Assembly (NCBI RefSeq): GCF_029688845.1
Contig: NZ_JARUKW010000010.1
Location: 62,001-126,000 of the forward strand
DNA from: Natronococcus sp. A-GB1
GTDB lineage: Archaea > Halobacteriota > Halobacteria > Halobacteriales > Natrialbaceae
DNA length: 64,000 nucleotides
Direction: 5' to 3'
Shown here: positions 1 through 64,000 of the stretch, in pieces
Numbering within the stretch: the first letter of the stretch is position 1
Layout: every line of letters begins with the position of its first letter
Translations under genes and position numbers: made by a program
The notes under the pieces: model-generated
What the model saw: the letters and a program-made list of their open reading frames with translations, nothing else
What the model was told of the DNA's origin: nothing
The model's database searches: none

Positions 1-984
1 GAAGAGATCCTCTCGTCGGCCGACGAGCGCGATGCGGACCTGATTGCGATGGGGACGACCGGTCGCGGCGGACTCGGCCGATTCCTGCTGGGCAGCGTCG
101 CCGAGCAGACGCTTCGGGAGTCGCCCGTCCCGGTCGCGACCGTCCACGAAGAGACATCCCTCGAAGACGAGTTCGAACGCGTCCTGGTACCGACCGACGG
201 GAGCCACAGCGCGGCGACCGCCCTCGAGCACGCCGTCGACCTCGCAGTCGAAACGGGGGCCCGACTCCACGTCGTTCACGTCAGTGACGAGGGAGACGTC
301 GACGGAACCGAGACGATCGACCTCTCGAGCGACGACGAACTCGGCCTCGAACCGGTCGACGACGCGCTCGAGCGACTGCGCGAGTCGCCGCTGGAGACCG
401 TCGACGTCTCGGTTCCCGACGGTCGAGTCGACCAGGAGATTCTGTCGGTCGCGGCCACGCACGACGCAGACTGCGTCGTGATGGGGACCCACGGCGAGAC
501 CGGCTTGCGGCGATACCTCCTCGGGAGTTCGACCGAGCGGGTCGTCCGCTTTGCCGGCGTGCCGGTGATCGGAGTCAGTGCTCCTCGGACCGAGGCCGCA
601 ACCGTCGAGTACCTCGACTATCGGGTCGTCGACGAACGAGGGTGGGCGCTCGAGGACGACAACCTCCTCGAGCGCGCTGCGGACGCCGGTCTCGACGAGA
701 CGGCACACGGCACCTTCGAGGTGTCGCGCGACGAGTACGTCCTCGACGCGGCCGAGGTGGCCGGTCACGACTGGCCGTTTCACTGCCGGGCCGGCGGCTG
801 CGTGAACTGTACCGCCGTGCTGCTCGAGGGGGGACTCGAGATGGACGTCCAGCGAAGTCTCTCCGAGGAAGAAGTGGAGAACCACGACATGCGACTGACC
901 TGCGTCGCGACGCCGACGAGTGACTCGATCGCGCTCGTCTACAACGCCAAGTACCTCGACCGGCTTCAGGACCGCGTCGTCTGA
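1..984 (+). CDS. UspA-UspA-halophilic 2Fe-2S ferredoxin fusion (5' end outside window)
   Basis: The reading frame is open from the first base, so the gene starts to the left of the window; 327 residues are visible. Residues 1-50 are the C-terminal half of a universal stress protein domain with the nucleotide-binding signature GTTGRGGLGRFLLGS. Residues 58-190 are a second UspA domain (GTHGETGLRRYLLGS). Residues 200-327 match a complete halophilic plant-type [2Fe-2S] ferredoxin, including the acidic insertion typical of haloarchaea; the cluster ligands are Cys262, Cys267, Cys270 and Cys301. The protein is presumably cytosolic. The fusion suggests electron transfer coupled to a stress or nucleotide-sensing module (inference). 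Domain identity is very clear. Confidence 0.93.
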   Translation, partial: EEILSSADERDADLIAMGTTGRGGLGRFLLGSVAEQTLRESPVPVATVHEETSLEDEFERVLVPTDGSHSAATALEHAVDLAVETGARLHVVHVSDEGDVDGTETIDLSSDDELGLEPVDDALERLRESPLETVDVSVPDGRVDQEILSVAATHDADCVVMGTHGETGLRRYLLGSSTERVVRFAGVPVIGVSAPRTEAATVEYLDYRVVDERGWALEDDNLLERAADAGLDETAHGTFEVSRDEYVLDAAEVAGHDWPFHCRAGGCVNCTAVLLEGGLEMDVQRSLSEEEVENHDMRLTCVATPTSDSIALVYNAKYLDRLQDRVV

Positions 985-1182
985 CTGACTCGGCATAACC
1001 ATACCACCGTGGATCTCACGTCGCGCTGTCACCTACTTCGGGCTGGTAGTGGGGACTGCTCCCGCGATTAACGTCGTGGGCGTCCCTCGCTGAAGGTGAG
1101 GCCCACGTCTGCCGAGAGAGGATTCGGAATGCCACTCTGCACGCGACCGTGAGGGACGGGAACAGTTTTATCTGAGTGATCG

Positions 1183-1204
1183 GTGTCCGTTCGGCAACGG
1201 ACAC
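1183..1204. promoter_or_regulatory. 9-bp perfect inverted repeat upstream of the ferric-reductase-like gene
   Basis: GTGTCCGTT and AACGGACAC are exact reverse complements separated by CGGC. The repeat ends 16 bp before the ATG at 1221 and lies 10-15 bp downstream of a TATA-like AGTTTTATCT at about 1163-1172. It therefore covers the expected transcription start and could be an operator or a leader hairpin. Confidence 0.5.
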
Positions 1205-1220
1205 GTGATATTGAGGTGTC

Positions 1221-1870
1221 ATGACATCTGATACTAACAACGAGCTCACCCATCATCTGGGCGTAGCGATCGGCAGCATCGTCGTGGCGGTTCTGCTGTG
1301 GGGCATCGGATACCGCGGCCAGCGAGTCGTCGCTGCCGTTCCCTTTTTCATCCTGTTTGTCGTACTGGTTATCGGCCCGCTGGTCCGTATCAGGCCGTCG
1401 ATCAGGCGTCGGTTTTCCGGGAACTTCCCCGTGAACTGGCGATCGGAACTGGGGATCTGGTTTGCGATCTGGTCGGTCGTCCACGTACTGTTCGTCTTCT
1501 GGGCACGCGACTGGGACGTCATCGGCTATCTCGTCGACATGAGTCCATGGGCGTTCGGTGCCAGCGTGGCCGTCCTCATCGCGATCGTGCTGGCGTTTAC
1601 GTCCAACAACAGAGCCTACGACTACCTCGAACCGAAAGCCCCGAAGTGGCACCAGAGCCACGGCACGTACGTCATCTTCTGGCTCGTGGCCGTCCACGGC
1701 TACGATCGAGCGAACCTCCGACCGTACGAAGAGATGGGGTTCCCTCGGACGATCCGCTCCACCTGATTTACCTCGCGATGATCGTCATCGTCGTCGCCCT
1801 CCACGTGGTCGCGTTCATAGCGGTCGTCTCCGAGTACCGGAAGACCGGCGAGTATCCACCGGACCTGTAG
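1221..1870 (+). pseudogene. Ferric-reductase-like transmembrane protein, frameshifted near 1745
   Basis: From ATG 1221 the frame encodes several membrane helices and the haem-ligating pattern of ferric reductase-like/YedZ-MsrQ domains (PF01794 type): NWRSELGIWFAIWSVVHVLF, then SNNRAYDYLE, then HQSHGTYVIFWLVAVH. The frame stops at 1766 after GFPRTIRST. The -1 frame, however, continues from about 1740 through PSDDPLHLIYLAMIVIV into a last hydrophobic helix and ends at 1870 with EYRKTGEYPPDL. One missing base in or near 1735-1750 (GGGG/CCC runs) explains this. The gene is either disrupted or carries a sequencing error. It would normally pass electrons across the membrane through two b-type haems. 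Confidence 0.75.
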
Positions 1871-1877
1871 CCCTCGC

Positions 1878-3248
1878 TCAGAACAACCGCCTCGAGTCGA
1901 CCTCGATGCCGCGCTCGAGGAGCCCGATCGTGTAGATGCTCCCCTCGCTCGCGCGCCGGGACAGTGCCGTGCTGATGAGACAGGCGATCACGAGCGGCGG
2001 AACGATCCGGACGTCGCCGGTCAGTTCGTACACGACGACGATCGCCGTCAGTGGTGCGTGTGACGCGCCAGCGAAGACAGCGCCCATACCGACGGCAGCG
2101 TAGGTCGTCGGCTCGGCGACGGGTACGGGAACCGTCTCGTTCAGTAGCGTCCCGTAGACCGTGCCGGTCATCGCGCCGACGTAGAGCGCGGGTGCGAAGA
2201 TACCGCCAGAACCGCCGCTCCCGAGTGTGAGGCTCGTTGCAACGATCTTTGCAACCCCGAGCGCGACGACGACCTCGAGGGCGAACGCACCGACGAGCGC
2301 GTCCTGGATCACCGGGTAGCCGACGCCGTAGACCTGCGGAACCGAGAGCGCGAGGACGCCGAGACAGAGTCCCCCCAGCGCCGGCTTCAGGCCGGTGGGA
2401 AGAGGGAGCCGCTCGAACCCGTTCTCGACGGCGTAGAGGGAGTTCGCGAAGGCGAGCGCCACGGCCGCGCCGACGACGCCGAGACCGACGTACGCGGCGC
2501 CCTCCCAGGGACTCTCCACCGAGATCGGCGGGACCGAGAAGATCGGATCCGGCAGGCCGACGATAACGTTCGCCGTCGCGGTCCCGACCACTGCGGCGAT
2601 CGCGATCGGTGGGACGTTCTCCCTCGTGACGCGCCCGAGCAAGACTTCCCAGGCGAAGATCATCCCGCCGATCGGGGCGTTGAACGTCCCGCCCAGCCCT
2701 GCGCCGGCCCCGGCCGCCAGCAACACCGACGTCTGGGGATCGGGCAGGTCGAGGCGGTTGCCGACGGCGGCGCCGATCGTTCCGCCGATCTGGACGATCG
2801 GTCCCTCGCGACCGGTCGCGCCACCGGAGCCGATACAGACCGCCGACGCGACTGCCTTCGCCGGAACGATGTTCAGCGGGAGCCGTCCACGCTTCCGCTC
2901 GATCGCCTCGATCACTTCCGGCACACCCTCACCTCTCACTAGACCGCCGCCGCTGTAGCTGGCGATCAGCCCGACGAACGCACCACCGATGGCAGGTGCG
3001 AGGATCCGATAGTACCAGGGGAGATCGGCGGCGCGCTCGAGCAGCGCCGCCTGCGACGTCGCCCCGGCGAAGAACAGTGCCGTGAACCCGATCAGCAGGT
3101 ACTGGAAGGCGACGGCGCCGAGCCCGCCGGCGATCCCGACGAGGACGCCGAGAACGAACAGCCGGCCACGAAACGACGTTTCGATCCCCTCGACGAGGCG
3201 GAGGCCGACCGAGGAGAGGACGTCGGAGAGGATACGGATTGGGGACAT
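1878..3248 (-). CDS. ClC-family chloride channel or H+/Cl- antiporter
   Basis: The 456-residue polytopic membrane protein carries the ClC selectivity-filter motifs: GSGGATGREGP at about 140-150, with the gating glutamate in GREGP (Glu148), and GSGGSGGIFAPALYVG in the second half (G-I-F-x-P type). TFNAPIGGMIFAWEV matches the helix that holds the internal proton glutamate in ClC exchangers, so H+-coupled exchange is possible. It has no C-terminal CBS domains. The ATG at 3248 follows an AT-poor leader, and the 3' end is only 8 bp from the end of the convergent ferric-reductase-like gene. Family assignment is secure; channel versus antiporter is not decided. Confidence 0.92.
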   Translation of the reverse strand: MSPIRILSDVLSSVGLRLVEGIETSFRGRLFVLGVLVGIAGGLGAVAFQYLLIGFTALFFAGATSQAALLERAADLPWYYRILAPAIGGAFVGLIASYSGGGLVRGEGVPEVIEAIERKRGRLPLNIVPAKAVASAVCIGSGGATGREGPIVQIGGTIGAAVGNRLDLPDPQTSVLLAAGAGAGLGGTFNAPIGGMIFAWEVLLGRVTRENVPPIAIAAVVGTATANVIVGLPDPIFSVPPISVESPWEGAAYVGLGVVGAAVALAFANSLYAVENGFERLPLPTGLKPALGGLCLGVLALSVPQVYGVGYPVIQDALVGAFALEVVVALGVAKIVATSLTLGSGGSGGIFAPALYVGAMTGTVYGTLLNETVPVPVAEPTTYAAVGMGAVFAGASHAPLTAIVVVYELTGDVRIVPPLVIACLISTALSRRASEGSIYTIGLLERGIEVDSRRLF

Positions 3249-3443
3249 ACTGGCGCGGCTACGCGCTGGAATCTGCGGCCGCGGAACCCTTTACAACGAC
3301 CGCGGGAATGAAACCCGAACCTACACTCGCCGTCGGAAGACGTTCACTCGAGATAACTGGTTTCGAACGCCGTCCGGTCAGCCGACGTGACTTTGCTCTC
3401 AGTGTCAACACACGTTCATTATCCGGTCGGTGGAACCTGCCGT

Positions 3444-3560
3444 ATGTCCAGCGGAACGTACGGCGTCGAGATGGACGATGAGGAGGTGGCGACGTTCCTC
3501 GAGAGCCAGGGCGTCGGGACGCTCCACGAATTCTCCTCGGCCGAAGAGCCCTGGCCGGCG
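3444..3560 (+). pseudogene. 5' remnant of a pyridoxamine 5'-phosphate oxidase (FMN-binding split-barrel) family gene
   Basis: From ATG 3444 the translation MSSGTYGVEMDDEEVATFLE, followed by SQGVGTLHEFSSAEEPW, looks like the start of a haloarchaeal pyridoxamine-oxidase-family flavoprotein, in which an acidic helix leads to G-x-G-x-L and then an EEP(Y/W) strand. After about residue 37 the frame runs antisense through the neighbouring ric gene and no longer resembles the family, stopping at 3674. The core barrel is missing. I read this as a 3'-truncated gene whose end was lost in the same event that truncated ric. The N-terminal resemblance is short, so the family call is tentative. Confidence 0.5.
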
Positions 3561-3574
3561 GGACTGTTCGCGGC

Positions 3575-3940
3575 CTACTCGAAGATCGCCTCGAGTTCGG
3601 GATGGGCGTCGCCGTGGACGCGGGCGACCTTGCGGACGGTCCGCTCGAGGGATAGGAGTTCGGCGCGCAGGTAGTCGTGGTGGGTTTCGACGACGTCGTC
3701 GACGAGTTCGGTGATCGACGCCTCGGCCGGAGCGAGTTCGTCGGTCGAATCGGTCGTTGCCAGTCGCTCGAGGACGGCCTCGACCTCGAGGCCGTTCTCC
3801 TCGCCGGCCCGCCGCAGTGAGGTGTCGCCGCCACAGCAGTAGTCGATACCGAGCGATTCGAAGACGGCCGCGAACTCGGAATGGTCGCCGACGAGCCGTC
3901 CGAGCGGGGCTTCGGGGTCGATCGTTGTGGTCGTGGTCAT
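3575..3940 (-). CDS. Truncated RIC/ScdA-type iron-sulfur cluster repair protein (DUF542 + partial hemerythrin)
   Basis: ATG 3940 gives MTTTTTIDPEAPLGRLVGDH and then the DUF542 hallmark LGIDYCCGGDTSLRRA (Cys35-Cys36 in CCGG). This leads into a di-iron hemerythrin-like helix with HHDYLRAEL (His87-88) and VARVHGDAH (His109). RIC proteins normally have about 220 residues, with further helices bearing the remaining iron ligands. Here translation stops at residue 121 just after HPELEAIFE, so the last His/Glu ligands are absent. It would be expected to repair Fe-S clusters after nitrosative or oxidative damage, but is probably non-functional or altered. It faces a truncated convergent gene at 3444-3560. 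Confidence 0.78.
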   Translation of the reverse strand: MTTTTTIDPEAPLGRLVGDHSEFAAVFESLGIDYCCGGDTSLRRAGEENGLEVEAVLERLATTDSTDELAPAEASITELVDDVVETHHDYLRAELLSLERTVRKVARVHGDAHPELEAIFE

Positions 3941-4147
3941 AGTAGTGGGATCCGTTCGTCCGCGTTGTACGTAGCCCGTCCATCCGCTCGTCGAAGCCGC
4001 TTCTCCCGAATAGGTTCGCCTCGGAGACGACCGATCGTGAACGTGCGTTGCTTGGCGGCCGTTCGACCGGTATCGTTGTTCGGGCCGAATCCCAGCGACT
4101 GGGGCTAACGACCCTTTCTTATACCAATAGCCGACGTACTGTCGCGT

Positions 4148-4573
4148 ATGACCGAACGCATCCTCCTCGCGTACGACGGCTCGGAGCCGTCCGAACAGGC
4201 ACTTGAGTACGCCCTCGAGACGTTTCCGGACGCCGAGATCACCGCGCTGTACGTCGTTCCGGCACCCAGAGGCTACTGGGCGTCGTTCGAGGAACCGGAA
4301 GACAGGGTTCCAAACGCCGAAAAGGCCAAAGAGCGGGGACGAAAATTCCTCGACGAGGCCAGCGAAACGGCGTCGGCACACGACCGCGAGATCGAGACCG
4401 AGATGATCATCGGCGAACCGAACCACGTCATCGTCGGCCAGGCGGTCGACGGCGAGTACGACTCCATCGTTATCGGCAGCCACGGCCGCGAGGGTGTCTC
4501 GCGGATCCTGCTGGGCAGCGTCGCGGAGACCGTCGTCCGTCGCTCGCCGACGCCGGTCGTCGTCGTTCGCTAA
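4148..4573 (+). CDS. Universal stress protein, UspA family
   Basis: The 141-residue single UspA domain begins MTERILLAYDGSEPSEQALE and ends with the ATP-binding signature GSHGREGVSRILLGS followed by the final strand SPTPVVVVR. The complete G-2x-G-9x-G(S/T) motif indicates an ATP-binding member. A TATA-like sequence (TTCTTATACC, about 4116-4125) sits about 27 bp before the ATG, which fits a leaderless transcript. It is cytosolic and its precise partner is unknown. It stands alone between a divergently oriented ric remnant and a convergent zinc-finger gene. Confidence 0.93.
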   Translation: MTERILLAYDGSEPSEQALEYALETFPDAEITALYVVPAPRGYWASFEEPEDRVPNAEKAKERGRKFLDEASETASAHDREIETEMIIGEPNHVIVGQAVDGEYDSIVIGSHGREGVSRILLGSVAETVVRRSPTPVVVVR

Positions 4574-4626
4574 CCGGTCGCGAACGCGACGACGGCCGAT
4601 CTCGAGTCCGGGTGCTCGAGGAGAGT

Positions 4627-4776
4627 TTACAACGTTCGAAACGAGGTCCCGCCGCAGGAACAGCCGCGACGCGATCCGATGGGACGGATCTCCCCGTCCT
4701 CCGAGAGCCGGGCGGCGACCGCCTTCCCACAGTTCTCACAGACCGCGGCCGTCTTCGATCGAGTATCCGTCGTCAT
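4627..4776 (-). CDS. Small CxxC zinc-finger protein (49 aa)
   Basis: ATG 4776 gives a 49-residue protein with CENCGKAVAA and RRGCSCGGTSFRTL, that is, two cysteine knuckles (CxxC and CxC) that could bind one zinc. It is too short for a catalytic role and belongs to the general class of haloarchaeal zinc-finger microproteins. An in-frame extension to 4932 exists but has no conserved look, so I chose the internal ATG. It converges with the UspA gene. Its function is unknown. Confidence 0.7.
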   Translation of the reverse strand: MTTDTRSKTAAVCENCGKAVAARLSEDGEIRPIGSRRGCSCGGTSFRTL

Positions 4777-5066
4777 TACCGGTTCCGATGGCCTTGATTG
4801 TGTTAAGCCGACCGAGAAGGCGACCGTAGTGACGAGGCTGCCGTTACGGCAGTAACAACAGCAGCCCTTCCGATTCGCGATCGAACCGTTCTCGCGTCGA
4901 GGCACCGTCACGGTACGTGTCGGGAGAGCCACTGATGCAACGATAGCCGGATCGGCTGCCCGAGCACGGGAGAGTCCCGATCGACGAAACCCATCCTTCG
5001 ACCCGGACGAGGACGTGACGATCCGTCCGCCAGTAACTTAATCGGGAAGCCCGAACAGTGACACTC

Positions 5067-5486
5067 ATGGAACCCGAGTCGTTCTTCCACGTCGCGATCA
5101 AGGTCGAGGAGCCGGAGTCCGCCGCGGAGTTCTACCGCGAGCACCTGGACGCAGAGATCCTCGAGCGTCGCCGAGCGGCGGAGTCGGACGACCAGTTCGC
5201 CGTCGACGCGGTCGTCCTCGGCATCGCCGACAAGCGCGTCTACCTCTTCGATAAAGCGCCCTACGAGGCCGCGGGGCTCGTCGAGGAGCAGCCGCTCGGC
5301 TTCCTTCACTTCGGCTACGTCGTCGAGGACGGCATCGAGGAGACGTTCGCGCGACTGGCCGACGACGGCGTCGAAATTGTCATGGAGCCCGCGGTCTACG
5401 GCGACAAGCGAATCGCCTTCTTCGTCGCGCCCGGCGACGTACGGATCGAACTCATCGAGTACCTCGAGAACGACTCGAGCGAGTAG
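5067..5486 (+). CDS. VOC/glyoxalase-family protein
   Basis: The 139-residue vicinal-oxygen-chelate fold has paired beta-alpha-beta-beta-beta units: MEPESFFHVAIKVEEPESAA, then LHFGYVVEDGIEETFARL, then VAPGDVRIELIEYLE. Candidate metal ligands are the His of FFHVAI, the His of LHFGYV and the Glu of RIELIEY. An in-frame GTG three codons upstream (5058) is an alternative start; ATG 5067 fits a leaderless mRNA from the AACTTAATCG box at about 5035. The substrate is not evident, and dioxygenase, glyoxalase and resistance proteins share this fold. Confidence 0.85.
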   Translation: MEPESFFHVAIKVEEPESAAEFYREHLDAEILERRRAAESDDQFAVDAVVLGIADKRVYLFDKAPYEAAGLVEEQPLGFLHFGYVVEDGIEETFARLADDGVEIVMEPAVYGDKRIAFFVAPGDVRIELIEYLENDSSE

Positions 5487-5524
5487 GCCGATCCCTTTTG
5501 CCGTCGCCGCGCGAACGCGACTCC

Positions 5525-5980
5525 ATGGATGCCGACGACTTCGACCACGATGCTCACATGCACGACGCGCTCGAACTCGCCCGCGAGGCCGCCACTCGAG
5601 GGGATCGACCGTTCGGCAGCGTCCTCGTCCGCGACGACGAAGTCGTCATGTCCGAGTCGAACCGCGTAGTGACCGAAGACGACGTTCGCCGCCACCCCGA
5701 GCTCCATCTCGCCTACCGCGCGTGTCGGGAGCTCGAGCCCGAGGATCGAGCCGAGACGGTCATGTACACCAGCACGGAGCCGTGTCCGATGTGTGCCGGC
5801 GGGATGATCCGTGCGGGGTTCGATCGGGCCGTCTACAGCGTCGGCGGCGACGAGATCTGCGAGTTCACCGGCCACGAGCCGCCGGTTCGCGCGGCGACGA
5901 TTCTCGAGGACGTCACCGACGTCGTCGGACCTGTGCTGAACGAGGAGGGTCGGCGGGTCCACGAAACCTTCGACTGGTGA
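5525..5980 (+). CDS. Zinc-dependent nucleoside/nucleobase deaminase (CMP/dCMP deaminase superfamily)
   Basis: The 151-residue protein carries the deaminase zinc site as HPE (His57, Glu59 as proton shuttle) and PCPMC (Cys87 and Cys90), followed by AGGMIRAGFDRAVY. Size and motif spacing match the guanine deaminase/TadA-like branch. It starts at ATG 5525, 38 bp after the VOC gene, so the two may be co-transcribed. It would convert a purine or pyrimidine base by hydrolytic deamination. The HPE in place of the usual HAE is seen in some archaeal members. Exact substrate unknown. Confidence 0.87.
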   Translation: MDADDFDHDAHMHDALELAREAATRGDRPFGSVLVRDDEVVMSESNRVVTEDDVRRHPELHLAYRACRELEPEDRAETVMYTSTEPCPMCAGGMIRAGFDRAVYSVGGDEICEFTGHEPPVRAATILEDVTDVVGPVLNEEGRRVHETFDW

Positions 5981-6412
5981 GCGACGGGAGACTGACCGTC
6001 GACGGGACTGACCGTTGATTTCGGTCGCCTTCCGATCGTATCCGGCGTCCGTTCTCCCGTGATCGGTGTCTCTCGACTCAGCCTCCTTCGAAATCTGCTT
6101 AACGCTTTAATCTTGGTAAGAAATCTAAGACTCTTATATTAGACTCTCACCTAAGTTAGTAAGGTAACTTTGCCGCCGATACCGAAGACTCGCTACGCGA
6201 CGATGCGTCCCTTCTATCTCCCCAAATATCTCCTTTCCGACGTATCGCGTATCAGCGTCCGTTCCGTCTCGGGAGGCTCACCCGGAGGATTCGTGTTCCA
6301 ACGACGAACCGGGCTCAACGCGCAGGCCGTGACGATCGAGTTCGCGGACGTGATCACGACTCCGCCCGCGGCGGTCGGAACAGGCAAGTCGTCCCGACCG
6401 ACAGTTCGAGGC
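5981..6412. other. 432-bp intergenic region with an AT-rich promoter and a 6-bp inverted repeat
   Basis: No convincing gene. An in-frame TTG-initiated extension of the downstream SDR (from 6170) has an unusual composition and no conserved motifs. An AT-rich block at 6096-6170 contains TATA-like TTATATTA near 6134. The inverted repeat AAGTTA-GTAAGG-TAACTT lies at 6153-6170, where transcription would start. This predicts a long (about 245-nt) leader before the GTG at 6413. Confidence 0.5.
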
Positions 6413-7141
6413 GTGCCAGCCACAGTCGTCACCGGATCGTCCAGAGGTATCGGGAAGGCAATCGCGCTTCGGTTCGCCGACGACGGCTACGACGTCGCTG
6501 TCAACTACCGCTCAAGCGAGGACGCCGCCGAACGGGTTGCCGATGAGATCCGCGACCGGGGCCAGGAAGCGATCGTCGTCGGAGCCGACGTCTCGGATTC
6601 CGATGCTGCAGCCCGGTTGGTCGACGCCGCAGCCGACGCGTTCGGCGGGATAGATCACGTCGTCAACAACGCCGGAATCGACCAGCACGTCCGGACCGAA
6701 GATCTCGAGCCCGACGATTTCGATCGGATCATGGACGTCAACGTCAACTCGGCGTTCAACGTCACGAAGGCAGCGCTTCCCTATCTCCGGGAGTCGGCCG
6801 ACGAGCCGTCGGTGACGAAGGTCTCCTCGATTCTCGCCCACACGGGTGCGGCGATCGAGTGCCACTACGCCTCCTCGAAGGGAGCGCTGCTCTCGCTGAC
6901 CCGGAGCCACGCGTCGGATTTCGCTCCCGAGATTCGCGTGAACGCGGTCGCGCCGGGCCACGTCGAGACGGACATGACGAGCGACCGAACGCCCGACGAA
7001 AAGCGCGAGGAGCTGGCGGCGATCCCCGTCGATCGGTACGGTCGGCCCGAGGATATCGCCGAGGCGGTCGCCTACCTTCGCGACGCCACGTTCGTCACGG
7101 GCGAGACGCTGAACGTAAACGGCGGCGAGCGAATGGGGTAA
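6413..7141 (+). CDS. Short-chain dehydrogenase/reductase (FabG-like)
   Basis: From GTG 6413 the 242-residue protein has the classical SDR layout: cofactor loop TGSSRGIG (7-14), NNAG (85-88), and the Ser-Tyr-Lys set with YASSK (Tyr152, Lys156), ending in the VTGETLNVNGGERMG C-terminus of FabG-type enzymes. It is expected to reduce a 3-ketoacyl or similar carbonyl using NAD(P)H in the cytosol. The GTG start is chosen because homology begins at PATVVTGSSRG; an upstream in-frame TTG adds 81 unlikely residues. It converges with an aminotransferase gene. Confidence 0.9.
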   Translation: MPATVVTGSSRGIGKAIALRFADDGYDVAVNYRSSEDAAERVADEIRDRGQEAIVVGADVSDSDAAARLVDAAADAFGGIDHVVNNAGIDQHVRTEDLEPDDFDRIMDVNVNSAFNVTKAALPYLRESADEPSVTKVSSILAHTGAAIECHYASSKGALLSLTRSHASDFAPEIRVNAVAPGHVETDMTSDRTPDEKREELAAIPVDRYGRPEDIAEAVAYLRDATFVTGETLNVNGGERMG

Positions 7142-7207
7142 TAAGTAGCCACTGAACGTCGGTGCCACCCGATCGCACGAGGCTGTGCAATCGGTGTGCA
7201 AACAGTT

Positions 7208-8371
7208 TCAGCTGGTACGATAGGTTTGGAGCCCCTCCTCGAGCCGATCGAACCCTTCCCGGAGCCGATCCTCGGAGTTGGCGAAGGAGAGACGGAGTCG
7301 TTCCGGTGCCGTCTCGCCGAACCCGGTTCCAGGGGCGAGCACGACGCCGTGTTCCCGCAGCAGGTGGTTGGCGATCGGGAGGCTGTCGTCGTCGATTCCG
7401 GGATCGAGGAAGGCGTAGAACGCACCCTCGGGTCGCGGACACGAAAGGCCGTCGATCTCGGCGACCCGATCGACGACGAGGTCCCGGCGTCGGCGAAACG
7501 CCTCGTGCATCTCCTCGAAGGGCTTCTGTGGTCCCGTGAGCGCGGCGATCGCGGCGTGCTGGGCGACGCTCGAGGCGCAGGCGGTCGTCGACTCGCGGAT
7601 CTTGACGACCTCGTCGATCAGGTGGTCGTCGCCCGCGAGCCAGCCCAGCCGCCAGCCGGTCATTGCGTACGCCTTCGAGCAGGAGCCGACCGTCAGCACG
7701 TGTTCGGGGTGGTCGGTGTAGGACGCGATCCCCTCGGCCTCGCCGTCGTACGTAAGTCCGAGGTACACCTCGTCGGCGATCACGTAGGCGTCGTGGTCCG
7801 CCGCAGCCTCGACGACTGCCCGACACGCCTCGGGGTCGAACACGCGACCGGTCGGGTTCGAGGGGGTGGTGAGCACGACCGCCGCGGTGTCGTCGCTCAT
7901 CGCCTCGATCACGCGGTCGGCCTCGAGGGCGAACCCCGACGCGGCCGACAGCGGGACCTCGCGGAACGTTCCGTCGGCCAGCAGCGCCTGGGTCTCGTAG
8001 TTCGGCCAGGTCGGTCCGGGGACGAGGACCTCCTCTCCGGGCGAGACGGTCGCCAGCACCGCGAGGTGGAGCGCCTCCATCCCGCCGGTGGTGACGACGA
8101 TCTCGTCGGGCTCGTGTTCGACGCCGAACTCGCCGGAGAGCGTGTCGCTGATCGCACGCCGGCACTCGGGAAGGCCCGCGTTGGACGTGTAGTGGGTCGC
8201 TCCCTCCCGGGCGGCGCGTGCCGCGGCGTCGATGACGTGTTCGGGGGTGTCGAAGTCGGGTTCCCCGACCTCGAGGCGAACGAGGTCGCCGTCGTGTCGC
8301 TCCGCGAGATCGAACATGACGCGGATGCTCGAGCGCTCGGCTCGACGAACCCGCTCCGTTGGTGTCGGCAT
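7208..8371 (-). CDS. PLP-dependent class I/II aminotransferase (aspartate aminotransferase-like)
   Basis: The 387-residue fold-type I aminotransferase has substrate-anchoring LEVGEPDFDTP near the N-terminus, TTPSNPTGRVFD in the middle, DEVY, and the PLP lysine in SCSKAYAMTGWRLGW (Lys233). The C-terminal arginine lies in ERLRLSFANS. ATG 8371 is preferred over an upstream in-frame ATG at 8398 because MPTPTERVRR starts the conserved region and a promoter must fit upstream. It transfers amino groups between an amino acid and 2-oxoglutarate; the true donor cannot be told from motifs. Confidence 0.92.
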   Translation of the reverse strand: MPTPTERVRRAERSSIRVMFDLAERHDGDLVRLEVGEPDFDTPEHVIDAAARAAREGATHYTSNAGLPECRRAISDTLSGEFGVEHEPDEIVVTTGGMEALHLAVLATVSPGEEVLVPGPTWPNYETQALLADGTFREVPLSAASGFALEADRVIEAMSDDTAAVVLTTPSNPTGRVFDPEACRAVVEAAADHDAYVIADEVYLGLTYDGEAEGIASYTDHPEHVLTVGSCSKAYAMTGWRLGWLAGDDHLIDEVVKIRESTTACASSVAQHAAIAALTGPQKPFEEMHEAFRRRRDLVVDRVAEIDGLSCPRPEGAFYAFLDPGIDDDSLPIANHLLREHGVVLAPGTGFGETAPERLRLSFANSEDRLREGFDRLEEGLQTYRTS

Positions 8372-8543
8372 ACCCCATACCACAGAGATCGACGGCAAAA
8401 GGAATCGGATGCCGGAAATCGCTGCGACGTTTCGTCCCCGCGAGCGACGACGTCGGGCGGTTGCGATCGCCGACTGCTGTCCGAGCGTTTCCGGCCAAGT
8501 ACTATGCGCATTGGTATTGCACCACTTACTGAGGTGTGATCCG

Positions 8544-9137
8544 ATGGAGATACCTGATCACGACAGCGCGGAACGGACGCTCGAGACCAGCTTTGGCGAG
8601 CGGTTCGCCCTTCGGGACACCGCGGCGGACACCGACGGGAAGCTGTTGCGGATCGAAACGACCCTCGACCCCGGCGTGAAACGTCCGCTCCACAGCCACC
8701 CCGACCAACAGGAGCGGTTCGTCGTCCACGAGGGGAGGCTCGGACTGGCCGTCGAGGACGAGGAGTTCGTGCTGGAACCGGGCGAGGAAACAACGGTCGC
8801 CGCCGGGACGCCGCACACGTTCTGGAACGTCGGCGACGGCAAGCTCCGCATGACGACCGAACACCGGCCAGCGCTGCGATTCGAGGAGTTCCTCCGGTCG
8901 ATGGTCGCGCTCGACCGCGAGGGCGGGCTCGACGCTGAGGGGATGCCCGCCAACCCGCTCGCGGGTGCGGCGCTGCTCCACGAGTTTCGCCACGAGATGC
9001 GGCCGGCGGACGTTCCGACCCCGGTTCGACGCGTGGTCGTTCCCGTCCTCGCGGCGGTCGCCAGCGTGTTCGGCTACGGCGTTCCCGACGACTCGCGGTC
9101 GACCGCCGGAAGCGCCGCGTCGACGCGTTCCCCCTGA
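8544..9137 (+). CDS. Cupin-domain protein
   Basis: This 197-residue protein has a central cupin barrel. Motif 1 is RPLHSHPDQQERFVVHEGRLG (two His and a Glu as metal ligands); motif 2 is PGEETTVAAGTPHTFWNVGD (third His). After the barrel a conserved alpha-helical tail (FEEFLRSMVALD, NPLAGAALLHEF) is followed by one hydrophobic stretch, VRRVVVPVLAAVASVFGYGV, which could touch the membrane. This double-part layout is common in haloarchaeal cupins of unknown function. It is followed by PadR, possibly its regulator. Confidence 0.85.
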   Translation: MEIPDHDSAERTLETSFGERFALRDTAADTDGKLLRIETTLDPGVKRPLHSHPDQQERFVVHEGRLGLAVEDEEFVLEPGEETTVAAGTPHTFWNVGDGKLRMTTEHRPALRFEEFLRSMVALDREGGLDAEGMPANPLAGAALLHEFRHEMRPADVPTPVRRVVVPVLAAVASVFGYGVPDDSRSTAGSAASTRSP

Positions 9138-9245
9138 TACCGCGTCGCCGGTCAAACCCGGTCCGCGATCACTTTCATAGCCCGTGGACATACAACGCGA
9201 GGCGGGAAAGCTATCAAATACATATTCGTTGAATTCTCCGACGAG

Positions 9246-9521
9246 ATGGACGACCTCACCGGGTTCCAGCGAGACCTCCTGTACGTGATCGCGGGCGCCG
9301 ACCAACCCTCCGGCCAGGATATCAAATCGGAGATCGAACAGTACTACAGCGCCGAGATCAACCACGGTCGGCTGTACCCGAACCTCGACACCCTGGTCAA
9401 CAAGGGGCTCGTCGAGAAGGGCGAACTCGACCGACGGACGAACTACTACGCGATCACCGACGACGGCGAGCGGACGATCCGCAACCGTCGGGAGTGGGAA
9501 CAACAGTACGCCGATTCGTAG
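9246..9521 (+). CDS. PadR-family transcriptional regulator (copy 1)
   Basis: The 91-residue winged-helix protein starts MDDLTGFQRDLLYVIAGADQ, with recognition-helix region NHGRLYPNLDTLVNKGLVEK and wing RRTNYYAITDDGERTI. It is the minimal PadR form without the C-terminal dimerisation domain. A TATA-like CAAATACATATTC lies just before the ATG. It is very similar to the protein encoded at 12978-13253, including the start MDDLTGFQRDLLYVIAGA. Effector and targets are unknown; the adjacent cupin gene or the fatty-acid transporter are candidates by position only. Confidence 0.93.
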   Translation: MDDLTGFQRDLLYVIAGADQPSGQDIKSEIEQYYSAEINHGRLYPNLDTLVNKGLVEKGELDRRTNYYAITDDGERTIRNRREWEQQYADS

Positions 9522-9565
9522 GATCGTCGCTCCCGCGGCCATCGGGTCCGACCTGGAGAGCCCCC

Positions 9566-9889
9566 TCAGTCGCGGTTGCAGACGATACTTGGACGTAGCG
9601 TCCGCCGTGTCGACACGCGGGACTCCACGGACGTCGCTCGGTCAGTACCGAGGACGTCCGCGACCCCACCTACGGTAGCGTCTCGCGGCCGCTGGAAGCG
9701 CCCCGTCTCGAGTGCGGTTTGCAACACCTCACCCTGTCGGTCGGCGAGGCGGCCCGATCGGCGTGACCGAGCGTCGAACCGGAATCCCGTCGTCTCCGGA
9801 CGAACGATTCGTTCGCCGGACGCCCCCGCGTACCGGGAGCGAAGCTCCGTGAGCACGGGTCGGATCTCGCTCGAGAGGCAGCAGTACAC
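9566..9889 (-). CDS. Orphan HTH-10 (Bat-type) DNA-binding domain, possibly a remnant
   Basis: The last 60 residues follow the HTH-10 pattern of bacterio-opsin-activator-type regulators: LADRQGEVLQTALETGRFQR, PRDATVGGVADVLG, then a recognition-helix-like region ending RTLRPSIVCNRD. HTH-10 regulators normally have 200-700 residues with PAS, GAF or BAT sensor domains upstream. Here GTG 9889 gives only about 107 residues, and the expected regular spacing in the recognition helix is degenerate. It may be a decayed copy or a minimal repressor. The start codon is uncertain. It lies between PadR and the fatty-acid transporter region. Confidence 0.45.
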   Translation of the reverse strand: MYCCLSSEIRPVLTELRSRYAGASGERIVRPETTGFRFDARSRRSGRLADRQGEVLQTALETGRFQRPRDATVGGVADVLGTDRATSVESRVSTRRTLRPSIVCNRD

Positions 9890-9908
9890 GCCGCCGTCGA
9901 CCTGCCGA

Positions 9909-10109
9909 TCACGCCGTCCACGTGTCGCTCCACTCCGACTGTGGGATCCTGACCCGCGTTTCGGCGTCGTCTTCGCCGACCGGTTTGACGACGACGGCGC
10001 TGACCTTCCCGACGGAGGACAGCTCCTTCTCGACGATTTCGTACTCGTTCCCCTCACCTCGAATGTCGTGGACGGTGTCGCCGACCTCGTACGAACTCAG
10101 GTCTTCCAT
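9909..10109 (-). CDS. Small conserved haloarchaeal protein (66 aa), unknown function
   Basis: ATG 10109 opens a 66-residue, strongly acidic protein beginning MEDLSSYEVGDTVHDIRGEG and ending ETRVRIPQSEWSDTWTA. Its alternating beta pattern (YEVGDTVHDI, YEIVEKEL, KVSAVVVKPV, TRVRIP) suggests a small SH3-like or OB-like barrel. I do not recognise a named family. An in-frame upstream extension rich in Arg exists but looks non-coding. The gene is divergent from the AtoE-type transporter at 10290. Confidence 0.7.
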   Translation of the reverse strand: MEDLSSYEVGDTVHDIRGEGNEYEIVEKELSSVGKVSAVVVKPVGEDDAETRVRIPQSEWSDTWTA

Positions 10110-10289
10110 CGATAGCTGTTCGCACTTCTCCAAGGTAAGCGCATCGGCGGTCCGACCGTGTCGCGTCCGCGTACGAATCGCCGACTGGCGAACCGAGCGG
10201 ACGACACGAATCGCCTGCGTACGTGTTAGCGGGCTAAACGGTATCCGAACCATATTATTTATCCTCGGAGTTGCGTACACGTAGTCTGT

Positions 10290-11753
10290 ATGTCCGAAAG
10301 TGACACAGGGGGGTCCGCTATCGAGCGGTTCGGGTACGGGCTCTCGAGTATCGTCGAGCGGTGGATGCCGAGTCCGTTCCTGTTCGCAATCTTGCTCACG
10401 TATCTGGTCTTCGCGGCCGGGCTCGTGTTGAATCAAACCGGGACGATCGAGCCGCCGAACGGTGGCGGGGCGGTCGGTCCGGTCGATATGATCGAGTTCT
10501 GGTTCGGCGGATTCTGGGGCTTTCTCGACTTCTCGATGCAGATGGTCGTAATTCTGATGACCGGGTTCGTGCTCGCGTACCATCCGGCCGCCAACAGGCT
10601 CCTCGTCCGGCTCGCCCAACTCCCCAACAGCCCCGCACAGGCGGTCGTGCTCGTCGCCGGATTCTCGATGGCCGTCGCCTGGATTCACTGGGGGTTCAGC
10701 CTCATTCTGGGCGCGATCTTCGCCCGCGAGATGGGAAAGGTCGCCCACGAGGAGGGGATCGACGTCCACTATCCGCTGCTGTGTGTCGCGGGGTACATGG
10801 GACTGGGTCTGACCTGGCACTGGGGGTGGTCCGGATCGGCGCCGCTGTTGCTCACCGATGAGACGGAGGTCGGCGAGGGGACGGCCTTCGCCATGGTCCC
10901 CGAGCCGGTTCCGGTGACGGAGACGATTCTTCATCCCTACACGATCACGCTGACGGTGCTCTCGATCCTCTTTGCGGTTACCGTCCTCTACCTCATCACG
11001 CCGTCCGGAGAGCGAGCACGAGGTATCACCGAGTACATTCCGGAAGAAGAACTGTACGAGACGGCGAGCGACGGCGGTGAAGACGTCGTGGAGTCTGCGC
11101 AGTCCGACGAGATGGTCCCGGCCGAGCGCATCAACAACAGCCGCGTTCTCGGCGGACTCTTCGCGCTCACCGGAGTCGCGTACGTCGTCTGGGTACTCGT
11201 CACTGAGGGGATCGAACTGTGGGACCTCAACACGATCAACTTCGCGTTCCTGATGGCCGGGATACTGGTCTGGACGAATCCCTCCACGTACCGTGACAAG
11301 TTCGGCGAGGCGTCGTCGGCAGCCGCCGGTATCATCTTGCTGTTTCCCTTCTTCGCCGGGATCCAGGGAATGATGGCGGATTCGGGTCTCGCCGGTGCGC
11401 TCGCCGAACTCATCATCGGGCTCTCGACCCCCGAGACGTTCCCGATCTTCGCGTGGCTGGCGGCGGCGGTCCTCAACCTGTTCGTCCCTTCCGGCGGGGG
11501 CCAGTGGATCGTTATGGGTCCCTCGATCCTCGAGGCTGCCGACCAGCTCGGCGTCGAGTTCGGGCACGCGACGATGGCCTTTGCCGTCGGCGAGGCACAC
11601 ACGAACCTGCTGAACCCGTTCTGGGCGATCCCGCTGCTGGCCATCACTCGCATCAAGGCTCGCGAGATGTTCGGGTACGCGGCCGTGATGTTGCTCGCCC
11701 TGTTCCCGTTCCTGACGGTCGTCCTCTACGTCCTCCCGTACGGGATGTTCTGA
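10290..11753 (+). CDS. Short-chain fatty acid transporter, AtoE family
   Basis: The 487-residue integral membrane protein matches AtoE/TIGR00366 carriers. It begins with FGYGLSSIVERWMPSPFLFA, followed by MIEFWFGGFWGFLDFSMQMV, and has repeated hydrophobic helices with conserved loops such as VPSGGGQWIVMGPS and HTNLLNPFWAIPLL. It would import short-chain acids such as acetoacetate or butyrate across the cytoplasmic membrane. A TATA box (CATATTATTTATCC, about 10251-10264) lies about 30 bp before the ATG, giving a nearly leaderless transcript. Flanking PadR genes are plausible regulators. Confidence 0.9.
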   Translation: MSESDTGGSAIERFGYGLSSIVERWMPSPFLFAILLTYLVFAAGLVLNQTGTIEPPNGGGAVGPVDMIEFWFGGFWGFLDFSMQMVVILMTGFVLAYHPAANRLLVRLAQLPNSPAQAVVLVAGFSMAVAWIHWGFSLILGAIFAREMGKVAHEEGIDVHYPLLCVAGYMGLGLTWHWGWSGSAPLLLTDETEVGEGTAFAMVPEPVPVTETILHPYTITLTVLSILFAVTVLYLITPSGERARGITEYIPEEELYETASDGGEDVVESAQSDEMVPAERINNSRVLGGLFALTGVAYVVWVLVTEGIELWDLNTINFAFLMAGILVWTNPSTYRDKFGEASSAAAGIILLFPFFAGIQGMMADSGLAGALAELIIGLSTPETFPIFAWLAAAVLNLFVPSGGGQWIVMGPSILEAADQLGVEFGHATMAFAVGEAHTNLLNPFWAIPLLAITRIKAREMFGYAAVMLLALFPFLTVVLYVLPYGMF

Positions 11754-11766
11754 GCGACTGTCGCGA

Positions 11767-11776
11767 CCTTTTTTGT
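11767..11776 (+). terminator. Oligo-T terminator after the fatty acid transporter
   Basis: A run of six T (CCTTTTTTG) begins about 15 bp after the transporter stop codon. Archaeal RNA polymerase terminates at such T tracts on the non-template strand. Confidence 0.5.
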
Positions 11777-11877
11777 CCGTGACCAGACGGGGATCAAGCT
11801 CGGTCGACCGACGCGTGGGATCACTACCCACCGTACTGTGGATCGCCCGATATGTGCGCTCCTCCCCTCTTTCGAGT

Positions 11878-12030
11878 ATGGGATCCGATCCGGATCGGTA
11901 CGAGTTCGTGTGTCCGAGCTGTCGGGAGGACGTCGTCGTCGATTCGATGGTACAAGCCGAGCTTCTCGGCAGGGGGTGTCTCTTCTGCCGGGCGGACGTC
12001 GCCGAGACGGATTTCGGCCCCGTCGACTGA
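11878..12030 (+). CDS. Small zinc-finger protein (50 aa)
   Basis: ATG 11878 gives a 50-residue protein with two CxxC knuckles: YEFVCPSCREDVVV and GRGCLFCRADVAETDF. They are spaced for a single zinc ribbon. The first motif reads CPSC, close to the CPxCG class of haloarchaeal zinc-finger microproteins. It has no other domain, and no partner is visible next to it. Its likely role is regulatory or as an RNA- or protein-binding adaptor (inference). Confidence 0.72.
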   Translation: MGSDPDRYEFVCPSCREDVVVDSMVQAELLGRGCLFCRADVAETDFGPVD

Positions 12031-12242
12031 ACGGTCCTGTGGGATGCGGTCCCCTCCCGTCGGATGACGAGCCACTCGATCTCTCTCAAGAATGCGGGTG
12101 TGGCGGCTGACGCGAGCGCGTCCCCGTTCGCCGCGTCTGCATCCAGGATCCCGTCCCATCGATTGCCGACGACCGGTCGCGGAGCCGCGACGAGTTGCCG
12201 ACCGGCAGTACAGCCAAGTCGCCGGCCGGTCTACGTTCCGGC

Positions 12243-12575
12243 ATGGTCACCGACTCCAACCGCGACGAGACGTCCGACTCGGACGAGACGGAGACTCTCG
12301 ACCTCGAGCGACCGGAGGCGATCCAGTTTGGCGTCACGCGCGGCGAGAACGACCTCGAGATCGGTCCGCCGCGGGACTACCCCGATCGGGCCGACGTCTC
12401 GGTTCGCCAATCCGGCGACGACGTCGTCCTGAGCGTCGACGCGATGGCGGGCGATCATGGCACGGGCCACGTCGACGCGACGCTGACCCCCGAGGAGGCT
12501 CGTCGCCTATCTGACCGCCTGACCGAGACGGCTCGCCGGACGGCCGAAGACGACTCGAGGGAGAACGGTGACTGA
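12243..12575 (+). CDS. Conserved acidic haloarchaeal protein, unknown function
   Basis: The 110-residue protein starts at ATG 12243. An acidic, Ser/Thr/Asp/Glu-rich N-terminus (about residues 1-25) is followed by a small beta-rich domain: IQFGVTRGENDLEIGPPRDY, VSVRQSGDDVVLSVDAMA, HVDATLTPEEARRL. It ends in a charged helix (LSDRLTETARRTAEDD). I do not recognise a named family. Composition and third-position GC match neighbouring real genes. Confidence 0.68.
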   Translation: MVTDSNRDETSDSDETETLDLERPEAIQFGVTRGENDLEIGPPRDYPDRADVSVRQSGDDVVLSVDAMAGDHGTGHVDATLTPEEARRLSDRLTETARRTAEDDSRENGD

Positions 12576-12977
12576 GCCGTAGCGGCGCCCCGGGCCGTCC
12601 TTGAACGATCGTTTTCGTAGTTCTACTTGCCGACAGTTACGCCGTACTGTCGAGTGGTCGTCGCTAGCTGCTCCGCTATCGGGACGCTGCCGGCTACCGG
12701 AGCTGTCGAGACCTGGCGTTCAGGGAGGGCAATACCGATACCTGTGGGCCCTGAACGGCCGAAATACGCTCCGCCTTTCGATCGGGTAGTATCTCCGTTC
12801 GAGGGCCGAACGACGCAATTCCTCCGCGATGCCGACAGCGGTGAGTACGTTACGAGGGCTGTCCCGTTTGCTCGCGGGCGACGGTAGTACCGCCGTCATA
12901 AGGAAACAACGTTTACTATCCCAAACAGTCTCTAAGACGCACATAACAAACTACTCACCTGTAGTCGTTCTCATAGC
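12576..12977. other. 402-bp intergenic region upstream of PadR copy 2
   Basis: I see no credible gene here; the open frames are Arg/Ser-rich shadows. An AT-richer stretch at about 12895-12975 (GGAAACAACGTTTACTATCCC, then CATAACAAACTACTCACC) is the likely promoter and operator area for the PadR gene at 12978. Confidence 0.5.
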
Positions 12978-13253
12978 ATGGACGACCTCACGGGATTCCA
13001 GCGAGACCTCCTCTATGTGATCGCGGGTGCCGAACGGCCGTCGGGCCAGGAGATCAAAGCGGAGATCGAGCAGTACTACAGCGCCGACATCAACCACGGC
13101 CGGCTGTACCCGAACCTCGATACGGTCGTCAACAAGGACCTCGTCGAGAAGGGGCAACTCGATCGCCGGACGAACTACTACGAACTCACCGAGACCGGAG
13201 AGCAGGCGATCGAGGACCGTCTGGAGTGGGTCTCCCGGTACACCGAGAAATAA
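12978..13253 (+). CDS. PadR-family transcriptional regulator (copy 2)
   Basis: This 91-residue minimal PadR winged helix is nearly identical along its length to the product at 9246-9521. It shares MDDLTGFQRDLLYVIAGA, the EQYYSA..INHGRLYPNLDT core and RRTNYYE. Differences concentrate in the last 20 residues, where it ends EWVSRYTEK. This is a recent paralogue or the product of gene conversion. It is followed 42 bp later by a HalOD1 protein. Target genes are unknown. Confidence 0.93.
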   Translation: MDDLTGFQRDLLYVIAGAERPSGQEIKAEIEQYYSADINHGRLYPNLDTVVNKDLVEKGQLDRRTNYYELTETGEQAIEDRLEWVSRYTEK

Positions 13254-13295
13254 TCAACCGAAAGTATTTACGAAATAATATGGTTCCAGAGAACA

Positions 13296-13544
13296 ATGAC
13301 TGAAACACTCACCAAGGCTGGTACCGAGATACACGAACGGATCGTCGTCGGGGTCGCGACGCTCGAGAACGTCGATCCGGTGGCGCTCCCACCGCTGTTC
13401 GACGCGGTCGATCCCGACGCGCTCGAGGCGATATTCGCGGATCCCGAGAGCGAAGCGGTGCGGATCGGGACGGTCGAGTTCCCGTACGCCGGACACACGA
13501 TCCGCATCGAGTTCGACGACGAACCGGTCGTCAGAATCGACTGA
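13296..13544 (+). CDS. HalOD1 output-domain protein
   Basis: The 82-residue stand-alone HalOD1 domain reads IVVGVATLENVDPVALPPLF, followed by DPDALEAIF and then IGTVEFPYAGHTIRIEFDDE. HalOD1 is a haloarchaeal domain found alone or at the end of signalling proteins and is presumed to be an output module; its ligand is not known. A TATA-like AAATAATATG occurs at about 13273-13282, before ATG 13296. It lies directly downstream of PadR copy 2. Confidence 0.88.
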   Translation: MTETLTKAGTEIHERIVVGVATLENVDPVALPPLFDAVDPDALEAIFADPESEAVRIGTVEFPYAGHTIRIEFDDEPVVRID

Positions 13545-13582
13545 GTTCGACCCCGAGCGGTGGAGACGTCAAAACCGCGCGC

Positions 13583-13897
13583 TCAATCGTAGCTCAGACT
13601 ATCTAGCGTGTAGCGATCGACCGTGTGGTTTCGGTCGACGACGAGGACTGGACCGTCCGCTCCCTGCTCGAGTTCACACCCGAGGTCGCCGAGATTCCCT
13701 GGGTTGAGCGAGGCCGGTGGTTCGTCGAGCGTGAAATTGAGGGTGCCGGTGTTTCCGCGGACCCGTTCGGGTTTTTTCGCGGCCGCGTGGATCCGGTTTC
13801 CGTTCTGTTTCACGTCGATCGTTCCGGTAAACTCCCAGGTGTCGTCGTTGTACCGAATCTGCTCGCCGTCGAGTTCCCGAAGATGTGCCTCGACCAT
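13583..13897 (-). CDS. Conserved haloarchaeal protein (104 aa), unknown function
   Basis: ATG 13897 gives a 104-residue protein with mainly beta-type sequence: LDGEQIRYNDDTWEFTGTID, then VKQNGNRIHAAAKKPERVRG, then TGTLNFTLDEPPASLNPGN. The C-terminal half is GPVLVVDRNHTVDRYTLDSL. No transmembrane segment or metal motif is evident, and I do not recognise a named family. It converges with the HalOD1 gene and is followed upstream by the HpaI aldolase in the same direction. Confidence 0.7.
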   Translation of the reverse strand: MVEAHLRELDGEQIRYNDDTWEFTGTIDVKQNGNRIHAAAKKPERVRGNTGTLNFTLDEPPASLNPGNLGDLGCELEQGADGPVLVVDRNHTVDRYTLDSLSYD

Positions 13898-13988
13898 GGG
13901 AGGACATGATCCGCGGTGACTATAGTCGTTGGGCCGAGAGCGGCGGCTCTCGGGATTCGTTCCCGCGAGGCCGTTTCTCTGCCTGGAC

Positions 13989-14771
13989 TCAGTCCGAGCC
14001 GTCGCCAGCGGTCGTCGACTCGAACGTCTCGCGCGCGGCGTCGCTCCCCTCCGCGAGGTAGCACAGGTCCGCGCCGGCGATCGCGAAGTCGACGCCGGCG
14101 TCGATCCAGCGCCGCATCTCCTCGTCGTCGGTCGCGAGCATCCCAACTGGCTTCCCGGCTCCGTGGGCAGCCTCCAGGATCGACTCGAGTGCCGACTGGA
14201 ACCGTTCGTGGTCCCACTGGCCGAAGACGTCCAGCGACGCAGAGAGGTCGCCGTGGCCGACGATAATCGCGTCTACGCCGTCGACCGAGACGATCTCCGT
14301 GGCGTTCTCGACGCCGCGTTCGGTCTCGATCTGGACGATCGTCGTCAGCTCCCCGTTCGCGCGCTCGACGTACTCGCCGAACGCTCGGCCGTAGTCGGAC
14401 GCTCGAGCGGGAGCCGCCCCGCGACTCCCTTCCGGCGGGTATCGCATCGCGTCAACGACTCGTTCGGCCTCTTCGGCCGTCTCGATCCTCGGTATCATCA
14501 GTCCGTCGACGCCGAGGTCGAGCACGCGCTTGATTCGGGTCCGATCGTTCCCCGGAACGCGAACGATCGCCGCGACCGCCTCGTCGAGCGCCTCGATCGC
14601 CCGGAGCATGTTCGCGACGGTCTCGAGGCCGAGAGCCGTGTGTTCGGTGTCGATAACGACGAAATCGAACCCTCGAGCGCAGAGCTCCGCGACGGTCGGA
14701 TGGCCGATCGAGATCCAGTTTCCGACCGAGCGGGCGTCCCTCGTCAGCAACGGCTGTGATCGATCCTCCAT
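13989..14771 (-). CDS. HpcH/HpaI-family class II aldolase
   Basis: The 260-residue TIM-barrel protein has the HpcH/HpaI signature: GNWISIGHPTVAELCARGFD, FVVIDTEHTALGL, VRVPGNDRTRIKRVLDLGVDG, and metal ligands in VQIETERGVENA (Glu) and GHGDLSASLD (Asp). These Mn/Mg-dependent enzymes cleave or form 2-keto-4-hydroxy acids, usually releasing pyruvate. ATG 14771 is chosen because the conserved region begins soon after. It stands alone without other aromatic-degradation genes, so the substrate is open. Confidence 0.9.
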   Translation of the reverse strand: MEDRSQPLLTRDARSVGNWISIGHPTVAELCARGFDFVVIDTEHTALGLETVANMLRAIEALDEAVAAIVRVPGNDRTRIKRVLDLGVDGLMIPRIETAEEAERVVDAMRYPPEGSRGAAPARASDYGRAFGEYVERANGELTTIVQIETERGVENATEIVSVDGVDAIIVGHGDLSASLDVFGQWDHERFQSALESILEAAHGAGKPVGMLATDDEEMRRWIDAGVDFAIAGADLCYLAEGSDAARETFESTTAGDGSD

Positions 14772-14898
14772 GCGACTCCGTCTCCTCGACGCCAGTTGAA
14801 CGCAGGGGATGCGGAAACTCGACCCGATACCCTCCGGAGCTCGAACCGGATCCGCGCCGACACAAAGGATATAATGAAATAACAGCAGTGTTCCCGGT

Positions 14899-15099
14899 AT
14901 GCACTCCAAAACGTTCTCGAGGTTCCTGTCGACGGCGTTGCTTCTGGCGATGCTTGCGGTTTCGATCGCGGCGATCGTCTCGCCTCCGGATCCGTTCACG
15001 CTCGTTCTGTACTCGCTACCGCTGTTGCTGCTCACCTCAGTGACCGCCTACCTGGTCACGTACGGTCGGCGGAGTACGGTTCGCGGAAAGAGAGCGTGA
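14899..15099 (+). CDS. Small membrane protein (66 aa, two helices)
   Basis: The 66-residue protein has two hydrophobic helices: FLSTALLLAMLAVSIAAIVS (about 9-28) and LVLYSLPLLLLTSVTAYLV (about 35-53). A basic tail, TYGRRSTVRGKRA, suggests a cytoplasmic C-terminus. A TATA-like AGGATATAATG stands about 30 bp upstream of the ATG. No family recognised; its function is unknown. Confidence 0.68.
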   Translation: MHSKTFSRFLSTALLLAMLAVSIAAIVSPPDPFTLVLYSLPLLLLTSVTAYLVTYGRRSTVRGKRA

Positions 15100-15240
15100 A
15101 TTACGGTGTCGACCCCGTTTGAAGGCCTGCTAGCGGTAGTCTCTCTTTCACCAAGCACAGCTCTTCGACTGTAGCCACTTCGTCGGTATTAGCGAACTGA
15201 TAACCACAATCCGTATAACTGAACGACCGTTTGTGCAAGT

Positions 15241-15780
15241 ATGGACGAAATCGATCTGAGCAACAGTCAGCGGCTGACGATAACGACGCTGATCAACGAG
15301 TACCAGGCGACCGGCGAACCGGTGAACGCCCGCGCCCTCGCGGACGAAACCGGTCGGAACGCGGGTACGGTCCGGAATCAGATGCGGACGCTCACCTCGA
15401 TCGGACTCGCCGAGGGGATCGCCGGGCCGAAGGGCGGATACGAACCGACCGACGCCGCCTACCGAATCCTCGGTCGCCGGCAGCTGGACGACGCCGAAAC
15501 CGTCACCCTCGCCAGCGAGTACGACCGCGTCGACGCGACGGTCGACGAGATCGATTTCACGAACGTTCATCACCCCGACCTCTGCCGAGCGCAGCTCCAC
15601 TTCCAGCAGTCGGTCCGCGACCTCGAGGAGGGGGATCCGATCGTCGTCGGTCCCTCTCCGGTCTCGAGTCTCGTCGTCGTCGGCGAGATCACGGCTATCG
15701 AGGAGACGAACAACGTGGTGATCGTCGACGTCGAGGAGCTTCAGGCCCCGCTTCGGGACGATCCGTCGACGTCGTCCTGA
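15241..15780 (+). CDS. Rrf2-type winged-helix regulator with C-terminal beta domain
   Basis: The 179-residue protein has a winged helix at residues 1-75 (SNSQRLTITTLINEYQAT, ADETGRNAGTVRNQMRTLTS, GPKGGYEPTDAAYRIL), as in archaeal regulators annotated Rrf2 or TrmB-like. A beta-rich C-terminal domain follows: EIDFTNVHHPDLCRAQLHF, then DPIVVGPSPVSSLVVVGEIT. The second part resembles a PilZ or CBS-like ligand domain but I cannot name it. TATA-like CCGTATAAC lies about 25 bp before the ATG. No Fe-S cysteine triad is visible, so it is not IscR-like. Confidence 0.82.
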   Translation: MDEIDLSNSQRLTITTLINEYQATGEPVNARALADETGRNAGTVRNQMRTLTSIGLAEGIAGPKGGYEPTDAAYRILGRRQLDDAETVTLASEYDRVDATVDEIDFTNVHHPDLCRAQLHFQQSVRDLEEGDPIVVGPSPVSSLVVVGEITAIEETNNVVIVDVEELQAPLRDDPSTSS

Positions 15781-15859
15781 TCGTCGACTCCTCGCGAGAA
15801 CGACCGCTGTGGGAGTTGATCTGCCCCTTCCTCGTCGGAGCCCGTAGCGCTCGAGTCGC

Positions 15860-16024
15860 TCAGGGAACGTCGTACTCCCCGCTCTCGTACTCCGCGATCT
15901 CGATGGAGCCACAGCACGAACAGGTCCACTCGTTCGTCTCGAGCACCGTGCCGCAGTTCCGACACTCGTAGACCACGGCAGCGCTCCCCGAGAGACGCTT
16001 TTTTACTGCCGTGAAAATAGACAT
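15860..16024 (-). CDS. Small rubredoxin-like zinc-ribbon protein (54 aa)
   Basis: ATG 16024 opens a 54-residue frame. A basic leader, MSIFTAVKKRLSGSAA, is followed by the ribbon VVYECRNCGTVLE and WTCSCCGSIEIAEY, then an acidic end ESGEYDVP. Two CxxC knuckles about 15 residues apart match the zinc-ribbon microproteins common in haloarchaea. A TATA-like GAATATATG directly precedes the start. A shorter GTG start at the ribbon is possible. Function unknown. Confidence 0.72.
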   Translation of the reverse strand: MSIFTAVKKRLSGSAAVVYECRNCGTVLETNEWTCSCCGSIEIAEYESGEYDVP

Positions 16025-16122
16025 ATATTCTGATACTCAGTGGGATAGTAAACACTGCTGCTTTCAGCTGCCTGCTCCTCCGGTAGCGGTCGTTTGCCGC
16101 CGAACGCTCGTTGTCCGCCTCG

Positions 16123-17646
16123 TCAGTCGTCCTCCTCGAATCCGCCGTTTGCGGTCGGCGGCCGTTCCTCGGCGCCCGGTTCGGGCTCTTGATCCGGCTC
16201 CGTCTCGACCACGCTGTCGGTCCATGTCCCCCGGAGGAGGTACAGTCCGGCCAGGACGACGATGACGACGTTCGTCAGCGCGTCCCCGATGAAGACGCCG
16301 GTCGCGCTCATTCCCAGCGGTTCGGCGAGGCCGTAGGCCAGCAGTGGGCGGAGCACGATGAAGCCGACGATCGCGAACCCCATCGCGGTCCGGGTGCTGC
16401 CGCTTCCACGGAACGCTCCCTGTACGATGTAGAAGACGCCCAGGAAGACAAAGGAGAGCGAGACGATCCGCAGGTACTCGGCGCCGACGGCCGTTACCTC
16501 GGCCGCTCCCGAGCCGGTGATGAAGAAGCTGACGATCGGATCGGCGAGCAGGTAGACGAACCCGCTGAACAGGAGGAAACAGCCGGCGATGAGTCCGGCC
16601 GCGGCGTACACCCCGCGCTTGGCGCGGTCGACCTGCTGGGCGCCGAGGTTCTGCCCGACGACGGTTTCGACGCCTCGAGCGAGCCCGAGCGCCGGCAACA
16701 CGACCATCGACGTGACGCGGGTGCCGATGCCGTAGCCGGCGACCGCCGTCGGGCCGGCCAGCGCGACCAGCGCGGTCAGGATCGTCACGCTGAACGCCTT
16801 GGTGCTGACCTCGACGCTCGCGGGAAGGCCGATCGTCACGAGCTGTTTGACGGTCTCGAGCTCCGGTCGGAAGTCGCCAGCCGAGAGTTCGATCCCGACC
16901 CGTCCCGTGAGCAACAGCCAGATGCCGATCGCGGCCGCGAGCCCCCGCGAGAGGATCGTTGCGAACGCCGCTCCCTGGACGGCCCAGCCGTCGAATCCCG
17001 TAAGCGCGAACAGCTGTGACTCGAGCGCCTCGAGGCCGAACCAGGCGAAGACGACGTTGTCCTGAAAGCCCAGAATGAAGAAGGGGTCGATGGCGACGTT
17101 GAGCGCGACGCTGAACGTCATGAGGTACAGCGGCGTGCGCGTATCGCCCCACCCCTGCAGCAGCGACTGGAAGACGAAGAACGCGAAGATAAAGGGCATT
17201 CCGGCGAACTCCGTTCGGGTGTAGGTGCGGGCGTACTCGTACTCGAGGGTACCCGGCTCGGCGCCGACGAGCCGGAGCATCGTCGGCGTCAGCAGGAAGC
17301 CGACGATTCCGATCAGCACCGAGAGGGCGAAGACGAACGTGACGGTCTGGCCGGCGACCCTGGCGATCCGCTCGACGTTGCCGGCACCCTTGTTCTGGGC
17401 GACGAGGACGGTCCCCGCGACGTTGAAGCCGATCCCGAAGCTGATCACCAGAAAGATGATCGCCCACGAAAACGACAGCGCGGAGACGCCCGCCTGACCG
17501 AGCCGACCGACCCAGAACGTGTCGGCCAGGTTGTAGCCGACCATCAGCAGATTGGTGATGACGATCGGAACCGAGAGGACGATCAACGGCCACACCAGCT
17601 TTCCGTTGATGACGTCGACCGACCGGTCCCGTCGTTCTCGGCTCAT
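16123..17646 (-). CDS. MATE-family multidrug/cation efflux transporter
   Basis: The 507-residue protein has twelve predicted helices and the two-fold MATE repeat: LIVLSVPIVITNLLMVGYNL ADTFWVGRLG near the start, and the FNVAGTVLVAQNKGAGN loop. The matching second half is AGYGIGTRVTSMVVLPALGL with VVGQNLGAQQVDRAK. It would export cationic drugs or metabolites in exchange for Na+ or H+. A charged C-terminal tail of about 35 residues follows the last helix. It is divergent from the ABC transporter genes. Confidence 0.93.
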   Translation of the reverse strand: MSRERRDRSVDVINGKLVWPLIVLSVPIVITNLLMVGYNLADTFWVGRLGQAGVSALSFSWAIIFLVISFGIGFNVAGTVLVAQNKGAGNVERIARVAGQTVTFVFALSVLIGIVGFLLTPTMLRLVGAEPGTLEYEYARTYTRTEFAGMPFIFAFFVFQSLLQGWGDTRTPLYLMTFSVALNVAIDPFFILGFQDNVVFAWFGLEALESQLFALTGFDGWAVQGAAFATILSRGLAAAIGIWLLLTGRVGIELSAGDFRPELETVKQLVTIGLPASVEVSTKAFSVTILTALVALAGPTAVAGYGIGTRVTSMVVLPALGLARGVETVVGQNLGAQQVDRAKRGVYAAAGLIAGCFLLFSGFVYLLADPIVSFFITGSGAAEVTAVGAEYLRIVSLSFVFLGVFYIVQGAFRGSGSTRTAMGFAIVGFIVLRPLLAYGLAEPLGMSATGVFIGDALTNVVIVVLAGLYLLRGTWTDSVVETEPDQEPEPGAEERPPTANGGFEEDD

Positions 17647-17814
17647 CTACTCACCGCTCCGGGGCGAGGGGCCGAAACGCTTTCTCCTTCGCCGTGATCG
17701 TTCGATCGGCGACGCGGACTCGCCCGGGTCGGCCGAACGGATGTTGCGGGTGAGCTCCGACCCGGATCGCGGCGGAGGCCTCGAGTTTTTGTAGCTTCGC
17801 TGCCTCTACGGCGT

Positions 17815-18969
17815 GTGACAGTGCGCGAGGGCGACCGGTTCGCGGGTCGGCAGAACGAAGGCGCGGGAACTGGCGAGACGGCCGCTGAACCCCTTCTTGA
17901 ACGCTCGGCCGAACGGTCCGGCTCAAGCGCTGAGCCGATCGACCGCGTCGGCGACGACGCCGACGGACCGCTACCGGCGCGTCGTCCTCCGGCCGTCTCC
18001 GTCGACGGGCTGTGCAAGCGGTTCGGCGAGGGAGCGGGGGCGATCACGGCCGTCGACGACGTCACGCTCGAGATCGAGACCGGATCGATCGTCGGACTGC
18101 TGGGGCCGAACGGCGCCGGAAAGACGACGCTGATCAAGTCGATCCTCGGAATGGTGTTTCCCGACGAAGGGACGGTCCGGATCTGCGGGATCGACGTCTA
18201 CGACCGTCCTCGCGAGGCGTACGCGTTCGTCGACGCGATGCTCGAGGGCGCGCGAAACGACTACTGGCGGCTGACCGTCAGGGAGAACCTGCGCTATTTC
18301 ACCACGATCAGCGGCGTCGATCCGGACTCGGTGCGGGGCCGACACGAGCGGCTGCTCGCCCAGTTGGGGCTCGCCGAGAAGGCGGACGTCCCCGTCCGCG
18401 ACCTCTCCCGGGGGATGAAACAGAAGGTGTCGCTGGCGACCGTCCTCGCGGGGGGAGCGGAGGTGATCTTCCTCGACGAGCCGACGCTGGGACTGGACGT
18501 CGAGAGCTCGCGCACCCTCCAGCGGGAGCTGCGGCGTCTCGTCGAGGAGGAGGGGCTCACCGTCGTCCTCAGCAGCCACGACATGGACGTCGTCGAGACG
18601 GTCTGTGACCGGGTCCTCGTCGTCTCGAACGGACGGATCATCGCGGACGACACCGTCGACGCGCTGCTTCGCGGAACGGACCGTCATCGTATTCGGATCT
18701 CGAGTCCCGATCTCGTCGGCTCGATCGTCTCGGAGCTGCGAAATCGGTTCGCCGTGATCGAGGTCGAAGCGTTCGATACTGGCGGACGAATCGACGTCAC
18801 GACGGACAGCGACGGGCTGTACGAACTGATGGCCCGGCTCCGGGCTGCCGGGGTGACCCTCGAGCGGGTGCGAACCGTCGAGCCGGACCTCGAGGACGTG
18901 TTCGTCGAGCTGACGAGCGCGGAGGGTGAGGAGCGGACCATGCGGGGACTCGAGGGGGGCGACCGATGA
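17815..18969 (+). CDS. ABC-2-type exporter ATP-binding protein
   Basis: The 384-residue ATPase has Walker A GLLGPNGAGKTT (about 94-105), signature LSRGMKQKVSLA, Walker B VIFLDEPTLGLD and the H-loop VVLSSHDMDVVE. The C-terminal 100 residues form the DrrA-like extension typical of ABC-2 exporters. The first 58 residues after GTG 17815 are low-complexity and unlike the family, so the true start might be later, though no better ATG or GTG is obvious. Its stop overlaps the permease start by 4 bp (ATGA), indicating translational coupling. Confidence 0.92.
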   Translation: MTVREGDRFAGRQNEGAGTGETAAEPLLERSAERSGSSAEPIDRVGDDADGPLPARRPPAVSVDGLCKRFGEGAGAITAVDDVTLEIETGSIVGLLGPNGAGKTTLIKSILGMVFPDEGTVRICGIDVYDRPREAYAFVDAMLEGARNDYWRLTVRENLRYFTTISGVDPDSVRGRHERLLAQLGLAEKADVPVRDLSRGMKQKVSLATVLAGGAEVIFLDEPTLGLDVESSRTLQRELRRLVEEEGLTVVLSSHDMDVVETVCDRVLVVSNGRIIADDTVDALLRGTDRHRIRISSPDLVGSIVSELRNRFAVIEVEAFDTGGRIDVTTDSDGLYELMARLRAAGVTLERVRTVEPDLEDVFVELTSAEGEERTMRGLEGGDR

Positions 18970-19778
18970 CGGCCCGGGAAGCCGCTGTGGCCGAGACGTC
19001 GCGGAAGGCGGGCTACCGCCACCTGGCTCGAGCCGTCCTCTACCGGGAGTTCCTGCTCTTCGTCCGCTACCCCGCCAACGCGGTCGGGGGGATCGTCGTC
19101 GCGCTGTTTTTCTTCGGCGTCCTCTTCTACGGCGGCCAGATGGTCGCCGGACAGGCGCTCACCGACTCGATCGAGGGGATCGTCGTCGGCTACTTCCTGT
19201 GGACGCTCTCGGTCGGCGCCTACTCCTCGATCTCGAACGACATCGGAAGCGAGGTCCAGTGGGGAACCCTCGAGCGCCACGTGATGACGCCGTTCGGGTT
19301 CGCGCCCGTTGCGCTGTTGAAGGGCGTCGCGAAGATCGTTCGGACCTTCCTCACCTCGACGGTGATCCTGGCCGTGATGATCGTCATCACTGGAACGACG
19401 CTCGAGCTGAACCTCCTGACGATCGTCGTCGTCGCGACGCTCACGATCGTCTCGGTGCTCGGTCTCGGCCTCGCTGCGGGTGGGGTCACCGTGCTCTACA
19501 AACAGATCGGCAACTGGCTCAACCTCCTCCAGTTCGGGTTCATCGTGTTGATCTCCGCACCCGCGTTCGACCTCGGCTGGATGCGGCTCCTCCCGCTCGC
19601 TCACGGCAGCGCCCTCCTCCAGCGCGCGATGGTCGACGGGATCCGGCTCTGGGAGTTCTCGCCGATCGACGTGGGGCTCCTCGTCGGGGTCGCGGTCGGC
19701 TACCTAGTTCTGGGGTACGTCGTGTTCCAGTACGCGACCCGTCGAGCGAGACGGCTCGGCGTCCTCGGCGACTACTAA
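18966..19778 (+). CDS. ABC-2-type exporter permease
   Basis: The 270-residue membrane protein has about six helices, including AVGGIVVALFFFGVLFYGGQ and GLLVGVAVGYLVLGYVVFQY. The conserved WGTLERHVMTPFGFAPVALL loop is characteristic of ABC-2/NodJ-type permeases. It overlaps the ATPase gene by 4 bp, and the two surely form one exporter. The substrate (lipid, drug or bacteriocin-like compound) cannot be told from sequence. Confidence 0.92.
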   Translation: MTAREAAVAETSRKAGYRHLARAVLYREFLLFVRYPANAVGGIVVALFFFGVLFYGGQMVAGQALTDSIEGIVVGYFLWTLSVGAYSSISNDIGSEVQWGTLERHVMTPFGFAPVALLKGVAKIVRTFLTSTVILAVMIVITGTTLELNLLTIVVVATLTIVSVLGLGLAAGGVTVLYKQIGNWLNLLQFGFIVLISAPAFDLGWMRLLPLAHGSALLQRAMVDGIRLWEFSPIDVGLLVGVAVGYLVLGYVVFQYATRRARRLGVLGDY

Positions 19779-19782
19779 GATC

Positions 19783-20025
19783 ATGAGTCACGACAGAATC
19801 CGCGCGCGGAAACCGACGACCGACGTCGATCGATGGACCGTCGGCACCGTCGAGCGAACCGGCAATCGGGACGGAAACGCCGTCGAGGTGCAACGTGACG
19901 AGGGCGACTCGGTCGAGTTCCTCGCCACGTCCGCTCTCGGGAAGCTGGTCGAGAAGCGACTGGAACTCGAGGACGGCGAGTCGCCGGTCGGCGCTCGAGT
20001 CTGGTACCGAAAACACGGCGGGTGA
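19783..20025 (+). CDS. Small conserved haloarchaeal protein (80 aa), unknown function
   Basis: ATG 19783 follows the permease stop by 4 bp, so it is likely the third gene of the ABC operon. The 80-residue product has a basic start, MSHDRIRARKPTTDVDRWTV, then a beta-type core (GTVERTGNRDGNAVEVQRDE, SVEFLATSALGKLVEKRLEL) and ends RVWYRKHGG. No membrane segment or known motif. It may be only incidentally linked to export. Confidence 0.72.
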   Translation: MSHDRIRARKPTTDVDRWTVGTVERTGNRDGNAVEVQRDEGDSVEFLATSALGKLVEKRLELEDGESPVGARVWYRKHGG

Positions 20026-20045
20026 CGCGTTCGGACGAGCGAGCG

Positions 20046-21035
20046 CTACTCCGTCGTCGGGACGCCGAGCTGGTCCTCGAACGCCCCTCGAACCGCCTCG
20101 AGGTCGTCGAACGCCGACAGCGCCAGCCCGAGCTTGATCCGGGCTTTCCAGGGCGGTAGGTCGCCGGCCGGGATCGTCCCGTGCTCGCGAACGGTTCGGC
20201 TGCCGCCCGGGCCGCCGTACCGAGCGCTCACCGCGCCGTCGAAACACCGCGTCGCGACGACGATTGGGACGCCCGCCTCGACAGCATCCTCGACGGCGTC
20301 GCCGATCGCGGGTGTCGTGTTCCCGATGCCGCTCGCCGCCAGGACGAGGCCGTCGACGCCAGCCTCGACGGCGCGCTCGAGCTGGCGGGCGTCGACGGCC
20401 AGCCCGCTGGGGATCATCTCGACTCGATCCGTCAGCTCGGTCGTGGGCAGCGAGACCGACTCGCTTCGGGGGTCGCGGCGCAGCGAGATTCCGTCGGCCG
20501 TGAGCTCCGCGACCGGTCCCGAGTCGGGCGAGGCGTACGCCTCCGGGCGACCGGCTCGTGCCTTCGTCACCCACCTGGCCGCGTGGACGAGGTTGCCGAA
20601 CGCGATGTACGCCCCGTCGGTGAACCGCTCGTCGGCCGCGGTGCGGACCGCCTGCAGGAGGTTCGCTGGGCCGTCGGCGCCCGCCATATCGGCAGGTCGC
20701 TGCGCGCCGGTGAAGACGACTGGGACGTCGGCGTCGCTCACCAGATCGAGGTAGTACGACGACTCCTCCATCGTGTCGGTGCCGTGAGTGACGACGACGC
20801 CGTCGACGCCGTCCTCGTCGGCCTGTTCGACCGCGCGGACCAGCGACGCGACGTTCGACGCGGAGAGATGGAAACTGAGTTCGTCGCAGACGGATTCGAT
20901 CTCGAGGGTCGCGACGTCCTCGAGTTCGGGGACGGCCGCGACGAGGTCGTCGCCGTCCTTCGAGGGCGTGGCGCCGCCGTCGCCGTCAGTCGATGCGATT
21001 GTTCCGCCGGTGCTCAGGACGCGGACACGTGGCAT
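20046..21035 (-). CDS. L-asparaginase
   Basis: The 329-residue enzyme carries both asparaginase threonine motifs: STGGTIAST near residue 10 (nucleophilic Thr) and VVTHGTDTMEESSYYLDLV near 82 (Thr-Asp-Lys triad region). The substrate-loop residues follow in VFTGAQRPADMAGADGPANL. It hydrolyses L-asparagine to aspartate and ammonia. It lacks the extra N-terminal domain of GatD, so the Glu-tRNA amidotransferase alternative is unlikely. No signal peptide, so cytosolic. It is convergent with the ABC operon. Confidence 0.92.
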   Translation of the reverse strand: MPRVRVLSTGGTIASTDGDGGATPSKDGDDLVAAVPELEDVATLEIESVCDELSFHLSASNVASLVRAVEQADEDGVDGVVVTHGTDTMEESSYYLDLVSDADVPVVFTGAQRPADMAGADGPANLLQAVRTAADERFTDGAYIAFGNLVHAARWVTKARAGRPEAYASPDSGPVAELTADGISLRRDPRSESVSLPTTELTDRVEMIPSGLAVDARQLERAVEAGVDGLVLAASGIGNTTPAIGDAVEDAVEAGVPIVVATRCFDGAVSARYGGPGGSRTVREHGTIPAGDLPPWKARIKLGLALSAFDDLEAVRGAFEDQLGVPTTE

Positions 21036-21083
21036 ACGAGGGTGTCTCGCCCGGAGCTACTTTGCTTGTCGCCCGCTGAGAGT

Positions 21084-21614
21084 TCAAAAGAACTTGTTGA
21101 ACAGTCGCTTCCACGAGCGGTACTGCCGTCGCGCCGACTTGATCTCGTCGACGGCTTCCGCGAGCTCGCCACCGGCGGTTTTCCCCCGCTCCTCGGGCGG
21201 GATCGCGGTCGGCGCGACCGCATCCCTGTTGTGAACCGCGGTGTGACACGCCTCGCACACGGTGATCAGATTCGAGAGTTCGTGGATCCCCCCGCGGGAC
21301 TTCGGGACGATGTGGTGGGCGTGGAGTTCGACGTCGCCGTGGGGGCCGCCGCGGCGCCGACAGTTGGCACACTGGTAGTCGTCGCGCCGGTAGACCTCCT
21401 GTCGGCGCCGATCCCAGTCGTCGGGGTAGTCCCGCGTGGACTGTTTGCTCACCGCCTCGAGCGAGCACTCCTCGTCGGCACCGGCCGGCGCGACGCCGCT
21501 CTCGAGTTCCTCGTCGGCCGAGACGCCGTCGTACTCCAGATCCTCCCCGTCGGGGCCGCGGATCGAGATGTCGATCCCCAGTTCCTCGAGGTCGTCGTCG
21601 GGTTGTTCACTCAT
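21084..21614 (-). CDS. HNH endonuclease domain protein
   Basis: The 176-residue protein has an HNH nuclease domain at about 65-130: RRQEVYRRDDYQCANCRRRG, then VELHAHHIVPKSRGGIHELS and NLITVCEACHTAVHNRD. The catalytic His-His pair (HAHHI), the Asn and the structural zinc cysteines (CANC and CEAC) are all present. An acidic N-terminus and a basic C-terminal helix (SARRQYRSWKRLFNKFF) flank the domain. Stand-alone HNH genes of this type are common in haloarchaea; a role in DNA repair or restriction is possible but unproven. Confidence 0.9.
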   Translation of the reverse strand: MSEQPDDDLEELGIDISIRGPDGEDLEYDGVSADEELESGVAPAGADEECSLEAVSKQSTRDYPDDWDRRRQEVYRRDDYQCANCRRRGGPHGDVELHAHHIVPKSRGGIHELSNLITVCEACHTAVHNRDAVAPTAIPPEERGKTAGGELAEAVDEIKSARRQYRSWKRLFNKFF

Positions 21615-21708
21615 TGGATCGGCGTACTCTCACGTTCAGTGTCGGAACGTCTTTGTGATTACGGTCCGAAGCGCAGACAAGCCCTAAACAGCGAAAGTAG
21701 AGTTGTAT

Positions 21709-22944
21709 TTAGTTGGAGAGGTCGGAAATCGTCTCAGTTCGGGTCGGATTTGGCTCGATCTCGCAGGGGTAGGCAGTCAGGTTCTCGTAGCCGTCGGCCG
21801 TCACGACGATGAGGTCCTCGAGTCGCACCCCGCCACGGTCCGGGTCGTACACTCCCGGTTCGACGGTGACGACGTGGCCGGCCTCGAGCGGATCCTCGCT
21901 CGAGAGCGACGGCGCCTCGTGGAGGCTGACGCCGACGCCGTGGCCGGTGCCGTGGTACATGCCGACGTCGACGTCGCCGGACTCGAACCCGTACTCGGCG
22001 AGCGTCCGGGTCGCCGCCTCGTGGACGTCGGCCGCGCGCATCCCGGCCCCGCCGCGGAGCGCGTCGAACGCCGCGTCCTGGGCTTCGCCGACCGCCTCGT
22101 AGGCCCGTCGCTCCCACTCGCCGACGTCACCGACGACGAAGGTCCGCGTGAGATCGGCGTAGTACCCCTGTGGACCTCGCGGGGAGAGGTCAAGCAGCAC
22201 CGTCTCGTCCGGGCTGATACGACCCTCGCCGGTGAAATGGAGGTCCGCGCAGGTTTCCCCGGCACCGATCACCGTGTTTCCCGCGTCACGAACTCCCGAT
22301 CTCGCCAGGGTCGCGTTCACCTCGCGGCGCAGCCGCTCCGTGGTAAGGGGATCGCCGCGCCAGCGGAGTTCGCCGTGCCCGTCGTCCTCGGTGGTCTCGG
22401 GGGTCGCCGCCGCGAGCACCGCCTCCGCCCTGGCCATCCCCTGCTGAGCCGCCCGCTGGACGAATGCGTGTCGGTCCCGCTCGGCGCTCGTCTTGCGCGC
22501 CCGACCGAGGTCGATCGGCTCGAGTACGACCTCGCCGACGGCGTCAGCGAGAGACCGCGTCGCTCCGGCGGGTATCGAGGGGAGGGCGAGCACGCGCACG
22601 TCCTCGAGCGGTGATGCCAGTCGGTCGTCGAGCACCTCGAGCGCCCGTCCGGCCGCGCTCGAGGCCGAGGACTCGCCGGCCGGGGCGACCGTTTCCGGAA
22701 ACTCCCGCTCGGCCTGTTCGGCGAACAGCCGGGGCGCACACAGCACGGCGCGCCCGGCGACGTGGACGAACGCGTAGTCCCGATCCGGCCCGTCAAAGCG
22801 GGTCAGGTACCGCAGGTTGTCATCGAACCGGTCTCCGACGTGGACGAAGGCGTCCGCTCCGGCGGCTGCGGTTGCGTCAGCCAGCCGCTCGAACGCTGCC
22901 TTTCCGTCCCGGTTCGGCTCCGCCGACGAACGATCTCGGCTCAC
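21709..22944 (-). CDS. M24-family metallopeptidase (Xaa-Pro aminopeptidase-like)
   Basis: The 411-residue protein has a creatinase/prolidase N-domain followed by a pita-bread M24 domain. All five metal ligands are visible: Asp in [10 protein letters not shown], Asp in [13 protein letters not shown], His in [14 protein letters not shown], Glu in [10 protein letters not shown] and Glu in [16 protein letters not shown]. This favours a true peptidase rather than a creatinase-type enzyme. Its start overlaps the stop of the MaoC gene by 4 bp, so both are translated from one mRNA, MaoC first. Confidence 0.92.
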
Positions 22945-23519
22945 GCGTCCTCCGGTTGGGTGCCGATCCCCTCGGGCCAGCCGGGCGGCTGCGCGGCGGA
23001 CGGGTCGGCGTGCCCCCGTTTGAGCACCATCGGCGTCCGTTCGAGCGACAGCACCTTCGTTCCGTTCTGGTTGTACGCCCGAAGCTCGGTCGTGACGATC
23101 CCGACGTGGTCCCGGGAGTCGCTCTCGCGTTTCTCGAGCACCTCGCTCTCGGCGAAGATCGTATCGCCGTGGTAGACGGGTGCGTGGTGACGGATCCGAT
23201 CGTACCCGAGATTGGCGGTCGCGTTCACCGAGACGTCGAGTACACTCATCCCGACGGCGAGAGCGATGACGAACGTCCCGTCGACGAGCCGCTCGTCGAA
23301 CTCGGTCCCGGCGGCGTACGCCTCGTTGAAGTGCATCGGGTTGAGGTTCATCGTCACGTTGGTGAACCAGACGTTGTCGGTCTCGGTGACGGTACGGCCG
23401 AAGGGGTGTTTGTAGACGTCGCCGACCGCGAAGTCCTCGTAGTAGCGGCCGTGCCAGCCGGCGACCACGCGTCGTTCCGGTTCGGGGGTCCCGTCCTGTG
23501 TGTCGGTGTCGTCGGTCAT
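22941..23519 (-). CDS. MaoC-family (hot-dog) enoyl-CoA hydratase
   Basis: The 192-residue hot-dog fold protein reads YYEDFAVGDVYKHPFGRTVT, then ETDNVWFTNVTMNLNPMHFN, containing the hydratase-2 catalytic Asp/His region (NPMHFNEAYA). The second half is HHAPVYHGDTIFAESEVLEK. MaoC proteins hydrate trans-2-enoyl-CoA or related thioesters such as mesaconyl-CoA; the single domain is too short to be the mesaconyl-CoA hydratase fusion. ATG 23519 is chosen since upstream sequence is not conserved. It overlaps the M24 gene by 4 bp. Confidence 0.9.
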   Translation of the reverse strand: MTDDTDTQDGTPEPERRVVAGWHGRYYEDFAVGDVYKHPFGRTVTETDNVWFTNVTMNLNPMHFNEAYAAGTEFDERLVDGTFVIALAVGMSVLDVSVNATANLGYDRIRHHAPVYHGDTIFAESEVLEKRESDSRDHVGIVTTELRAYNQNGTKVLSLERTPMVLKRGHADPSAAQPPGWPEGIGTQPEDA

Positions 23520-24055
23520 TCTCCGTGTCGAGGCTCGGCCGTGGACGTGTTGTAACTCCCGGAAAGCGGCCGTGAAGCTGGCCCCGACCGGCCAGCAGCG
23601 GAAAGTGTCTCGAGACAGTCGTCGGGTCACGAGCGTCTCGAAACCGCTATGAGTAGATAATACTAGCAATAGCTATTATTCAACTAATACCGTAACAACT
23701 GTATTATACCGTCGCTTGCTCACACATGCAGTGGTATCGACCCTGCACCCATGCACCCAGTCTTCCCCTCGGGGAAGTCTTTCTGTGGCCGTTCCCAGGT
23801 GACTAGTTGGCTGGCCTCGAGGACCGCCGTTAGCTTCGTCAGACGACTCGAGTTGCCGGTATCGGCGAATTGGAGCCGTAATACTGTGGGTTTTCCCTCG
23901 CGATCCGCTCGAGGTATCTCGACTCGCCGATGCTCGTTGTCGAGTACTTTCCTGAAAGTACAAATTGTAGCTTATAAACTCGGCTGAATCCTTTCCGGAA
24001 TTCGCCGAATCAGTTTTCGTAACACCCTAGTATAAGGAGAAAAATATCCAAACCA
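23520..24055. other. 536-bp divergent intergenic region (MaoC / Lrp) with a 10-bp palindrome
   Basis: No gene is supported. AT-rich DNA at 23650-23710 contains the perfect palindrome AATAGCTATT (23668-23677), a possible operator for the leftward MaoC gene. A second AT-rich block at 24020-24050 (CTAGTATAAGGAG) is the promoter of the Lrp gene. Confidence 0.5.
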
Positions 24056-24520
24056 ATGACCTACGAACATCTGGACACCGATCTGGTGAACGAACTGCTC
24101 GGGAACGGCCGCGCCAGCCTCCGGAGCCTCGCCGAAGAGCTCGACGTCTCCGTTACGACGGTCTCGAACCATCTCTCCGACCTCGAGGACGAGGGCGTCA
24201 TCGAGGGCTATACGCCGATCGTCGACTACGACGCCGCCGGCTACGACGTGACCGCAGTGATGCAGCTCAAAGCCGAGGGGAGCGCGCTCGCGGAGATCAC
24301 GGAGACGCTCCGGGACCACCAGCAGATGATGTCCGTCTACGAGGTCACCGGGGACTACGACATCGTCGCGATCGGGAAGTTCAAGGATACCGACGACATG
24401 AACGATCAGATCAAGGCGCTCGTTACGGACCCGGATATCAAACAGTCGAACACCAGCATCGTGCTCAACAAGGTCGCCGAGAACGAGCAGTTCGAACTCG
24501 AGGCGGACCGCGAGGACTGA
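24056..24520 (+). CDS. Lrp/AsnC-family transcriptional regulator
   Basis: The 154-residue protein has an N-terminal HTH ([35 protein letters not shown]) and a C-terminal RAM ligand domain ([40 protein letters not shown]). GDYDIV is the usual effector-site strand. It probably forms dimers or octamers that bind an amino acid. The promoter CTAGTATAAG lies about 30 bp upstream. No biosynthetic target is adjacent, so it may act in trans or autoregulate. Confidence 0.93.
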
Positions 24521-24780
24521 TTCGCCCTCCTCATCGACACCAGTCTCGAAGCGGCGAACGGAAGGCGGCTGCGTGGATCTCCTTCCTGTCGTCGCTCTTC
24601 CTCGCCGTCGGAGTCATGCACGGTGAAACGGTGGCGAGAGCGCCGCCGGATCGAGAACCGCTCCCCGTGTGGGTGTCTCGATGGAAACGGTTCGAGCGCG
24701 ACGGAAGCGACTCGAGGCGTCGATCCCGCAGGAGCAGATCGCGGTCGCCAGGACTCCGCAGAGACCTCCCGCTGTTATCG

Positions 24781-25917
24781 CTACTCGTCGACGAGCCGCA
24801 GCCAGTCCCAGTCGGCCCCGCTCGTCGAACGGAACCCGATACTCATCTCGTCGTCGATACCGTCCGTCTCGCTCGTCTGTACCGATCCGAGCGTCGCCCC
24901 CTCGAGATCCTGAATCCGGAACTCGATGCCTTCGGAGCTGTCGAAAACGAACCGACAGTCGACGGTCTCGCCCGCCAGGTTCGGAACCGTCGAGTCCTCT
25001 TCGAGGATTTCGACGCCGTTGCCGGTCTCACGCCCGAGCCGGATCTCGCCGCTTGGATCAACGATGAGCCGCCAGCCGGGTGTCTGCGTCGACCAGACGT
25101 CCTCCTCCATCCCGACGAGGATCCAGGGTTGGGAGGCACCCGACTCGGGGCGCACGAGCACCGAGACCTCGCGGCCGTCCTCGGGGTAGTTCGGGAGTCC
25201 CTGCCCGGGGAACGAGCGGACGTTCGAGTCGCCGTCCTGTCGAAGCCCCTGACTCGAGCCCTCGTGGAGGGCCGCGCTCGAGGAGACGTCGGCGTCGCCG
25301 GCCCCGTCGAGGGTCCACGGACCGACCAGACGACCCTGGTCGTACTCCTCGAAGTCGTCGATCGTCGCCCCGTTCTCGTCGTCGCTCTCGTCGTCCGTCT
25401 CGACGTCTCCGATCTCGAGTTCGTACGCGGCGGTTTCCTCGCAGTTGCTGAGCGAGAACGAGTAGACCTCCGCCTCCCCGGGTTCGGGGGCCGTCTCGTC
25501 GGCGTAGCGCGTACTCGAGAGCTCCCCACCGTCGTCGTCGTAGATCCGCGCCTCCATGTCGATGGTCGGCTCCTCGTCGCCCTCGTTCTCGAGTTCGACG
25601 TGGATGTGACAGTAGTCCGTCGGCGGTTCGTCCGCCCACGTGTAGGTGTGCCGCCGGGCCGAAAGCGATTCGCCCGCGTCTCCGGAGAGAGTTACGTCCC
25701 CCTCGATGGAGTCATCCTCGTACACCTGCTCGTCGTCGGCGTCGTCGGTCGGTTCGTCGCTTTCGTTACCGGAGTCGTCGGTGCCGGAGTCGTCGCCGTC
25801 GGAATCGTTGGCGCCGGAGTTGTCGCTCTGATCGGGAGACGCTTCGTCGTCGCCACAGCCGGCCAGCGCGATCGAGAGCGTCGTCCCGGCACCCCCGAGT
25901 AGCGTCCGTCGTCGCAT
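24781..25917 (-). CDS. Tat-exported lipoprotein with acidic linker and LamG-like domain
   Basis: The N-terminus MRRRTLLGGAGTTLSIALAG followed by Cys is a twin-arginine signal with a lipobox (LAGC), so the mature 358-residue protein is anchored outside the membrane. Residues 22-70 form a Ser/Asp/Glu-rich linker. A beta domain (about 75-170) contains TYTWADEPPTDYCHIHVELE, and the C-terminal 190 residues look like a concanavalin/LamG-type jelly roll (TIDDFEEYDQGRLVGPWTLD, MSIGFRSTSGADWDWLRLVD). Carbohydrate or surface binding is possible. No substrate evident. Confidence 0.83.
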   Translation of the reverse strand: MRRRTLLGGAGTTLSIALAGCGDDEASPDQSDNSGANDSDGDDSGTDDSGNESDEPTDDADDEQVYEDDSIEGDVTLSGDAGESLSARRHTYTWADEPPTDYCHIHVELENEGDEEPTIDMEARIYDDDGGELSSTRYADETAPEPGEAEVYSFSLSNCEETAAYELEIGDVETDDESDDENGATIDDFEEYDQGRLVGPWTLDGAGDADVSSSAALHEGSSQGLRQDGDSNVRSFPGQGLPNYPEDGREVSVLVRPESGASQPWILVGMEEDVWSTQTPGWRLIVDPSGEIRLGRETGNGVEILEEDSTVPNLAGETVDCRFVFDSSEGIEFRIQDLEGATLGSVQTSETDGIDDEMSIGFRSTSGADWDWLRLVDE

Positions 25918-26014
25918 ACGCGTTTGTTATCCAACGGCGGAATAACAGTATCGAAAGACTGACGCTCGGTGCGCCGGTCGTGAAGTCGACGTCGTCGGCG
26001 CTGCGCGCGACAGA

Positions 26015-26647
26015 TCAGGAGTATCGGTTGCCCTCCGCGTCGATACACAGCGGGTCGAGGACGAACTCGTGGATGGCCCGCCGCGCCTCGTCGGGGGCGT
26101 CGTCGTGACCGAGTGAGATCCGCCGTCCGCGCGCGGCGTGGATCGCGTCGGTGACGAGCTGGCCCATCCGCTCGGCGTCGACGTCGCGGAAGACGCCCTG
26201 CTCGATGCCGTCCTCGACGACTTCGACGATGCTGCCGCGGATCCGCTCGTAGTGCTCGTTGAAGATCTCCCGGTGTTGCTCGTCGTTCTGTGCGTAGGTG
26301 TACAGCTCGTGGTACACCTTCATCCGGTCCCAGTGGGTGAACTCCTCGAACTCGGGACCGAACAGACACTGATCGATCCGCGCCTCGAGCTCCGTTCGCG
26401 GGTCCGTGTCGCGGTCGACGTCGACACTTCCCTCGTATTGGTCGATGACGTACTCCAGAAACGAGGACAGGAGATCGTACTTCCCCTCGAAGTGGTAGTG
26501 GATTACCTGCCGGGTCAGCTCCATCTCGTCGCCGATGTGGCGCATCCTGAGATCCGCGTACCCGTGCTCGCGTAGCGCACGGAACGTCGCCTCCATGATC
26601 ACCTCCTCGGTTTCCTTGCCGGAGGCGCTCCCGTCGGACTCGCTCAT
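26015..26647 (-). CDS. TetR/AcrR-family transcriptional regulator
   Basis: The 210-residue protein has an N-terminal HTH (EEVIMEATFRALREHGYADL, IGDEMELTRQVIHYHFEGKY) followed by DLLSSFLEYVIDQYE and an all-helical ligand domain rich in aromatic residues. It is divergent from the amidohydrolase gene at 26749. The 101-bp space between them holds a 20-bp palindrome and a palindrome around its own TATA box, strongly suggesting local repression plus autoregulation. A matching palindrome at 32333-32352 implies a second target region. Confidence 0.93.
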   Translation of the reverse strand: MSESDGSASGKETEEVIMEATFRALREHGYADLRMRHIGDEMELTRQVIHYHFEGKYDLLSSFLEYVIDQYEGSVDVDRDTDPRTELEARIDQCLFGPEFEEFTHWDRMKVYHELYTYAQNDEQHREIFNEHYERIRGSIVEVVEDGIEQGVFRDVDAERMGQLVTDAIHAARGRRISLGHDDAPDEARRAIHEFVLDPLCIDAEGNRYS

Positions 26648-26660
26648 ACGATTACTCCGT

Positions 26661-26680
26661 TCGAACGATATATAGTTCGA
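26661..26680. promoter_or_regulatory. TetR-gene TATA box enclosed in a 6-bp inverted repeat
   Basis: TCGAAC and GTTCGA are exact reverse complements flanking GATATATA, the TATA box of the leftward TetR gene (start at 26647, about 25 bp away, leaderless). A protein bound here would block the promoter directly, so this is a likely autoregulatory site or a site for a second regulator. Confidence 0.55.
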
Positions 26681-26696
26681 TTGCTCCGACGATAGG

Positions 26697-26716
26697 AGTT
26701 TACCAGACGGTAAACT
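26697..26716. promoter_or_regulatory. TetR operator candidate 1 (20-bp palindrome) at the amidohydrolase promoter
   Basis: AGTTTACC-AGAC-GGTAAACT is a perfect 8-bp inverted repeat. It abuts the TATA element (CTTTTATTC, 26715-26723) of the amidohydrolase gene and sits about 50 bp upstream of the TetR start. Length and symmetry fit TetR operators. A closely matching palindrome recurs at 32333-32352. Confidence 0.75.
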
Positions 26717-26748
26717 TTTATTCTCGCGGTCAGTCTGTCAGACCGAGC

Positions 26749-28107
26749 ATGACAGAAACACTCATCCGGGACGGCACCGTCGTCTCGCTCGATCCCGAGA
26801 TCGGCGACCTCGAGGAGGGCGACGTGCTGATCGAGGACGGCGAGATCGCCGAGATCGGACGCGGGCTGAGCGCGTCGAACGCCGAGGAGATCGACGCCTC
26901 CGACCACATCGTCCTGCCGGGGTTCGTCGACTCACACATCCACCTCGCACAGACTCAGGTACGGGGTATCGCCGGGGACTGGTCGCTCATGGGCGACTAC
27001 TTCGATCACATGCTCGGCAACATCGCCGGCCTCTACCAGCCCGAAGACATGTACCTCGGGGGCCTCTTCGGCGCCTTCGAGAAGCTCTATACGGGGACGA
27101 CCACGGCCCTGGACTGGTCGTACCCAAACTCGCTCGAGCATGCTGAACGGGCCGTCGACGCGCTGCAGGACACCGGACTGCGCGCGGTGTACACATACGG
27201 GCCGCCGGGTGACGACGCGGCGACGTGGTGGTTCGACAGCGACGTCACCCTTCCCGAGGAGCAGATCCGCGAGTTCCACGACGAGAAGATCAGCGACGAC
27301 GACCTGCTCGACCTCGCGCTCGGGCTTCGGGGGCCGGACTTCTGTACCGACGAGGCCGCTCGCAGCGACCTGGAGCTGGCCCGTGAACTCGACGTTATCG
27401 CCACGCTTCACATGGGCGCTGCGTGCTGGCCCTCGTCTGTCTACGGCGACGACTACCAGGGCTTTGGCGCGATCGAGGATATGCTTGGGCCGGACGTCAA
27501 CGTCGCCCACGGGAACCACTTCGCCCAGGAGGATATCGACTACGCCATCGAGCAGGGTGTCTCCTTTTCGGCAACGCCGGAGGTCGAGATGCAGATGGGC
27601 CACGGCATCCCCGTCACCGGGAAGGTCCTCGAGGCCGGCGGTCGGCCGGCGTGGGGCGTCGACGTCTGCTCGGACATCAGCGGCGATATGGCGACGCAGA
27701 TGCGGATCGGCCTGCAGGTCCAGCGGATGTTCGAGAACCAGGCGATCCTCGAGGGCGATTCGGAGGTCACCGAGGTACAGACCACGGCCCGAGACACCCT
27801 CGAGATGGCCACCATCGAGGGGGCGCGGGCGCTCGGCATGGAGGACGAGATCGGCTCGCTCACGCCCGGCAAACGGGCGGACATCGTCATGATCCGCACG
27901 GACGACCTCATGACTGCTCCGTGTCATGACCCGGTTCAGACCGTTGTCTTCCAGTCCGATCCGTCTCATATCGACACGGTGCTCGTCGACGGCGAACCGG
28001 TCAAGCGCGACGGCGAACTGCACAACCCGCTCGTCGAGGAGGAGTTCGGCCGCTTCGTCGCCTCCGGCGAACGGCTGCTCGACGAGGCCGGCGTCGACCT
28101 CGAGTAA
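26749..28107 (+). CDS. Cytosine deaminase/AtzB-TrzN-type amidohydrolase
   Basis: The 452-residue metal-dependent hydrolase has the TIM-barrel motif VLPGFVDSHIHLAQTQVRG (His63, His65), later barrel ligands in VIATLHMGAACW, VNVAHGNHFAQED and WGVDVCSDISGDM (Asp), and the terminal composite domain SLTPGKRADIVMIRTDD. This is the mononuclear-metal subtype III group, which deaminates or dechlorinates N-heterocycles (cytosine, guanine, hydroxyatrazine, melamine). It precedes a fumarylacetoacetase-family gene by 20 bp and lies behind the palindromic operator, so it is probably induced by its substrate through TetR. Confidence 0.92.
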   Translation: MTETLIRDGTVVSLDPEIGDLEEGDVLIEDGEIAEIGRGLSASNAEEIDASDHIVLPGFVDSHIHLAQTQVRGIAGDWSLMGDYFDHMLGNIAGLYQPEDMYLGGLFGAFEKLYTGTTTALDWSYPNSLEHAERAVDALQDTGLRAVYTYGPPGDDAATWWFDSDVTLPEEQIREFHDEKISDDDLLDLALGLRGPDFCTDEAARSDLELARELDVIATLHMGAACWPSSVYGDDYQGFGAIEDMLGPDVNVAHGNHFAQEDIDYAIEQGVSFSATPEVEMQMGHGIPVTGKVLEAGGRPAWGVDVCSDISGDMATQMRIGLQVQRMFENQAILEGDSEVTEVQTTARDTLEMATIEGARALGMEDEIGSLTPGKRADIVMIRTDDLMTAPCHDPVQTVVFQSDPSHIDTVLVDGEPVKRDGELHNPLVEEEFGRFVASGERLLDEAGVDLE

Positions 28108-28127
28108 CTCCACACCGATTCACCACA

Positions 28128-29018
28128 ATGCGACTCGGACAGTACGCGACGACGGACGGAGAACAGCCCTGGTGTGGCGCCAGAATCGACGACGAGACGG
28201 TCGTCAACCTCGCCGAGGCGGGCGCCGCCGCCGGCATCGACTTGCCCCAGCGAAGTACCGACCTGCTGGCCGGCTGGAAGTGGCAGCGGAAGGCCGAACT
28301 GGCCGTCGAGCACGCCGCGGAGACGGGAGTCGGCGTCTACGAGCACGACAACCTGGTGCGACACGCGCCGGTAGGAAATCCACAGAAGGTCGTCTGTGTC
28401 GGGCTCAACTACCGAGATCACGCGGAGGAGGGCGACAACCCGATCCCGGACGAACCCGTTCTCTTCTCGAAGTTCCCGACGACCGTGACCGGTCCGGAGA
28501 GCACGATCAGCTGGGATCCCGACCTCACCGAGAAGGTCGACTACGAGGCCGAACTCGTCGCCGTCATCGGGGAGAAAGCCCGGTGCGTCGACGAGGACGA
28601 GGCCCTCGAGCACGTCGCCGGCTACCTCGTGGGCAACGACGTCTCGGCGCGGGACCTCCAGCACGGCGACGGCCAGTGGGTTCGCGGCAAGAGCCTCGAC
28701 GGCTTCGCCCCGATCGGACCCGAACTCGTCACGGCCGACGAGGTCGACGACCCCCACGACCTCGAGATCCGGGCCGAGGTCAACGGCGAGCGCCTCCAGG
28801 AGTCGACCACTGCGAACCTCATCTTCGGCATCGACGAGCTGGTGTCGTTCTGCAGCCAGGCGTTCACGCTCGAGCCGGGCGACCTGATATTCACCGGGAC
28901 GCCGCCCGGAGTCGGCGTCTATCGGGAGCCGCCGGTACTGCTCGAGGACGGCGACGAGGTCACGATCGGCGTCGAAGGGCTCGGCGAACTGACGAACACC
29001 TGCGCGTTCGATAGCTAA
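28128..29018 (+). CDS. Fumarylacetoacetate hydrolase-family enzyme
   Basis: This 296-residue protein has the FAH C-terminal fold: VVCVGLNYRDHAEEGDNPIP, KVDYEAELVAVIGEKARCV, VGNDVSARDLQHGDGQWVRG KSLDGFAPIGPEL and GDLIFTGTPPGVGVYREPPV. The acidic metal ligands (E and D in these blocks) are intact. Members hydrolyse or decarboxylate acylpyruvates or isomerise homoprotocatechuate intermediates. It is only 20 bp behind the amidohydrolase, so the two probably act in one ring-opening or acyl-pyruvate route (inference). Confidence 0.92.
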   Translation: MRLGQYATTDGEQPWCGARIDDETVVNLAEAGAAAGIDLPQRSTDLLAGWKWQRKAELAVEHAAETGVGVYEHDNLVRHAPVGNPQKVVCVGLNYRDHAEEGDNPIPDEPVLFSKFPTTVTGPESTISWDPDLTEKVDYEAELVAVIGEKARCVDEDEALEHVAGYLVGNDVSARDLQHGDGQWVRGKSLDGFAPIGPELVTADEVDDPHDLEIRAEVNGERLQESTTANLIFGIDELVSFCSQAFTLEPGDLIFTGTPPGVGVYREPPVLLEDGDEVTIGVEGLGELTNTCAFDS

Positions 29019-29481
29019 CGCCAGAGGGCAGCACGGTTTCGGCAGTTCGTGCTTGCCCGGGATTCGTGGAAGGGTGGGGATGCGTCTCAGTTCGGATCGA
29101 GCCACCGTCCCGTACGGTCAAAGCTGATACCGTTGCGGCGCCGCTCGAGCATGGGACTCGCGAGCGCCCTCCAAGAACGAGCGGCTCCGTACCGTAGATT
29201 TTCGTCGTCGAGTGGCTGCCTGTTTCACTACCCGTATGAACCGGTGCGAGCGGCCGTGAGAAGGGTGTGGTGAGCAGTCCCGCGAACCACCTCTCGAGGA
29301 TCGATTTGTGTGGGTTATGTGAACCGAGGACTGAGTTGCCCTCTCCGAGGCCAGTGCACTGCCTTCACCGCTCAGAAGGTAGCCTAAAAGAAAACGTAGC
29401 AACTGACGGGTACGGAGGCTTATCCCGCTAGAGGCTATCACATAACGTACGAGATAATCGCGATACAGAGGTGACCCCCCC
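29019..29481. other. 463-bp intergenic region with no recognised gene
   Basis: Open frames here are Arg/Ser-rich and unlike haloarchaeal proteins. The last 100 bp become AT-richer (about 29378-29465) and end in a Shine-Dalgarno sequence for the Hsp20-like gene. Confidence 0.5.
29468..29474 (+). promoter_or_regulatory. Shine-Dalgarno site of the GvpH-like gene
   Basis: GAGGTGA ends 7 bp before ATG 29482. It stands out because most genes in this window lack an SD and appear leaderless. It fixes the start of the next gene. Confidence 0.7.
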
Positions 29482-30024
29482 ATGAGCAACAAGGACGAAA
29501 ACGAGCGGGAGGACAGTGACCGAGATGCATCCGGACGCGATCGACAACGAACCGATCCGTCCCTTGCAAGAGCTATCGAGAGTTCGCTTCAAGCGGGATT
29601 ACGATCGCTATCGGAGGGGTTAGAGAACGTGGTCGGAGAAGAGGCGAAGCGTTCCTCGAGAGGGCCGCCCGGATCACGCCCACCGGCTCAGAGAAGCCGG
29701 GTAAATCGAAAACAGCACCGAGACGGTTCGGAACAGAAAGGGACACGGAAATCCGAGTCTGCGGAGTGTTTGATCGACACTCGTCTCGACAACGGGGAGT
29801 TCGTCGTCGTCGCAGACCTTCCCGGAGCAACCAAAGAGGATCTCACGGCTGGAATCAATCCAGAGACGAACGAACTCGTCATCAAGAAGACGGGCACTAC
29901 CGTCGGACGGGTGGAGCTTCCCTGGACCTCGTCGGAAATGCGAAACGCGTGGTTCAAAAACGGTATCCTCGAGGTCTACATCAGATCGAACGACGCCCAA
30001 CAGCCCGACAACTCGACCTCGTAG
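29482..30024 (+). CDS. GvpH-like Hsp20/alpha-crystallin-domain protein
   Basis: The 180-residue protein has a disordered, charged N-terminal half (1-90) and a small-heat-shock-like beta domain (about 93-170): ECLIDTRLDNGEFVVVADLP, GATKEDLTAGINPETNELVI, VGRVELPWTSSEMRNAWFKN, then GILEVYIR. This matches GvpH of gas-vesicle clusters, a chaperone-like accessory protein. No other gvp gene is present nearby, so this solitary copy probably has a general chaperone or other role. Start supported by the SD at 29468-29474. Confidence 0.8.
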   Translation: MSNKDENEREDSDRDASGRDRQRTDPSLARAIESSLQAGLRSLSEGLENVVGEEAKRSSRGPPGSRPPAQRSRVNRKQHRDGSEQKGTRKSESAECLIDTRLDNGEFVVVADLPGATKEDLTAGINPETNELVIKKTGTTVGRVELPWTSSEMRNAWFKNGILEVYIRSNDAQQPDNSTS

Positions 30025-30184
30025 GGGATCGATTTCTCGCCCGGCTGCGTCTCCCAGTCCACCGGTCGGTGAACGTACGGATCAGAACGACGAGTCGGAT
30101 TTCGGAGATGGCGAGGACCGGGGGTTGAGTTCCCGGCACATGGAGGTGACAGCTCTTACTCGGTACTCGCTGACGAACTGCCGT

Positions 30185-30424
30185 ATGTGTGCTCGATTCA
30201 CGGACGACGACGAAGGCAAACGGGTCGTCAACGCAGAGGGTGACGAAATCGGCATCATCGAGACCGTCGAAAACGGGAGCGCTTACGTCAACCCTGATCC
30301 GGGAGTTACGGACGCCATCAGATCGAAGCTCGGGTGGGGCGATTCTGACGAGGAGAGCTACGAGCTCGCCGAACGAAACGTCGAGACGGTTACGGACGAT
30401 GAAGTGCGGTTAGACCGATTGTGA
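30185..30424 (+). CDS. PRC-barrel-like small protein (79 aa)
   Basis: ATG 30185 begins MCARFTDDDEGKRVVNAEGD, followed by EIGIIETVENGSAYVNPDPG, the usual PRC-barrel pattern of a conserved G-x-x-V strand pair. A charged tail ends the protein (ELAERNVETVTDDEVRLDRL). In-frame upstream codons to 30125 are not conserved. PRC-barrel proteins act in RNA processing or as adaptors; this one has no second domain. It lies 22 bp before the acidic gene at 30446, so the two probably share a transcript. Confidence 0.75.
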   Translation: MCARFTDDDEGKRVVNAEGDEIGIIETVENGSAYVNPDPGVTDAIRSKLGWGDSDEESYELAERNVETVTDDEVRLDRL

Positions 30425-30445
30425 GCGTTCTGCACGGATCGATCC

Positions 30446-31228
30446 ATGACCGACGAACACGACACTCGAGTGGCGGAGATTCTGGACGACGCGAGCACCG
30501 AGAGTGAAACGTTGCTGGCGCCGGAGGCGACGGCGGACGAAGCTGGACGCGACCTTCTCGAAGTCGCACGGGAAGCCGACGAGTTCGTCGCGTCCTCGGA
30601 GCCGACGACGTTGCTCGAGGCCGTCGGCCTCGGGACGCTCCCGGACGGGTCGGAGGCCGAGTCCGTTTTCGAGGGGATCGCGAAGGGCGAGCCCGAACGC
30701 GTCGAGGATCTCCATCGACTGCTGCGCCTCGCGAAACTCGGCGACCGATCGGACGAGGACGCGCTCGAGGACGCCACTGCCGGAATCCGCGAGGCGATCC
30801 AGCGGGCGCAGTCGGAGACGGACGAGACGATACCGGAGGATACCGACCGGGACGCCCCCTCCGATCGGGAGCTGATGGCCGACGAAGGCAGCAGCGAGGC
30901 CGCCGCCGATCTCGGAGATCGCCTCACGAAGGCGATGAGCTCGCCGCTCGAGACGTTCGGCGACGAGATCGGCGACGTCCAGGACCAACTCGAGGAGGTG
31001 ATGGCGAACAACACGGACAACGAGGACGACGGGAACGAGGCGGAAGAAACCGACACCAGGGAGGCCGACGAAGGCGACGACGGGCTCCTCGGGCTGGGCG
31101 ACGACGGGAGCGGCGGACTCGGATCGAGCGAGTCGTCCCGTCTCTCGACGATGGCGCCGCCGCCGTCCGAACGGTCGGACATGCACGCCGTCAAGCGCCA
31201 CTCGACGATGCCGAAGCGAAACAGGTGA
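30446..31228 (+). CDS. Acidic haloarchaeal protein (260 aa), unknown function
   Basis: The protein is extremely acidic and has no membrane segment. Residues 1-130 are mainly helical (VAEILDDASTESETLLAPEA, DLLEVAREADEFVASSEPTT, LEDLHRLLRLAKLGDRSDED-type repeats). A long disordered Glu/Asp/Ser linker follows, ending in a basic tail, MHAVKRHSTMPKRNR. I do not recognise a family. It follows the PRC-barrel-like gene by 22 bp and converges with the TatD-type gene. Confidence 0.68.
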   Translation: MTDEHDTRVAEILDDASTESETLLAPEATADEAGRDLLEVAREADEFVASSEPTTLLEAVGLGTLPDGSEAESVFEGIAKGEPERVEDLHRLLRLAKLGDRSDEDALEDATAGIREAIQRAQSETDETIPEDTDRDAPSDRELMADEGSSEAAADLGDRLTKAMSSPLETFGDEIGDVQDQLEEVMANNTDNEDDGNEAEETDTREADEGDDGLLGLGDDGSGGLGSSESSRLSTMAPPPSERSDMHAVKRHSTMPKRNR

Positions 31229-31246
31229 CGATCCCCTCCTTGAGGA

Positions 31247-32248
31247 TCACTGCCCGATGTCGAATACGTCGCGCGGATTCTCGAGCACTACCTGCCGAAT
31301 CGCCGCCTCGTCGATCCCGTAGCGATACAGCTCGAGGATGGCCCGCTTCAGCGCGAACGGATCCGTCCGTAGGACGTTCGCACAGTCGGTGTCGACCATG
31401 ATCCGCTCGGGGCCGTACTCGTCGATGGCGTCGGCGACGTCCGCCGCGGTGACGCCGATCAGCCACGAGTGGCCGATAGTGTAGCTCAGATAGCAGTCGG
31501 TCTCCGCCATGAGGTACTCGGTGTTGTTCCCGTCGGCGTGGGAGGCGACGACCCGTTCCTCGTCGAGACCCGCGTCTCGAGCCGCCTCGACGTCGATCTT
31601 CGCCGCCTCGAGCGCCGGGTTCTCGGCGTCGATCACCGGCTCCTGGCCCAGCCCCGGGTTCTTCTCGTAGCCCGGCGTTCCGATTTCCGAACGGTAGGAC
31701 CGGCCCGAATCGCTCGAGGTGTTCGGCGTGTGGAGGAGCACAGGCAGGTCGTGGTCGGCCGCGAGCTCCATCTGGGCCTGGACGATCGCGCGCTGTTCGT
31801 CTACGTCCCAGCTACTGACGTGCTGGGTAGGTGTGACGCCGGTTTCCCCGATCGCGACGACCTCCTCGAGTGCACAGTAGTCGGCCATCGCCTCGAGCGC
31901 CTCGTCGGGGTTCTCGATGCGGACGCCCGTGTGGATCCCCAGTCCGAGGTTCGCCTCGAAGAAGTGGTTCCGCTCGATCGCCGCGCGGCGGTTGATCGCG
32001 TCGTCCCAGAGGTACCGGATATCCTCGGCCCTAACCGGCTTGTACGGCGTCCAGTGGTAGCCCGAGGCGACCATCACCATCGACTCGCAGCCCGAGAGGG
32101 CGTACCGCTCGCGATCGTCCCACGAGAGCGTGTGGGCGTGGTTGTGGACGTCGATCCAGGGTAAGTTGAGGAGCTCGGTCGGCAGCTCCGGGTGGTCGTC
32201 GAGATGCGCTGCATCGGTCGGCCGCTTCGTCGGGTGTGTCGGTGGCAT
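31247..32248 (-). CDS. TatD-type metal-dependent hydrolase
   Basis: The 333-residue TIM-barrel hydrolase has two metal sites: HxH in PWIDVHNHAHTLSW, Glu in EVVAIGETGVTPTQHVSS, His in LPVLLHTPNTSS, His in ERVVASHADGNNTEY and Asp in ERIMVDTDCANVLRTD. Classic TatD proteins are about 260 residues nucleases; this longer form is a distinct haloarchaeal group whose substrate is not known. It is divergent from the Asp-box gene and shares with it the palindrome at 32333-32352, so it is a likely TetR-regulon member. Confidence 0.87.
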   Translation of the reverse strand: MPPTHPTKRPTDAAHLDDHPELPTELLNLPWIDVHNHAHTLSWDDRERYALSGCESMVMVASGYHWTPYKPVRAEDIRYLWDDAINRRAAIERNHFFEANLGLGIHTGVRIENPDEALEAMADYCALEEVVAIGETGVTPTQHVSSWDVDEQRAIVQAQMELAADHDLPVLLHTPNTSSDSGRSYRSEIGTPGYEKNPGLGQEPVIDAENPALEAAKIDVEAARDAGLDEERVVASHADGNNTEYLMAETDCYLSYTIGHSWLIGVTAADVADAIDEYGPERIMVDTDCANVLRTDPFALKRAILELYRYGIDEAAIRQVVLENPRDVFDIGQ

Positions 32249-32332
32249 GGGTCAGGTCAGGTGTACCGCAAACGGTGTGGGCGAGGCCGTTGTAGTCACG
32301 ACGGATCCCTATCGTCGGCGCGAGCACTTAGC

Positions 32333-32352
32333 GTTTTACAGGCTGGTAAAAC
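32333..32352. promoter_or_regulatory. TetR operator candidate 2 (20-bp palindrome) between TatD and Asp-box genes
   Basis: GTTTTAC-AGGCTG-GTAAAAC is a perfect 7-bp inverted repeat. It abuts the TATA box (CTTTATTATG, 32352-32361) of the Asp-box gene exactly as operator 1 abuts the amidohydrolase TATA box. Both sites are 20 bp with the core TTTAC-N6-GTAAA, and they agree at 12 of 20 positions overall. Confidence 0.72.
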
Positions 32353-32382
32353 TTTATTATGTGTGGAAGTAACGTGACACAC

Positions 32383-33429
32383 ATGGCGCTGCTGATCGGG
32401 ACGGACGACGGCCTCTACCGGGTCGCCGGGGTCCCCTTCGACCGGGACGAGGCGGAGCAAGTGCTCGACTGCGGGGTCGTCACGGCGGTCAGATCGTGGG
32501 ACCATGCCGACGGCGCCTTCGTCGCGTCGTCGACGGGGGCGTACCGCTCGAGGGACGGCGGCCGGACCTGGGAGGACCTCGAGGTCCCCCTCGGCGACCG
32601 CTTCTGGCACGCCGGCGAGAGCGAGGTGTGGTCGATCCTCGCGACGGCCGACGGGGCGCTCTATGCGGGGACGAACGATCCCTACATCTACCGCTCGGTC
32701 GACGACGGCGAAACGTGGTCGGAACTGAAGGGCTTTCGCGAACTTCCCTCCCGAGGTCACTGGGAGTCGCCGATCGATCCCCACTACGCACGACTGCGCG
32801 CACTCGAGGCCGTCCCTGGTCGCCCGGAACGACTTATCGCTGGCGTCGAAGCTGGTGGGATCCACCTGAGCAACGACGGCGGTCAGACCTGGCTCGACCG
32901 TCGAGAGACGATCATCGACGACGTCCACCAGGTGCTGCCGATCTCGGAAGACGTCTGGCTCGCGACGACCGGGTATCTGGACCACGACCTCGAGAACCTC
33001 GGTCTGGGTCACGCGGTCGGCGTCGGCGGACTGTACCGGACGACCGACGCGGGTGACTCGTGGACCCGGCTCGACGACGGGAACGACTACTCCTACATCA
33101 GGTGCGTCTTCGTCCACGACGGTCGGCTGTTCTTCTGTGGCGGCGAGGAGGCGCCCCCGGCCTGGGTCGACGACGAACACGAGGTCGCACTGTTCGAGTC
33201 GACGAACTTCGGACGGGACTTCGAGCGGGTGCCGTTCCCCGGCGAGCCCCACGAGGTCATCGAAACCTGGACGGTCCACGACGGCGACGTGCTCTGTGGC
33301 TCCGGACTCTTCGACGTCCCCGATCAGCGCGACGACGTCGAGGGTCGGATCATGCGACGCGACGAAAGCGGGGAGTACGAGACGGTCGGGCGACTCGGTG
33401 CGAACGTCAGCCGAATGGAGGCGATCTGA
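32383..33429 (+). CDS. Asp-box (BNR/sialidase-like) beta-propeller protein
   Basis: The 348-residue protein has repeated Asp-boxes: SRDGGRTW, SVDDGETW, SNDGGQTW and TTDAGDSW, each at a blade turn of a beta-propeller. No signal peptide or lipobox is present, so it appears cytosolic, unlike most sialidases and photosystem-II HCF136-type proteins. ATG 32383 sits about 25 bp after the TATA box (leaderless); an in-frame ATG at 32359 lies inside that box. It is followed 3 bp later by DoxX. No catalytic sialidase arginine triad was recognised, so enzymatic activity is uncertain. Confidence 0.83.
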   Translation: MALLIGTDDGLYRVAGVPFDRDEAEQVLDCGVVTAVRSWDHADGAFVASSTGAYRSRDGGRTWEDLEVPLGDRFWHAGESEVWSILATADGALYAGTNDPYIYRSVDDGETWSELKGFRELPSRGHWESPIDPHYARLRALEAVPGRPERLIAGVEAGGIHLSNDGGQTWLDRRETIIDDVHQVLPISEDVWLATTGYLDHDLENLGLGHAVGVGGLYRTTDAGDSWTRLDDGNDYSYIRCVFVHDGRLFFCGGEEAPPAWVDDEHEVALFESTNFGRDFERVPFPGEPHEVIETWTVHDGDVLCGSGLFDVPDQRDDVEGRIMRRDESGEYETVGRLGANVSRMEAI

Positions 33430-33432
33430 GCG

Positions 33433-33828
33433 ATGGCCGACTCGTCTCCACCCTCGAGACTGGGCCGGCTGCTGTATGGAGCGACGCTCATGTACATGGC
33501 CGTCGATGGGTTTCAGAGCAACGAGAAACGCGTCGGGATCGCCCGCGAGAAGGGCGTTCCCGTTCCCGACCTGCTCGTTCCGTTCGTCACCGGCATGCTG
33601 TTCGTCGCCAACCTCGGGATCGTTCTCTGGAAGTTCCCTCGAGCGTCCGCCGGCGCGGTGATCGTCTTCTTCCTCGGGACGACGCCGGGGATCCACGATT
33701 TCTGGACGATGGAGGGCGAGGAGCGCCAGGCGAACAAGATCAACTTCTGCAAGAACGTCGCCCTTCTCGGCGGCGCGATCCTCCTGCTCGAGGCCGCGAG
33801 CGACGACCCCGTCGCGACGAACGAGTAG
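33433..33828 (+). CDS. DoxX-family membrane protein
   Basis: The 131-residue protein has four hydrophobic segments (GRLLYGATLMYMAVDGF, LLVPFVTGMLFVANLGIVLW, AGAVIVFFLGTTPGIHDFW, CKNVALLGGAILLLEAA) in the DoxX pattern, including HDFW and the F-x-KN-x-ALLGG helix. DoxX proteins are thought to serve membrane redox or thiosulfate-quinone chemistry; exact function here is unknown. It starts 3 bp after the Asp-box gene, in the same transcript. Confidence 0.9.
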   Translation: MADSSPPSRLGRLLYGATLMYMAVDGFQSNEKRVGIAREKGVPVPDLLVPFVTGMLFVANLGIVLWKFPRASAGAVIVFFLGTTPGIHDFWTMEGEERQANKINFCKNVALLGGAILLLEAASDDPVATNE

Positions 33829-33890
33829 CGGACCGACCGGGCCGCCGCGTGCGGGAGAGCGATTTTAACCCGCCCTTCCGAACGTGGCCT

Positions 33891-34484
33891 ATGGACGAGA
33901 ACACGGTCCGCGTCGTCGCCATCGCCGGCAGCCTCCGCGAGGAGAGCTACACCCGCCCAGCCCTGCGCCACGCCTTAGACGCCGCCGAAGCCGCCGGCGC
34001 GAGCACCGAACTGGTCGACCTCCGGGAACTCGAGATTCCGCTGTTCGACGCCGACGACGACGAGGCCGGCGACGCGTCGGAACTCGCCCGGCGCGTTCGG
34101 GAGGCCGACGCCATCCTCCTGGGGACGCCGATGTATCATGGGTCGTACTCCTCGGTGCTGAAGACCGCGCTCGACTACTGCGGGTTCGACGAGTTCGAAA
34201 ACAAGACGGTTGGACTGCTCGCGGTCTCCGGCGGGAGCTTCCCCATCGGGGCGCTCGACCACCTGCGGGTCGTCTGCCGGGCGCTCGACGCCTGGGTGTT
34301 ACCTCACCAGGCAGCGGTGCCGAACGCTCACAGTCGGTTCGAGGGCCGAGAACTGGTCGACGAGGACGTTCGCCAGCGCGTCGAGACGCTCGGAACGCGA
34401 GCGGTCCAGTTCGCCAACATCGAGCCCGATCCCGACTCGTTCGAGAGCCGGGAGAACGTCGGTGCCGACGAACGTGCCGGCTGA
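33891..34484 (+). CDS. NADPH-dependent FMN reductase
   Basis: The 197-residue flavodoxin-like fold has VVAIAGSLREESYTRPALRH (FMN phosphate loop GSLRxxSYxR), then AILLGTPMYHGSYSSVLKTA and the flavin loop LLAVSGGSFPIGALDHLR. It reduces FMN or quinones using NAD(P)H. ATG 33891 is 62 bp after DoxX with a TATA-like GATTTTAAC between, so it may have its own promoter or belong to the same operon. It may supply reduced flavin or protect against quinones. Confidence 0.92.
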   Translation: MDENTVRVVAIAGSLREESYTRPALRHALDAAEAAGASTELVDLRELEIPLFDADDDEAGDASELARRVREADAILLGTPMYHGSYSSVLKTALDYCGFDEFENKTVGLLAVSGGSFPIGALDHLRVVCRALDAWVLPHQAAVPNAHSRFEGRELVDEDVRQRVETLGTRAVQFANIEPDPDSFESRENVGADERAG

Positions 34485-34571
34485 CTGCGAGGTGAGATGC
34501 CCCGTATCTGCCGATTAACCGTTATAGACGTCACACAAGGCATATACGCTCGAGCGGATTACCTGCGCTCG

Positions 34572-34685
34572 ATGACTGAAACCCACTACAAGTGCACCCG
34601 GTGCAGCGCTGCGCTCGACTACAGAACGACGAAACACGCCGGCTGTCCGGAGTGTGGATCCATTCCGGCCCACAGCGCGGACTGA
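34572..34685 (+). CDS. Zinc-ribbon microprotein (37 aa)
   Basis: ATG 34572 opens a 37-residue protein, MTETHYKCTRCSAALDYRTT then KHAGCPECGSIPAHSAD. Two CxxC knuckles form a single zinc ribbon, the second of CPxCG type. A TATA-like GGCATATACG lies about 30 bp upstream, fitting leaderless expression; the longer in-frame version from 34497 would include this box. Function unknown. Confidence 0.7.
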   Translation: MTETHYKCTRCSAALDYRTTKHAGCPECGSIPAHSAD

Positions 34686-34837
34686 ATCGAGCATACGGGC
34701 GGTCAACTACCGCCCCGTTCTCGAGAGCATTGACGCGAATCCTCTCGGGCCGGACTGGCTCGACGCTTCACAGCGAGTCGAAACTTCCCGTTCATCCGCC
34801 TGCGACTCCGTCGTGAACCGCGCGACACCGGAGGAAA

Positions 34838-35116
34838 CTACTGCTCGTCGAGTCGCTTCGAGAGCCGATCGAACTTCTCCTGAAGCCGCTCTCGTCGCTT
34901 TCGCTCGCGCTCGGGTCGGTACTCGAGGTCGACGAGCGCCCCGTCGGAGACGTCGGCGTCGAACAGCGCCCCTTCGTGTCGACACTCCTCCGGAAGCGTC
35001 TCGAGGTCGAGATCGAGCTGGTCGACGACGTCGCCGTCATCCTCTACGAGCACGACGGCCGTCGTCCCGTCGACGATGCGATCGACGACGCAGGTGAACG
35101 AGCCGTCAGCGGTCAT
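34838..35116 (-). CDS. DUF3006-domain protein, separated from its MBL partner by a TnpB element
   Basis: The 92-residue protein begins MTADGSFTCVVDRIVDGTTA, with VVLVEDDGDVVDQLDLDLET LPEECRHEGALF, and ends in a basic helix (ERERKRRERLQEKFDRLSKR). This is the DUF3006 barrel plus tail. DUF3006 genes are typically found right after a ComEC-like metallo-beta-lactamase gene. Here that partner gene is present on the same strand but 1.6 kb upstream, with an insertion element in between, so its promoter has probably changed. Confidence 0.85.
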   Translation of the reverse strand: MTADGSFTCVVDRIVDGTTAVVLVEDDGDVVDQLDLDLETLPEECRHEGALFDADVSDGALVDLEYRPERERKRRERLQEKFDRLSKRLDEQ

Positions 35117-35212
35117 TACCCGGATACACCGGCCGTAGCCGTATCAACCTGTGGTGTGGCGACGCTGGCCTGCTCGTCCGGTCGCTCTTCTATCTTTAAA
35201 CAGCGAGAGAAT

Positions 35213-35230
35213 CCCGCCGTTTACGGCGGG
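35213..35230. repeat. Left-end hairpin of the TnpB element
   Basis: CCCGCCG-TTTA-CGGCGGG forms a perfect 7-bp stem with a 4-nt loop. IS200/IS605 transposases recognise such subterminal hairpins. The loop and the inner stem bases (CCG-TTTA-CGG) resemble the right-end hairpin. Confidence 0.7.
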
Positions 35231-35263
35231 CGTGAATCGCGTCACTTGATTTTGCAGCCGCCG

Positions 35264-35389
35264 CTACTCGGCGGAACTGGATTCCATACGTTCGTCGATG
35301 CAGCCTCTCACGAGGCTGGATAGGTTGATGTGGTTTTCGTCGATCCATTCGACTTGATCCTCTCGAATCGTTATCTGCTTCCGTTGCAT
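35264..35389 (-). CDS. Ribbon-helix-helix (CopG-like) small protein in the TnpB element
   Basis: ATG 35389 gives a 41-residue product, MQRKQITIREDQVEWIDENH then INLSSLVRGCIDERMESSSA E. A short basic beta strand (QRKQITIR) is followed by two helices, the classic RHH layout (strand, helix A 11-20, helix B 23-36). It is divergent from tnpB with a 55-bp space that holds two TATA-like boxes for tnpB, so it may repress tnpB expression. RHH genes in this position occur with haloarchaeal TnpB elements. Confidence 0.72.
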   Translation of the reverse strand: MQRKQITIREDQVEWIDENHINLSSLVRGCIDERMESSSAE

Positions 35390-35444
35390 CACGTCACGCT
35401 ACAACTCCGTAATGTATAAATGTGGCGGATGTGTATAAGTGTGT

Positions 35445-36680
35445 ATGGCAGAGGAGGTGGCGAAAACGCTCGAGGCGACGCTTGCCCCACCGACACAGGG
35501 GAAAGCGGTGCGTCTCCGTCGCCTTCTCTCCACCTACCGCGAGGCGTTGCACGACGCGTTCGACTCCGGTGCCGATACGATGAACGGCGTCTCCGATGTG
35601 GTAACACCGTTCGACCTCCCGTATCAGGCGAAGGCTGCACTGTGCAGCTACGTCCCGAAGCTCCGGAAAACGTACAACGCCCGCGAACTTGACGACGAAC
35701 ATCCACTCCGGCTCACGAACCAGGCCGCGAAGTTCGACCGGGATGAATCCAGACACCACGAGATTTGCTGGAACGTTCCCATGCCAGGTCGTGGAACGAA
35801 CTTCTGGATTCCGCTTCGGATCAACCCTGAACAGGAATCTCTCTGGCACGATATCCTTAGCGAGGATGCAAAGGCCGGGCAGATCCGACTTCAGCAGAAC
35901 CGGAGCAGTTGGGTGTTGCACGCCACCGTCACGTACTCGGTCGAAGAAGCCGAGACAGACGGCGACGAGACGTACATCGGTTTCGATATTGGCGAGAGCG
36001 CGCTGATTACGGGCTGTGCCCTCAAGCGCGATGTACCACGGAAACCGATGCTCGAGAGTGGCAGTCGTGCCCGACACCTCCGCAAAGAGATGTTCACGAC
36101 GCTCAAACGTCTACAAGAGCGTGACGCCGCCGACTGGCGCGTGGACGAACGCTTCGACCACTACCAGAACGCACTCACGGATATCGTTGAGAAGGTGTCC
36201 TGGCGTGCTGTCGAGTACGCCGAGTCTTTCGAGGATCCGGTGATCGTACTCGAGGACTTGTCGTATATCCTCGAACGACTCGACTACGGCAAGTTCATGA
36301 ATCGGCGGCTTCACGCGTGGGCATTCGCCCGTCTTCAGGGTCGCATCGAAGACAAGGCGGCCGAAGCAGGGATTCGGGTTGAGTACGTCAACGCGGCGTA
36401 CACCTCGCAGACGTGCCACGCGTGCGACCGCCTCGGTCGGCGTAGTCAGCAAGCGGAGTTCGTGTGTCCACACGACGACTGCCACATAACAGAGTTCCAA
36501 GCAGATATCAACGCGGCGGCGAACATCGCAAGTCGCGTAGATCCGTGGGGAGAGAGTGTTCCTTGGGAACCGGAACGCAATGACTCGCCTCGGAACGGGA
36601 GCGCCAGTGACAGCGCCACAGTCCACCGCGAGACGAGCGAGAAATCCTCGCAGATGACGCTCGCGGCCTACTTGGACTGA
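35445..36680 (+). CDS. tnpB: TnpB RNA-guided nuclease (IS1341 type)
   Basis: The 411-residue protein has the RuvC-like catalytic set: Asp181 in YIGFDIGESALITG, Glu270 in VIVLEDLSY and Asp354 in FQADINAAANIA. The zinc finger CHACDRLGRRSQQAEFVCPH is completed by Cys346 (ligands 324, 327, 341, 346). All key residues are intact, so nuclease activity is plausible. TnpB proteins cut DNA matching a guide carried by an omega RNA made from the element's right end. ATG 35445 follows two TATA-like boxes (ATGTATAAATG and GTGTATAAGTG). No TnpA partner is present. Confidence 0.93.
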   Translation: MAEEVAKTLEATLAPPTQGKAVRLRRLLSTYREALHDAFDSGADTMNGVSDVVTPFDLPYQAKAALCSYVPKLRKTYNARELDDEHPLRLTNQAAKFDRDESRHHEICWNVPMPGRGTNFWIPLRINPEQESLWHDILSEDAKAGQIRLQQNRSSWVLHATVTYSVEEAETDGDETYIGFDIGESALITGCALKRDVPRKPMLESGSRARHLRKEMFTTLKRLQERDAADWRVDERFDHYQNALTDIVEKVSWRAVEYAESFEDPVIVLEDLSYILERLDYGKFMNRRLHAWAFARLQGRIEDKAAEAGIRVEYVNAAYTSQTCHACDRLGRRSQQAEFVCPHDDCHITEFQADINAAANIASRVDPWGESVPWEPERNDSPRNGSASDSATVHRETSEKSSQMTLAAYLD

Positions 36681-36745
36681 AACCTACGGCATAGCCGGAA
36701 TCCCACTGTCGTGGGAAGCCTCGTCGTTTACGGCGAGGAGGATGT
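36590..36745 (+). ncRNA. Predicted omega RNA (reRNA) scaffold region at the right end of the element
   Basis: The stretch over the tnpB 3' end contains two hairpins, TCCCAC-TGTC-GTGGGA (36701-36716) and CCTCGTCG-TTTA-CGGCGAGG (36719-36738), just before the inferred right end. In TnpB elements the omega RNA scaffold covers this part and the guide is the first bases outside the element. The prediction rests on position and structure only; boundaries are approximate. Confidence 0.45.
36719..36738. repeat. Right-end hairpin of the TnpB element
   Basis: CCTCGTCG-TTTA-CGGCGAGG pairs along 8 bp with one G-T wobble. It shares the TTTA loop and the adjoining inner bases with the left-end hairpin at 35213-35230. 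The MBL gene stop codon (TAA on the minus strand, 36728-36730) lies inside this loop. Confidence 0.65.
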
Positions 36746-38116
36746 CACGAGGTCGGCCGCGTCCGTCGAGAACTCCCGTTCGGTCTCGACACCCACGTCC
36801 GTTCCGTCGGTCGTCACCACGACGTCGCCGTGGACGCCCGTCCAGTAGGTCTCGATCCCCCGGTCGGCGTACTCCTCGAGCACCTCTTCGTGCGGGTGAC
36901 CGTACTGGCTGTCGTAGTCGCTCGAGATGACGGCCATCTCCGGATCGACCGCGTTCATGAACGGCCCGGTGGACGACGTCGACGAGCCGTGGTGGCCGGC
37001 CTGGTACGCGTCGGCCTCGAGCGCGCCGCCGTGTGCTTCGACCATCCGCTGCTCGGCGTCGGCCTCGGCGTCGCCCGTCGTCAGGTAGGCGAACTCGCCG
37101 AACTCGAACGCGATCGAGACGCTGTTGTAGTGGAGGTCGTCGTCGGATTCGCCTGCGGGCGGGTTCAGCACGGTCGCCTCGACCCCGTCAATTGGCAGTT
37201 CGTCACCCTCCTCGACCTCGAAGAGGTCGACGTGGTGTTCTTCGATCGCGTCGAGGTAGTTCTCGTAGGTCGCGGAGTCGTGGGCGACGCCCGAGTCGTA
37301 GGCGGCTCCGACGCCGTCACCGTCGGTTTCGAAGTGCTCGATCACGGCAGCGTGGCCGCCGATGTGGTCTGCGTGTGCGTGGGTCGCCACGAGGTGATCG
37401 ATCCGATCGACGTTCTGGGACTCGAGATAGGCGATGACTTCCGAGCCGTCCTGGCGCCAGTCGCCGGTGTCGATCAGCACCGTTTCGTCGTCGGGCGTCA
37501 CGAGAAGCGTCGCGTCCGCCTGACCGACGTCGATGTGGTGAATCTCAAGTTCGCCCTCGACGTCGGTCGTCCGTTCGGTCTCCGGGTCGCCGTCCGTGCT
37601 AGCTGCTCCCGTGTCGTCGCTCGAGCCGTCGTCGGTGCCTTCCGCTTCGGTACCGTCGTCATCGGCGTCCGCCTGCGCTGATCCCGGTTCGCTATCGGTT
37701 TCGTCTGCTGCACCGTCGTCGGACTCCACCTCGTCGTCCGGATCGTCCGTCTCGTCGGCCTCCGTCCCGCCGTCGTCCGCCTGGCCGTCGGTATCGGCGG
37801 CCTCGAGGTCCTCGGCATCGGCGTCGACCGGTGGATCGTCGTCGGCGTCGAGCGGCGTGACGAGCATCCCCGTCAGAACCGCGACCACGACGAGGACGGC
37901 GAGGACGCCCGACGAGAGGGACCGATCGGTCCGTCCGCCGATCTCGGCCCGCGTTCGCGGAACGATGAGCGCTGCAGCGCCGAGAAACAGGAGGGCGGCG
38001 AGTACTCCCTGTAGTATCGACAGCGGTGAGAGTTCTATCGCGGAGAGCGCGGTGAGCGCAAAGAGCGCGACGAGCACGCCCAGCCCCCACTGGGCGACCG
38101 ATCTAACGGTGACCAT
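36728..38116 (-). CDS. ComEC-like metallo-beta-lactamase protein with membrane helices and acidic linker
   Basis: ATG 38116 gives 462 residues. Three hydrophobic helices (about 8-30, 33-53, 68-88) are followed by an Asp/Glu/Thr-rich linker of about 95 residues and a metallo-beta-lactamase domain (about 189-450). Metal motifs are LVATHAHADHIGGHAAVIEH (245-264), the ligand Asp in LTTGDAEADAEQRM and AGHHGSSTSSTGPF. This is the soluble C-terminal part of ComEC, thought to degrade the non-transported DNA strand or act as an extracellular phosphodiesterase. The last codons (TSSSP) and the stop come from the inserted TnpB element. Confidence 0.87.
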   Translation of the reverse strand: MVTVRSVAQWGLGVLVALFALTALSAIELSPLSILQGVLAALLFLGAAALIVPRTRAEIGGRTDRSLSSGVLAVLVVVAVLTGMLVTPLDADDDPPVDADAEDLEAADTDGQADDGGTEADETDDPDDEVESDDGAADETDSEPGSAQADADDDGTEAEGTDDGSSDDTGAASTDGDPETERTTDVEGELEIHHIDVGQADATLLVTPDDETVLIDTGDWRQDGSEVIAYLESQNVDRIDHLVATHAHADHIGGHAAVIEHFETDGDGVGAAYDSGVAHDSATYENYLDAIEEHHVDLFEVEEGDELPIDGVEATVLNPPAGESDDDLHYNSVSIAFEFGEFAYLTTGDAEADAEQRMVEAHGGALEADAYQAGHHGSSTSSTGPFMNAVDPEMAVISSDYDSQYGHPHEEVLEEYADRGIETYWTGVHGDVVVTTDGTDVGVETEREFSTDAADLVTSSSP

Positions 38117-38258
38117 ACCACTCTCTGACGAGGGAGTATCGGATGGCTCTTTGGATTGCTCACACTTCGGGCGAGGGTAATACTGTCCGCCAATACGAAC
38201 GTCGGATTCGTCGAAACTCGAGGGCATCCTTTTGTGTCGGCGACCCGACCCCGGCAGT

Positions 38259-38612
38259 ATGGTCGGAGGACTGGAACCGACGGAGGAGACCGACGGCTCC
38301 GTGATCGTTCGCCTGCTGGACGACGGCGACGAAACGAGGACGATCCGGTGTGACTCGTACGCCGACGCGATCGAGGTAGTGACGGACCGCCAGCGGTCGG
38401 TGACGGCCGCGAAGATCCTCGACCGCGACGAGAACGTCGTCTTCACCTCCGCGGAGATGGAGATCGAAGTTTGGGAAGCTGCGTGGGAGGACGCGAAACG
38501 CGAGCTCTCCGTCGACGTCGACGAATCGGACTGTCCGTACGAGAACGGCGCTTGCTTTCCCGGCGACCGCTGCGTTCGGTGCCAGTTGTCGGACACTCGA
38601 GGGGGAGAGTGA
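38259..38612 (+). CDS. Conserved haloarchaeal protein with C-terminal cysteine cluster (117 aa)
   Basis: ATG 38259 begins a 117-residue protein. A beta-rich part (GSVIVRLLDDGDETRTIRCD, YADAIEVVTDRQRSVTAAKI) is followed by a helix and a C-terminal cysteine group, DCPYENGACFPGDRCVRCQL (C-x6-C-x5-C-x2-C), likely a metal or zinc site. It is divergent from the ComEC-like gene. Family not recognised. Confidence 0.7.
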   Translation: MVGGLEPTEETDGSVIVRLLDDGDETRTIRCDSYADAIEVVTDRQRSVTAAKILDRDENVVFTSAEMEIEVWEAAWEDAKRELSVDVDESDCPYENGACFPGDRCVRCQLSDTRGGE

Positions 38613-39597
38613 CGACGGTCCGTCGGAGTTCCGACGAGCGGGCTCGGTCGCCTCGGAGGGACTGGCGGGCTCGAACCGATTAGAGCGACACGAAATACGT
38701 TGGAATATTTATTATAATACTCTACTATCTAGTTAGATTCCCAAATAGTTGATATACTAACTATAGTACACTGGATAAGAGGCGGAATACGATCACGACG
38801 GCTCGTCCGGGAACGCGAAGCAGAACTGATCGTTGCTTCGTGTACAACAGCCCCGAATTAGATCCGATACCGGGCCCTCGTCCCCATTTCAGCACCGGTA
38901 CCCGATCCTAAACACCTCGAGCAAAGACCCAACGAAGGAGCAACCGGTCACGATCGGTTGTGACTGACTCGAGTGTTGCACACCACAGTATGGCTATAAA
39001 AACACAATTCTACTGCCGGATGGAGGTGACAGAAGAGCAAGACTACCCTTTCTGGGACCAGCAGAACCCCAATCTCGACGGAAACGACTCTCGACCGAGA
39101 CGAACAGTTTCCGCGAGCGCAGATTCGATTATGAGGCCGCGTCCGATCGCCTGCCGAGAGGCTGCTACGCTGCTCGAGCCACCCGTCACGGGCCCAGTCT
39201 CGACCGACTGAACGATGAAGCCGGGCGAACGAGTAATCTACGGGCGGAGCAGGCCGAGCGCCTCGGAGTGGTACGGAAGGCGAGGTCTTCGATGGCTGAG
39301 CGGACCGGAGTCGCTCGAGATGGCTTGCCGTCTCGTAATGACGAATCGCCTCGCCGACATCGTTCGATCCGTTCCGCAAGGCCCGTGAAACCGTTACTCT
39401 CGCTCGACGCCGAGAGAGCGTCCCTCTCTCGAACCACTCGATCTCGAGGCGGATTCGCCGGGGACGAGGTGAGAAAGCCGATGCTCCCCCCGGAAGCCGA
39501 CGCCACCGAATCGGGATGCTGGCGGGTATTCGTCCCGCTTTCGGGCGTTTGCAACGACATCTATAAGTCAGTGTGGTTTGTTACCTCACGCAGTGAG
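38613..39597. other. 985-bp region without a convincing gene, AT-rich at its left
   Basis: Open frames on both strands are Arg/Ser-rich and lack domain signatures. A very AT-rich island at 38698-38775 holds a 7-bp inverted repeat, TAGTTAG (38730-38736) and CTAACTA (38757-38763), around further TATA-like sequences. A second TATA-like CTATAAAAA (38994-39002) stands about 20 bp before an ATG at 39020 that opens a 63-codon frame (MEVTEEQDYPFWDQQNPN...); I cannot support it as a gene by similarity. The thiolase promoter (CTATAAGTC, about 39561) is at the right end. Confidence 0.5.
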
Positions 39598-40788
39598 ATG
39601 GTAAGTCATCACTCCATTTCGGGTCGGCCAGAGGCATCGCCGGCTCACTTCGGACTCCCCGGCGTCGGAATGACGAGGTTTACCGGGTCCGACGATCGAT
39701 CCCTCGCCGAGTTGCTAGAGACCGCCGCGGAACGGGCGCTCGACGACGCCAACGTCGAACCGGACGCCGTCGATTCGGTCCACGTCGGCAACATGGCCGC
39801 GGAAGCGTTCAACAACACCTCCGGACTGGCGAACGCGTTGACCGCCAGCCTCGGCCTCAGCCGGGCGTCCGCACGCCGGATCGAAAACACCAGCGCGACC
39901 GGAGCGAGCGCGGTGCTCGACGCGGTCGACACCGTTCGAGCGGGGCGGGCCGAGGTCGCACTCGCCGTCGGCGGCGAAAAGATGTCGGTCGCCGAGACGT
40001 CGGTCGCGACCGAGATCATCAGCCGGATCACGCACAGCCAGGAGTACGACCAGGGGATCACCCTTCCCTCGTTCGCGGGTCTCGCGGCCGCTCGGTACCT
40101 CGAGAGCTACGATGCGACCCGGCGCGACCTCGCACGGGTTGCGGTGAAGAACCACGCGAACGCCCGTCGGAACCCGTACGCACAGTTCGAGAGCGACGTG
40201 ACGGTCGCGGACGTCCTCGACTCGCCGGAGGTCGCGACGCCGCTTCGCCTGTACGACTGCTGCCCGACGACGGACGGAGCCGCCGCGGTGGTCGTCACGG
40301 CGGCGAACGCAGACGTGTCGGTGACAGCCTGCGAGAGCGCCGTCGGCGTCCACGCCGTCGCGGATCGGGTCGACCCGTTACGGATCGAGAGCGCTGCGGC
40401 CGCCGGGCGAGCCGCGTACGACGCAGCGGGAACGGGTCCCGACGAGATCGATGTCGCGTGCATCCACGACGCCTTCACCATCCTCGAGTGGCTCGAGATG
40501 GAGGAACTGGGGCTTGCCGAGCGGGGCGAGGCGTGGAAGCTGACCCGTGAGGGGCGGACCGATATCGACGGTGACGGGGACCTGACGGTCAACCCGGGTG
40601 GCGGGCTGAAAGCCCGGGGCCATCCGCTGGGTGCCACAGGGATCTCCCAACTCGTCGAACTCGTCTGGCAGCTTCGGGGGGACGTGCCCAACGACCGCGC
40701 GGTCGATTCGCCGCGGTACGGACTTGCGATCAACGTCGCCGGGTTCGGGAACAACAGCGTCTGTACGATCGTGGAGGCGAGCGGATGA
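39598..40788 (+). CDS. Thiolase-fold protein (SCP2/Ltp2-like) lacking the nucleophilic cysteine
   Basis: From ATG 39598 the 396-residue protein has the archaeal thiolase fold: PGVGMTRFTGSDDRSLAELL, VHVGNMAAEAF, VALAVGGEKMS, CIHDAFTILEWLEMEELGL (HDxF) and NPGGGLKARGHPLGATGISQ (GHPxGATG). The nucleophile motif reads IENTSATGASAV (96-107), so Ser99 stands where active thiolases have Cys (ENACASG). It probably does not carry out classical Claisen condensation; retro-aldol cleavage as in Ltp2-type enzymes is one option. It overlaps the DUF35 gene by 4 bp, the usual partner of such proteins. Confidence 0.88.
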   Translation: MVSHHSISGRPEASPAHFGLPGVGMTRFTGSDDRSLAELLETAAERALDDANVEPDAVDSVHVGNMAAEAFNNTSGLANALTASLGLSRASARRIENTSATGASAVLDAVDTVRAGRAEVALAVGGEKMSVAETSVATEIISRITHSQEYDQGITLPSFAGLAAARYLESYDATRRDLARVAVKNHANARRNPYAQFESDVTVADVLDSPEVATPLRLYDCCPTTDGAAAVVVTAANADVSVTACESAVGVHAVADRVDPLRIESAAAAGRAAYDAAGTGPDEIDVACIHDAFTILEWLEMEELGLAERGEAWKLTREGRTDIDGDGDLTVNPGGGLKARGHPLGATGISQLVELVWQLRGDVPNDRAVDSPRYGLAINVAGFGNNSVCTIVEASG

Positions 40789-41132
40789 CGCGCGTCCTCG
40801 AGTGTCCGAACTGCAGTCGACGAACCTTCTACGAGAAACGCCGCTGTCTCGACTGCGGCGCCGACGGGCTACGCACCCGTGATCCGGGCGTCGGAACCGT
40901 ACAGGCGGTGACGGCGGTTCACGTCACGCCCGACGGCGTCAGCGCCCCGAACCGGCTCGGTCTTGCCTCTTTCGACGGCGATGCGAGTATCATCGCCCGC
41001 CTCGAGACCGCTCTCGAGCCGGGCGACTTGGTCGTCCTCGAACCGACCGAAGGTGCGGAGTCGCCGCCATGGCTCGTCCCCGTCGAGACCGAGCAGAATC
41101 GGGAGACACCGACGAGTTCGGGCAAGCAGTGA
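40785..41132 (+). CDS. DUF35 OB-fold zinc-ribbon protein (acyl-CoA-associated)
   Basis: The 115-residue protein has an N-terminal zinc ribbon (Cys7, Cys10, Cys21, Cys24 in LECPNCSRRTFYEKRRCLDC) and an OB fold (DPGVGTVQAVTAVHVTPDGV, EPGDLVVLEP). DUF35 proteins bind acyl-CoA and form complexes with thiolases, HMG-CoA synthase or Ltp2. Here it overlaps the thiolase-fold gene by 4 bp (ATGA), so the two proteins almost certainly form a complex. The tail after residue 100 is not conserved. Confidence 0.92.
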   Translation: MTRVLECPNCSRRTFYEKRRCLDCGADGLRTRDPGVGTVQAVTAVHVTPDGVSAPNRLGLASFDGDASIIARLETALEPGDLVVLEPTEGAESPPWLVPVETEQNRETPTSSGKQ

Positions 41133-41148
41133 GACCGGTGACTGACGA

Positions 41149-41916
41149 TTATATAGAGTGAGCGATGTGGAGCTCGAGTTCGTTGACTGCGCCAAGCACC
41201 CGTTCCGGAAGCTCGTCGGTGAGCTGTGCTCCCTTGACGCGGTGGGCGGGTCCGGAGACGCTCAGCGCACCGATCACCTCGTCGTCGGCATTCGTTACCG
41301 CCGCGCCGACCGCGTGAACGCCCTCCGTCGTTTCCTGCCTGTTGAAGGCGTACCCGCGCTCTCGGATTCGTTCGCACTCCTCCTCGAGTTCCGCGCGCGT
41401 CGTGATGGTGTTCTCGCTCACGCCCTGTAACCCGTGGGTCGCGACGATCTCGTCGACACGGTCCGCTGGCACGTTCGCGAGGATCGCCTTTCCCGCGGCG
41501 CTCGTGTGGAGCGGGCCGCGCTTTCCGATGTGGGCGCCGGTCTGCACCGCGCTCTGGCCGACCTCGGTGTACAGGTAAACCCGCTCGCCGTGTTCCTCGA
41601 CGATAAACTGGGCGCGCTCTCCGGTCTCCGCCGCCAGCGCGTCGACCTTCTGCTTGATCATCGGGTACGCGGTCGTCGTTCGCTGGGCGTGGCCGCCGAC
41701 GGTGAGAAACTGAAATCCGATCCGGTAGCGCCCGTCCGTACACACTACGTAGCTGTGCTCGCGGAGCGTGACGAGGTGACGATGGACGGTGCTCGGGGCG
41801 AGTCCGAGATGTTCGGATAGTTCGTGGATCGTCGCCTCTCCCAGCTCTCGGAGCGCATCGATGACTCGTATGGAGGTCTCGGTCGTGCGTGCCCCCGATT
41901 TGGGTTTGTTTGCCAT
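41149..41916 (-). CDS. IclR-family transcriptional regulator (1)
   Basis: The 255-residue protein has an N-terminal winged helix (TETSIRVIDALRELGEATIH, LAPSTVHRHLVTLREHSYVV) and a C-terminal effector domain (VGQSAVQTGAHIGKRGPLHT SAAGKAILANVPADRVDEIV, IGALSVSGPAHRV). ATG 41916 lies about 25 bp from TATA-like AATTTATAATG (41939-41949, minus strand), giving a leaderless mRNA. It sits between the thiolase/DUF35 pair and an MFS gene with CoA-transferase; either could be its target. IclR proteins often sense small organic or aromatic acids. Confidence 0.93.
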   Translation of the reverse strand: MANKPKSGARTTETSIRVIDALRELGEATIHELSEHLGLAPSTVHRHLVTLREHSYVVCTDGRYRIGFQFLTVGGHAQRTTTAYPMIKQKVDALAAETGERAQFIVEEHGERVYLYTEVGQSAVQTGAHIGKRGPLHTSAAGKAILANVPADRVDEIVATHGLQGVSENTITTRAELEEECERIRERGYAFNRQETTEGVHAVGAAVTNADDEVIGALSVSGPAHRVKGAQLTDELPERVLGAVNELELHIAHSI

Positions 41917-42431
41917 ACTCGATCCTGGGAACCCGGGCATTATAAATTATGCCACTCCTTGCGGAGACGGGCCTCCAGATCGGTCTCCCTCTAGATCCTA
42001 CAGAGCGGGATCAGCGACTTTCGCACCGTGACAGAGACTCCTGTTTCGGCCGTTTTCCGACAACAATCCCAATATATTATCATCCAAAACCGAGGCCGTC
42101 CCATGAAATTACATTCGTACCTTCGTAATGATATCCACGGGGCCAGCAGTCGGACGTGTGATGTGGCCTCATTCGTCATGTTCTGGTGTTCTTCGCGTAC
42201 ATCCCGGACTCTCGGATGCTACATTGGCGGACTGATACCAAAATAACCGCCTTCCGAGTCTCGTACAACTGTCCCGAGCCTCATTTAGGCCCATCCGAAT
42301 AACTGGGACAGATTACGCCAGCACACCCCGCTCGAGAGCGAACGCGACAGGGAATCGGTTAAGTAGATTCGACACGCTTCGTTATGCCATGCCAGGTTCG
42401 TCCTCCCGCTGGAAGGAAGTGGTGAACGGCG
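41917..42431. other. 515-bp divergent region between IclR and MFS genes
   Basis: No gene supported. The left part holds the IclR promoter (AATTATAAATT-like at about 41939-41949). AT-rich CAATATATTATCATCC at about 42069-42084 could be a promoter of a long leader or a regulator site. The right end lacks a clear TATA box next to the MFS start. Confidence 0.5.
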
Positions 42432-43667
42432 ATGGATGAGAACGATCGCTCGATTACGGGGTTTACGATGCTCGCACACGGCATCTTTCATACCTACGAG
42501 CTGAGCATCCCCATCTTCATCGTCATCTGGCTGGACGTCTTCGACGTCTCGCCGTTCGTCCTCGGCGTTGTCGTCAGTATCGGCTACGGCCTCATCGGCG
42601 TCGGTGCGATCCCGAGCGGTCTGCTCTCGGATACCTACGGATCGAGGCGACTGATCGTCGCCTCGGTGGTCGGAATGGGTGGCGGCTTCTTCCTCCTCGC
42701 GCTCGCGCCGAACGTCTACGTGTTGATGGTAGCCATCGTCATATGGGGTGTCGCCGCGAGCGTCTACCACCCCGCCGGTCTGTCGCTGATCAGCCGCGGT
42801 GCGAAAAATCGCGGCACGGTGTTCGCTTACCACGGCGTCGGCGGCAACATCGGCACCGCGTTCGGCCCGCTGTTGACCGCCTCGTTGCTCCTCTTTTTCG
42901 ACTGGCGGCTCGTCGTCGTCGCACTCACCGTCCCGGCCGTGGCCGTCGTCGCGTTCGGCTCGCTGATCGAGTTCAACGAGAACGCCGCGACCGCGGCCGA
43001 CGGCGGAACGGACGACACCGACGACGACGGGTCGCCGATGGACCTCCAGTCGATCGTCGACGACTCGAGGCTACTGCTCACGACCGGGTTCCTGCTCACG
43101 TTCGCCGCGATCATGATCTACGGAATCTACTACCGTGGCCTGCTTACGTTCCTGCCCGACATGATCGGGGGACTGCCGCAGTTCGGCACCTACGAAATCT
43201 TCGGCCAGGAGGCCGAGCCCGCACAGTATATCTACACGGGGATCCTGATGATCGGCATTCTGGGACAGTACGCCGGTGGCCGGGTCACCGACCACGTTCG
43301 GACGGAGTACGCGTTCTTCTCGACGCTGTTCGCTCTCGGCGTGCTCGCGTTCGTTTTCATCCCCTCCGTCGGCTGGGGGCTCGCTCCGTTCCTACTCGTC
43401 TGTGCCGCGCTCGGGTTTTTCCTCTACGCGACGGCGCCGATCTACCAGGTGGTTATCGCCGAGTACGCGGCCGCCGACGTCCACGGCCTCTCCTACGGCT
43501 ACGCCTACCTCGGGATGTTCGGCTTCGGCGCGGCGGGTGCCGCACTCGCCGGCTCACTGCTCACCTACGCGAGCGAGACCGTGCTCCTCGGAACACTCGG
43601 TGTACTCGCGCTCGTGGGTGCGGGGATCGTGATCACCCTGATCACGTTGTACGGTGAGGGCAGGTAA
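42432..43667 (+). CDS. MFS transporter
   Basis: The 411-residue protein has twelve helices split by an acidic cytoplasmic loop (about residues 180-205, AADGGTDDTDDDGSPMD). The MFS loop signature GLLSDTYGSRRLIVASVVGM occurs between helices 2 and 3. Helix 5 region WGVAASVYHPAGLSLISRGA is reminiscent of NarK/fosmidomycin-type members. It likely carries an organic acid or its analogue for the downstream CoA-transferase, which starts 42 bp later with its own TATA box. Confidence 0.92.
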   Translation: MDENDRSITGFTMLAHGIFHTYELSIPIFIVIWLDVFDVSPFVLGVVVSIGYGLIGVGAIPSGLLSDTYGSRRLIVASVVGMGGGFFLLALAPNVYVLMVAIVIWGVAASVYHPAGLSLISRGAKNRGTVFAYHGVGGNIGTAFGPLLTASLLLFFDWRLVVVALTVPAVAVVAFGSLIEFNENAATAADGGTDDTDDDGSPMDLQSIVDDSRLLLTTGFLLTFAAIMIYGIYYRGLLTFLPDMIGGLPQFGTYEIFGQEAEPAQYIYTGILMIGILGQYAGGRVTDHVRTEYAFFSTLFALGVLAFVFIPSVGWGLAPFLLVCAALGFFLYATAPIYQVVIAEYAAADVHGLSYGYAYLGMFGFGAAGAALAGSLLTYASETVLLGTLGVLALVGAGIVITLITLYGEGR

Positions 43668-43709
43668 CCAACGACAAGATTTAATACGGTATTCTCGCAT
43701 CCTTGGTGT

Positions 43710-44960
43710 ATGGTAGCCAGAGCTAGCCGTGGGATTCTCGACGACATCACCGTCGTCGATCTGACGACGTTCGTGACCGGCGGATTCGCGACGCTGATGC
43801 TTGCGAACCAGGGGGCGGAAGTCATCAAGATCGAGCGGCCGGAGGTCGGCGACGACAGCAGACACTCGGGGCCGCCGTTCGTCGACATCTCCGACTACGA
43901 AGGTGAGGGACGGGCGGCGTCCGAACACGGCGAGTCACCGTACTTCTGGACGGTCAACTACGACAAGAAGAGCGTCGAACTCAACCTCAAATCCGAGGAG
44001 GGGTACGAGATCTGTCGGGAGCTGATCGACGAGGCCGACGTCGTCGTCGAGAACTTCAGGCCGGGGACCGCAGAACGGCTCGGCCTTGGCTACGATGAGC
44101 TTTCCGAGAACCACCCCGAACTCGTCTACTGTTCGATCTCCGCGTTCGGCGACTCGGGGCCCTGGAGCGACCGTCCCGGCTACGATTTACTGATTCAGGG
44201 GATGAGCGGCATGATGAGCGTTACTGGCCCCGAGGGTGGTGACCCCGTCAAGGTCGGGCTTCCGCAGACCGATCTGATCACCGCGATGTGGTCCGCGTTC
44301 GGGATCGTCAACGCGCTCTACCGACGCGAGCGGACCGGCGAGGGCGAACGCGTCGAACTCGGGATGCTCGACGCGGCGCTCCCGTGGCTGACCAAACAGG
44401 CCGGGAAGGCGTTCGTCGGCGACGAGCCGACCAGGATGGGGACGAAGGATCCGGTGCTCGCACCCTACCAGAGCTATCCGACCGCCGACGGCTACCTCAA
44501 CGTCGCCTGCGGAAATCAGAAGCTGTGGGAACAGTTCTGCGCGGAGATCGACCGCGAGGACCTCGCGTCGGATCCCCGCTTCGAGTCCAACGCCGACAGG
44601 GTCGCGAACATGGACGCCCTCGAGGAGGAACTCGCCGAGACGCTCACCGAGCGCTCGACCGACGAGTGGGTCGAACGCCTCGCCGACGACGCCGGTCTGC
44701 CGGTCGGACCGGTCTACAGTGTCGACGAGGCGCTGGACAACGAACAGGTCAACGCGCGCGGCGCGGTCGACAGCCTCTCTCACCCCGCCGCCGGCGAGAT
44801 CCCGATCCTCGAACACCCGCTGAACTACGCCGAGTCCGAGAGCGGGTTCGACGAGGCGCCGCCGCTGCTCGGCGAGGACACCGAGGACATCGTCCAGGCG
44901 CTTGGGTATTCGGAGGCGGAGATCGAAGAGCTTCGCCGGAAGGGAGCGCTGTCGGGCTGA
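43710..44960 (+). CDS. CaiB/BaiF (family III) CoA-transferase (1)
   Basis: The 416-residue enzyme begins ITVVDLTTFVTGGFATLMLA NQGAEVIKIERPEVGDDSR and has the catalytic aspartate at 188 in KVGLPQTDLITAMW. The NYDKKSVELNLKSEEGYEIC and SVTGPEGGDPVKVGLP blocks are family hallmarks. It moves CoA between carboxylates by an aspartyl-CoA intermediate. A TATA box (ATTTAATAC, about 43680) precedes ATG 43710 by about 28 bp (leaderless). Its relation to the TPP enzyme downstream suggests that CoA activation of an acid precedes cleavage. Confidence 0.93.
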   Translation: MVARASRGILDDITVVDLTTFVTGGFATLMLANQGAEVIKIERPEVGDDSRHSGPPFVDISDYEGEGRAASEHGESPYFWTVNYDKKSVELNLKSEEGYEICRELIDEADVVVENFRPGTAERLGLGYDELSENHPELVYCSISAFGDSGPWSDRPGYDLLIQGMSGMMSVTGPEGGDPVKVGLPQTDLITAMWSAFGIVNALYRRERTGEGERVELGMLDAALPWLTKQAGKAFVGDEPTRMGTKDPVLAPYQSYPTADGYLNVACGNQKLWEQFCAEIDREDLASDPRFESNADRVANMDALEEELAETLTERSTDEWVERLADDAGLPVGPVYSVDEALDNEQVNARGAVDSLSHPAAGEIPILEHPLNYAESESGFDEAPPLLGEDTEDIVQALGYSEAEIEELRRKGALSG

Positions 44961-45138
44961 GCTGGCCGCATGAGGGGGCTTAGGCCCCATTGAGGAGCGG
45001 TGGCGCTGTCGAGCCGCGAGACGTGCCGGCAGCCGATCCCCGTCTCGAGCGAGACCGCGGGTTCTTGGAGCGATAGCTCCGCATTCGGCCGAAACCGACC
45101 GCAGGCGTCGAAGGATTTATGATAGTGCTCGGGAGTAG

Positions 45139-45156
45139 GAGTAGGTAGCCCTACTC
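45139..45156. promoter_or_regulatory. 7-bp inverted repeat before the TPP-enzyme gene
   Basis: GAGTAGG-TAGC-CCTACTC is a perfect inverted repeat ending 12 bp before ATG 45169 and about 25 bp after the TATA-like GATTTATGAT (about 45113). It is placed over or just behind the transcription start and may be an operator, for example for one of the two IclR proteins. Confidence 0.55.
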
Positions 45157-45168
45157 GGAGCAAACACT

Positions 45169-46779
45169 ATGGATGTCAATCAAGCGATCGCGCGCACCCT
45201 GAAAGAGGAAGGAGTAGAGTATCTGTTCGGGTTTCCGAGCAACCCACTCTTCGATACCGGTGCGGCCGAAGAGGAAGGGATTCGAACGATCATCACCAGG
45301 CAGGAACGGACCGCCGTTCACATGGCCGACGCCGTCGGGCGACTGAGTTCCGGCGAGCGGGTCGGCGCGTTCGCGTGCCAGCACGGCCCCGGCACGGAGA
45401 ACTCCTTCGGCGGCGTCGCCCAGGCCTACGGCGAGTCGGCGCCGATCGTCGCGATCCCCGCCGGCTACGACGAGGCCAAGACCGACGTCGATCCCAAGTT
45501 CAGCTCGCTGGTCAACTACCAGCACGTCAGCAAGTCCTGTGAGCAGCTGACGAATCCCGACGCCGTCGGCGAGACGATGCGCCGCGCGTTCAGCGCGGCC
45601 CGGAACGGTCGTCCGCGTCCGGCCGTCGTCGAGGTTCCCAAGGACGTCTTCTACACCGACCTCTCCGAGGACTTCGAGTACCAGCCGACGTCGTCGAACC
45701 GGTCCGGTCCCGACCCGGACGGCGTCGACGAGATTGCGGACGTCCTGCTCGAGGCCGAGAACCCCGTCATCTTCGCCGGTCAGGGCGTCCACTACGCCGA
45801 GGCGTGGGACGAGCTACGGGAGCTGGCCGAGACGCTCGAGGCGCCCGTCGCGACCAGCCTCAACGGCAAGAGCGCGTTCCCGGAGGATCACCAGCTGTCG
45901 CTGGGCGCCGCCAGCAAGAGCGAACCGGGACAGCTCGCACACTTCATGCGAGAGACCGACGTGCTCTTCGGCGTCGGCTGTAGCTTCACCGAGACCGCCT
46001 ACGGCGTTACGGTCCCCGACGGACCGACGATCATCCACTCGACGCTCGACTCGACGGACATCGACAAGGACGTCGAGTCCGACTACTCGCTGGTCGGCGA
46101 CGCCAAGCTGACCCTCGACGCGCTGGTCGACGCCGTCGACGCACAGGTCGGCGACTCCCGCGACCGTTTCGACGACGTCGTCAGCGAGATCGAGGACGCA
46201 CGCGAGGCGTGGCTCGACGAGTGGCGGCCGAAGCTCACGTCGGAGGAGACGCCGATCAACCCCTACCGCGTGATCCACGAGCTCACGGAGGTCCTCGACG
46301 CCGAGGACACGATCATCACCCACGACGCCGGCAACCCGCGGGACTTCCTGGCACCGTTCTGGGAGTCGACCGAGCCCCTGTCGTACATCGGCTGGGGGAA
46401 AACGACCCAGCTCGGCTATGGGCTCGGACTCGCGCTGGGTGCGAAGCTGCTCCACCCCGACAAGCACTGCATCAATCTCATGGGCGACGGCGCGATCGGA
46501 ATGACCGGACTGGACTTCGAGACGGCCGCCCGCGAGGACATCCCGATCCTGACGATCCACCTGAACAACTACGAGATGGCATCCTACGACACGCCCTTTT
46601 CCGGCGACTTCGCCGACGTCGGCGAGGCGCTTGGCGGCTACGGCGAACGCGTCGAGGATCCCGACGAGGTCGGCCCGGCCATCGAACGTGCTATCGAACA
46701 GACCGAGTCCGGCACGCCCGCACTGCTCGAGATCATCACTTCGAAGGAGACCGAGCTCTCGCGGCCGGACCTCGAGTAG
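45169..46779 (+). CDS. Thiamine-pyrophosphate-dependent enzyme (acetolactate synthase/oxalyl-CoA decarboxylase superfamily)
   Basis: The 536-residue protein has the three domains of this superfamily. The catalytic glutamate is Glu46 in IITRQERTAVHMADAVGR; the TPP/Mg site is near residue 440 in LMGDGAIGMTGLDFETAA, ending in IHLNN. It is shorter than most acetolactate synthases and has no ilvN partner. With CoA-transferases nearby it could be an oxalyl-CoA decarboxylase, a 2-hydroxyacyl-CoA lyase, or a glyoxylate carboligase; motifs alone do not decide. An inverted repeat just upstream suggests control by a local regulator. Confidence 0.88.
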   Translation: MDVNQAIARTLKEEGVEYLFGFPSNPLFDTGAAEEEGIRTIITRQERTAVHMADAVGRLSSGERVGAFACQHGPGTENSFGGVAQAYGESAPIVAIPAGYDEAKTDVDPKFSSLVNYQHVSKSCEQLTNPDAVGETMRRAFSAARNGRPRPAVVEVPKDVFYTDLSEDFEYQPTSSNRSGPDPDGVDEIADVLLEAENPVIFAGQGVHYAEAWDELRELAETLEAPVATSLNGKSAFPEDHQLSLGAASKSEPGQLAHFMRETDVLFGVGCSFTETAYGVTVPDGPTIIHSTLDSTDIDKDVESDYSLVGDAKLTLDALVDAVDAQVGDSRDRFDDVVSEIEDAREAWLDEWRPKLTSEETPINPYRVIHELTEVLDAEDTIITHDAGNPRDFLAPFWESTEPLSYIGWGKTTQLGYGLGLALGAKLLHPDKHCINLMGDGAIGMTGLDFETAAREDIPILTIHLNNYEMASYDTPFSGDFADVGEALGGYGERVEDPDEVGPAIERAIEQTESGTPALLEIITSKETELSRPDLE

Positions 46780-46861
46780 AACGGCACCGCCAAATCTTCT
46801 CCTCTCGGCTTTCGTACCGCGAGCCGACGCTTCCGCCGAATCGGCAAAACGGCCGAGCGCG

Positions 46862-48058
46862 TCAGTCGCCGAACGCGCCGTCCTCGCTCCACTGCTCGAG
46901 GGTCGTCTGGTCGCTCGCGACCTCGTCGAACACCTCCTCGGTGTGCTCGCCGAGTCGCGGCGCCGGCGATTGGACGACGGTGTCGTAGTCGGGGTAGTTG
47001 ATCGGATGGCCCGGCAGCAGGCATTCGCCCCAGTCGGGATCGTCGTGGTCGACGACGAGGTTTCGGGCGGTCGTCTGCTCGTCCGCGACGACGTCGGCCA
47101 CGTCGTTGATCGGGCCACAGGGGAAGTTCGCGGCCGTCAGCTGCTCGAGCCAGTGCTCGGTGGACTCCCGCTCGAGGGCCGCCTGGATCAGTTCCGTCAC
47201 GCGCTCGGCGTCGTCCTGACGGTCGTCGTTGGTCGGGTACTGCCGGAGCTCCTCATCGCCGACAAGATCGACGAAGTCGTCCCAGCGGTCGTCGCTGGGG
47301 ACGCCGGTGACGATGGCGCCGTCGGCGGTCTCGAAGCGCTGGTAGGGAACGAGCGTCTGGTGGGTCACGCCCTGGGGGCCGGGAACGGAGCCGTCCATCG
47401 AGTACTCCGTGAGGTACTCGTTGAGCAGGGTGACGATCGAGTCGAACAGGCCGACGTCGAACTTCCCGACGAACGAGCCGGACTCCTCGGTGCGGTCGCG
47501 CTCGTAGAGCCGCGCGAGAACGCCCATCGCGGCGAACATCCCCGTGGTGAGGTCGCCGATCGCCTGTCCGACCTTGACGGGCTCGCCGCCCTCGGGGCCG
47601 GTGACGCTCATGATGCCCCCTTCGGCCTGGAGGATGAGGTCGAGTCCGGGCTGCTCTCGCTTTGGACCGGTCTCGCCGTACCCCTTGATACTCGCGTAGA
47701 CGATTCCGGGATTGCGTTCGCTGATCTCGTCGTAGCCGATGCCGAGCTTGTCGGTGACGCCGTAGCCGAAGTTCTCGACGAAGACGTCGGCACTGGCGAT
47801 CAGCTCACGGGCGGCCTCCGTTCCTGCGTCGGTCTTGAGATCGAGGGTGACCGAGCGCTTGTTTCGGTTGTTCGCCATGAAGTACCCCGACTTGCCGTCG
47901 GGACCGATCCCCTGGGATCGGGCCGGATCGCCGACGCCCGGCCGTTCGATCTTCACGACGTCGGCGCCCATGTCGGCGAGCAGCGCTCCGCAGAACGGCC
48001 CCGCGCGGTGACCGGTCATCTCGACGACCGAGACGCCCGAAAGCGGTCCCCCGGTCAT
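46862..48058 (-). CDS. CaiB/BaiF (family III) CoA-transferase (2)
   Basis: This 398-residue enzyme starts at ATG 48058, MTGGPLSGVSVVEMTGHRAG, with IERPGVGDPAR and MANNRNKRSVTLDLKTDAG blocks. The catalytic aspartate is Asp169 in VGQAIGDLTTGMFAAMG, the same number as in formyl-CoA:oxalate CoA-transferase. Its start overlaps the crotonase stop by 4 bp, so the crotonase and CoA-transferase form one operon. The product converges with the TPP enzyme gene. Probably it activates or recycles the CoA of the crotonase substrate. Confidence 0.93.
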   Translation of the reverse strand: MTGGPLSGVSVVEMTGHRAGPFCGALLADMGADVVKIERPGVGDPARSQGIGPDGKSGYFMANNRNKRSVTLDLKTDAGTEAARELIASADVFVENFGYGVTDKLGIGYDEISERNPGIVYASIKGYGETGPKREQPGLDLILQAEGGIMSVTGPEGGEPVKVGQAIGDLTTGMFAAMGVLARLYERDRTEESGSFVGKFDVGLFDSIVTLLNEYLTEYSMDGSVPGPQGVTHQTLVPYQRFETADGAIVTGVPSDDRWDDFVDLVGDEELRQYPTNDDRQDDAERVTELIQAALERESTEHWLEQLTAANFPCGPINDVADVVADEQTTARNLVVDHDDPDWGECLLPGHPINYPDYDTVVQSPAPRLGEHTEEVFDEVASDQTTLEQWSEDGAFGD

Positions 48059-48840
48059 TGGCCCTCGTTGAACTCGTCGACCAGCTCGCGGCGCTCGTCG
48101 GTGGCGAACTGCTCCCACCAGATCTCGGCCTCCTGCTCGCGTGCCGCCTCGAGGCCACCCGAACGTACCGCGCCGTTGATCGCGCGTTTGGAGTTCTTGA
48201 CCGCCTCGCGTCCGGTGTTCTGGACCCCCTCGACGATCTCGTCGACGGTCTCGTCTAGCTCCTCGCGCGGGACGGCGTGATTGACGAGTCCGATTCGTTC
48301 TGCCTCGTCGGCGTCGATCATTCCCGCGGTGTAGACGAGTTCCTTCGCCTTCGCCTCGCCCACGAGTTCGACGGCTCGCCAGGTCGATCCTCCAGTCGGA
48401 ATCTGCCCGATGTTCGCCGTCGGAACGCCGAACTTCGCGTCGTCGACGGCGATCCGAAGGTCACAGTACATCGCAAAGATCAGTCCGCCGCCGACGCAGT
48501 AGCCGTTGATCTTCGCGATTACCGGCGCGTGGCAGTCGTAGGGCTTCTGGTACATCTCGTAGAACAGCTCCTGGCGGTCCCGCTGGAGCGGATCGTGCTC
48601 GTCGGCGGTTCCGGCGTACTGGGAGATGTCCGCACCGGCGGAGAACGCGTCCTCGCCCTCGCCGGTGATCACGACGACGTCGATGTCGCGGTTCAGCTGG
48701 ATCTCGTCGAACGCGCGGCTGAGGTCGAGCATGACCTCGTTGTTGAGCGCGTTGTAGACCTCGGGGCGGTGAAACTCGATCGTCGCTACTCCGTCGTCGA
48801 CGTCGAGGGTAATGCTTTCGTAGGCACTGTAGCTAACCAT
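48055..48840 (-). CDS. Enoyl-CoA hydratase/isomerase (crotonase) family protein with one catalytic Glu replaced
   Basis: The 261-residue crotonase has both oxyanion-hole segments: AFSAGADISQYAG (66-77) and INGYCVGGGLIFAMYCDLRI (111-130). In classical hydratases two glutamates act (rat Glu144 and Glu164). Here the first position is Thr141 in KFGVPTANIGQIP, while the second equivalent is retained near Glu168 (AKAKELVYT). This points to an isomerase-, hydrolase- or lyase-like reaction instead of simple hydration. It is translationally coupled to CoA-transferase 2 by a 4-bp overlap. Confidence 0.9.
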   Translation of the reverse strand: MVSYSAYESITLDVDDGVATIEFHRPEVYNALNNEVMLDLSRAFDEIQLNRDIDVVVITGEGEDAFSAGADISQYAGTADEHDPLQRDRQELFYEMYQKPYDCHAPVIAKINGYCVGGGLIFAMYCDLRIAVDDAKFGVPTANIGQIPTGGSTWRAVELVGEAKAKELVYTAGMIDADEAERIGLVNHAVPREELDETVDEIVEGVQNTGREAVKNSKRAINGAVRSGGLEAAREQEAEIWWEQFATDERRELVDEFNEGQ

Positions 48841-48900
48841 ACCTCCCCGTTAGTGGGTCTCTCGCAAAAAATTTTGTATTACGGCGTCGATCGCGTCGGC

Positions 48901-49329
48901 TCACTCGGCCCGAAGCGAGACGACCGGCGTCGAGGCGTCCAGCATGATCGACTGAGCGACGCTCCCGAACAGCGCCTTGCCGACCGGCGAACGGTTGCGC
49001 CCCGCGACGACCAGGTAGCTCGCTCCCTCCTCGTCGGCGTAGCTGGCGACCTCGTCCGCCGGATCTCCGAGAAGTCCGACCGGGGTCGCCTCGACGCCGG
49101 CGTCCTCGATCGCCTCCGCGGCGATCTCTTCGGCGATCTCGACGACGTCTCCTACCGGTACCGTCTCTCCCGTCTCGCTGACGTTCGTCCGCTCGAGCGA
49201 GACGAACTCGTCGCGGGTGAGCACGTGGACGACCTCGACCGGTTCGCCGAACGCCTCGCCGAGTTGGTGTGCTTCGGTGATGATGGCGCCGGCCCTGTCG
49301 GAACGATCGATCGCTGCAACGACGGTCAT
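48901..49329 (-). CDS. Universal stress protein, UspA family
   Basis: The 142-residue UspA domain begins MTVVAAIDRSDRAGAIITEA, with the nucleotide-site motif VVAGRNRSPVGKALFGSVAQ and a final strand STPVVSLRAE. ATG 49329 is chosen since the upstream in-frame part is not conserved and TATA-like TGATTTATGG lies about 25 bp before it. UspA genes often flank transporter operons in haloarchaea; here it is divergent from the TctCBA genes. Confidence 0.9.
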   Translation of the reverse strand: MTVVAAIDRSDRAGAIITEAHQLGEAFGEPVEVVHVLTRDEFVSLERTNVSETGETVPVGDVVEIAEEIAAEAIEDAGVEATPVGLLGDPADEVASYADEEGASYLVVAGRNRSPVGKALFGSVAQSIMLDASTPVVSLRAE

Positions 49330-49513
49330 GGATCCGACGACGGCCTCCACCCATAAATCAGTTACTCGCCGGGCTGAGTGGCCCGCAGCCACGATCGGAC
49401 GGCCTATTCACTATTAAATCCGACACCATTTCTCTTCATTTTTTCACTATATGTGGATCAAGCACCAACACAAGAGAAAGCTTTATGTCTGTACTGTTTG
49501 ATCATGGTAGTGT

Positions 49514-49552
49514 GACCCTGACTCACGGAGTCGTGTAATGCATTCCAGGGTC
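49514..49552. promoter_or_regulatory. Nested inverted repeats upstream of tctC
   Basis: An outer pair GACCCTG (49514-49520) and CAGGGTC (49546-49552) encloses an inner hairpin GACTC-ACG-GAGTC (49520-49532). The outer repeat ends 14 bp before ATG 49567. It could be an operator or a structured leader controlling the tricarboxylate transporter operon. Confidence 0.5.
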
Positions 49553-49566
49553 TGTGGTCGATACAT

Positions 49567-50637
49567 ATGTCCGAAAAACCAACTCAACGACGTTTGACGG
49601 TGGAGGCAACGACCAGGCGAGGGTTCCTCGGGATCGCTGGTGCGGGAGCGGCGGTATCGATGGCTGGCTGTCTGCAGGACGACGACCCCGACGCGGGAGA
49701 CGACGAGGACTGGGAGCCCGCCGAAACGATCCGATACATCGTGCCGTACGACGAGGGCGGTGGCACCGACGTCTACGCTCGCGGGATCGTCGAATCGCTC
49801 ACCGACGCGATGGATCAGGACATCCAGGTCGACAACGTTCCCGGCGGCGGCGGTCTGAACGGGTTCGGTGAACTGTACGGCTCCGAGCCCGACGGACACA
49901 CGATCGCGGGGAGCGCAACCCCGCTCGAGGTGCCGCCACAGATGCTAGACGACCCCGGCTTCGACCAGCGCGAACTGGAGGGAATCGCGAACATCGGCCG
50001 CTCGACGTGGTGTCTGATCGTCAACGAGGAGTACGAGGGCGAGGTCGAGACGTTCGACGACGTTCGCGAGATGCATAACTCCGGCGAGTGGGACTCGATC
50101 GGTATCCAGGAGCCCGGCAGTCCACAGGACATCATGACCCTCCTGGCGAAACACGGTGAGGGGTACGCCGAGGAGTACGACTGGCAGTGGGAGGACCGGG
50201 TCCAGTACACGGGTACCGGCCCAATCGCCGAGGCGGTAACCTCCGGCGAGGTTCCCTGCGGGATCGGAACCGACGCAGGGACGGAACCGGACGTCTCCGC
50301 GGGTGGCGTCTACCCGGTCTGTACGTTCTGGAGCGAGGGGACGGAGGTGTACCCCGACATTCCGTCGGTGACCGACGAGGGGTATCCGGAGATGGACTTC
50401 ATCTCCGGTGTGACCCGTGGCCTGTACGCGCCACCCGAAACGCCGGAGGGGACGATCGAGGAACTCTCCGCACGAGTCGAAGAGGCAACCGAGGACGAGC
50501 GCTACGAGGAGTGGTCGGAGGATACCGGCAACCCGATCTTCTACGAAGGTCCCGAGGAGGCGAACGCGGCGATCGACGACGCGTTCGAGGAGATGGAGGA
50601 GCTAGAGATCGTCGATCTGATCGAAGAGCACTCATAA
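49567..50637 (+). CDS. tctC: Tripartite tricarboxylate transporter substrate-binding lipoprotein (TctC)
   Basis: The 356-residue protein has a Tat signal, TTRRGFLGIAGAGAAVSMAG, followed by the lipobox cysteine, so it is exported folded and lipid-anchored. The mature part shows TctC/Bug hallmarks: IRYIVPYDEGGGTDVYARGI, VPGGGGLNGFGELYGSEPDG and later VTRGLYAPPETPEGTIEELS. It captures a carboxylic acid outside the cell and hands it to TctAB. It is followed 25 bp later by tctB and tctA, giving a complete tripartite system. Confidence 0.93.
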   Translation: MSEKPTQRRLTVEATTRRGFLGIAGAGAAVSMAGCLQDDDPDAGDDEDWEPAETIRYIVPYDEGGGTDVYARGIVESLTDAMDQDIQVDNVPGGGGLNGFGELYGSEPDGHTIAGSATPLEVPPQMLDDPGFDQRELEGIANIGRSTWCLIVNEEYEGEVETFDDVREMHNSGEWDSIGIQEPGSPQDIMTLLAKHGEGYAEEYDWQWEDRVQYTGTGPIAEAVTSGEVPCGIGTDAGTEPDVSAGGVYPVCTFWSEGTEVYPDIPSVTDEGYPEMDFISGVTRGLYAPPETPEGTIEELSARVEEATEDERYEEWSEDTGNPIFYEGPEEANAAIDDAFEEMEELEIVDLIEEHS

Positions 50638-50662
50638 CTACCCCCGCCGTTGTTATATTATA

Positions 50663-51304
50663 ATGAGCAATTCAGAGTCAATTAAGAGGAAAGTAACGCC
50701 GGAGCGAATAATGCTCGTTACGTTCCTCGTCGTGAGCGCGGTGTTTATTATCGAGCCGGTGATCGAGAGCTACCCGGACGACGCTCGCGTGTTTCCCCAG
50801 TTGACCGCGTCGGCCGTTTTTATCGGCTCGCTGCTCCTGTTGCTGCAGAATTACCTTCCTGGCCCCCTCCAGAAGTTCGTCGCCGAGAGTGTCAGCATCA
50901 CCACCTCTGACTCGTCGGAGGTAATCGATCAGGTCGATGATGACGACGAGCTCGAGGAGCTCGATGAGCCGGAGGAGGAGTACAAAAAGGACACACTCGG
51001 TGCAAAGTACGGGTACGAAGTGAACGAGACGGTGTTTATGGTTTCGACGGCGGTTCTGTACTTCGTCGTCGGATGGGCCGCCGGTTTCCTCTTCATTACG
51101 CCGCTGTACATCCTCGGGTACACCCTCTGGTTCCGGATCAACCCGGTTATCAGTGTCGGACTGGCTGTCGGAGGGACCGTCGTCATCTACCTGTTCATGA
51201 CGTATCTCGTGTTGCCGTTCGACCAGGGGCACGTCTTCGACTTCAGTCCGCTCGTACCGATGCTGTTCGACGGCGCGCCGATACTACTGAGAGGTGGACT
51301 GTAG
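50663..51304 (+). CDS. tctB: Tripartite tricarboxylate transporter small membrane subunit (TctB)
   Basis: The 213-residue protein has four predicted helices in the TctB layout: MLVTFLVVSAVFIIEPVIES, FPQLTASAVFIGSLLLLLQN, VFMVSTAVLYFVVGWAAGFL and VGLAVGGTVVIYLFMTYLVL. A long acidic cytoplasmic loop (about 80-112) is inserted between helices 2 and 3. Its stop codon is immediately followed by the tctA ATG (no spacer). It has a TATA-rich sequence directly before its ATG (TTATATTATA), possibly only AT-rich spacer. Confidence 0.9.
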   Translation: MSNSESIKRKVTPERIMLVTFLVVSAVFIIEPVIESYPDDARVFPQLTASAVFIGSLLLLLQNYLPGPLQKFVAESVSITTSDSSEVIDQVDDDDELEELDEPEEEYKKDTLGAKYGYEVNETVFMVSTAVLYFVVGWAAGFLFITPLYILGYTLWFRINPVISVGLAVGGTVVIYLFMTYLVLPFDQGHVFDFSPLVPMLFDGAPILLRGGL

Positions 51305-52804
51305 ATGGCGGTCGACGCCTTCTTCGAGGGACTATCGATCGCAACGACGCCCGAGATGCTCGTCTGGCTGACTCTCGGGTTGCTCCTCGGGATCGTTCTC
51401 GGCGCCCTCCCGGGTATCGGTTCACCGGTTGGGATGGCGATCGTGTTGCCGCTGACGCTGCCCCTCGACGCGACGGCGGCGATCATTCTGCTGGTCGCGA
51501 TCTACAGCGGTGCGATGTTCGGCGGCTCGATTTCCGCAATTCTGATCAACGCGCCCGGGACCGAGTCGGCCGCGGCGACGACGCTCGACGGCTATCCGAT
51601 GTCACAGAACGGGTTGGCGAAGAACGCACTCGCCATCGCGACGACGGCCTCGGCGCTGAACGGCTTTCTCGCTGCGATCGCGCTGATCCTTCTCTCGCCG
51701 GTCCTGATCGAGGTCGTGTTGGCGTTCGGTTCGCCGGAGTACTTCTTGCTGGCGATCCTCGGGATCTCCCTGATCACGATCGTCACCCAGGGGTCGATCG
51801 TCAAGGGGCTGGTCGCCGGCGCGCTCGGATTCATGATCTCGACCATCGGGACCGCAATCCTCAGTCCGCGTCCGCGGTACACCTTCGGCCAGTTCGGACT
51901 CTACGAGGGGATCGACTTCGTCGCGGCGCTGATCGGGATGTTCGCGTTCGCCGAGATGATGAAACTCGCCGCCCGCAAACAGATCTCGGAAGGCAACGTC
52001 GAGCTCGCCGGTAGCGTTCGAGACGGGATTACGACGATATTCAGGTACCCGGTTACGACCCTCAAATCAGGCTTGATCGGGATGGGGATCGGGATGGTTC
52101 CCGGCTCCGGAGCGACGACGTCGACGTTCGTCGCCTACGCAGAGGAGGCCCGTTCCTCCACCAAGGACGGAAGATTCGGCGAGGGTGACCCACGCGGGGT
52201 CATCGCACCGGAGGCCGCGAACAATCCAACCGTGAGTGGATCACTTATTCCGACGCTGTCGTTCGGGATTCCGGGCAGCGGATCGACTGCGGTCCTGCTC
52301 GGGGGTATTCTCATGCACGGGCTCCAGCCGGGTCCAGTCCTCTTCGGCGAACAGCTTCAGATCACGTACGCGCTGTTCATCTCACTGTTCCTCGGTAACG
52401 TCCTCATCCTTGCTGTCGGGTTGACGCTGATCCCGTACGCGAGCAAGATCACCGAGCTTAATACCACGCTGATCATTCCGATGGTCGTTGTGCTCTCGTA
52501 CGCCGGCGCGTACACCCTGAACCAGAACTGGTGGGACGTCGGCGCCGTCATCGTGCTCGGTGTTCTGGGCTTCTACATGGTCCGGAACAACTACTCGATC
52601 ATCGCGTTCGTGCTCGGGATCGTGCTCGGTCCGATCGCCGAGGAGAACTTCTTCCGGTCGCTGCAGATCTCGGGCGGCGAGTACACGATCTTCTTCGATC
52701 CGATCAACCGGCCGCTGTCGTTCCTGCTGACGCTTGCCATCTTCCTGATCCTGTTCGGCCCCTTCCTGAAGGGGCGGGTCAAGCGGCTCGTCAGCAGGAA
52801 CTGA
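51305..52804 (+). CDS. tctA: Tripartite tricarboxylate transporter large membrane subunit (TctA)
   Basis: The 499-residue protein is a typical TctA with about twelve helices and the conserved glycine-rich motif LLLGIVLGALPGIGSPVGMA near the start. It repeats in GMGIGMVPGSGATTSTFVAY, and LIPTLSFGIPGSGSTAVLLG follows. These paired loops form the substrate and ion path. It uses ion gradients, not ATP, to import citrate-, tartrate- or similar acids delivered by TctC. The operon ends before the cupin gene (78 bp later). Confidence 0.94.
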   Translation: MAVDAFFEGLSIATTPEMLVWLTLGLLLGIVLGALPGIGSPVGMAIVLPLTLPLDATAAIILLVAIYSGAMFGGSISAILINAPGTESAAATTLDGYPMSQNGLAKNALAIATTASALNGFLAAIALILLSPVLIEVVLAFGSPEYFLLAILGISLITIVTQGSIVKGLVAGALGFMISTIGTAILSPRPRYTFGQFGLYEGIDFVAALIGMFAFAEMMKLAARKQISEGNVELAGSVRDGITTIFRYPVTTLKSGLIGMGIGMVPGSGATTSTFVAYAEEARSSTKDGRFGEGDPRGVIAPEAANNPTVSGSLIPTLSFGIPGSGSTAVLLGGILMHGLQPGPVLFGEQLQITYALFISLFLGNVLILAVGLTLIPYASKITELNTTLIIPMVVVLSYAGAYTLNQNWWDVGAVIVLGVLGFYMVRNNYSIIAFVLGIVLGPIAEENFFRSLQISGGEYTIFFDPINRPLSFLLTLAIFLILFGPFLKGRVKRLVSRN

Positions 52805-52882
52805 CACTCGGATCCCTTCTCGAAGCGAGCGGCGAACAACCGCTATCACAACGGCTAAGTACCGACGTGCGACCGGTATCGT

Positions 52883-53308
52883 ATGGAAGACGGTTGGCAA
52901 CACGTTACACTCGAGGAGCTCGAGACCAATCCCGACAAGCCGGGGCGTCGGTGGGAGGCCTCGCCGGCGCTCGGCGTCGACGCGTTCAACTTCAACGTCG
53001 CCGTGCTCGAGTCGGGTGAACGACTCTCGCAGAATCACTTCCACTACCACGAGAACCAGAAGGAGCTGTTCTACGTCGTTTCCGGGTCCTGTCACGCCGA
53101 GACGACCGACGCGACGGTAACGCTCGAGACCGACGATATCATCGCGTTCGACGAGGGGAAGGCGGGCGCTCACCTCGTCTACAACCCGTTCGAGGAGCCG
53201 TGTAAGCTCGCCGCGATCGGGTGGCCCCAGGACGGGCGGTATCCGGTCCATCAGCTCGAGACCGCGGACGAAGCGACAGACGGCTCCGTCGGGGACGACG
53301 GCGAGTAG
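52883..53308 (+). CDS. Cupin-domain protein downstream of TctCBA
   Basis: The 141-residue single cupin has motif 1 NHFHYHENQKELFYVVSGSC (three His and a Glu as metal ligands) and motif 2 around FDEGKAGAHLVYNPFEEPCK (final His). It may be a small metal-dependent isomerase or a sensor for the imported acid. ATG 52883 lies 78 bp after tctA in the same direction, so it is possibly a member of that operon. Function unresolved. Confidence 0.88.
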   Translation: MEDGWQHVTLEELETNPDKPGRRWEASPALGVDAFNFNVAVLESGERLSQNHFHYHENQKELFYVVSGSCHAETTDATVTLETDDIIAFDEGKAGAHLVYNPFEEPCKLAAIGWPQDGRYPVHQLETADEATDGSVGDDGE

Positions 53309-53368
53309 GGGAACTGGGGAATCGACATCACCACCGAGTTTAATACTCGAGTGCCCGTATCGACGGCT

Positions 53369-53533
53369 ATGCCGCGACTCCAGCGGGGACTCGTACTGGG
53401 CGGAATCGTGCTCAACGCGTCGGCGTTCGTCTACTCCCTGTACGTCCGATCGGTGCTGTACGCGACGGTGTTTCTCGTCGTCACCGCGTATCTCCTCGTC
53501 GTCTACCGGGCGAACGACGGCTACACGGACTGA
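53369..53533 (+). CDS. Small two-helix membrane protein (54 aa)
   Basis: ATG 53369 begins MPRLQRGLVLGGIVLNASAF and continues into VYSLYVRSVLYATVFLVVTA YLLVVYRANDGYTD. Two hydrophobic segments (about 7-24 and 29-46) form a hairpin. A TATA-like GTTTAATACTC precedes the ATG by about 30 bp, so it is transcribed on its own. No family recognised. Confidence 0.65.
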   Translation: MPRLQRGLVLGGIVLNASAFVYSLYVRSVLYATVFLVVTAYLLVVYRANDGYTD

Positions 53534-53906
53534 GACGGGCTGCCGTACCGTCTTCCGGAGACGATTGTAAGATGGCTCGCAACCGTTTCGGATGCGATTC
53601 GGGAGTCCGTGTAGGACCGACGCGCCGGGGTGGTGCGATCCACGAACGTGACCGCACCCGCAGCCGAGTGGCACAACAGTTATGTGAGTTCCCTCGACTA
53701 GCAGTTACCACACACGAAATATGCAAGCGATTAGCAAACGACCGGTGACTGCTCCCCGTTTCCCGACCGACCGGTTCGCGGTGTGGCGAGTAGTCCGGCC
53801 GTTCGTCAGCAGCCGAATCGGCGAGTAGACGCCCCGTCGTCACCTTTCCGAGCCGGCTTTGGCACCGCTTGCAACAGAAACCGCTTCGACCAACACCAGA
53901 TATCCA
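53534..53906. other. 373-bp intergenic region upstream of the GlcDF-type gene
   Basis: I see no gene here. A short AT-richer stretch at about 53695-53730 (CTAGCAGTTACCACACACGAAATATG) may contain promoter elements. The sequence just before ATG 53907 (ACCAGATATCCA) has no strong TATA box. Confidence 0.45.
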
Positions 53907-56873
53907 ATGGCTACACACGACAGACCGATCGACGGAGACCCGGCGACGGATCGTCGCGCGGAGTACGACTACCAGAACGAGACGACGGAACGAACCGATC
54001 TCGTCGACGCGCTCGAGAAGCGGGTCGACGGCGACGTCCGCTTCGACGAGTACTCCCGCGAGCTGTACGCGACGGACGCGAGCGCCTACGAGATGCTCCC
54101 GATCGGCGTCGTCTACCCGACCGGGACCGACGACGTCGCTGCGGTGATGGGCTACTGCGCGGACCACGAGATTCCGGTGCTTCCCCGGGGTGGCGGGACG
54201 AGCCTCGCAGGGCAGACCGTCAACGAGGCTGTTGTCCTCGATTTCACTCGCTACATGAACGCGGTGACCGACACCGACCCCGACGCCAGGCGGGCTCGAG
54301 CCCAGGCGGGGATCACGGTCGGCGAACTCAACCGGACTCTCGAGCCCCACGGGCTCAAGTTCGCTCCGGACCCGTCGACCGCGGACCGGAGCGCCCTCGG
54401 CGGCGCGATCGGGAACAACACGACCGGGGCGCACTCGCTGAAGTACGGCAAGACAGACGCCTACGTCGAGTCCTGCGAGGTCGTCCTCGCCGACGGCTCC
54501 GTCGAACAGTTCGGCGAGATCGACCTCGAGGAACTGCGCGAGCGGGGCGATCCCGACGGGGAACTCCTCGAGCGGATCTACGCTGAAGTCGCTCGGGTCG
54601 TCGACGAGGAGAGCGACGCCGTCGAGAAGGCCTACCCGACGCTCAAGCGGAACGTCTCGGGGTACAACCTGGACATGCTCGTCGAGGAGGCAAAGAGCGG
54701 AACCGTCAACCTCGCGCGGCTGCTGGTCGGCAGCGAGGGCACCCTGGGTATCGTCACGGAGGCGGAGGTCTCCCTCGAGCCGATCCCGAACACGACCTCG
54801 GTCGCCGTGCTTTGCTACCGCAGCCTGCTCGACGCGATGGACGACGTCGGAGACATCCTCGAACACGACCCTGCGGCGGTCGAGGTGCTGGACGACGTGT
54901 TGCTCGATCTGGCGCGAAACACCGAGGAGTTCGCCGACGTCGTCGGTATCCTCCCCGAGGGGACCAGTTCGTTCCTGCTGGTCGAGTTCTACGCCGACGA
55001 CGAGGAAGAGGGCCGCGAACTGGTCGAGGGGCTGATCGAGGACCGCGAGGGCGAGATCGCGTTCGACGCGCTGACGGCCTACGACGAGAAACAGCAGTCC
55101 CGGCTCTGGAAGATGCGAAAGGCCTCGACGCCAATCTTGCTCTCGCGGACCGGCGACGAGAAACACATCGCGTTCATCGAGGACATCGCGATCCCGCCGG
55201 AGCACCTCACGGAGTACGTCGCCGACTTCCAGGAGGTCATGGAGGAAAACGGGACGTTCGGCAGCTTCTACGCCCACGCCGGACCGGGCTGTATGCACGT
55301 CCGACCGCTCGTCAACACGAAAACCGCCGAGGGGGTCGACACGATGGAGGCGATCGCCGACGGCGCGACGGACCTCGCGGTGAAGTACGGCGGCAGCGTC
55401 TCCGGCGAGCATGGCGACGGCCGCGCCCGGACCCAGTGGAATCGCAAGCTGTACGGCGACCACATCTGGAACGTCTTCCGCGACCTGAAGACCGCGTTCG
55501 ATCCAGACTGGCTGCTCAACCCCGGCTCGGTCTGTGGCGACCACGATATGACCGAGAACCTGCGGTTCGGCCCCGACAGCGAGTTCGAGGCCGGCTTCGA
55601 GCCCGCCCTCAACTGGGAGAACGAGAACGGGTTCCAGGGGATGGTCGAACTCTGTCACGGCTGTGGTGGCTGCCGGACCAGCCAGGAGGGCACCGGCGGC
55701 GTGATGTGTCCGACCTACCGGGCGGCCGACGAGGAGATCACGAGCACCCGCGGCCGGGCGAACATGCTCCGCCAGGCGATGACCGGTGAACTCGAGCCGG
55801 ACGAGGCGTTCTCCGACGAGTTCGTCACCGAGGTGATGGACCTCTGTATCGGTTGCAAGGGGTGTGCGAAGGACTGTCCGAGCGAGGTCGACATGGCGAA
55901 GCTCAAGGTCGAGGTCGAACACGAGTACCACCAGCGAAACGGCGCCTCGATCCGCGAACGCATGTTCGCGAACATCGACACGCTCTCGAAGCTCGGCAGC
56001 GCCACCGCGCCGCTGTCGAACTACATGACGAAGCTGCCGGGCGCCCGGACAGTGATGGAGAAAACCGTCGGAATCGCTCGGGAGCGGTCCCTGCCGACGT
56101 TCCACCGGGAGACGTTCACCGACTGGTTCGAGAGCCGGGAGTCGACTGTGGATCCGGAGACGGCCGACCACAAGGTCCTGTTGTTCCCGGACGTCACCAC
56201 GGAGTACAACGATCCCGAGATCGGCAAGGCCGCGGTTCGGCTCCTCGAGGCCGCCGGTGTCTACGTCGATCTCCCGTCCGGAACCACCAGCAGCGGCCGC
56301 CCTGCCTACTCGAAGGGGTTCCTCGAGACGGCTCGCGAACAGGCCGAGCAGAACGTCAACGCCCTGATTCCGAGGGTGCGAAACGGCTGGGACGTCGTCG
56401 TCTGCGAGCCGAGCGACGCGGTCATGTTCCAGTCGGACTACCCGGATTTGGTCACCGGACACGACGTGACCGACGTCGCCGAGAGCGCCTACGGCGTCTG
56501 CGAGTACCTCGACGTCCACCGACTCGACGACCGCCTCGAGTTTGGCGCCGTCGACGAACGTCTGACCTACCACGGCCACTGCCACCAGAAGGCGACGAAG
56601 AAGGACCACCACGCCGTCGGCGTCCTCCGGCGGGCGGGCTACGGCGTCGACCCGCTCGACAGCAGCTGCTGTGGGATGGCCGGCTCCTTCGGCTACGAGG
56701 CCGAACACTACTCGATGAGCCGCGCGATCGGCACGCAGCTGTTCGGCCAGATCGACGAGAGCGACGGCGACGGCGTCGTCGCTCCGGGGGCGTCCTGTAG
56801 AACCCAGATCGGCGACGAGTACGAGAAGAAACCGCCCCACCCGATCGCGAAACTCGAGGCGTCGCTGGCGTAG
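53907..56873 (+). CDS. Fused FAD/Fe-S 2-hydroxyacid oxidase (GlcD-GlcF / D-lactate dehydrogenase type)
   Basis: The 988-residue protein joins an FAD_binding_4 domain (PRGGGTSLAGQTVNEAVVLD; PDPSTADRSALGGAIGNNTT GAHSLKYGK), an FAD-oxidase C-terminal domain, and a 4Fe-4S part. The clusters are CHGCGGCRTSQEGTGGVMCP and CIGCKGCAKDCPSEVDMAKL. Two CCG-type domains finish the protein, with YHGHCHQKATKK and DSSCCGMAGSFGYEAEHYS. It oxidises D-lactate, glycolate or another 2-hydroxyacid to the 2-oxoacid and passes electrons to the membrane pool. If glycolate is the substrate, the glyoxylate feeds malate synthase encoded at 58184-59494. Confidence 0.93.
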   Translation: MATHDRPIDGDPATDRRAEYDYQNETTERTDLVDALEKRVDGDVRFDEYSRELYATDASAYEMLPIGVVYPTGTDDVAAVMGYCADHEIPVLPRGGGTSLAGQTVNEAVVLDFTRYMNAVTDTDPDARRARAQAGITVGELNRTLEPHGLKFAPDPSTADRSALGGAIGNNTTGAHSLKYGKTDAYVESCEVVLADGSVEQFGEIDLEELRERGDPDGELLERIYAEVARVVDEESDAVEKAYPTLKRNVSGYNLDMLVEEAKSGTVNLARLLVGSEGTLGIVTEAEVSLEPIPNTTSVAVLCYRSLLDAMDDVGDILEHDPAAVEVLDDVLLDLARNTEEFADVVGILPEGTSSFLLVEFYADDEEEGRELVEGLIEDREGEIAFDALTAYDEKQQSRLWKMRKASTPILLSRTGDEKHIAFIEDIAIPPEHLTEYVADFQEVMEENGTFGSFYAHAGPGCMHVRPLVNTKTAEGVDTMEAIADGATDLAVKYGGSVSGEHGDGRARTQWNRKLYGDHIWNVFRDLKTAFDPDWLLNPGSVCGDHDMTENLRFGPDSEFEAGFEPALNWENENGFQGMVELCHGCGGCRTSQEGTGGVMCPTYRAADEEITSTRGRANMLRQAMTGELEPDEAFSDEFVTEVMDLCIGCKGCAKDCPSEVDMAKLKVEVEHEYHQRNGASIRERMFANIDTLSKLGSATAPLSNYMTKLPGARTVMEKTVGIARERSLPTFHRETFTDWFESRESTVDPETADHKVLLFPDVTTEYNDPEIGKAAVRLLEAAGVYVDLPSGTTSSGRPAYSKGFLETAREQAEQNVNALIPRVRNGWDVVVCEPSDAVMFQSDYPDLVTGHDVTDVAESAYGVCEYLDVHRLDDRLEFGAVDERLTYHGHCHQKATKKDHHAVGVLRRAGYGVDPLDSSCCGMAGSFGYEAEHYSMSRAIGTQLFGQIDESDGDGVVAPGASCRTQIGDEYEKKPPHPIAKLEASLA

Positions 56874-56879
56874 GCGAGC

Positions 56880-57641
56880 CTACACCTTGTACTTGTTCAG
56901 CTCGATAACGTTCGCGGTGCGACGGAGCTGCTCGACGAACTCGTTTTCTTCCCAGTCGTCGTCGATGCGGGCCGTCGGCGCCGAGATACTGATCGCGCCG
57001 ATGACCTCGGAGTCGAACCGGATCGGCGCGGCGATACAGCGCAGCCCCTCAAGGCGCTCCTCGTCGTCGACGGCGAACCCTCGTTCCCGGGTTCGCTCGA
57101 GCGCGTCGTAGAGTTCGTCCCGGCTCGTGATCGTCTTCGGCGTGACCGACGGGAGGCCGTGACGGTCGATGATCTCCTCGACCCGCTGGTCGGGGAGATG
57201 CGAGAGGATCGCCTTGCCGAACGCCGAGCTGTGCATGGGGTGACGACAGCCGACGTAGGTGTCGAGGTCGACGGCCCGCTCGCCCTTCGCGCGACAGAGA
57301 TAGACCCCCTCACCGCCCTCCTCGACGACGAAGTGGACCAGCTCACCGGACTCCTCGGCCAGCGCCTCGACCTGCGGCTCGGCGACCCTGTAAACGTCCA
57401 TCTCGCTGCGGAGCTGGCCGCCGATATCCAGAAAGCGCAGACTCAGCTCGTAGGTGTTTCCGTTCTTGACGACGAACCCGTGCTCCTCGAGCGTGCTGAG
57501 ATGGTTGTGGATCGCGCTCTTGCCCATGCTCAGCTCGTCCGCGAGCGTCGTGATCCGCGCACCCCCGCGGCGATTGAGCTCCTCGATGAGCGTCAGCGAC
57601 TTCTCGGTCGTCCGGACGGGATGTTTGGCCCGTTTTTCCAT
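56880..57641 (-). CDS. IclR-family transcriptional regulator (2)
   Basis: The 253-residue protein has a winged helix (TEKSLTLIEELNRRGGARIT, LSMGKSAIHNHLSTLEEHGF) and an IclR effector domain (LDTYVGCRHPMHSSAFGKAI LSHLPDQRVEEII, IGAISISAPTARI). Homologous to IclR-1 at 41149 but clearly distinct. It converges with the 2-hydroxyacid oxidase gene and lies upstream of malate synthase on the same strand. It is a reasonable regulator of both, in line with the family's link to glyoxylate metabolism. Confidence 0.93.
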   Translation of the reverse strand: MEKRAKHPVRTTEKSLTLIEELNRRGGARITTLADELSMGKSAIHNHLSTLEEHGFVVKNGNTYELSLRFLDIGGQLRSEMDVYRVAEPQVEALAEESGELVHFVVEEGGEGVYLCRAKGERAVDLDTYVGCRHPMHSSAFGKAILSHLPDQRVEEIIDRHGLPSVTPKTITSRDELYDALERTRERGFAVDDEERLEGLRCIAAPIRFDSEVIGAISISAPTARIDDDWEENEFVEQLRRTANVIELNKYKV

Positions 57642-58183
57642 ACGCGAAACCAGTCGGTGGACGCCAATAAAGGTTAGTCTCTTATAGAGAACGTCGTAAT
57701 CAGCCCATTCCGGGCGGAAAATCGACGAATATAGTCATCAGCCGAAACCGCGAGCTTCGGCAGAAGTCGGCGTAAGCGGCATCTGAGCTGCGAAAGCGTC
57801 CCCTTGTACTGCACGCGGGAGCTGGGGATCGAGCGGGAGATGAATTCTCACATGGAGAACAGACCACTCGTCGGTAGTCGAGACCGGCCGTCCGTTCGTC
57901 CGTCCTCTCGAGCCGTGATCGACGCCCCGAAGTGGAGGAACTTCCCGTCCGCGGGCGTGGGTTAGTGCTACGGGTATCGCCCGTCGAGCGATGCCGTCGG
58001 ACGCTCGACGCTCGCTGCCACCATCGCCCGCGGGCACGAACTACGGACGCCGTCGGCCGTGCCGAGAGCGCTCGCCACCGCAGAGGGAGCCGGGACGAGC
58101 CGACAGGGTGGGAGTAGGGATCTGTCTCCTCGAGCACGAGCATCAAAAAAACGAGACGATTCGTCCGAGGTACCGAACCCCGA
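57642..58183. other. 542-bp intergenic region; IclR promoter with a small palindrome
   Basis: No gene supported; open frames are Arg/Ser-rich. TCTCT-TAT-AGAGA at 57678-57690 is an inverted repeat about 40-50 bp upstream of the IclR-2 start, near TATA-like CTTTATTGG on the minus strand, and may be an IclR operator. The right end contains the malate synthase terminator (58145-58151). Confidence 0.5.
58145..58151 (-). terminator. Oligo-T terminator after malate synthase
   Basis: Seven A on the plus strand (T on the transcribed-gene sense strand) lie 33 bp past the aceB stop, the usual signal for archaeal termination. Confidence 0.55.
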
Positions 58184-59494
58184 CTATCCGACGACGACCG
58201 CGCGCTCGACGAGGTCCTCCCCGTAGAGCTCCTCGAGGTCCTCGTGCTGGTCCGGACGGTTCTCGTAGACGTCCTGGAACAGCGTGATCGGCGTCTGGGC
58301 CGCCTGATAGGTCGCCTCGTCCCACATGCGGTCGTTGCTGACCTCGACCTCGACGCCGTCGATGACGAGCGTCCCCGATCGCTCCATCGCGATGGCGCCC
58401 TTGCCGGCCTCCTTGGCCGCCTCGAACTCCTCCATCGAGTCGACGATGTCGTCCAGGCTCGGGATGTAGGAGGTCATGTCGAGCAGCTCCTGGGAGAGCT
58501 CCTCGCCGTCGAGCTCGAGTTCGTCGCCGCCGACGCGGAGCGTGTACTGGTCGTCGCCCGTCTCCTCGAGTTCGACCTCGTTACCGCTGTAGACGTGGCG
58601 TCCGTCCTCCTCGTCGAGCTCGATCGTGCGATCGTTGACCTCGAGCTGCCAGCTGCCGTTCTTCGGCGGGAGCGGCGACTTGTTGGCCTCGACGACCTGG
58701 CCGGGGGTGAGCGACCAGATGCCGAGCATCCCCTTGGCCTGGTTGTCGGTCATGCGCTCGCGGTAGCCCTCAACGTCGCGGATGTCGTCGTAGGGACCGT
58801 CGACCGCGATCAGGCCGGCCGCGCTCGCGCCACGGGAGGTGTTGTGTCGCAGCTCCGGCCACGGCGGGAGCTCGCCGGTCGGCGTGATCGCGCGCATGCT
58901 CTTCGTGTAGTCGACCTCGCCGTCGACAAGCATGAACAGGCGCTCGAGGTTGTTCGACGGCTTGCCCATCTCCTCGCGGAGGTCGCCCATCGCCAGCTCG
59001 GACTCGCCGCTCTCGACGATGACCGACATGGCCAGGCTCCCCTCCCCGAGATCGTACTCGTTCTCGACGATGGTGAGGAACTCGTCGGCCTTCTTCCAGT
59101 CGTCAATGTCGCCGACCTCCGGAATCACGAAGCCGTCGAGGTGCTCGATGGCGCCGTTTTCGGGGTCGGCCAGCTTCATGATCTGCTGGAGGCCCTGATA
59201 TCGCGTTCCGGGGCTCTCGCGGTGCCAGACGACGCGGGGGTGGATCTCGCCGGGGAAGTCGGCGCCGTGCTCCGAGATCACGTCGATCATGTTGTCGACG
59301 CCCTCGGGTCGCATCGACGGCGCGGTCGCGTCCTCGTTGTCCGGCACCCAGACGTCGGGTGCCTGCATGCCGCGAAGCTGGACGGCACTCTGGAGCATCT
59401 TCGCGGAGTCGTCCTCTCCTTCGACGGCAGTCGGGGTAGTAAAGAACGTTCGCACGAACTTCCGGTCGTGAAGACGGTCGGTATGCGTACTCAT
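58184..59494 (-). CDS. aceB: Malate synthase, haloarchaeal type H
   Basis: The 436-residue protein matches the short haloarchaeal malate synthase described in Haloferax volcanii (about 433 residues): RKFVRTFFTTPTAVEGEDDS AKMLQSAVQLRGMQAPDVWV, PDNEDATAPSMRPEGVDN, IVESGESELAMGDLREEMGK, and LRHNTSRGASAAGLIAVDGP. It condenses glyoxylate and acetyl-CoA to malate. It differs from bacterial A and G types and has a citrate-lyase-like barrel. A TATA box (TTTTAATATTAG, about 59519-59530, minus) places the start at ATG 59494. Neighbours supply glyoxylate (GlcDF-type oxidase) and use malate (malic enzyme). Confidence 0.94.
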   Translation of the reverse strand: MSTHTDRLHDRKFVRTFFTTPTAVEGEDDSAKMLQSAVQLRGMQAPDVWVPDNEDATAPSMRPEGVDNMIDVISEHGADFPGEIHPRVVWHRESPGTRYQGLQQIMKLADPENGAIEHLDGFVIPEVGDIDDWKKADEFLTIVENEYDLGEGSLAMSVIVESGESELAMGDLREEMGKPSNNLERLFMLVDGEVDYTKSMRAITPTGELPPWPELRHNTSRGASAAGLIAVDGPYDDIRDVEGYRERMTDNQAKGMLGIWSLTPGQVVEANKSPLPPKNGSWQLEVNDRTIELDEEDGRHVYSGNEVELEETGDDQYTLRVGGDELELDGEELSQELLDMTSYIPSLDDIVDSMEEFEAAKEAGKGAIAMERSGTLVIDGVEVEVSNDRMWDEATYQAAQTPITLFQDVYENRPDQHEDLEELYGEDLVERAVVVG

Positions 59495-60160
59495 GAATCC
59501 ATCTGGCTCTATTGCGTTCTAATATTAAAATCGTTTGGTACCGCCTCGCGGCCAAGACGACCGACTGCGGCGCGAACGCGCCATCTCCGGTATCCAACGG
59601 AGCGTTCGTGCGACGGTTCGGTACAGCACTGGAGATCGGGAAACCGGATCGACGGCGAAGCGACGGCCGCGGACGCGCTCGAGTGCCGCGGCTGCGACGA
59701 CGACCTCGCGTCCGAACGGCTGGTTCGCCCGGCCCCCATGATGATACTGTTTGACAAGTGTTCCTATAGAAAACAGTCGCTTGCCGACCCATCGAACCGA
59801 CCGACGGCGCGGCAGCTAGACTCGATTTGTTGGCTGAGCGACCGGTTGCTCGGTGGTTCTACCTCGTTCTGAGATAGAAAACGCAGATTGGATCTACTTC
59901 TTTTACCATTCAATAGCTACGAGAGGATATCGGTATATTTACAGCAGTATTCTTGTAATCTCCTCCGGTTCCGACCCTACCAGCGCCGAATATTCTGAAA
60001 TAGAGAACTCGATCGACCGAACTGTACTGGTTTGTCATTCCGGTCCGGCCGATTGCCGTTCGGTTCGTCGGCATTGTCGATTCGCGGAGACGAGTTCCAG
60101 CGAAAAGAAGGGAACATCGGTCGTACAGCCGCTCCGTCGCGGCGAGTGTGTGCTGATCCG
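59495..60160. other. 666-bp region between aceB and a VOC gene, AT-rich, no gene recognised
   Basis: It contains the aceB promoter at 59519-59530 and an unusually AT-rich stretch at 59870-60000 (for example GATAGAAAACGCAG, TCGGTATATTTACAGC, CGAATATTCTGAAATAG). Open frames of up to 230 codons are low in acidic residues and look like shadows. A degraded gene or unseen regulatory RNA cannot be excluded. Confidence 0.45.
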
Positions 60161-60529
60161 TTAGTCGAGCGATTCGACGAGCTCGACCTTCCGTCCGTCC
60201 GGGTCGTAGACGAACGCCGTTCGAGCGCCCGCTTCGGGCTGGTCTCCGGGCTCCTTCTCGACGCCGTAGTGGTCGATCTCGTCGAACACGCTGTCGACGT
60301 CGTCGACGCCGATTGCGAGGTGGTCCCACGACGACCCCTCTTCGAAGCTCTCCTCACCATCAGTGTCCGATAGCTGGAGTTCGACGCCATTCTCGTCGGC
60401 GATGTACCGGTTCTGGGTCTCGCCGTCGGGCGTCTCGAACTCCCAGCTCTCCTCGAACCCGAACTGCTCGTAGAATGCGATCGTCTCGTCGGCGTCAGCG
60501 ACGTTGATGTTGATATGGATGAGCTCCAT
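60161..60529 (-). CDS. VOC/lactoylglutathione lyase-like protein
   Basis: The 122-residue VOC protein begins MELIHININVADADETIAFY, with EQFGFEESWEFETPDGETQN, WDHLAIGVDDVDSVFDEIDH and FVYDPDGRKVELVES. Metal ligand candidates are His5, Glu in the first half, His of WDHLAI and Glu of KVELVE, the typical glyoxalase-I set (H-E-H-E). ATG 60529 is internal to a longer open frame that lacks similarity upstream. It is divergent from the dehydrogenase gene at 60678. Confidence 0.88.
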   Translation of the reverse strand: MELIHININVADADETIAFYEQFGFEESWEFETPDGETQNRYIADENGVELQLSDTDGEESFEEGSSWDHLAIGVDDVDSVFDEIDHYGVEKEPGDQPEAGARTAFVYDPDGRKVELVESLD

Positions 60530-60677
60530 ACCGTTTTCCCGGTCGACCACGGTATTAAAATCACTGGATACGACGACCGTATCGCGCGCTTGCAGGAAAA
60601 CGGAGGCACTCGTCGGGTGGACGGGGAATCCTTGACCCTTTCCGAGTCTTTTTGATGGTCGAGCGGTATCGGTTCCC

Positions 60678-61733
60678 ATGGCATACGAGATAGCGAGTAT
60701 TCCAGGTGACGGTATCGGTCCCGAGGTCGTTGACGCGGCCCGACCGGTGTTCGAGGACGTCGCCGAACAACACGGGTTCGAACTCTCACTAACGCGGTAC
60801 GACTGGGGAACCGAGCGCCATCTCGAGAAGGGGGCGATGATGCCCGAGGACGGCCTCGAGGAACTCGAGGGGTACGACGCAATTTTGCTGGGGGCGGTCG
60901 GTCACCCCGACGTCCCGGACCACGTCACGCTGAACAACCTCCTCCTCCCGATCCGCAAGGGGTTCGATCAGTCCATCTGCAAGCGTCCCGCGATCCTCTT
61001 CGACGGCGTCGAGAGCCCGCTCGAGGGGTACGACGGCGGCGACATCGAGTTCGTCGTCTACCGGGAGAACACGGAGGGCGAGTACGCCAACATGGGCGGC
61101 CAAGAACACCCCGGCCACGACCACGAGGTCGCGATCCAGAGCGCGGTCTTCACCCGAACCGGAACGGAGCGCATCGTTCGGGCCGCCTTCGACGCGGCGA
61201 CCGAGCGGGAGGGCCACCTGACGAGCATTACGAAGTCCAACGCCCAGGCCCACAGCATGGTCTTCTGGGACCAGATCGTCGAGGAGGTAAGCGAGGAGTA
61301 CCCCGACGTTACCGTCGAGCGCCTGCTCGTCGACGCGGCGAGCATGGACTTCATCCGCCGTCCCGAGGAGTTCGACGTCGTCGTCGCCTCGAACCTCTTC
61401 GGCGACATCCTGACGGACATCGGCGCGATCATCACGGGAAGTATGGGGCTTGCGCCCTCGGCCAACATCGACCCCTCGAGGACGTACCCGTCGATGTTCG
61501 AGCCCGTCCACGGCAGCGCTCCCGACATCGTCGGCGACGGCGTCGCGAACCCGCTGGCGACGATGCTCTCTGGTGCGATGATGGTCGATCACCTCGGCGA
61601 AGAGGAGGCCAGCGATGCCCTCTGGGACGCCGTCACCGACCAGCTCGCCGACGCGGACGCCCCGCGAACGCCCGACCTGGGCGGCTCGAGCGGGACCGAG
61701 GACGTGGTCGAGGACCTCCGGAGCCGTCTCTAA
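60678..61733 (+). CDS. Isopropylmalate/tartrate/D-malate dehydrogenase family protein
   Basis: The 351-residue beta-decarboxylating dehydrogenase has ASIPGDGIGPEVVDAARPVF, AILLGAVGHPDVPDHVTLNN, VVYRENTEGEYANMGGQEHP and the metal/substrate block FDVVVASNLFGDILTDIGAI. YDWGTERHLEKGAMMPEDGL and the DVPDHVTLNNLLLPIRKGFD spacing favour the tartrate/D-malate dehydrogenase branch over LeuB. It would oxidise D-malate, tartrate or a related hydroxyacid with NAD+. It is divergent from the VOC gene and fits the neighbouring organic-acid genes. Confidence 0.9.
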   Translation: MAYEIASIPGDGIGPEVVDAARPVFEDVAEQHGFELSLTRYDWGTERHLEKGAMMPEDGLEELEGYDAILLGAVGHPDVPDHVTLNNLLLPIRKGFDQSICKRPAILFDGVESPLEGYDGGDIEFVVYRENTEGEYANMGGQEHPGHDHEVAIQSAVFTRTGTERIVRAAFDAATEREGHLTSITKSNAQAHSMVFWDQIVEEVSEEYPDVTVERLLVDAASMDFIRRPEEFDVVVASNLFGDILTDIGAIITGSMGLAPSANIDPSRTYPSMFEPVHGSAPDIVGDGVANPLATMLSGAMMVDHLGEEEASDALWDAVTDQLADADAPRTPDLGGSSGTEDVVEDLRSRL

Positions 61734-61783
61734 CGGATCACTCGTCGTCACGACCGCCGCAAAAACAGCAACTTTTGTCAGCG

Positions 61784-62209
61784 CTACTCGTTGAGCCAGA
61801 GGTCCAGACCCGTCGTCTCGTCGAAGTTCCGGACGAGGGGCTCCTCGAACGCGCGGAGGTGGACCTCGCCGGCGAAGACGGTCCCGCCCTCGAGGTGGCC
61901 CGCGAGGGTCTCGCCGTCTCGCCGGGAGAGGACGGCGTGGGTGTGAGCGAACACGTCGCCGTCGAGTTTCGCGATGTTCCCGACGCAGGCGGCGACCTCG
62001 AGCGGTTCGTCGAAGGAGACCGACTGGTACTCCTCTTTGTCCTGGTCGTAGAACCAGATCTCGGCGTCCTGTACCGCACCCATCGCGTTGAACCAGCCCG
62101 CCTCGATCGCCTCCTCCCGGGCGAGGCTCTCGATCTCGTCGCGCCAGTCCTGTCCGGTCTCGAGTCGCGCGAGGAACTCCCGCGTCGCCTCCACTTCCTG
62201 GTACTCCAT
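61784..62209 (-). CDS. PPC (DUF296) domain protein
   Basis: The 141-residue protein has the PPC fold: ATREFLARLETGQDWRDEIE SLAREEAIEAGWFNAMGAVQ, then VAACVGNIAKLDGDVFAHTH AVLSRRDGETLAGHL, ending VRNFDETTGLDLWLNE. The metal-site HxH (FAHTHAVL) and the GHL motif are present. Archaeal PPC proteins are trimeric and possibly bind DNA or nucleotides; role unknown. Start at ATG 62209; converges with the dehydrogenase at 60678. Confidence 0.9.
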   Translation of the reverse strand: MEYQEVEATREFLARLETGQDWRDEIESLAREEAIEAGWFNAMGAVQDAEIWFYDQDKEEYQSVSFDEPLEVAACVGNIAKLDGDVFAHTHAVLSRRDGETLAGHLEGGTVFAGEVHLRAFEEPLVRNFDETTGLDLWLNE

Positions 62210-62344
62210 ACCGCAACACGCGCAACGTTGCTCAAAAAAGATTGTGGTGGCGGCGACGCGAGCGTCGCGTCCTGGGATCCGTGCCAACTGTATTCATACT
62301 CTCGAGGCGCTGAATAATACGCAACATTCAATTCCCCTCCACGG

Positions 62345-62350
62345 AAGGAG
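62345..62350 (+). promoter_or_regulatory. Shine-Dalgarno site of the D-2-hydroxyacid dehydrogenase gene
   Basis: AAGGAG ends 6 bp before ATG 62357. Like the GvpH-like gene, this gene has an SD while most neighbours look leaderless. Confidence 0.6.
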
Positions 62351-62356
62351 TAGCGT

Positions 62357-63295
62357 ATGACCGAGCGCCACGAGCTCGAGCAGCTGTACGTCCACGAATC
62401 GGTCGAAAACGTGATTCCGCCGGAAGCGTTCGTCGAGGCGTTCGACGAGCTCCCGATTCCGGCCGAACTGGTCGGCGACGGCCGCGAGTACGGCCCGACG
62501 GACGCGGTGGCGACCTACGTCCCGCGACCGGAGTACCTGGACGCGGGCTGGGTCCACTGCATTCGCGCCGGCTACGACGAGTTCGACACCGAGGAGTACG
62601 AACGTGAGGGAGTTCCCCTCACGAACAGTTCGGGGATCCACGGCTCGACGGTCAGCGAGGTTGCGCTCAACTGTATGCTCTCGCTGGCGCGGCTGGGCCA
62701 TCGCTACCGCGACCACCAGAACGACCGCGAGTGGTGGGAGCCGCCGTACGACCGACCGTTCACCCTCGAGAACGAGCGCGTCTGCGTCATTGGCCTCGGC
62801 ACGATCGGCGAGGCGACCGCGACCCGCTGTGACGCACTCGGCATGGACGTCGTCGGCGTTCGTCGCTCCGACGAGCCGGTGCCCGGCGTCTCCGAGATCT
62901 TCTCACCCGATCGGCTCCACGACGCGATCGAGGACGCCAGGTTCGTCGTCCTCACCGTCCCGCACACGCCGGCTACCGACGACATGCTGAGCGATGCGGA
63001 GTTCGAGACGATGCGCGAGGACGCTTACGTGATCAACGTCGCCCGCGGGCCCGTCGTCGACGAGGACGCGCTCGTCGAAGCCCTCGAGGCCGATAAGATC
63101 GCCGGCGCCGGACTCGACGTCTTCGAGACCGAACCGCTCCCCGAGGAGTCGCCGCTGTGGGGCTTCGACGACGTGATCGTCTTCCCGCACAAGGGGTCGG
63201 CGACGAATCGGTATCACCTCGACATCGCCGAACTCGTCGCGGAGAACGTCGAGCGCTACCAGTCGGACGAGGAGCTGAAAAACCGCGTCGCCTGA
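62357..63295 (+). CDS. D-2-hydroxyacid dehydrogenase (glyoxylate/hydroxypyruvate reductase-like)
   Basis: The 312-residue NAD(P)-dependent dehydrogenase has the Rossmann motif VCVIGLGTIGEATATRCDAL (GxGxxG) and the catalytic triad Arg in INVARGPVVDEDAL, Glu in DVFETEPLPEESPLW and His in VFPHKGSATNRYHLD. It reduces a 2-oxoacid such as glyoxylate, hydroxypyruvate or pyruvate. It would be the reductive counterpart to the 2-hydroxyacid oxidase at 53907. Converges with the malic enzyme gene. Confidence 0.92.
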   Translation: MTERHELEQLYVHESVENVIPPEAFVEAFDELPIPAELVGDGREYGPTDAVATYVPRPEYLDAGWVHCIRAGYDEFDTEEYEREGVPLTNSSGIHGSTVSEVALNCMLSLARLGHRYRDHQNDREWWEPPYDRPFTLENERVCVIGLGTIGEATATRCDALGMDVVGVRRSDEPVPGVSEIFSPDRLHDAIEDARFVVLTVPHTPATDDMLSDAEFETMREDAYVINVARGPVVDEDALVEALEADKIAGAGLDVFETEPLPEESPLWGFDDVIVFPHKGSATNRYHLDIAELVAENVERYQSDEELKNRVA

Positions 63296-63307
63296 GACCC
63301 GGGTCGC

Positions 63308-64000
63308 TCAGTTCTCCGTTCGCTGTGCGTCGACGACTGCGACGGCCGCGAGGTTGACGATATCCTTGACCTCGTCGCCTCGCTGCAGCACGTGAACAGG
63401 TTTGTCCATTCCCGCGAGCATCGGCCCGGTCGCCTCGGCGCCGCCCAGCCGCTGGAGCAGCTTGTAGCCGATGTTGCCCGACTCGAGGTTCGGGAAGACG
63501 AGCACGTTCGCGGGCTCCTCGAGTTCCGAGAACTCGTAGGTGCCGTTGAGGATCTCCTCGACGACGGCGGTGTCGGCCTGCATCTCGCCGTCAATAGGGA
63601 AGTCGACGTTCGGGTCGGCCTGCAGCCGCTGGGCGGCCTCACGGGAGGGACGGGTGCGCTCGTTGTCGACGCTGCCGAAGTTCGAGTACGACAGCATCGC
63701 CGCGCGCGGCTCGACGTCGAATCGGCGGGCGACGTCGGCCGTGTGTCGAGTGACCTCCTCGAGGACGTCGGCGTCGGGATCCTGGTTGACCGTCGCGTCG
63801 GCGATGAAGACGACGCGGCTCTTGAACGCCAGCATGTAGACGCCGGCGGCGTAGTCGGCGTCGTCGCCGGTGCCGATCACCTCGAGGGGCGGGCGCAGCG
63901 CGGAGGGGTAGTGGTGGGTCAGCCCCGTCAGCATGGCGTCGGCGTCGCCGACGTCGACCATCACGCTGCCGAGGTAGTTCGGGTCGCTCCGGACGAGTTC
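63308..64000 (-). CDS. C-terminal part of NADP-dependent malic enzyme with phosphotransacetylase-like domain (partial)
   Basis: The frame is open to the window's right edge (ELVRSDPNYLGSVMVDVGDA), so the gene starts outside. The visible 230 residues match the PTA-like regulatory domain of MaeB-type malic enzymes: THHYPSALRPPLEVIGTGDD, FIADATVNQDPDADVLEEVT, AMLSYSNFGSVDNERTRPSR and ANVLVFPNLESGNIGYKLLQ. MaeB decarboxylates malate to pyruvate, making NADPH. A true phosphate acetyltransferase is less likely in haloarchaea but cannot be excluded without the N-terminal half. Confidence 0.88.
   Translation of the reverse strand, partial: ELVRSDPNYLGSVMVDVGDADAMLTGLTHHYPSALRPPLEVIGTGDDADYAAGVYMLAFKSRVVFIADATVNQDPDADVLEEVTRHTADVARRFDVEPRAAMLSYSNFGSVDNERTRPSREAAQRLQADPNVDFPIDGEMQADTAVVEEILNGTYEFSELEEPANVLVFPNLESGNIGYKLLQRLGGAEATGPMLAGMDKPVHVLQRGDEVKDIVNLAAVAVVDAQRTEN

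Follow-up and report, generated by a model that had tools for sequence, protein, structure and literature searches.

Two 20-bp palindromes that share the core TTTAC-N6-GTAAA, O1 and O2, are separated by 5.6 kb at the promoters on either side of a TetR gene cluster of Natronococcus sp. A-GB1 and, to judge from the sequence, are very probably the operators of the TetR-family regulator encoded there. We consider it highly likely that this regulator represses both adjoining transcription units until it is released by a ligand. The window analysed here is the whole 64,000-nucleotide stretch (contig NZ_JARUKW010000010.1, positions 62,001 to 126,000). Both palindromes were found exactly where a sequence-only reading of this DNA had placed them (Table 1), and each adjoins a TATA box, as that reading had also proposed: the TATA-like elements CTTTTATT and CTTTATTA overlap the right edges of O1 and O2, respectively. 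O1 ends 33 nt from the amidohydrolase start and is 50 nt from tetR. Its right half occupies what we take, from general knowledge of archaeal promoters, to be the position of the BRE. O2 is located in the intergenic region between the divergent TatD-like and propeller genes, 31 nt upstream of the propeller start. The amidohydrolase and propeller promoters are probably leaderless, the fumarylacetoacetate hydrolase (FAA)-family gene is probably co-transcribed with that of the amidohydrolase, and the TatD-like gene is a possible second target of O2.

Table 1. Genes and predicted regulatory elements of the cluster (positions are those of the window)
Feature	Position	Strand	Remarks
TetR-family regulator	26015-26647	-	helix RQVIHYHF (model helix 46-52); conserved Cys94
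O1 operator (predicted)	26697-26716	.	perfect 8-4-8 palindrome AGTTTACC-AGAC-GGTAAACT
TATA-like CTTTTATT	26715-26722	+	amidohydrolase promoter; from sequence
Amidohydro_1-family protein	26749-28107	+	NCBIfam PRK08204 subfamily, 489 bits (cut-off 391); HxH present
Fumarylacetoacetate-hydrolase-family protein	28128-29018	+	
TatD-like metal-dependent hydrolase	31247-32248	-	divergent from propeller gene
O2 operator (predicted)	32333-32352	.	perfect 7-6-7 palindrome GTTTTAC-AGGCTG-GTAAAAC
TATA-like CTTTATTA	32352-32359	+	propeller promoter; from sequence
BNR/Asp-box repeat protein (propeller)	32383-33429	+	first gene under O2
DoxX-family membrane protein	33433-33828	+	immediately 3' of propeller gene
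NADPH-dependent FMN reductase family	33891-34484	+	here in Natronococcus only; membership tentative
Thiolase and small zinc-ribbon/OB-like protein	39670-41132	+	no operator here
CaiB/BaiF CoA-transferase	43710-44960	+	no operator; beyond IclR and MFS genes

Within the window, TTTACN6GTAAA with at most one mismatch has three matches, two of them exact, against 0.16 expected from shuffles. A genome-wide search returned O1 and O2 as the sole exact matches in the 4,504,882 bases. This number is not above chance, since the whole genome also yields two matches to the backward control pattern; what exceeds chance is the position of the sites and their conservation at the same promoters in relatives. 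We also compared 100 genomes, that of A-GB1 included, taking 74% identity as the lower limit of the TetR ortholog class. The 21 genomes of this class contain 55 exact sites against 4 for the control, although the contrast is weakened by sites of another palindrome type: among the matches listed, at least nine of the 55 are of this kind or lie at other locations, including the sole exact sites of genomes G031 and G052. The four genomes with a TetR relative at 55–61% contain 3 (control 4) and the remaining 75 contain 40 (control 34); exact-site counts differ between the 21 and these 75 with p = 3e-11 (Mann-Whitney).

Alignment of orthologous promoters shows that relatives which keep the genes mostly retain the palindrome. 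It is present at all 17 amidohydrolase promoters (16 exact; locus L095, whose contig ends within the gene, was left out) and at 15 of 19 propeller promoters, where it adjoins the TATA box. The operator mostly ends 33 nt from the start of the amidohydrolase and 29–33 nt from that of the propeller gene. Genus g19 (genomes G050 and G026) counts against this pattern: its propeller promoter has no palindrome while TetR and O1 are kept. Second copies of the propeller gene at L120 and L121 (63% and 81% identical), which are not linked to TetR, keep a TATA-like box and have no palindrome; their genomes carry TetR elsewhere. Twelve more distant propeller homologs (L051-L062) likewise have no exact palindrome in their ~4-kb stretches. 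The palindrome is therefore not a core promoter element.

The named loci are a sample capped at the best 80 of 146 relatives. For a held-out test, 66 of 73 named loci were retained and seven, with at least 20% of their sampled 60-mers in training loci, were dropped. A matrix search identified 135 sites in 61 of the 66 loci, whereas 50 column-permuted matrices gave a mean of 0.86 and a maximum of 6 sites. Sites were found at 34/38 amidohydrolase, 26/27 propeller, 17/20 CaiB-type CoA-transferase, 18/21 thioredoxin-reductase-like, 16/23 pirin and 3/4 VOC genes, the VOC protein matching MhqO at 2.6e-52, and at 5/706 other ORFs. In 25 of 31 held-out loci a site lies no more than 150 nt from the start of the TatD-like gene; the tetR genes themselves divide evenly (a site within 150 nt in 31/62, none in 31/62). 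Apparent misses of the promoter survey at the amidohydrolase genes of L135 and L184 and the propeller gene of L150 are start-calling artefacts of the ORF finder; the sites are present. Altogether 67 of the 73 named haloarchaeal TetR loci have a target site at a score of at least 16. The other six (L155, L158, L180, L194, L196 and L199) have none at this score and count against a general association; the L158 genome includes a one-mismatch site (L110), and L196 has TTGACC-type sites.

The regulon is broader than first proposed and its composition depends on lineage. The proposal of one operator shared within a local regulon is supported for the amidohydrolase-FAA and propeller-DoxX units, the TatD-like gene lying divergent from the second site, but the original circumscription was too narrow: in other species the operator is also found at CaiB-type, pirin, thioredoxin-reductase-like, VOC dioxygenase, DUF7351 regulator and aldehyde dehydrogenase genes, and one DesA/LigM-like demethylase gene lies under it. 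Gene maps cover fetched stretches of at most ~20 kb, and absence of a gene means absence from that stretch. The FMN reductase, which had been counted as a member, adjoins DoxX in only four distinct genomes, all Natronococcus (six cluster members counting duplicates), and was rejected as a conserved member, as were an Hsp20/GvpH-like gene (29482-30024) and the ORFs at 30185-31228, all being confined to Natronococcus stretches. The cluster in this window includes no VOC gene, and a search of the genome for a pirin ortholog was empty, weak evidence in the case of this search. An alpha/beta hydrolase is encoded in the L149 cluster. In other species the thiolase and zinc-ribbon/OB-like genes follow an operator-bearing CaiB gene. 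The window's CoA-transferase is 60% identical to one such operator-bearing gene (genome G064), but placing it and the thiolase under TetR was rejected, there being no operator at these genes, and this counts against the operator and pathway reading as a whole.

The regulated genes could form one arm of a pathway for, or a defence against, hydroquinone/catechol-type aromatic or heteroaromatic compounds, a reading that we advance tentatively. Ring opening would be carried out by the amidohydrolase in this lineage and by the MhqO-like dioxygenase in others, and the ring-opened product would pass to the FAA-family protein as an acylpyruvate-type hydrolase. A CoA-transferase and a thiolase would act downstream in many species, with DoxX, pirin or thioredoxin-reductase-like proteins on the redox side. 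The MhqO-like dioxygenase of lineages without the amidohydrolase and the single DesA/LigM-like demethylase under the operator suggest substrates of this type. The distribution is complementary: VOC lineages have the MhqO-like dioxygenase and no amidohydrolase in the fetched stretch.

The sequence-only reading had instead suggested that an N-heterocycle or lactone would be opened by hydrolysis, which would make the amidohydrolase a true hydrolase. We regard this as rather unlikely, though the co-occurrence of an amidohydrolase, an FAA hydrolase and a second metal hydrolase speaks for it. In AtzA-type enzymes the Glu of HMAE is catalytic. This motif aligns with HMGA in the amidohydrolase, so that Glu is replaced by Ala, and in an alignment with MTA/SAH deaminase the Glu of HIHE lies opposite a gap; across 55 sequences, conservation is at least 95% at the H and G of HMGA and at least 80% at its M and A. 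Together with the ring-cleaving-dioxygenase-like genes that replace the amidohydrolase in some lineages, this leaves hydrolytic opening unproven. The 4-hydroxypyridine (kpi) cluster of Arthrobacter bears on both readings: it encodes the Amidohydro_1-family KpiC and the FAA-family KpiD, the latter with a putative role (PMC7356986). That this cluster has both families leaves room for N-heterocyclic substrates and is a point in favour of hydrolysis, but KpiC is reported to open the ring as a dioxygenase, a published precedent for such an activity in an amidohydrolase-family protein (PMC7356986). KpiC and the window's amidohydrolase belong to the same family, but the regulators differ, and no counterparts of KpiA or KpiB were found among the genes scanned at 26–34.5 kb of the window.

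The regulator matches the TetR_N HTH domain (PF00440) with 35 bits against a curated cut-off of 24. Its structural model, based on 46 sequences (pLDDT 86.3), is all-helical with a C-terminal ligand/dimer domain, and TetR-type regulators head its PDB matches; an earlier model from 24 close sequences (pLDDT 62) was set aside. Closest in both sequence and fold is 3crj, a TetR regulator of Haloarcula marismortui (33% over 191 columns, a paralogue-level identity; TM 0.82), whose hit title names no function. Orthologs of the window TetR are 58–96% identical and have Cys94 in common. The half-site covaries with the recognition helix: it is TAC in 192/192 cases with helix RQVIHYH, and GAC in 14/26 or TAC in 12/26 with RTLIHYH, a covariation that may rest on few evolutionary events. 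In Natronococcus jeotgali (L007/L135) the tetR frame includes an in-frame TGA, and this sequence is part of neither alignment A1 nor A2; L137, L165, L195 and L209, where the given stretch meets a stop near its end, are outside A2. A search of open-licence PMC papers found none on this regulator or operator, and characterised archaeal TetR regulons are, to our knowledge, few.

Bacillus CatD/MhqP are DoxX proteins. In Bacillus and Staphylococcus, the regulons of the quinone-sensing repressors YodB/CatR/QsrR and MhqR include CatE/MhqO-type dioxygenases together with quinone or nitroreductases, and a conserved Cys serves YodB and QsrR as sensor (PMC6798810). Paenibacillus MhqP is termed an azoreductase (PMC12673573). 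It is conceivable, but in our view doubtful, that the window TetR is an archaeal electrophile/quinone sensor acting via Cys94, convergent with QsrR/YodB, and that the amidohydrolase, rather than a hydrolase, is a further ring-opening dioxygenase of this fold that replaces an MhqO-type extradiol dioxygenase inside a single conserved regulon. MhqR, YodB and QsrR are MarR-type, whereas the window regulator is a TetR protein by sequence and model.

Beyond the computed sites, spacing, conservation, TetR link and helix covariation, we infer binding by TetR, repression rather than activation, and release by a ligand. A TetR dimer would bind TTTACC-N4-GGTAAA beside the TATA box, overlapping its BRE side, and most likely block TBP/TFB assembly. 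The amidohydrolase-FAA hydrolase and propeller-DoxX operons, and probably the divergent TatD-like gene, would then stay off until a ligand frees the repressor from its operators. From its position, the operator most likely belongs to a repressor. At pirin, DUF7351 and VOC genes it mostly lies 9–12 nt upstream of the start codon, a position suited to blocking. TetR proteins are mostly repressors. Among them FadRSa of Sulfolobus acidocaldarius is likewise an archaeal repressor that acts locally and has very few sites in its genome, governs a neighbouring catabolic cluster that includes thiolases, and has acyl-CoA as its ligand (PMC6449355); CaiB and thiolase genes accompany the TetR regulon in part of the species. 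All but one of the FadRSa sites lie >130 bp from promoters (PMC6449355), whereas the operators described here abut the TATA box or start codon, mostly at 30–33 or 9–12 nt.

A site just 5' of the TATA box would also suit an activator, and TetR could use the same operators to recruit TFB to promoters with a weak BRE. At the amidohydrolase, propeller and thioredoxin-reductase-like genes the operator mostly ends 30–33 nt from the start, immediately 5' of TATA. For OxsR of Haloferax volcanii, a thiol-based haloarchaeal regulator with a conserved Cys, the outcome is related to site position relative to BRE/TATA, sites 5' of BRE/TATA activating (PMC9426492). OxsR differs in being a TrmB-family protein with a CG-rich motif and other targets (PMC9426492). 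We nevertheless find activation improbable given the general role of TetR proteins, the FadRSa precedent and the operators mostly only 4–12 nt before the start of pirin, VOC, DUF7351 and aldehyde dehydrogenase genes.

That another regulator, such as IclR or DUF7351, binds the palindromes with TetR a mere neighbour is very improbable: the first map shows an IclR gene in 6 of its 31 stretches, the window among them, and the operator precedes DUF7351 regulator genes themselves, but most operator-bearing fetched stretches have neither gene, the half-site follows the TetR helix, and site counts track the TetR ortholog. Least credible is a chance or extended BRE/TATA match without operator function, which GTAAA(A/C), similar to the BRE consensus, and a count in this genome equal to that of the control might favour, but which was rejected on the promoter alignments and the permuted-matrix control (135 sites against 0.86) and contradicted by the unlinked propeller copies with TATA and no palindrome, by a conserved left half that no BRE explains, and by the helix covariation.

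The proposed TetR regulon offers a precise operator, a natural change of specificity between two helices, defined target promoters and, in the TetR-unlinked copies, natural controls. It would bring the separate annotations 'hydrolase', 'propeller' and 'DoxX' into a single testable pathway, in which an amidohydrolase-fold enzyme would occupy the place taken in relatives by a ring-cleaving-dioxygenase-like protein.

The genome holding the window is that of a Natronococcus-like haloarchaeon; among the best 80 of 146 relatives, the nearest named TetR loci are those of Natronococcus amylolyticus (96% identical) and Natronococcus sp. A-GB7 (93%). Both exact palindromes proposed in the sequence-only reading (O1 and O2) are indeed present, each touched by a TATA-like element. 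O1 ends 33 nt before the start codon of the amidohydrolase gene and O2 31 nt before that of the gene for the BNR/Asp-box protein (propeller), and both promoters look leaderless. Many amidohydrolase promoters also share a second conserved stretch, roughly CTTGGTCAGACT, between TATA and start codon, whose presence the TetR operator does not account for.

Features of the window and related genes of the same genome (G000)
Feature	Position	Strand	Remark
TetR-family regulator	26015-26647	minus	
O1	26697-26716		exact palindrome
Second conserved stretch	26723-26736		
Amidohydro_1 protein	start 26749		gene after O1
FAA-family hydrolase			window cluster
TatD-like hydrolase			divergent
O2	32333-32352		exact palindrome
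BNR/Asp-box protein	start 32383		gene after O2
DoxX			window cluster
FMN-reductase-family protein			window cluster
TnpB-like protein (Cas12f1-like TNB domain)	35445-36680		immediately after the DoxX/FMN reductase unit; single-member cluster among mapped stretches
Further organic-acid island	36728-52804		metallo-beta-lactamase-fold protein, thiolase, IclR regulator, MFS transporter, two CaiB CoA-transferases, TPP enzyme, enoyl-CoA hydratase, tripartite tricarboxylate transporter
MhqO-like VOC protein	G000:C57:12351-13304		48% identity
MhqO-like VOC protein	G000:C1:234803-235729		42% identity

The best 80 of 146 relatives, taken as named TetR loci, include 73 orthologs (at least 58% identity), and 67 of these 73 loci carry one or more sites scoring at least 16. 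We trained a matrix on 21 loci from other relatives and applied it to 66 named loci held out on the criterion that less than 20% of sampled 60-mers were common to the training loci. It found 135 sites in 61 of them, against a mean of 0.86 and a maximum of 6 for 50 column-permuted palindromic matrices. Sites within 150 nt of tetR occur for 31 of 62 held-out copies of the gene; autoregulation would therefore not be general.

Held-out genes with a site no more than 150 nt upstream
Gene	With site/total	Remark
Amidohydrolase	34/38	
Propeller	26/27	
TatD-like	25/31	
CaiB-type CoA-transferase	17/20	
Thioredoxin-reductase-like (TrxR-like)	18/21	
Pirin	16/23	
VOC dioxygenase	3/4	
Aldehyde dehydrogenase (ALDH)	3/5	
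Rieske-type	3/7	
DUF7351	2/3	
FAA	1/32	downstream or neighbouring gene
DoxX	2/42	downstream or neighbouring gene
Thiolase	0/15	downstream or neighbouring gene
OB	0/12	downstream or neighbouring gene
SOD	0/4	downstream or neighbouring gene
Other ORFs	5/706	

When relatives that keep these genes were checked for absence of the palindrome, it was present in all 17 aligned amidohydrolase promoters, once with a mismatch, and 15 of 19 propeller promoters had it too. Two exceptions (L120, 63% identical, and L121, 81%) are second propeller copies which are unlinked to TetR and keep the TATA-like box, in genomes with TetR elsewhere; the others (L100 and L103) represent a rearranged genus where TetR and O1 are kept and O2 is missing. 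No exact palindrome occurs in the stretches of 12 more distant propeller homologs (L051-L062). The TetR ortholog of Natronococcus jeotgali DSM 18795 (L007/L135; 82% identity) has an in-frame TGA, which may reflect either a sequencing error or a regulator lost recently; both operators are intact.

By count alone, the number of sites in the genome is not above chance: a whole-genome search of its 4.5 Mb gave two exact TTTACN6GTAAA sites and two for the backward control. Their placement and conservation are above chance. We also compared 100 genomes, this one included, grouped by identity of the TetR relative: exact sites numbered 55 (control 4) in 21 genomes with at least 74% identity, 3 (control 4) in four with a 55-61% relative, and 40 (control 34) in the remaining 75. 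This contrast is only suggestive and the promoter alignment stronger, since at least 9 of the 55 sites, among them the sole exact sites of two genomes (G031 and G052), either occur in other places or represent a palindrome of another type. Two genomes (L108 18184 and L114 15135) share a different palindrome, TTTAC(T/C)CN2GAGTAAA, in the region separating one and the same divergent gene pair (c66/c67); similar ones recur in other genomes and it is probably the operator of another regulator.

Of the 73 named orthologs, 60 have the recognition helix RQVIHYH(F/Y), 11 have RTLIHYH, and RSL and RPV occur once each. In a half-site search permitting both bases, promoter half-sites were T-AC in 192/192 cases at RQV loci, and 14 G-AC and 12 T-AC at RTL loci. 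Such covariation is what direct TetR contact would predict and is strong evidence, although not independent, because the helix change may have occurred rarely. In the TetR model (pLDDT 86; nearest structure a Haloarcula TetR, 3crj) the RQVIHYH segment forms helix 46-52, the expected DNA-reading helix. In all 91 TetR ORF cluster members, counting duplicated genomes, a [QR]C[LM][FL] segment contains one Cys, which is the sole Cys of 78 members. This residue is Cys94, where helix 83-96 ends, and it has no equivalent in those low-identity paralogs that the alignment displayed. Bacterial QsrR and YodB also have a conserved Cys, reported in PMC6798810 to be used in quinone sensing; the parallel for Cys94 is suggestive only.

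From lineage to lineage the operator persists while the target genes differ. The commonest form is amidohydrolase-FAA-TatD-propeller-DoxX, often with CaiB-thiolase-OB; Haloarcula loci and several Halobellus have a pirin and TrxR-like form, and in loci of Haloprofundus, Halogeometricum, Halocatena pleomorpha and Halalkalicoccus a VOC protein is accompanied by TatD-like and in some of them also by FAA or DoxX. Amidohydrolase and VOC genes occur together in none of the 73 stretches. Of the local regulon first proposed, the shared operator at both promoters stands; the regulon is wider, with other targets by lineage.

The VOC protein matches Bacillus MhqO (3oaj, 2.6e-52) and dichlorohydroquinone dioxygenase 4huz, and its seven members keep HVAF (6/7) and FEF (7/7) segments near metal ligands named for 3OAJ. 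Inside the Halobacterium bonnevillei cluster, a protein related to the DesA/LigM family of O-demethylases (scores of 333 and 285 bits against cut-offs of 800 and 580) has its own operator 30 nt from the start. Both proteins point to hydroquinone- or catechol-type aromatics as putative substrates. Neither MhqO-like VOC gene elsewhere in the Natronococcus genome has an exact TTTACN6GTAAA in the whole-genome search.

Most operators, not all, occupy one of two places. The first, which covers the BRE position immediately upstream of TATA at 30-34 nt from the start, is found at amidohydrolase, propeller, TrxR-like and, in the VOC lineage, DoxX genes; the second, 4-12 nt before the start, at pirin, VOC, DUF7351 and ALDH genes. 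CaiB operators are variable (12 to 132 nt). In four loci (L116-L118 and Halalkalicoccus L204) a single operator serves VOC (9-10 nt) and divergent DoxX (30-31 nt). Since the second place suits blocking, repression would be the economical reading; activation at promoters with the operator upstream of TATA is possible by analogy with OxsR, a precedent reported in PMC9426492.

The system is of an ordinary kind, a small regulon under a TetR regulator; we found no prior description in the literature searched, and the predicted regulon is unusually well supported by sequence alone. Its testable enzymological surprise is the amidohydrolase. This retains HxH together with other conserved His and Asp residues, and Ala occupies the position of the Glu in AtzA's HMAE. 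In the 4-hydroxypyridine pathway, KpiC is also an Amidohydro_1 protein whose gene is clustered with that of an FAA-family protein, as in the window; it is reported in PMC7356986 to open a ring O2-dependently, on the basis of extract assays and a +32 product of as yet unproven structure. Given the Ala and this precedent with an FAA partner, a ring-opening role for the haloarchaeal amidohydrolase, by O2 or water, is plausible.
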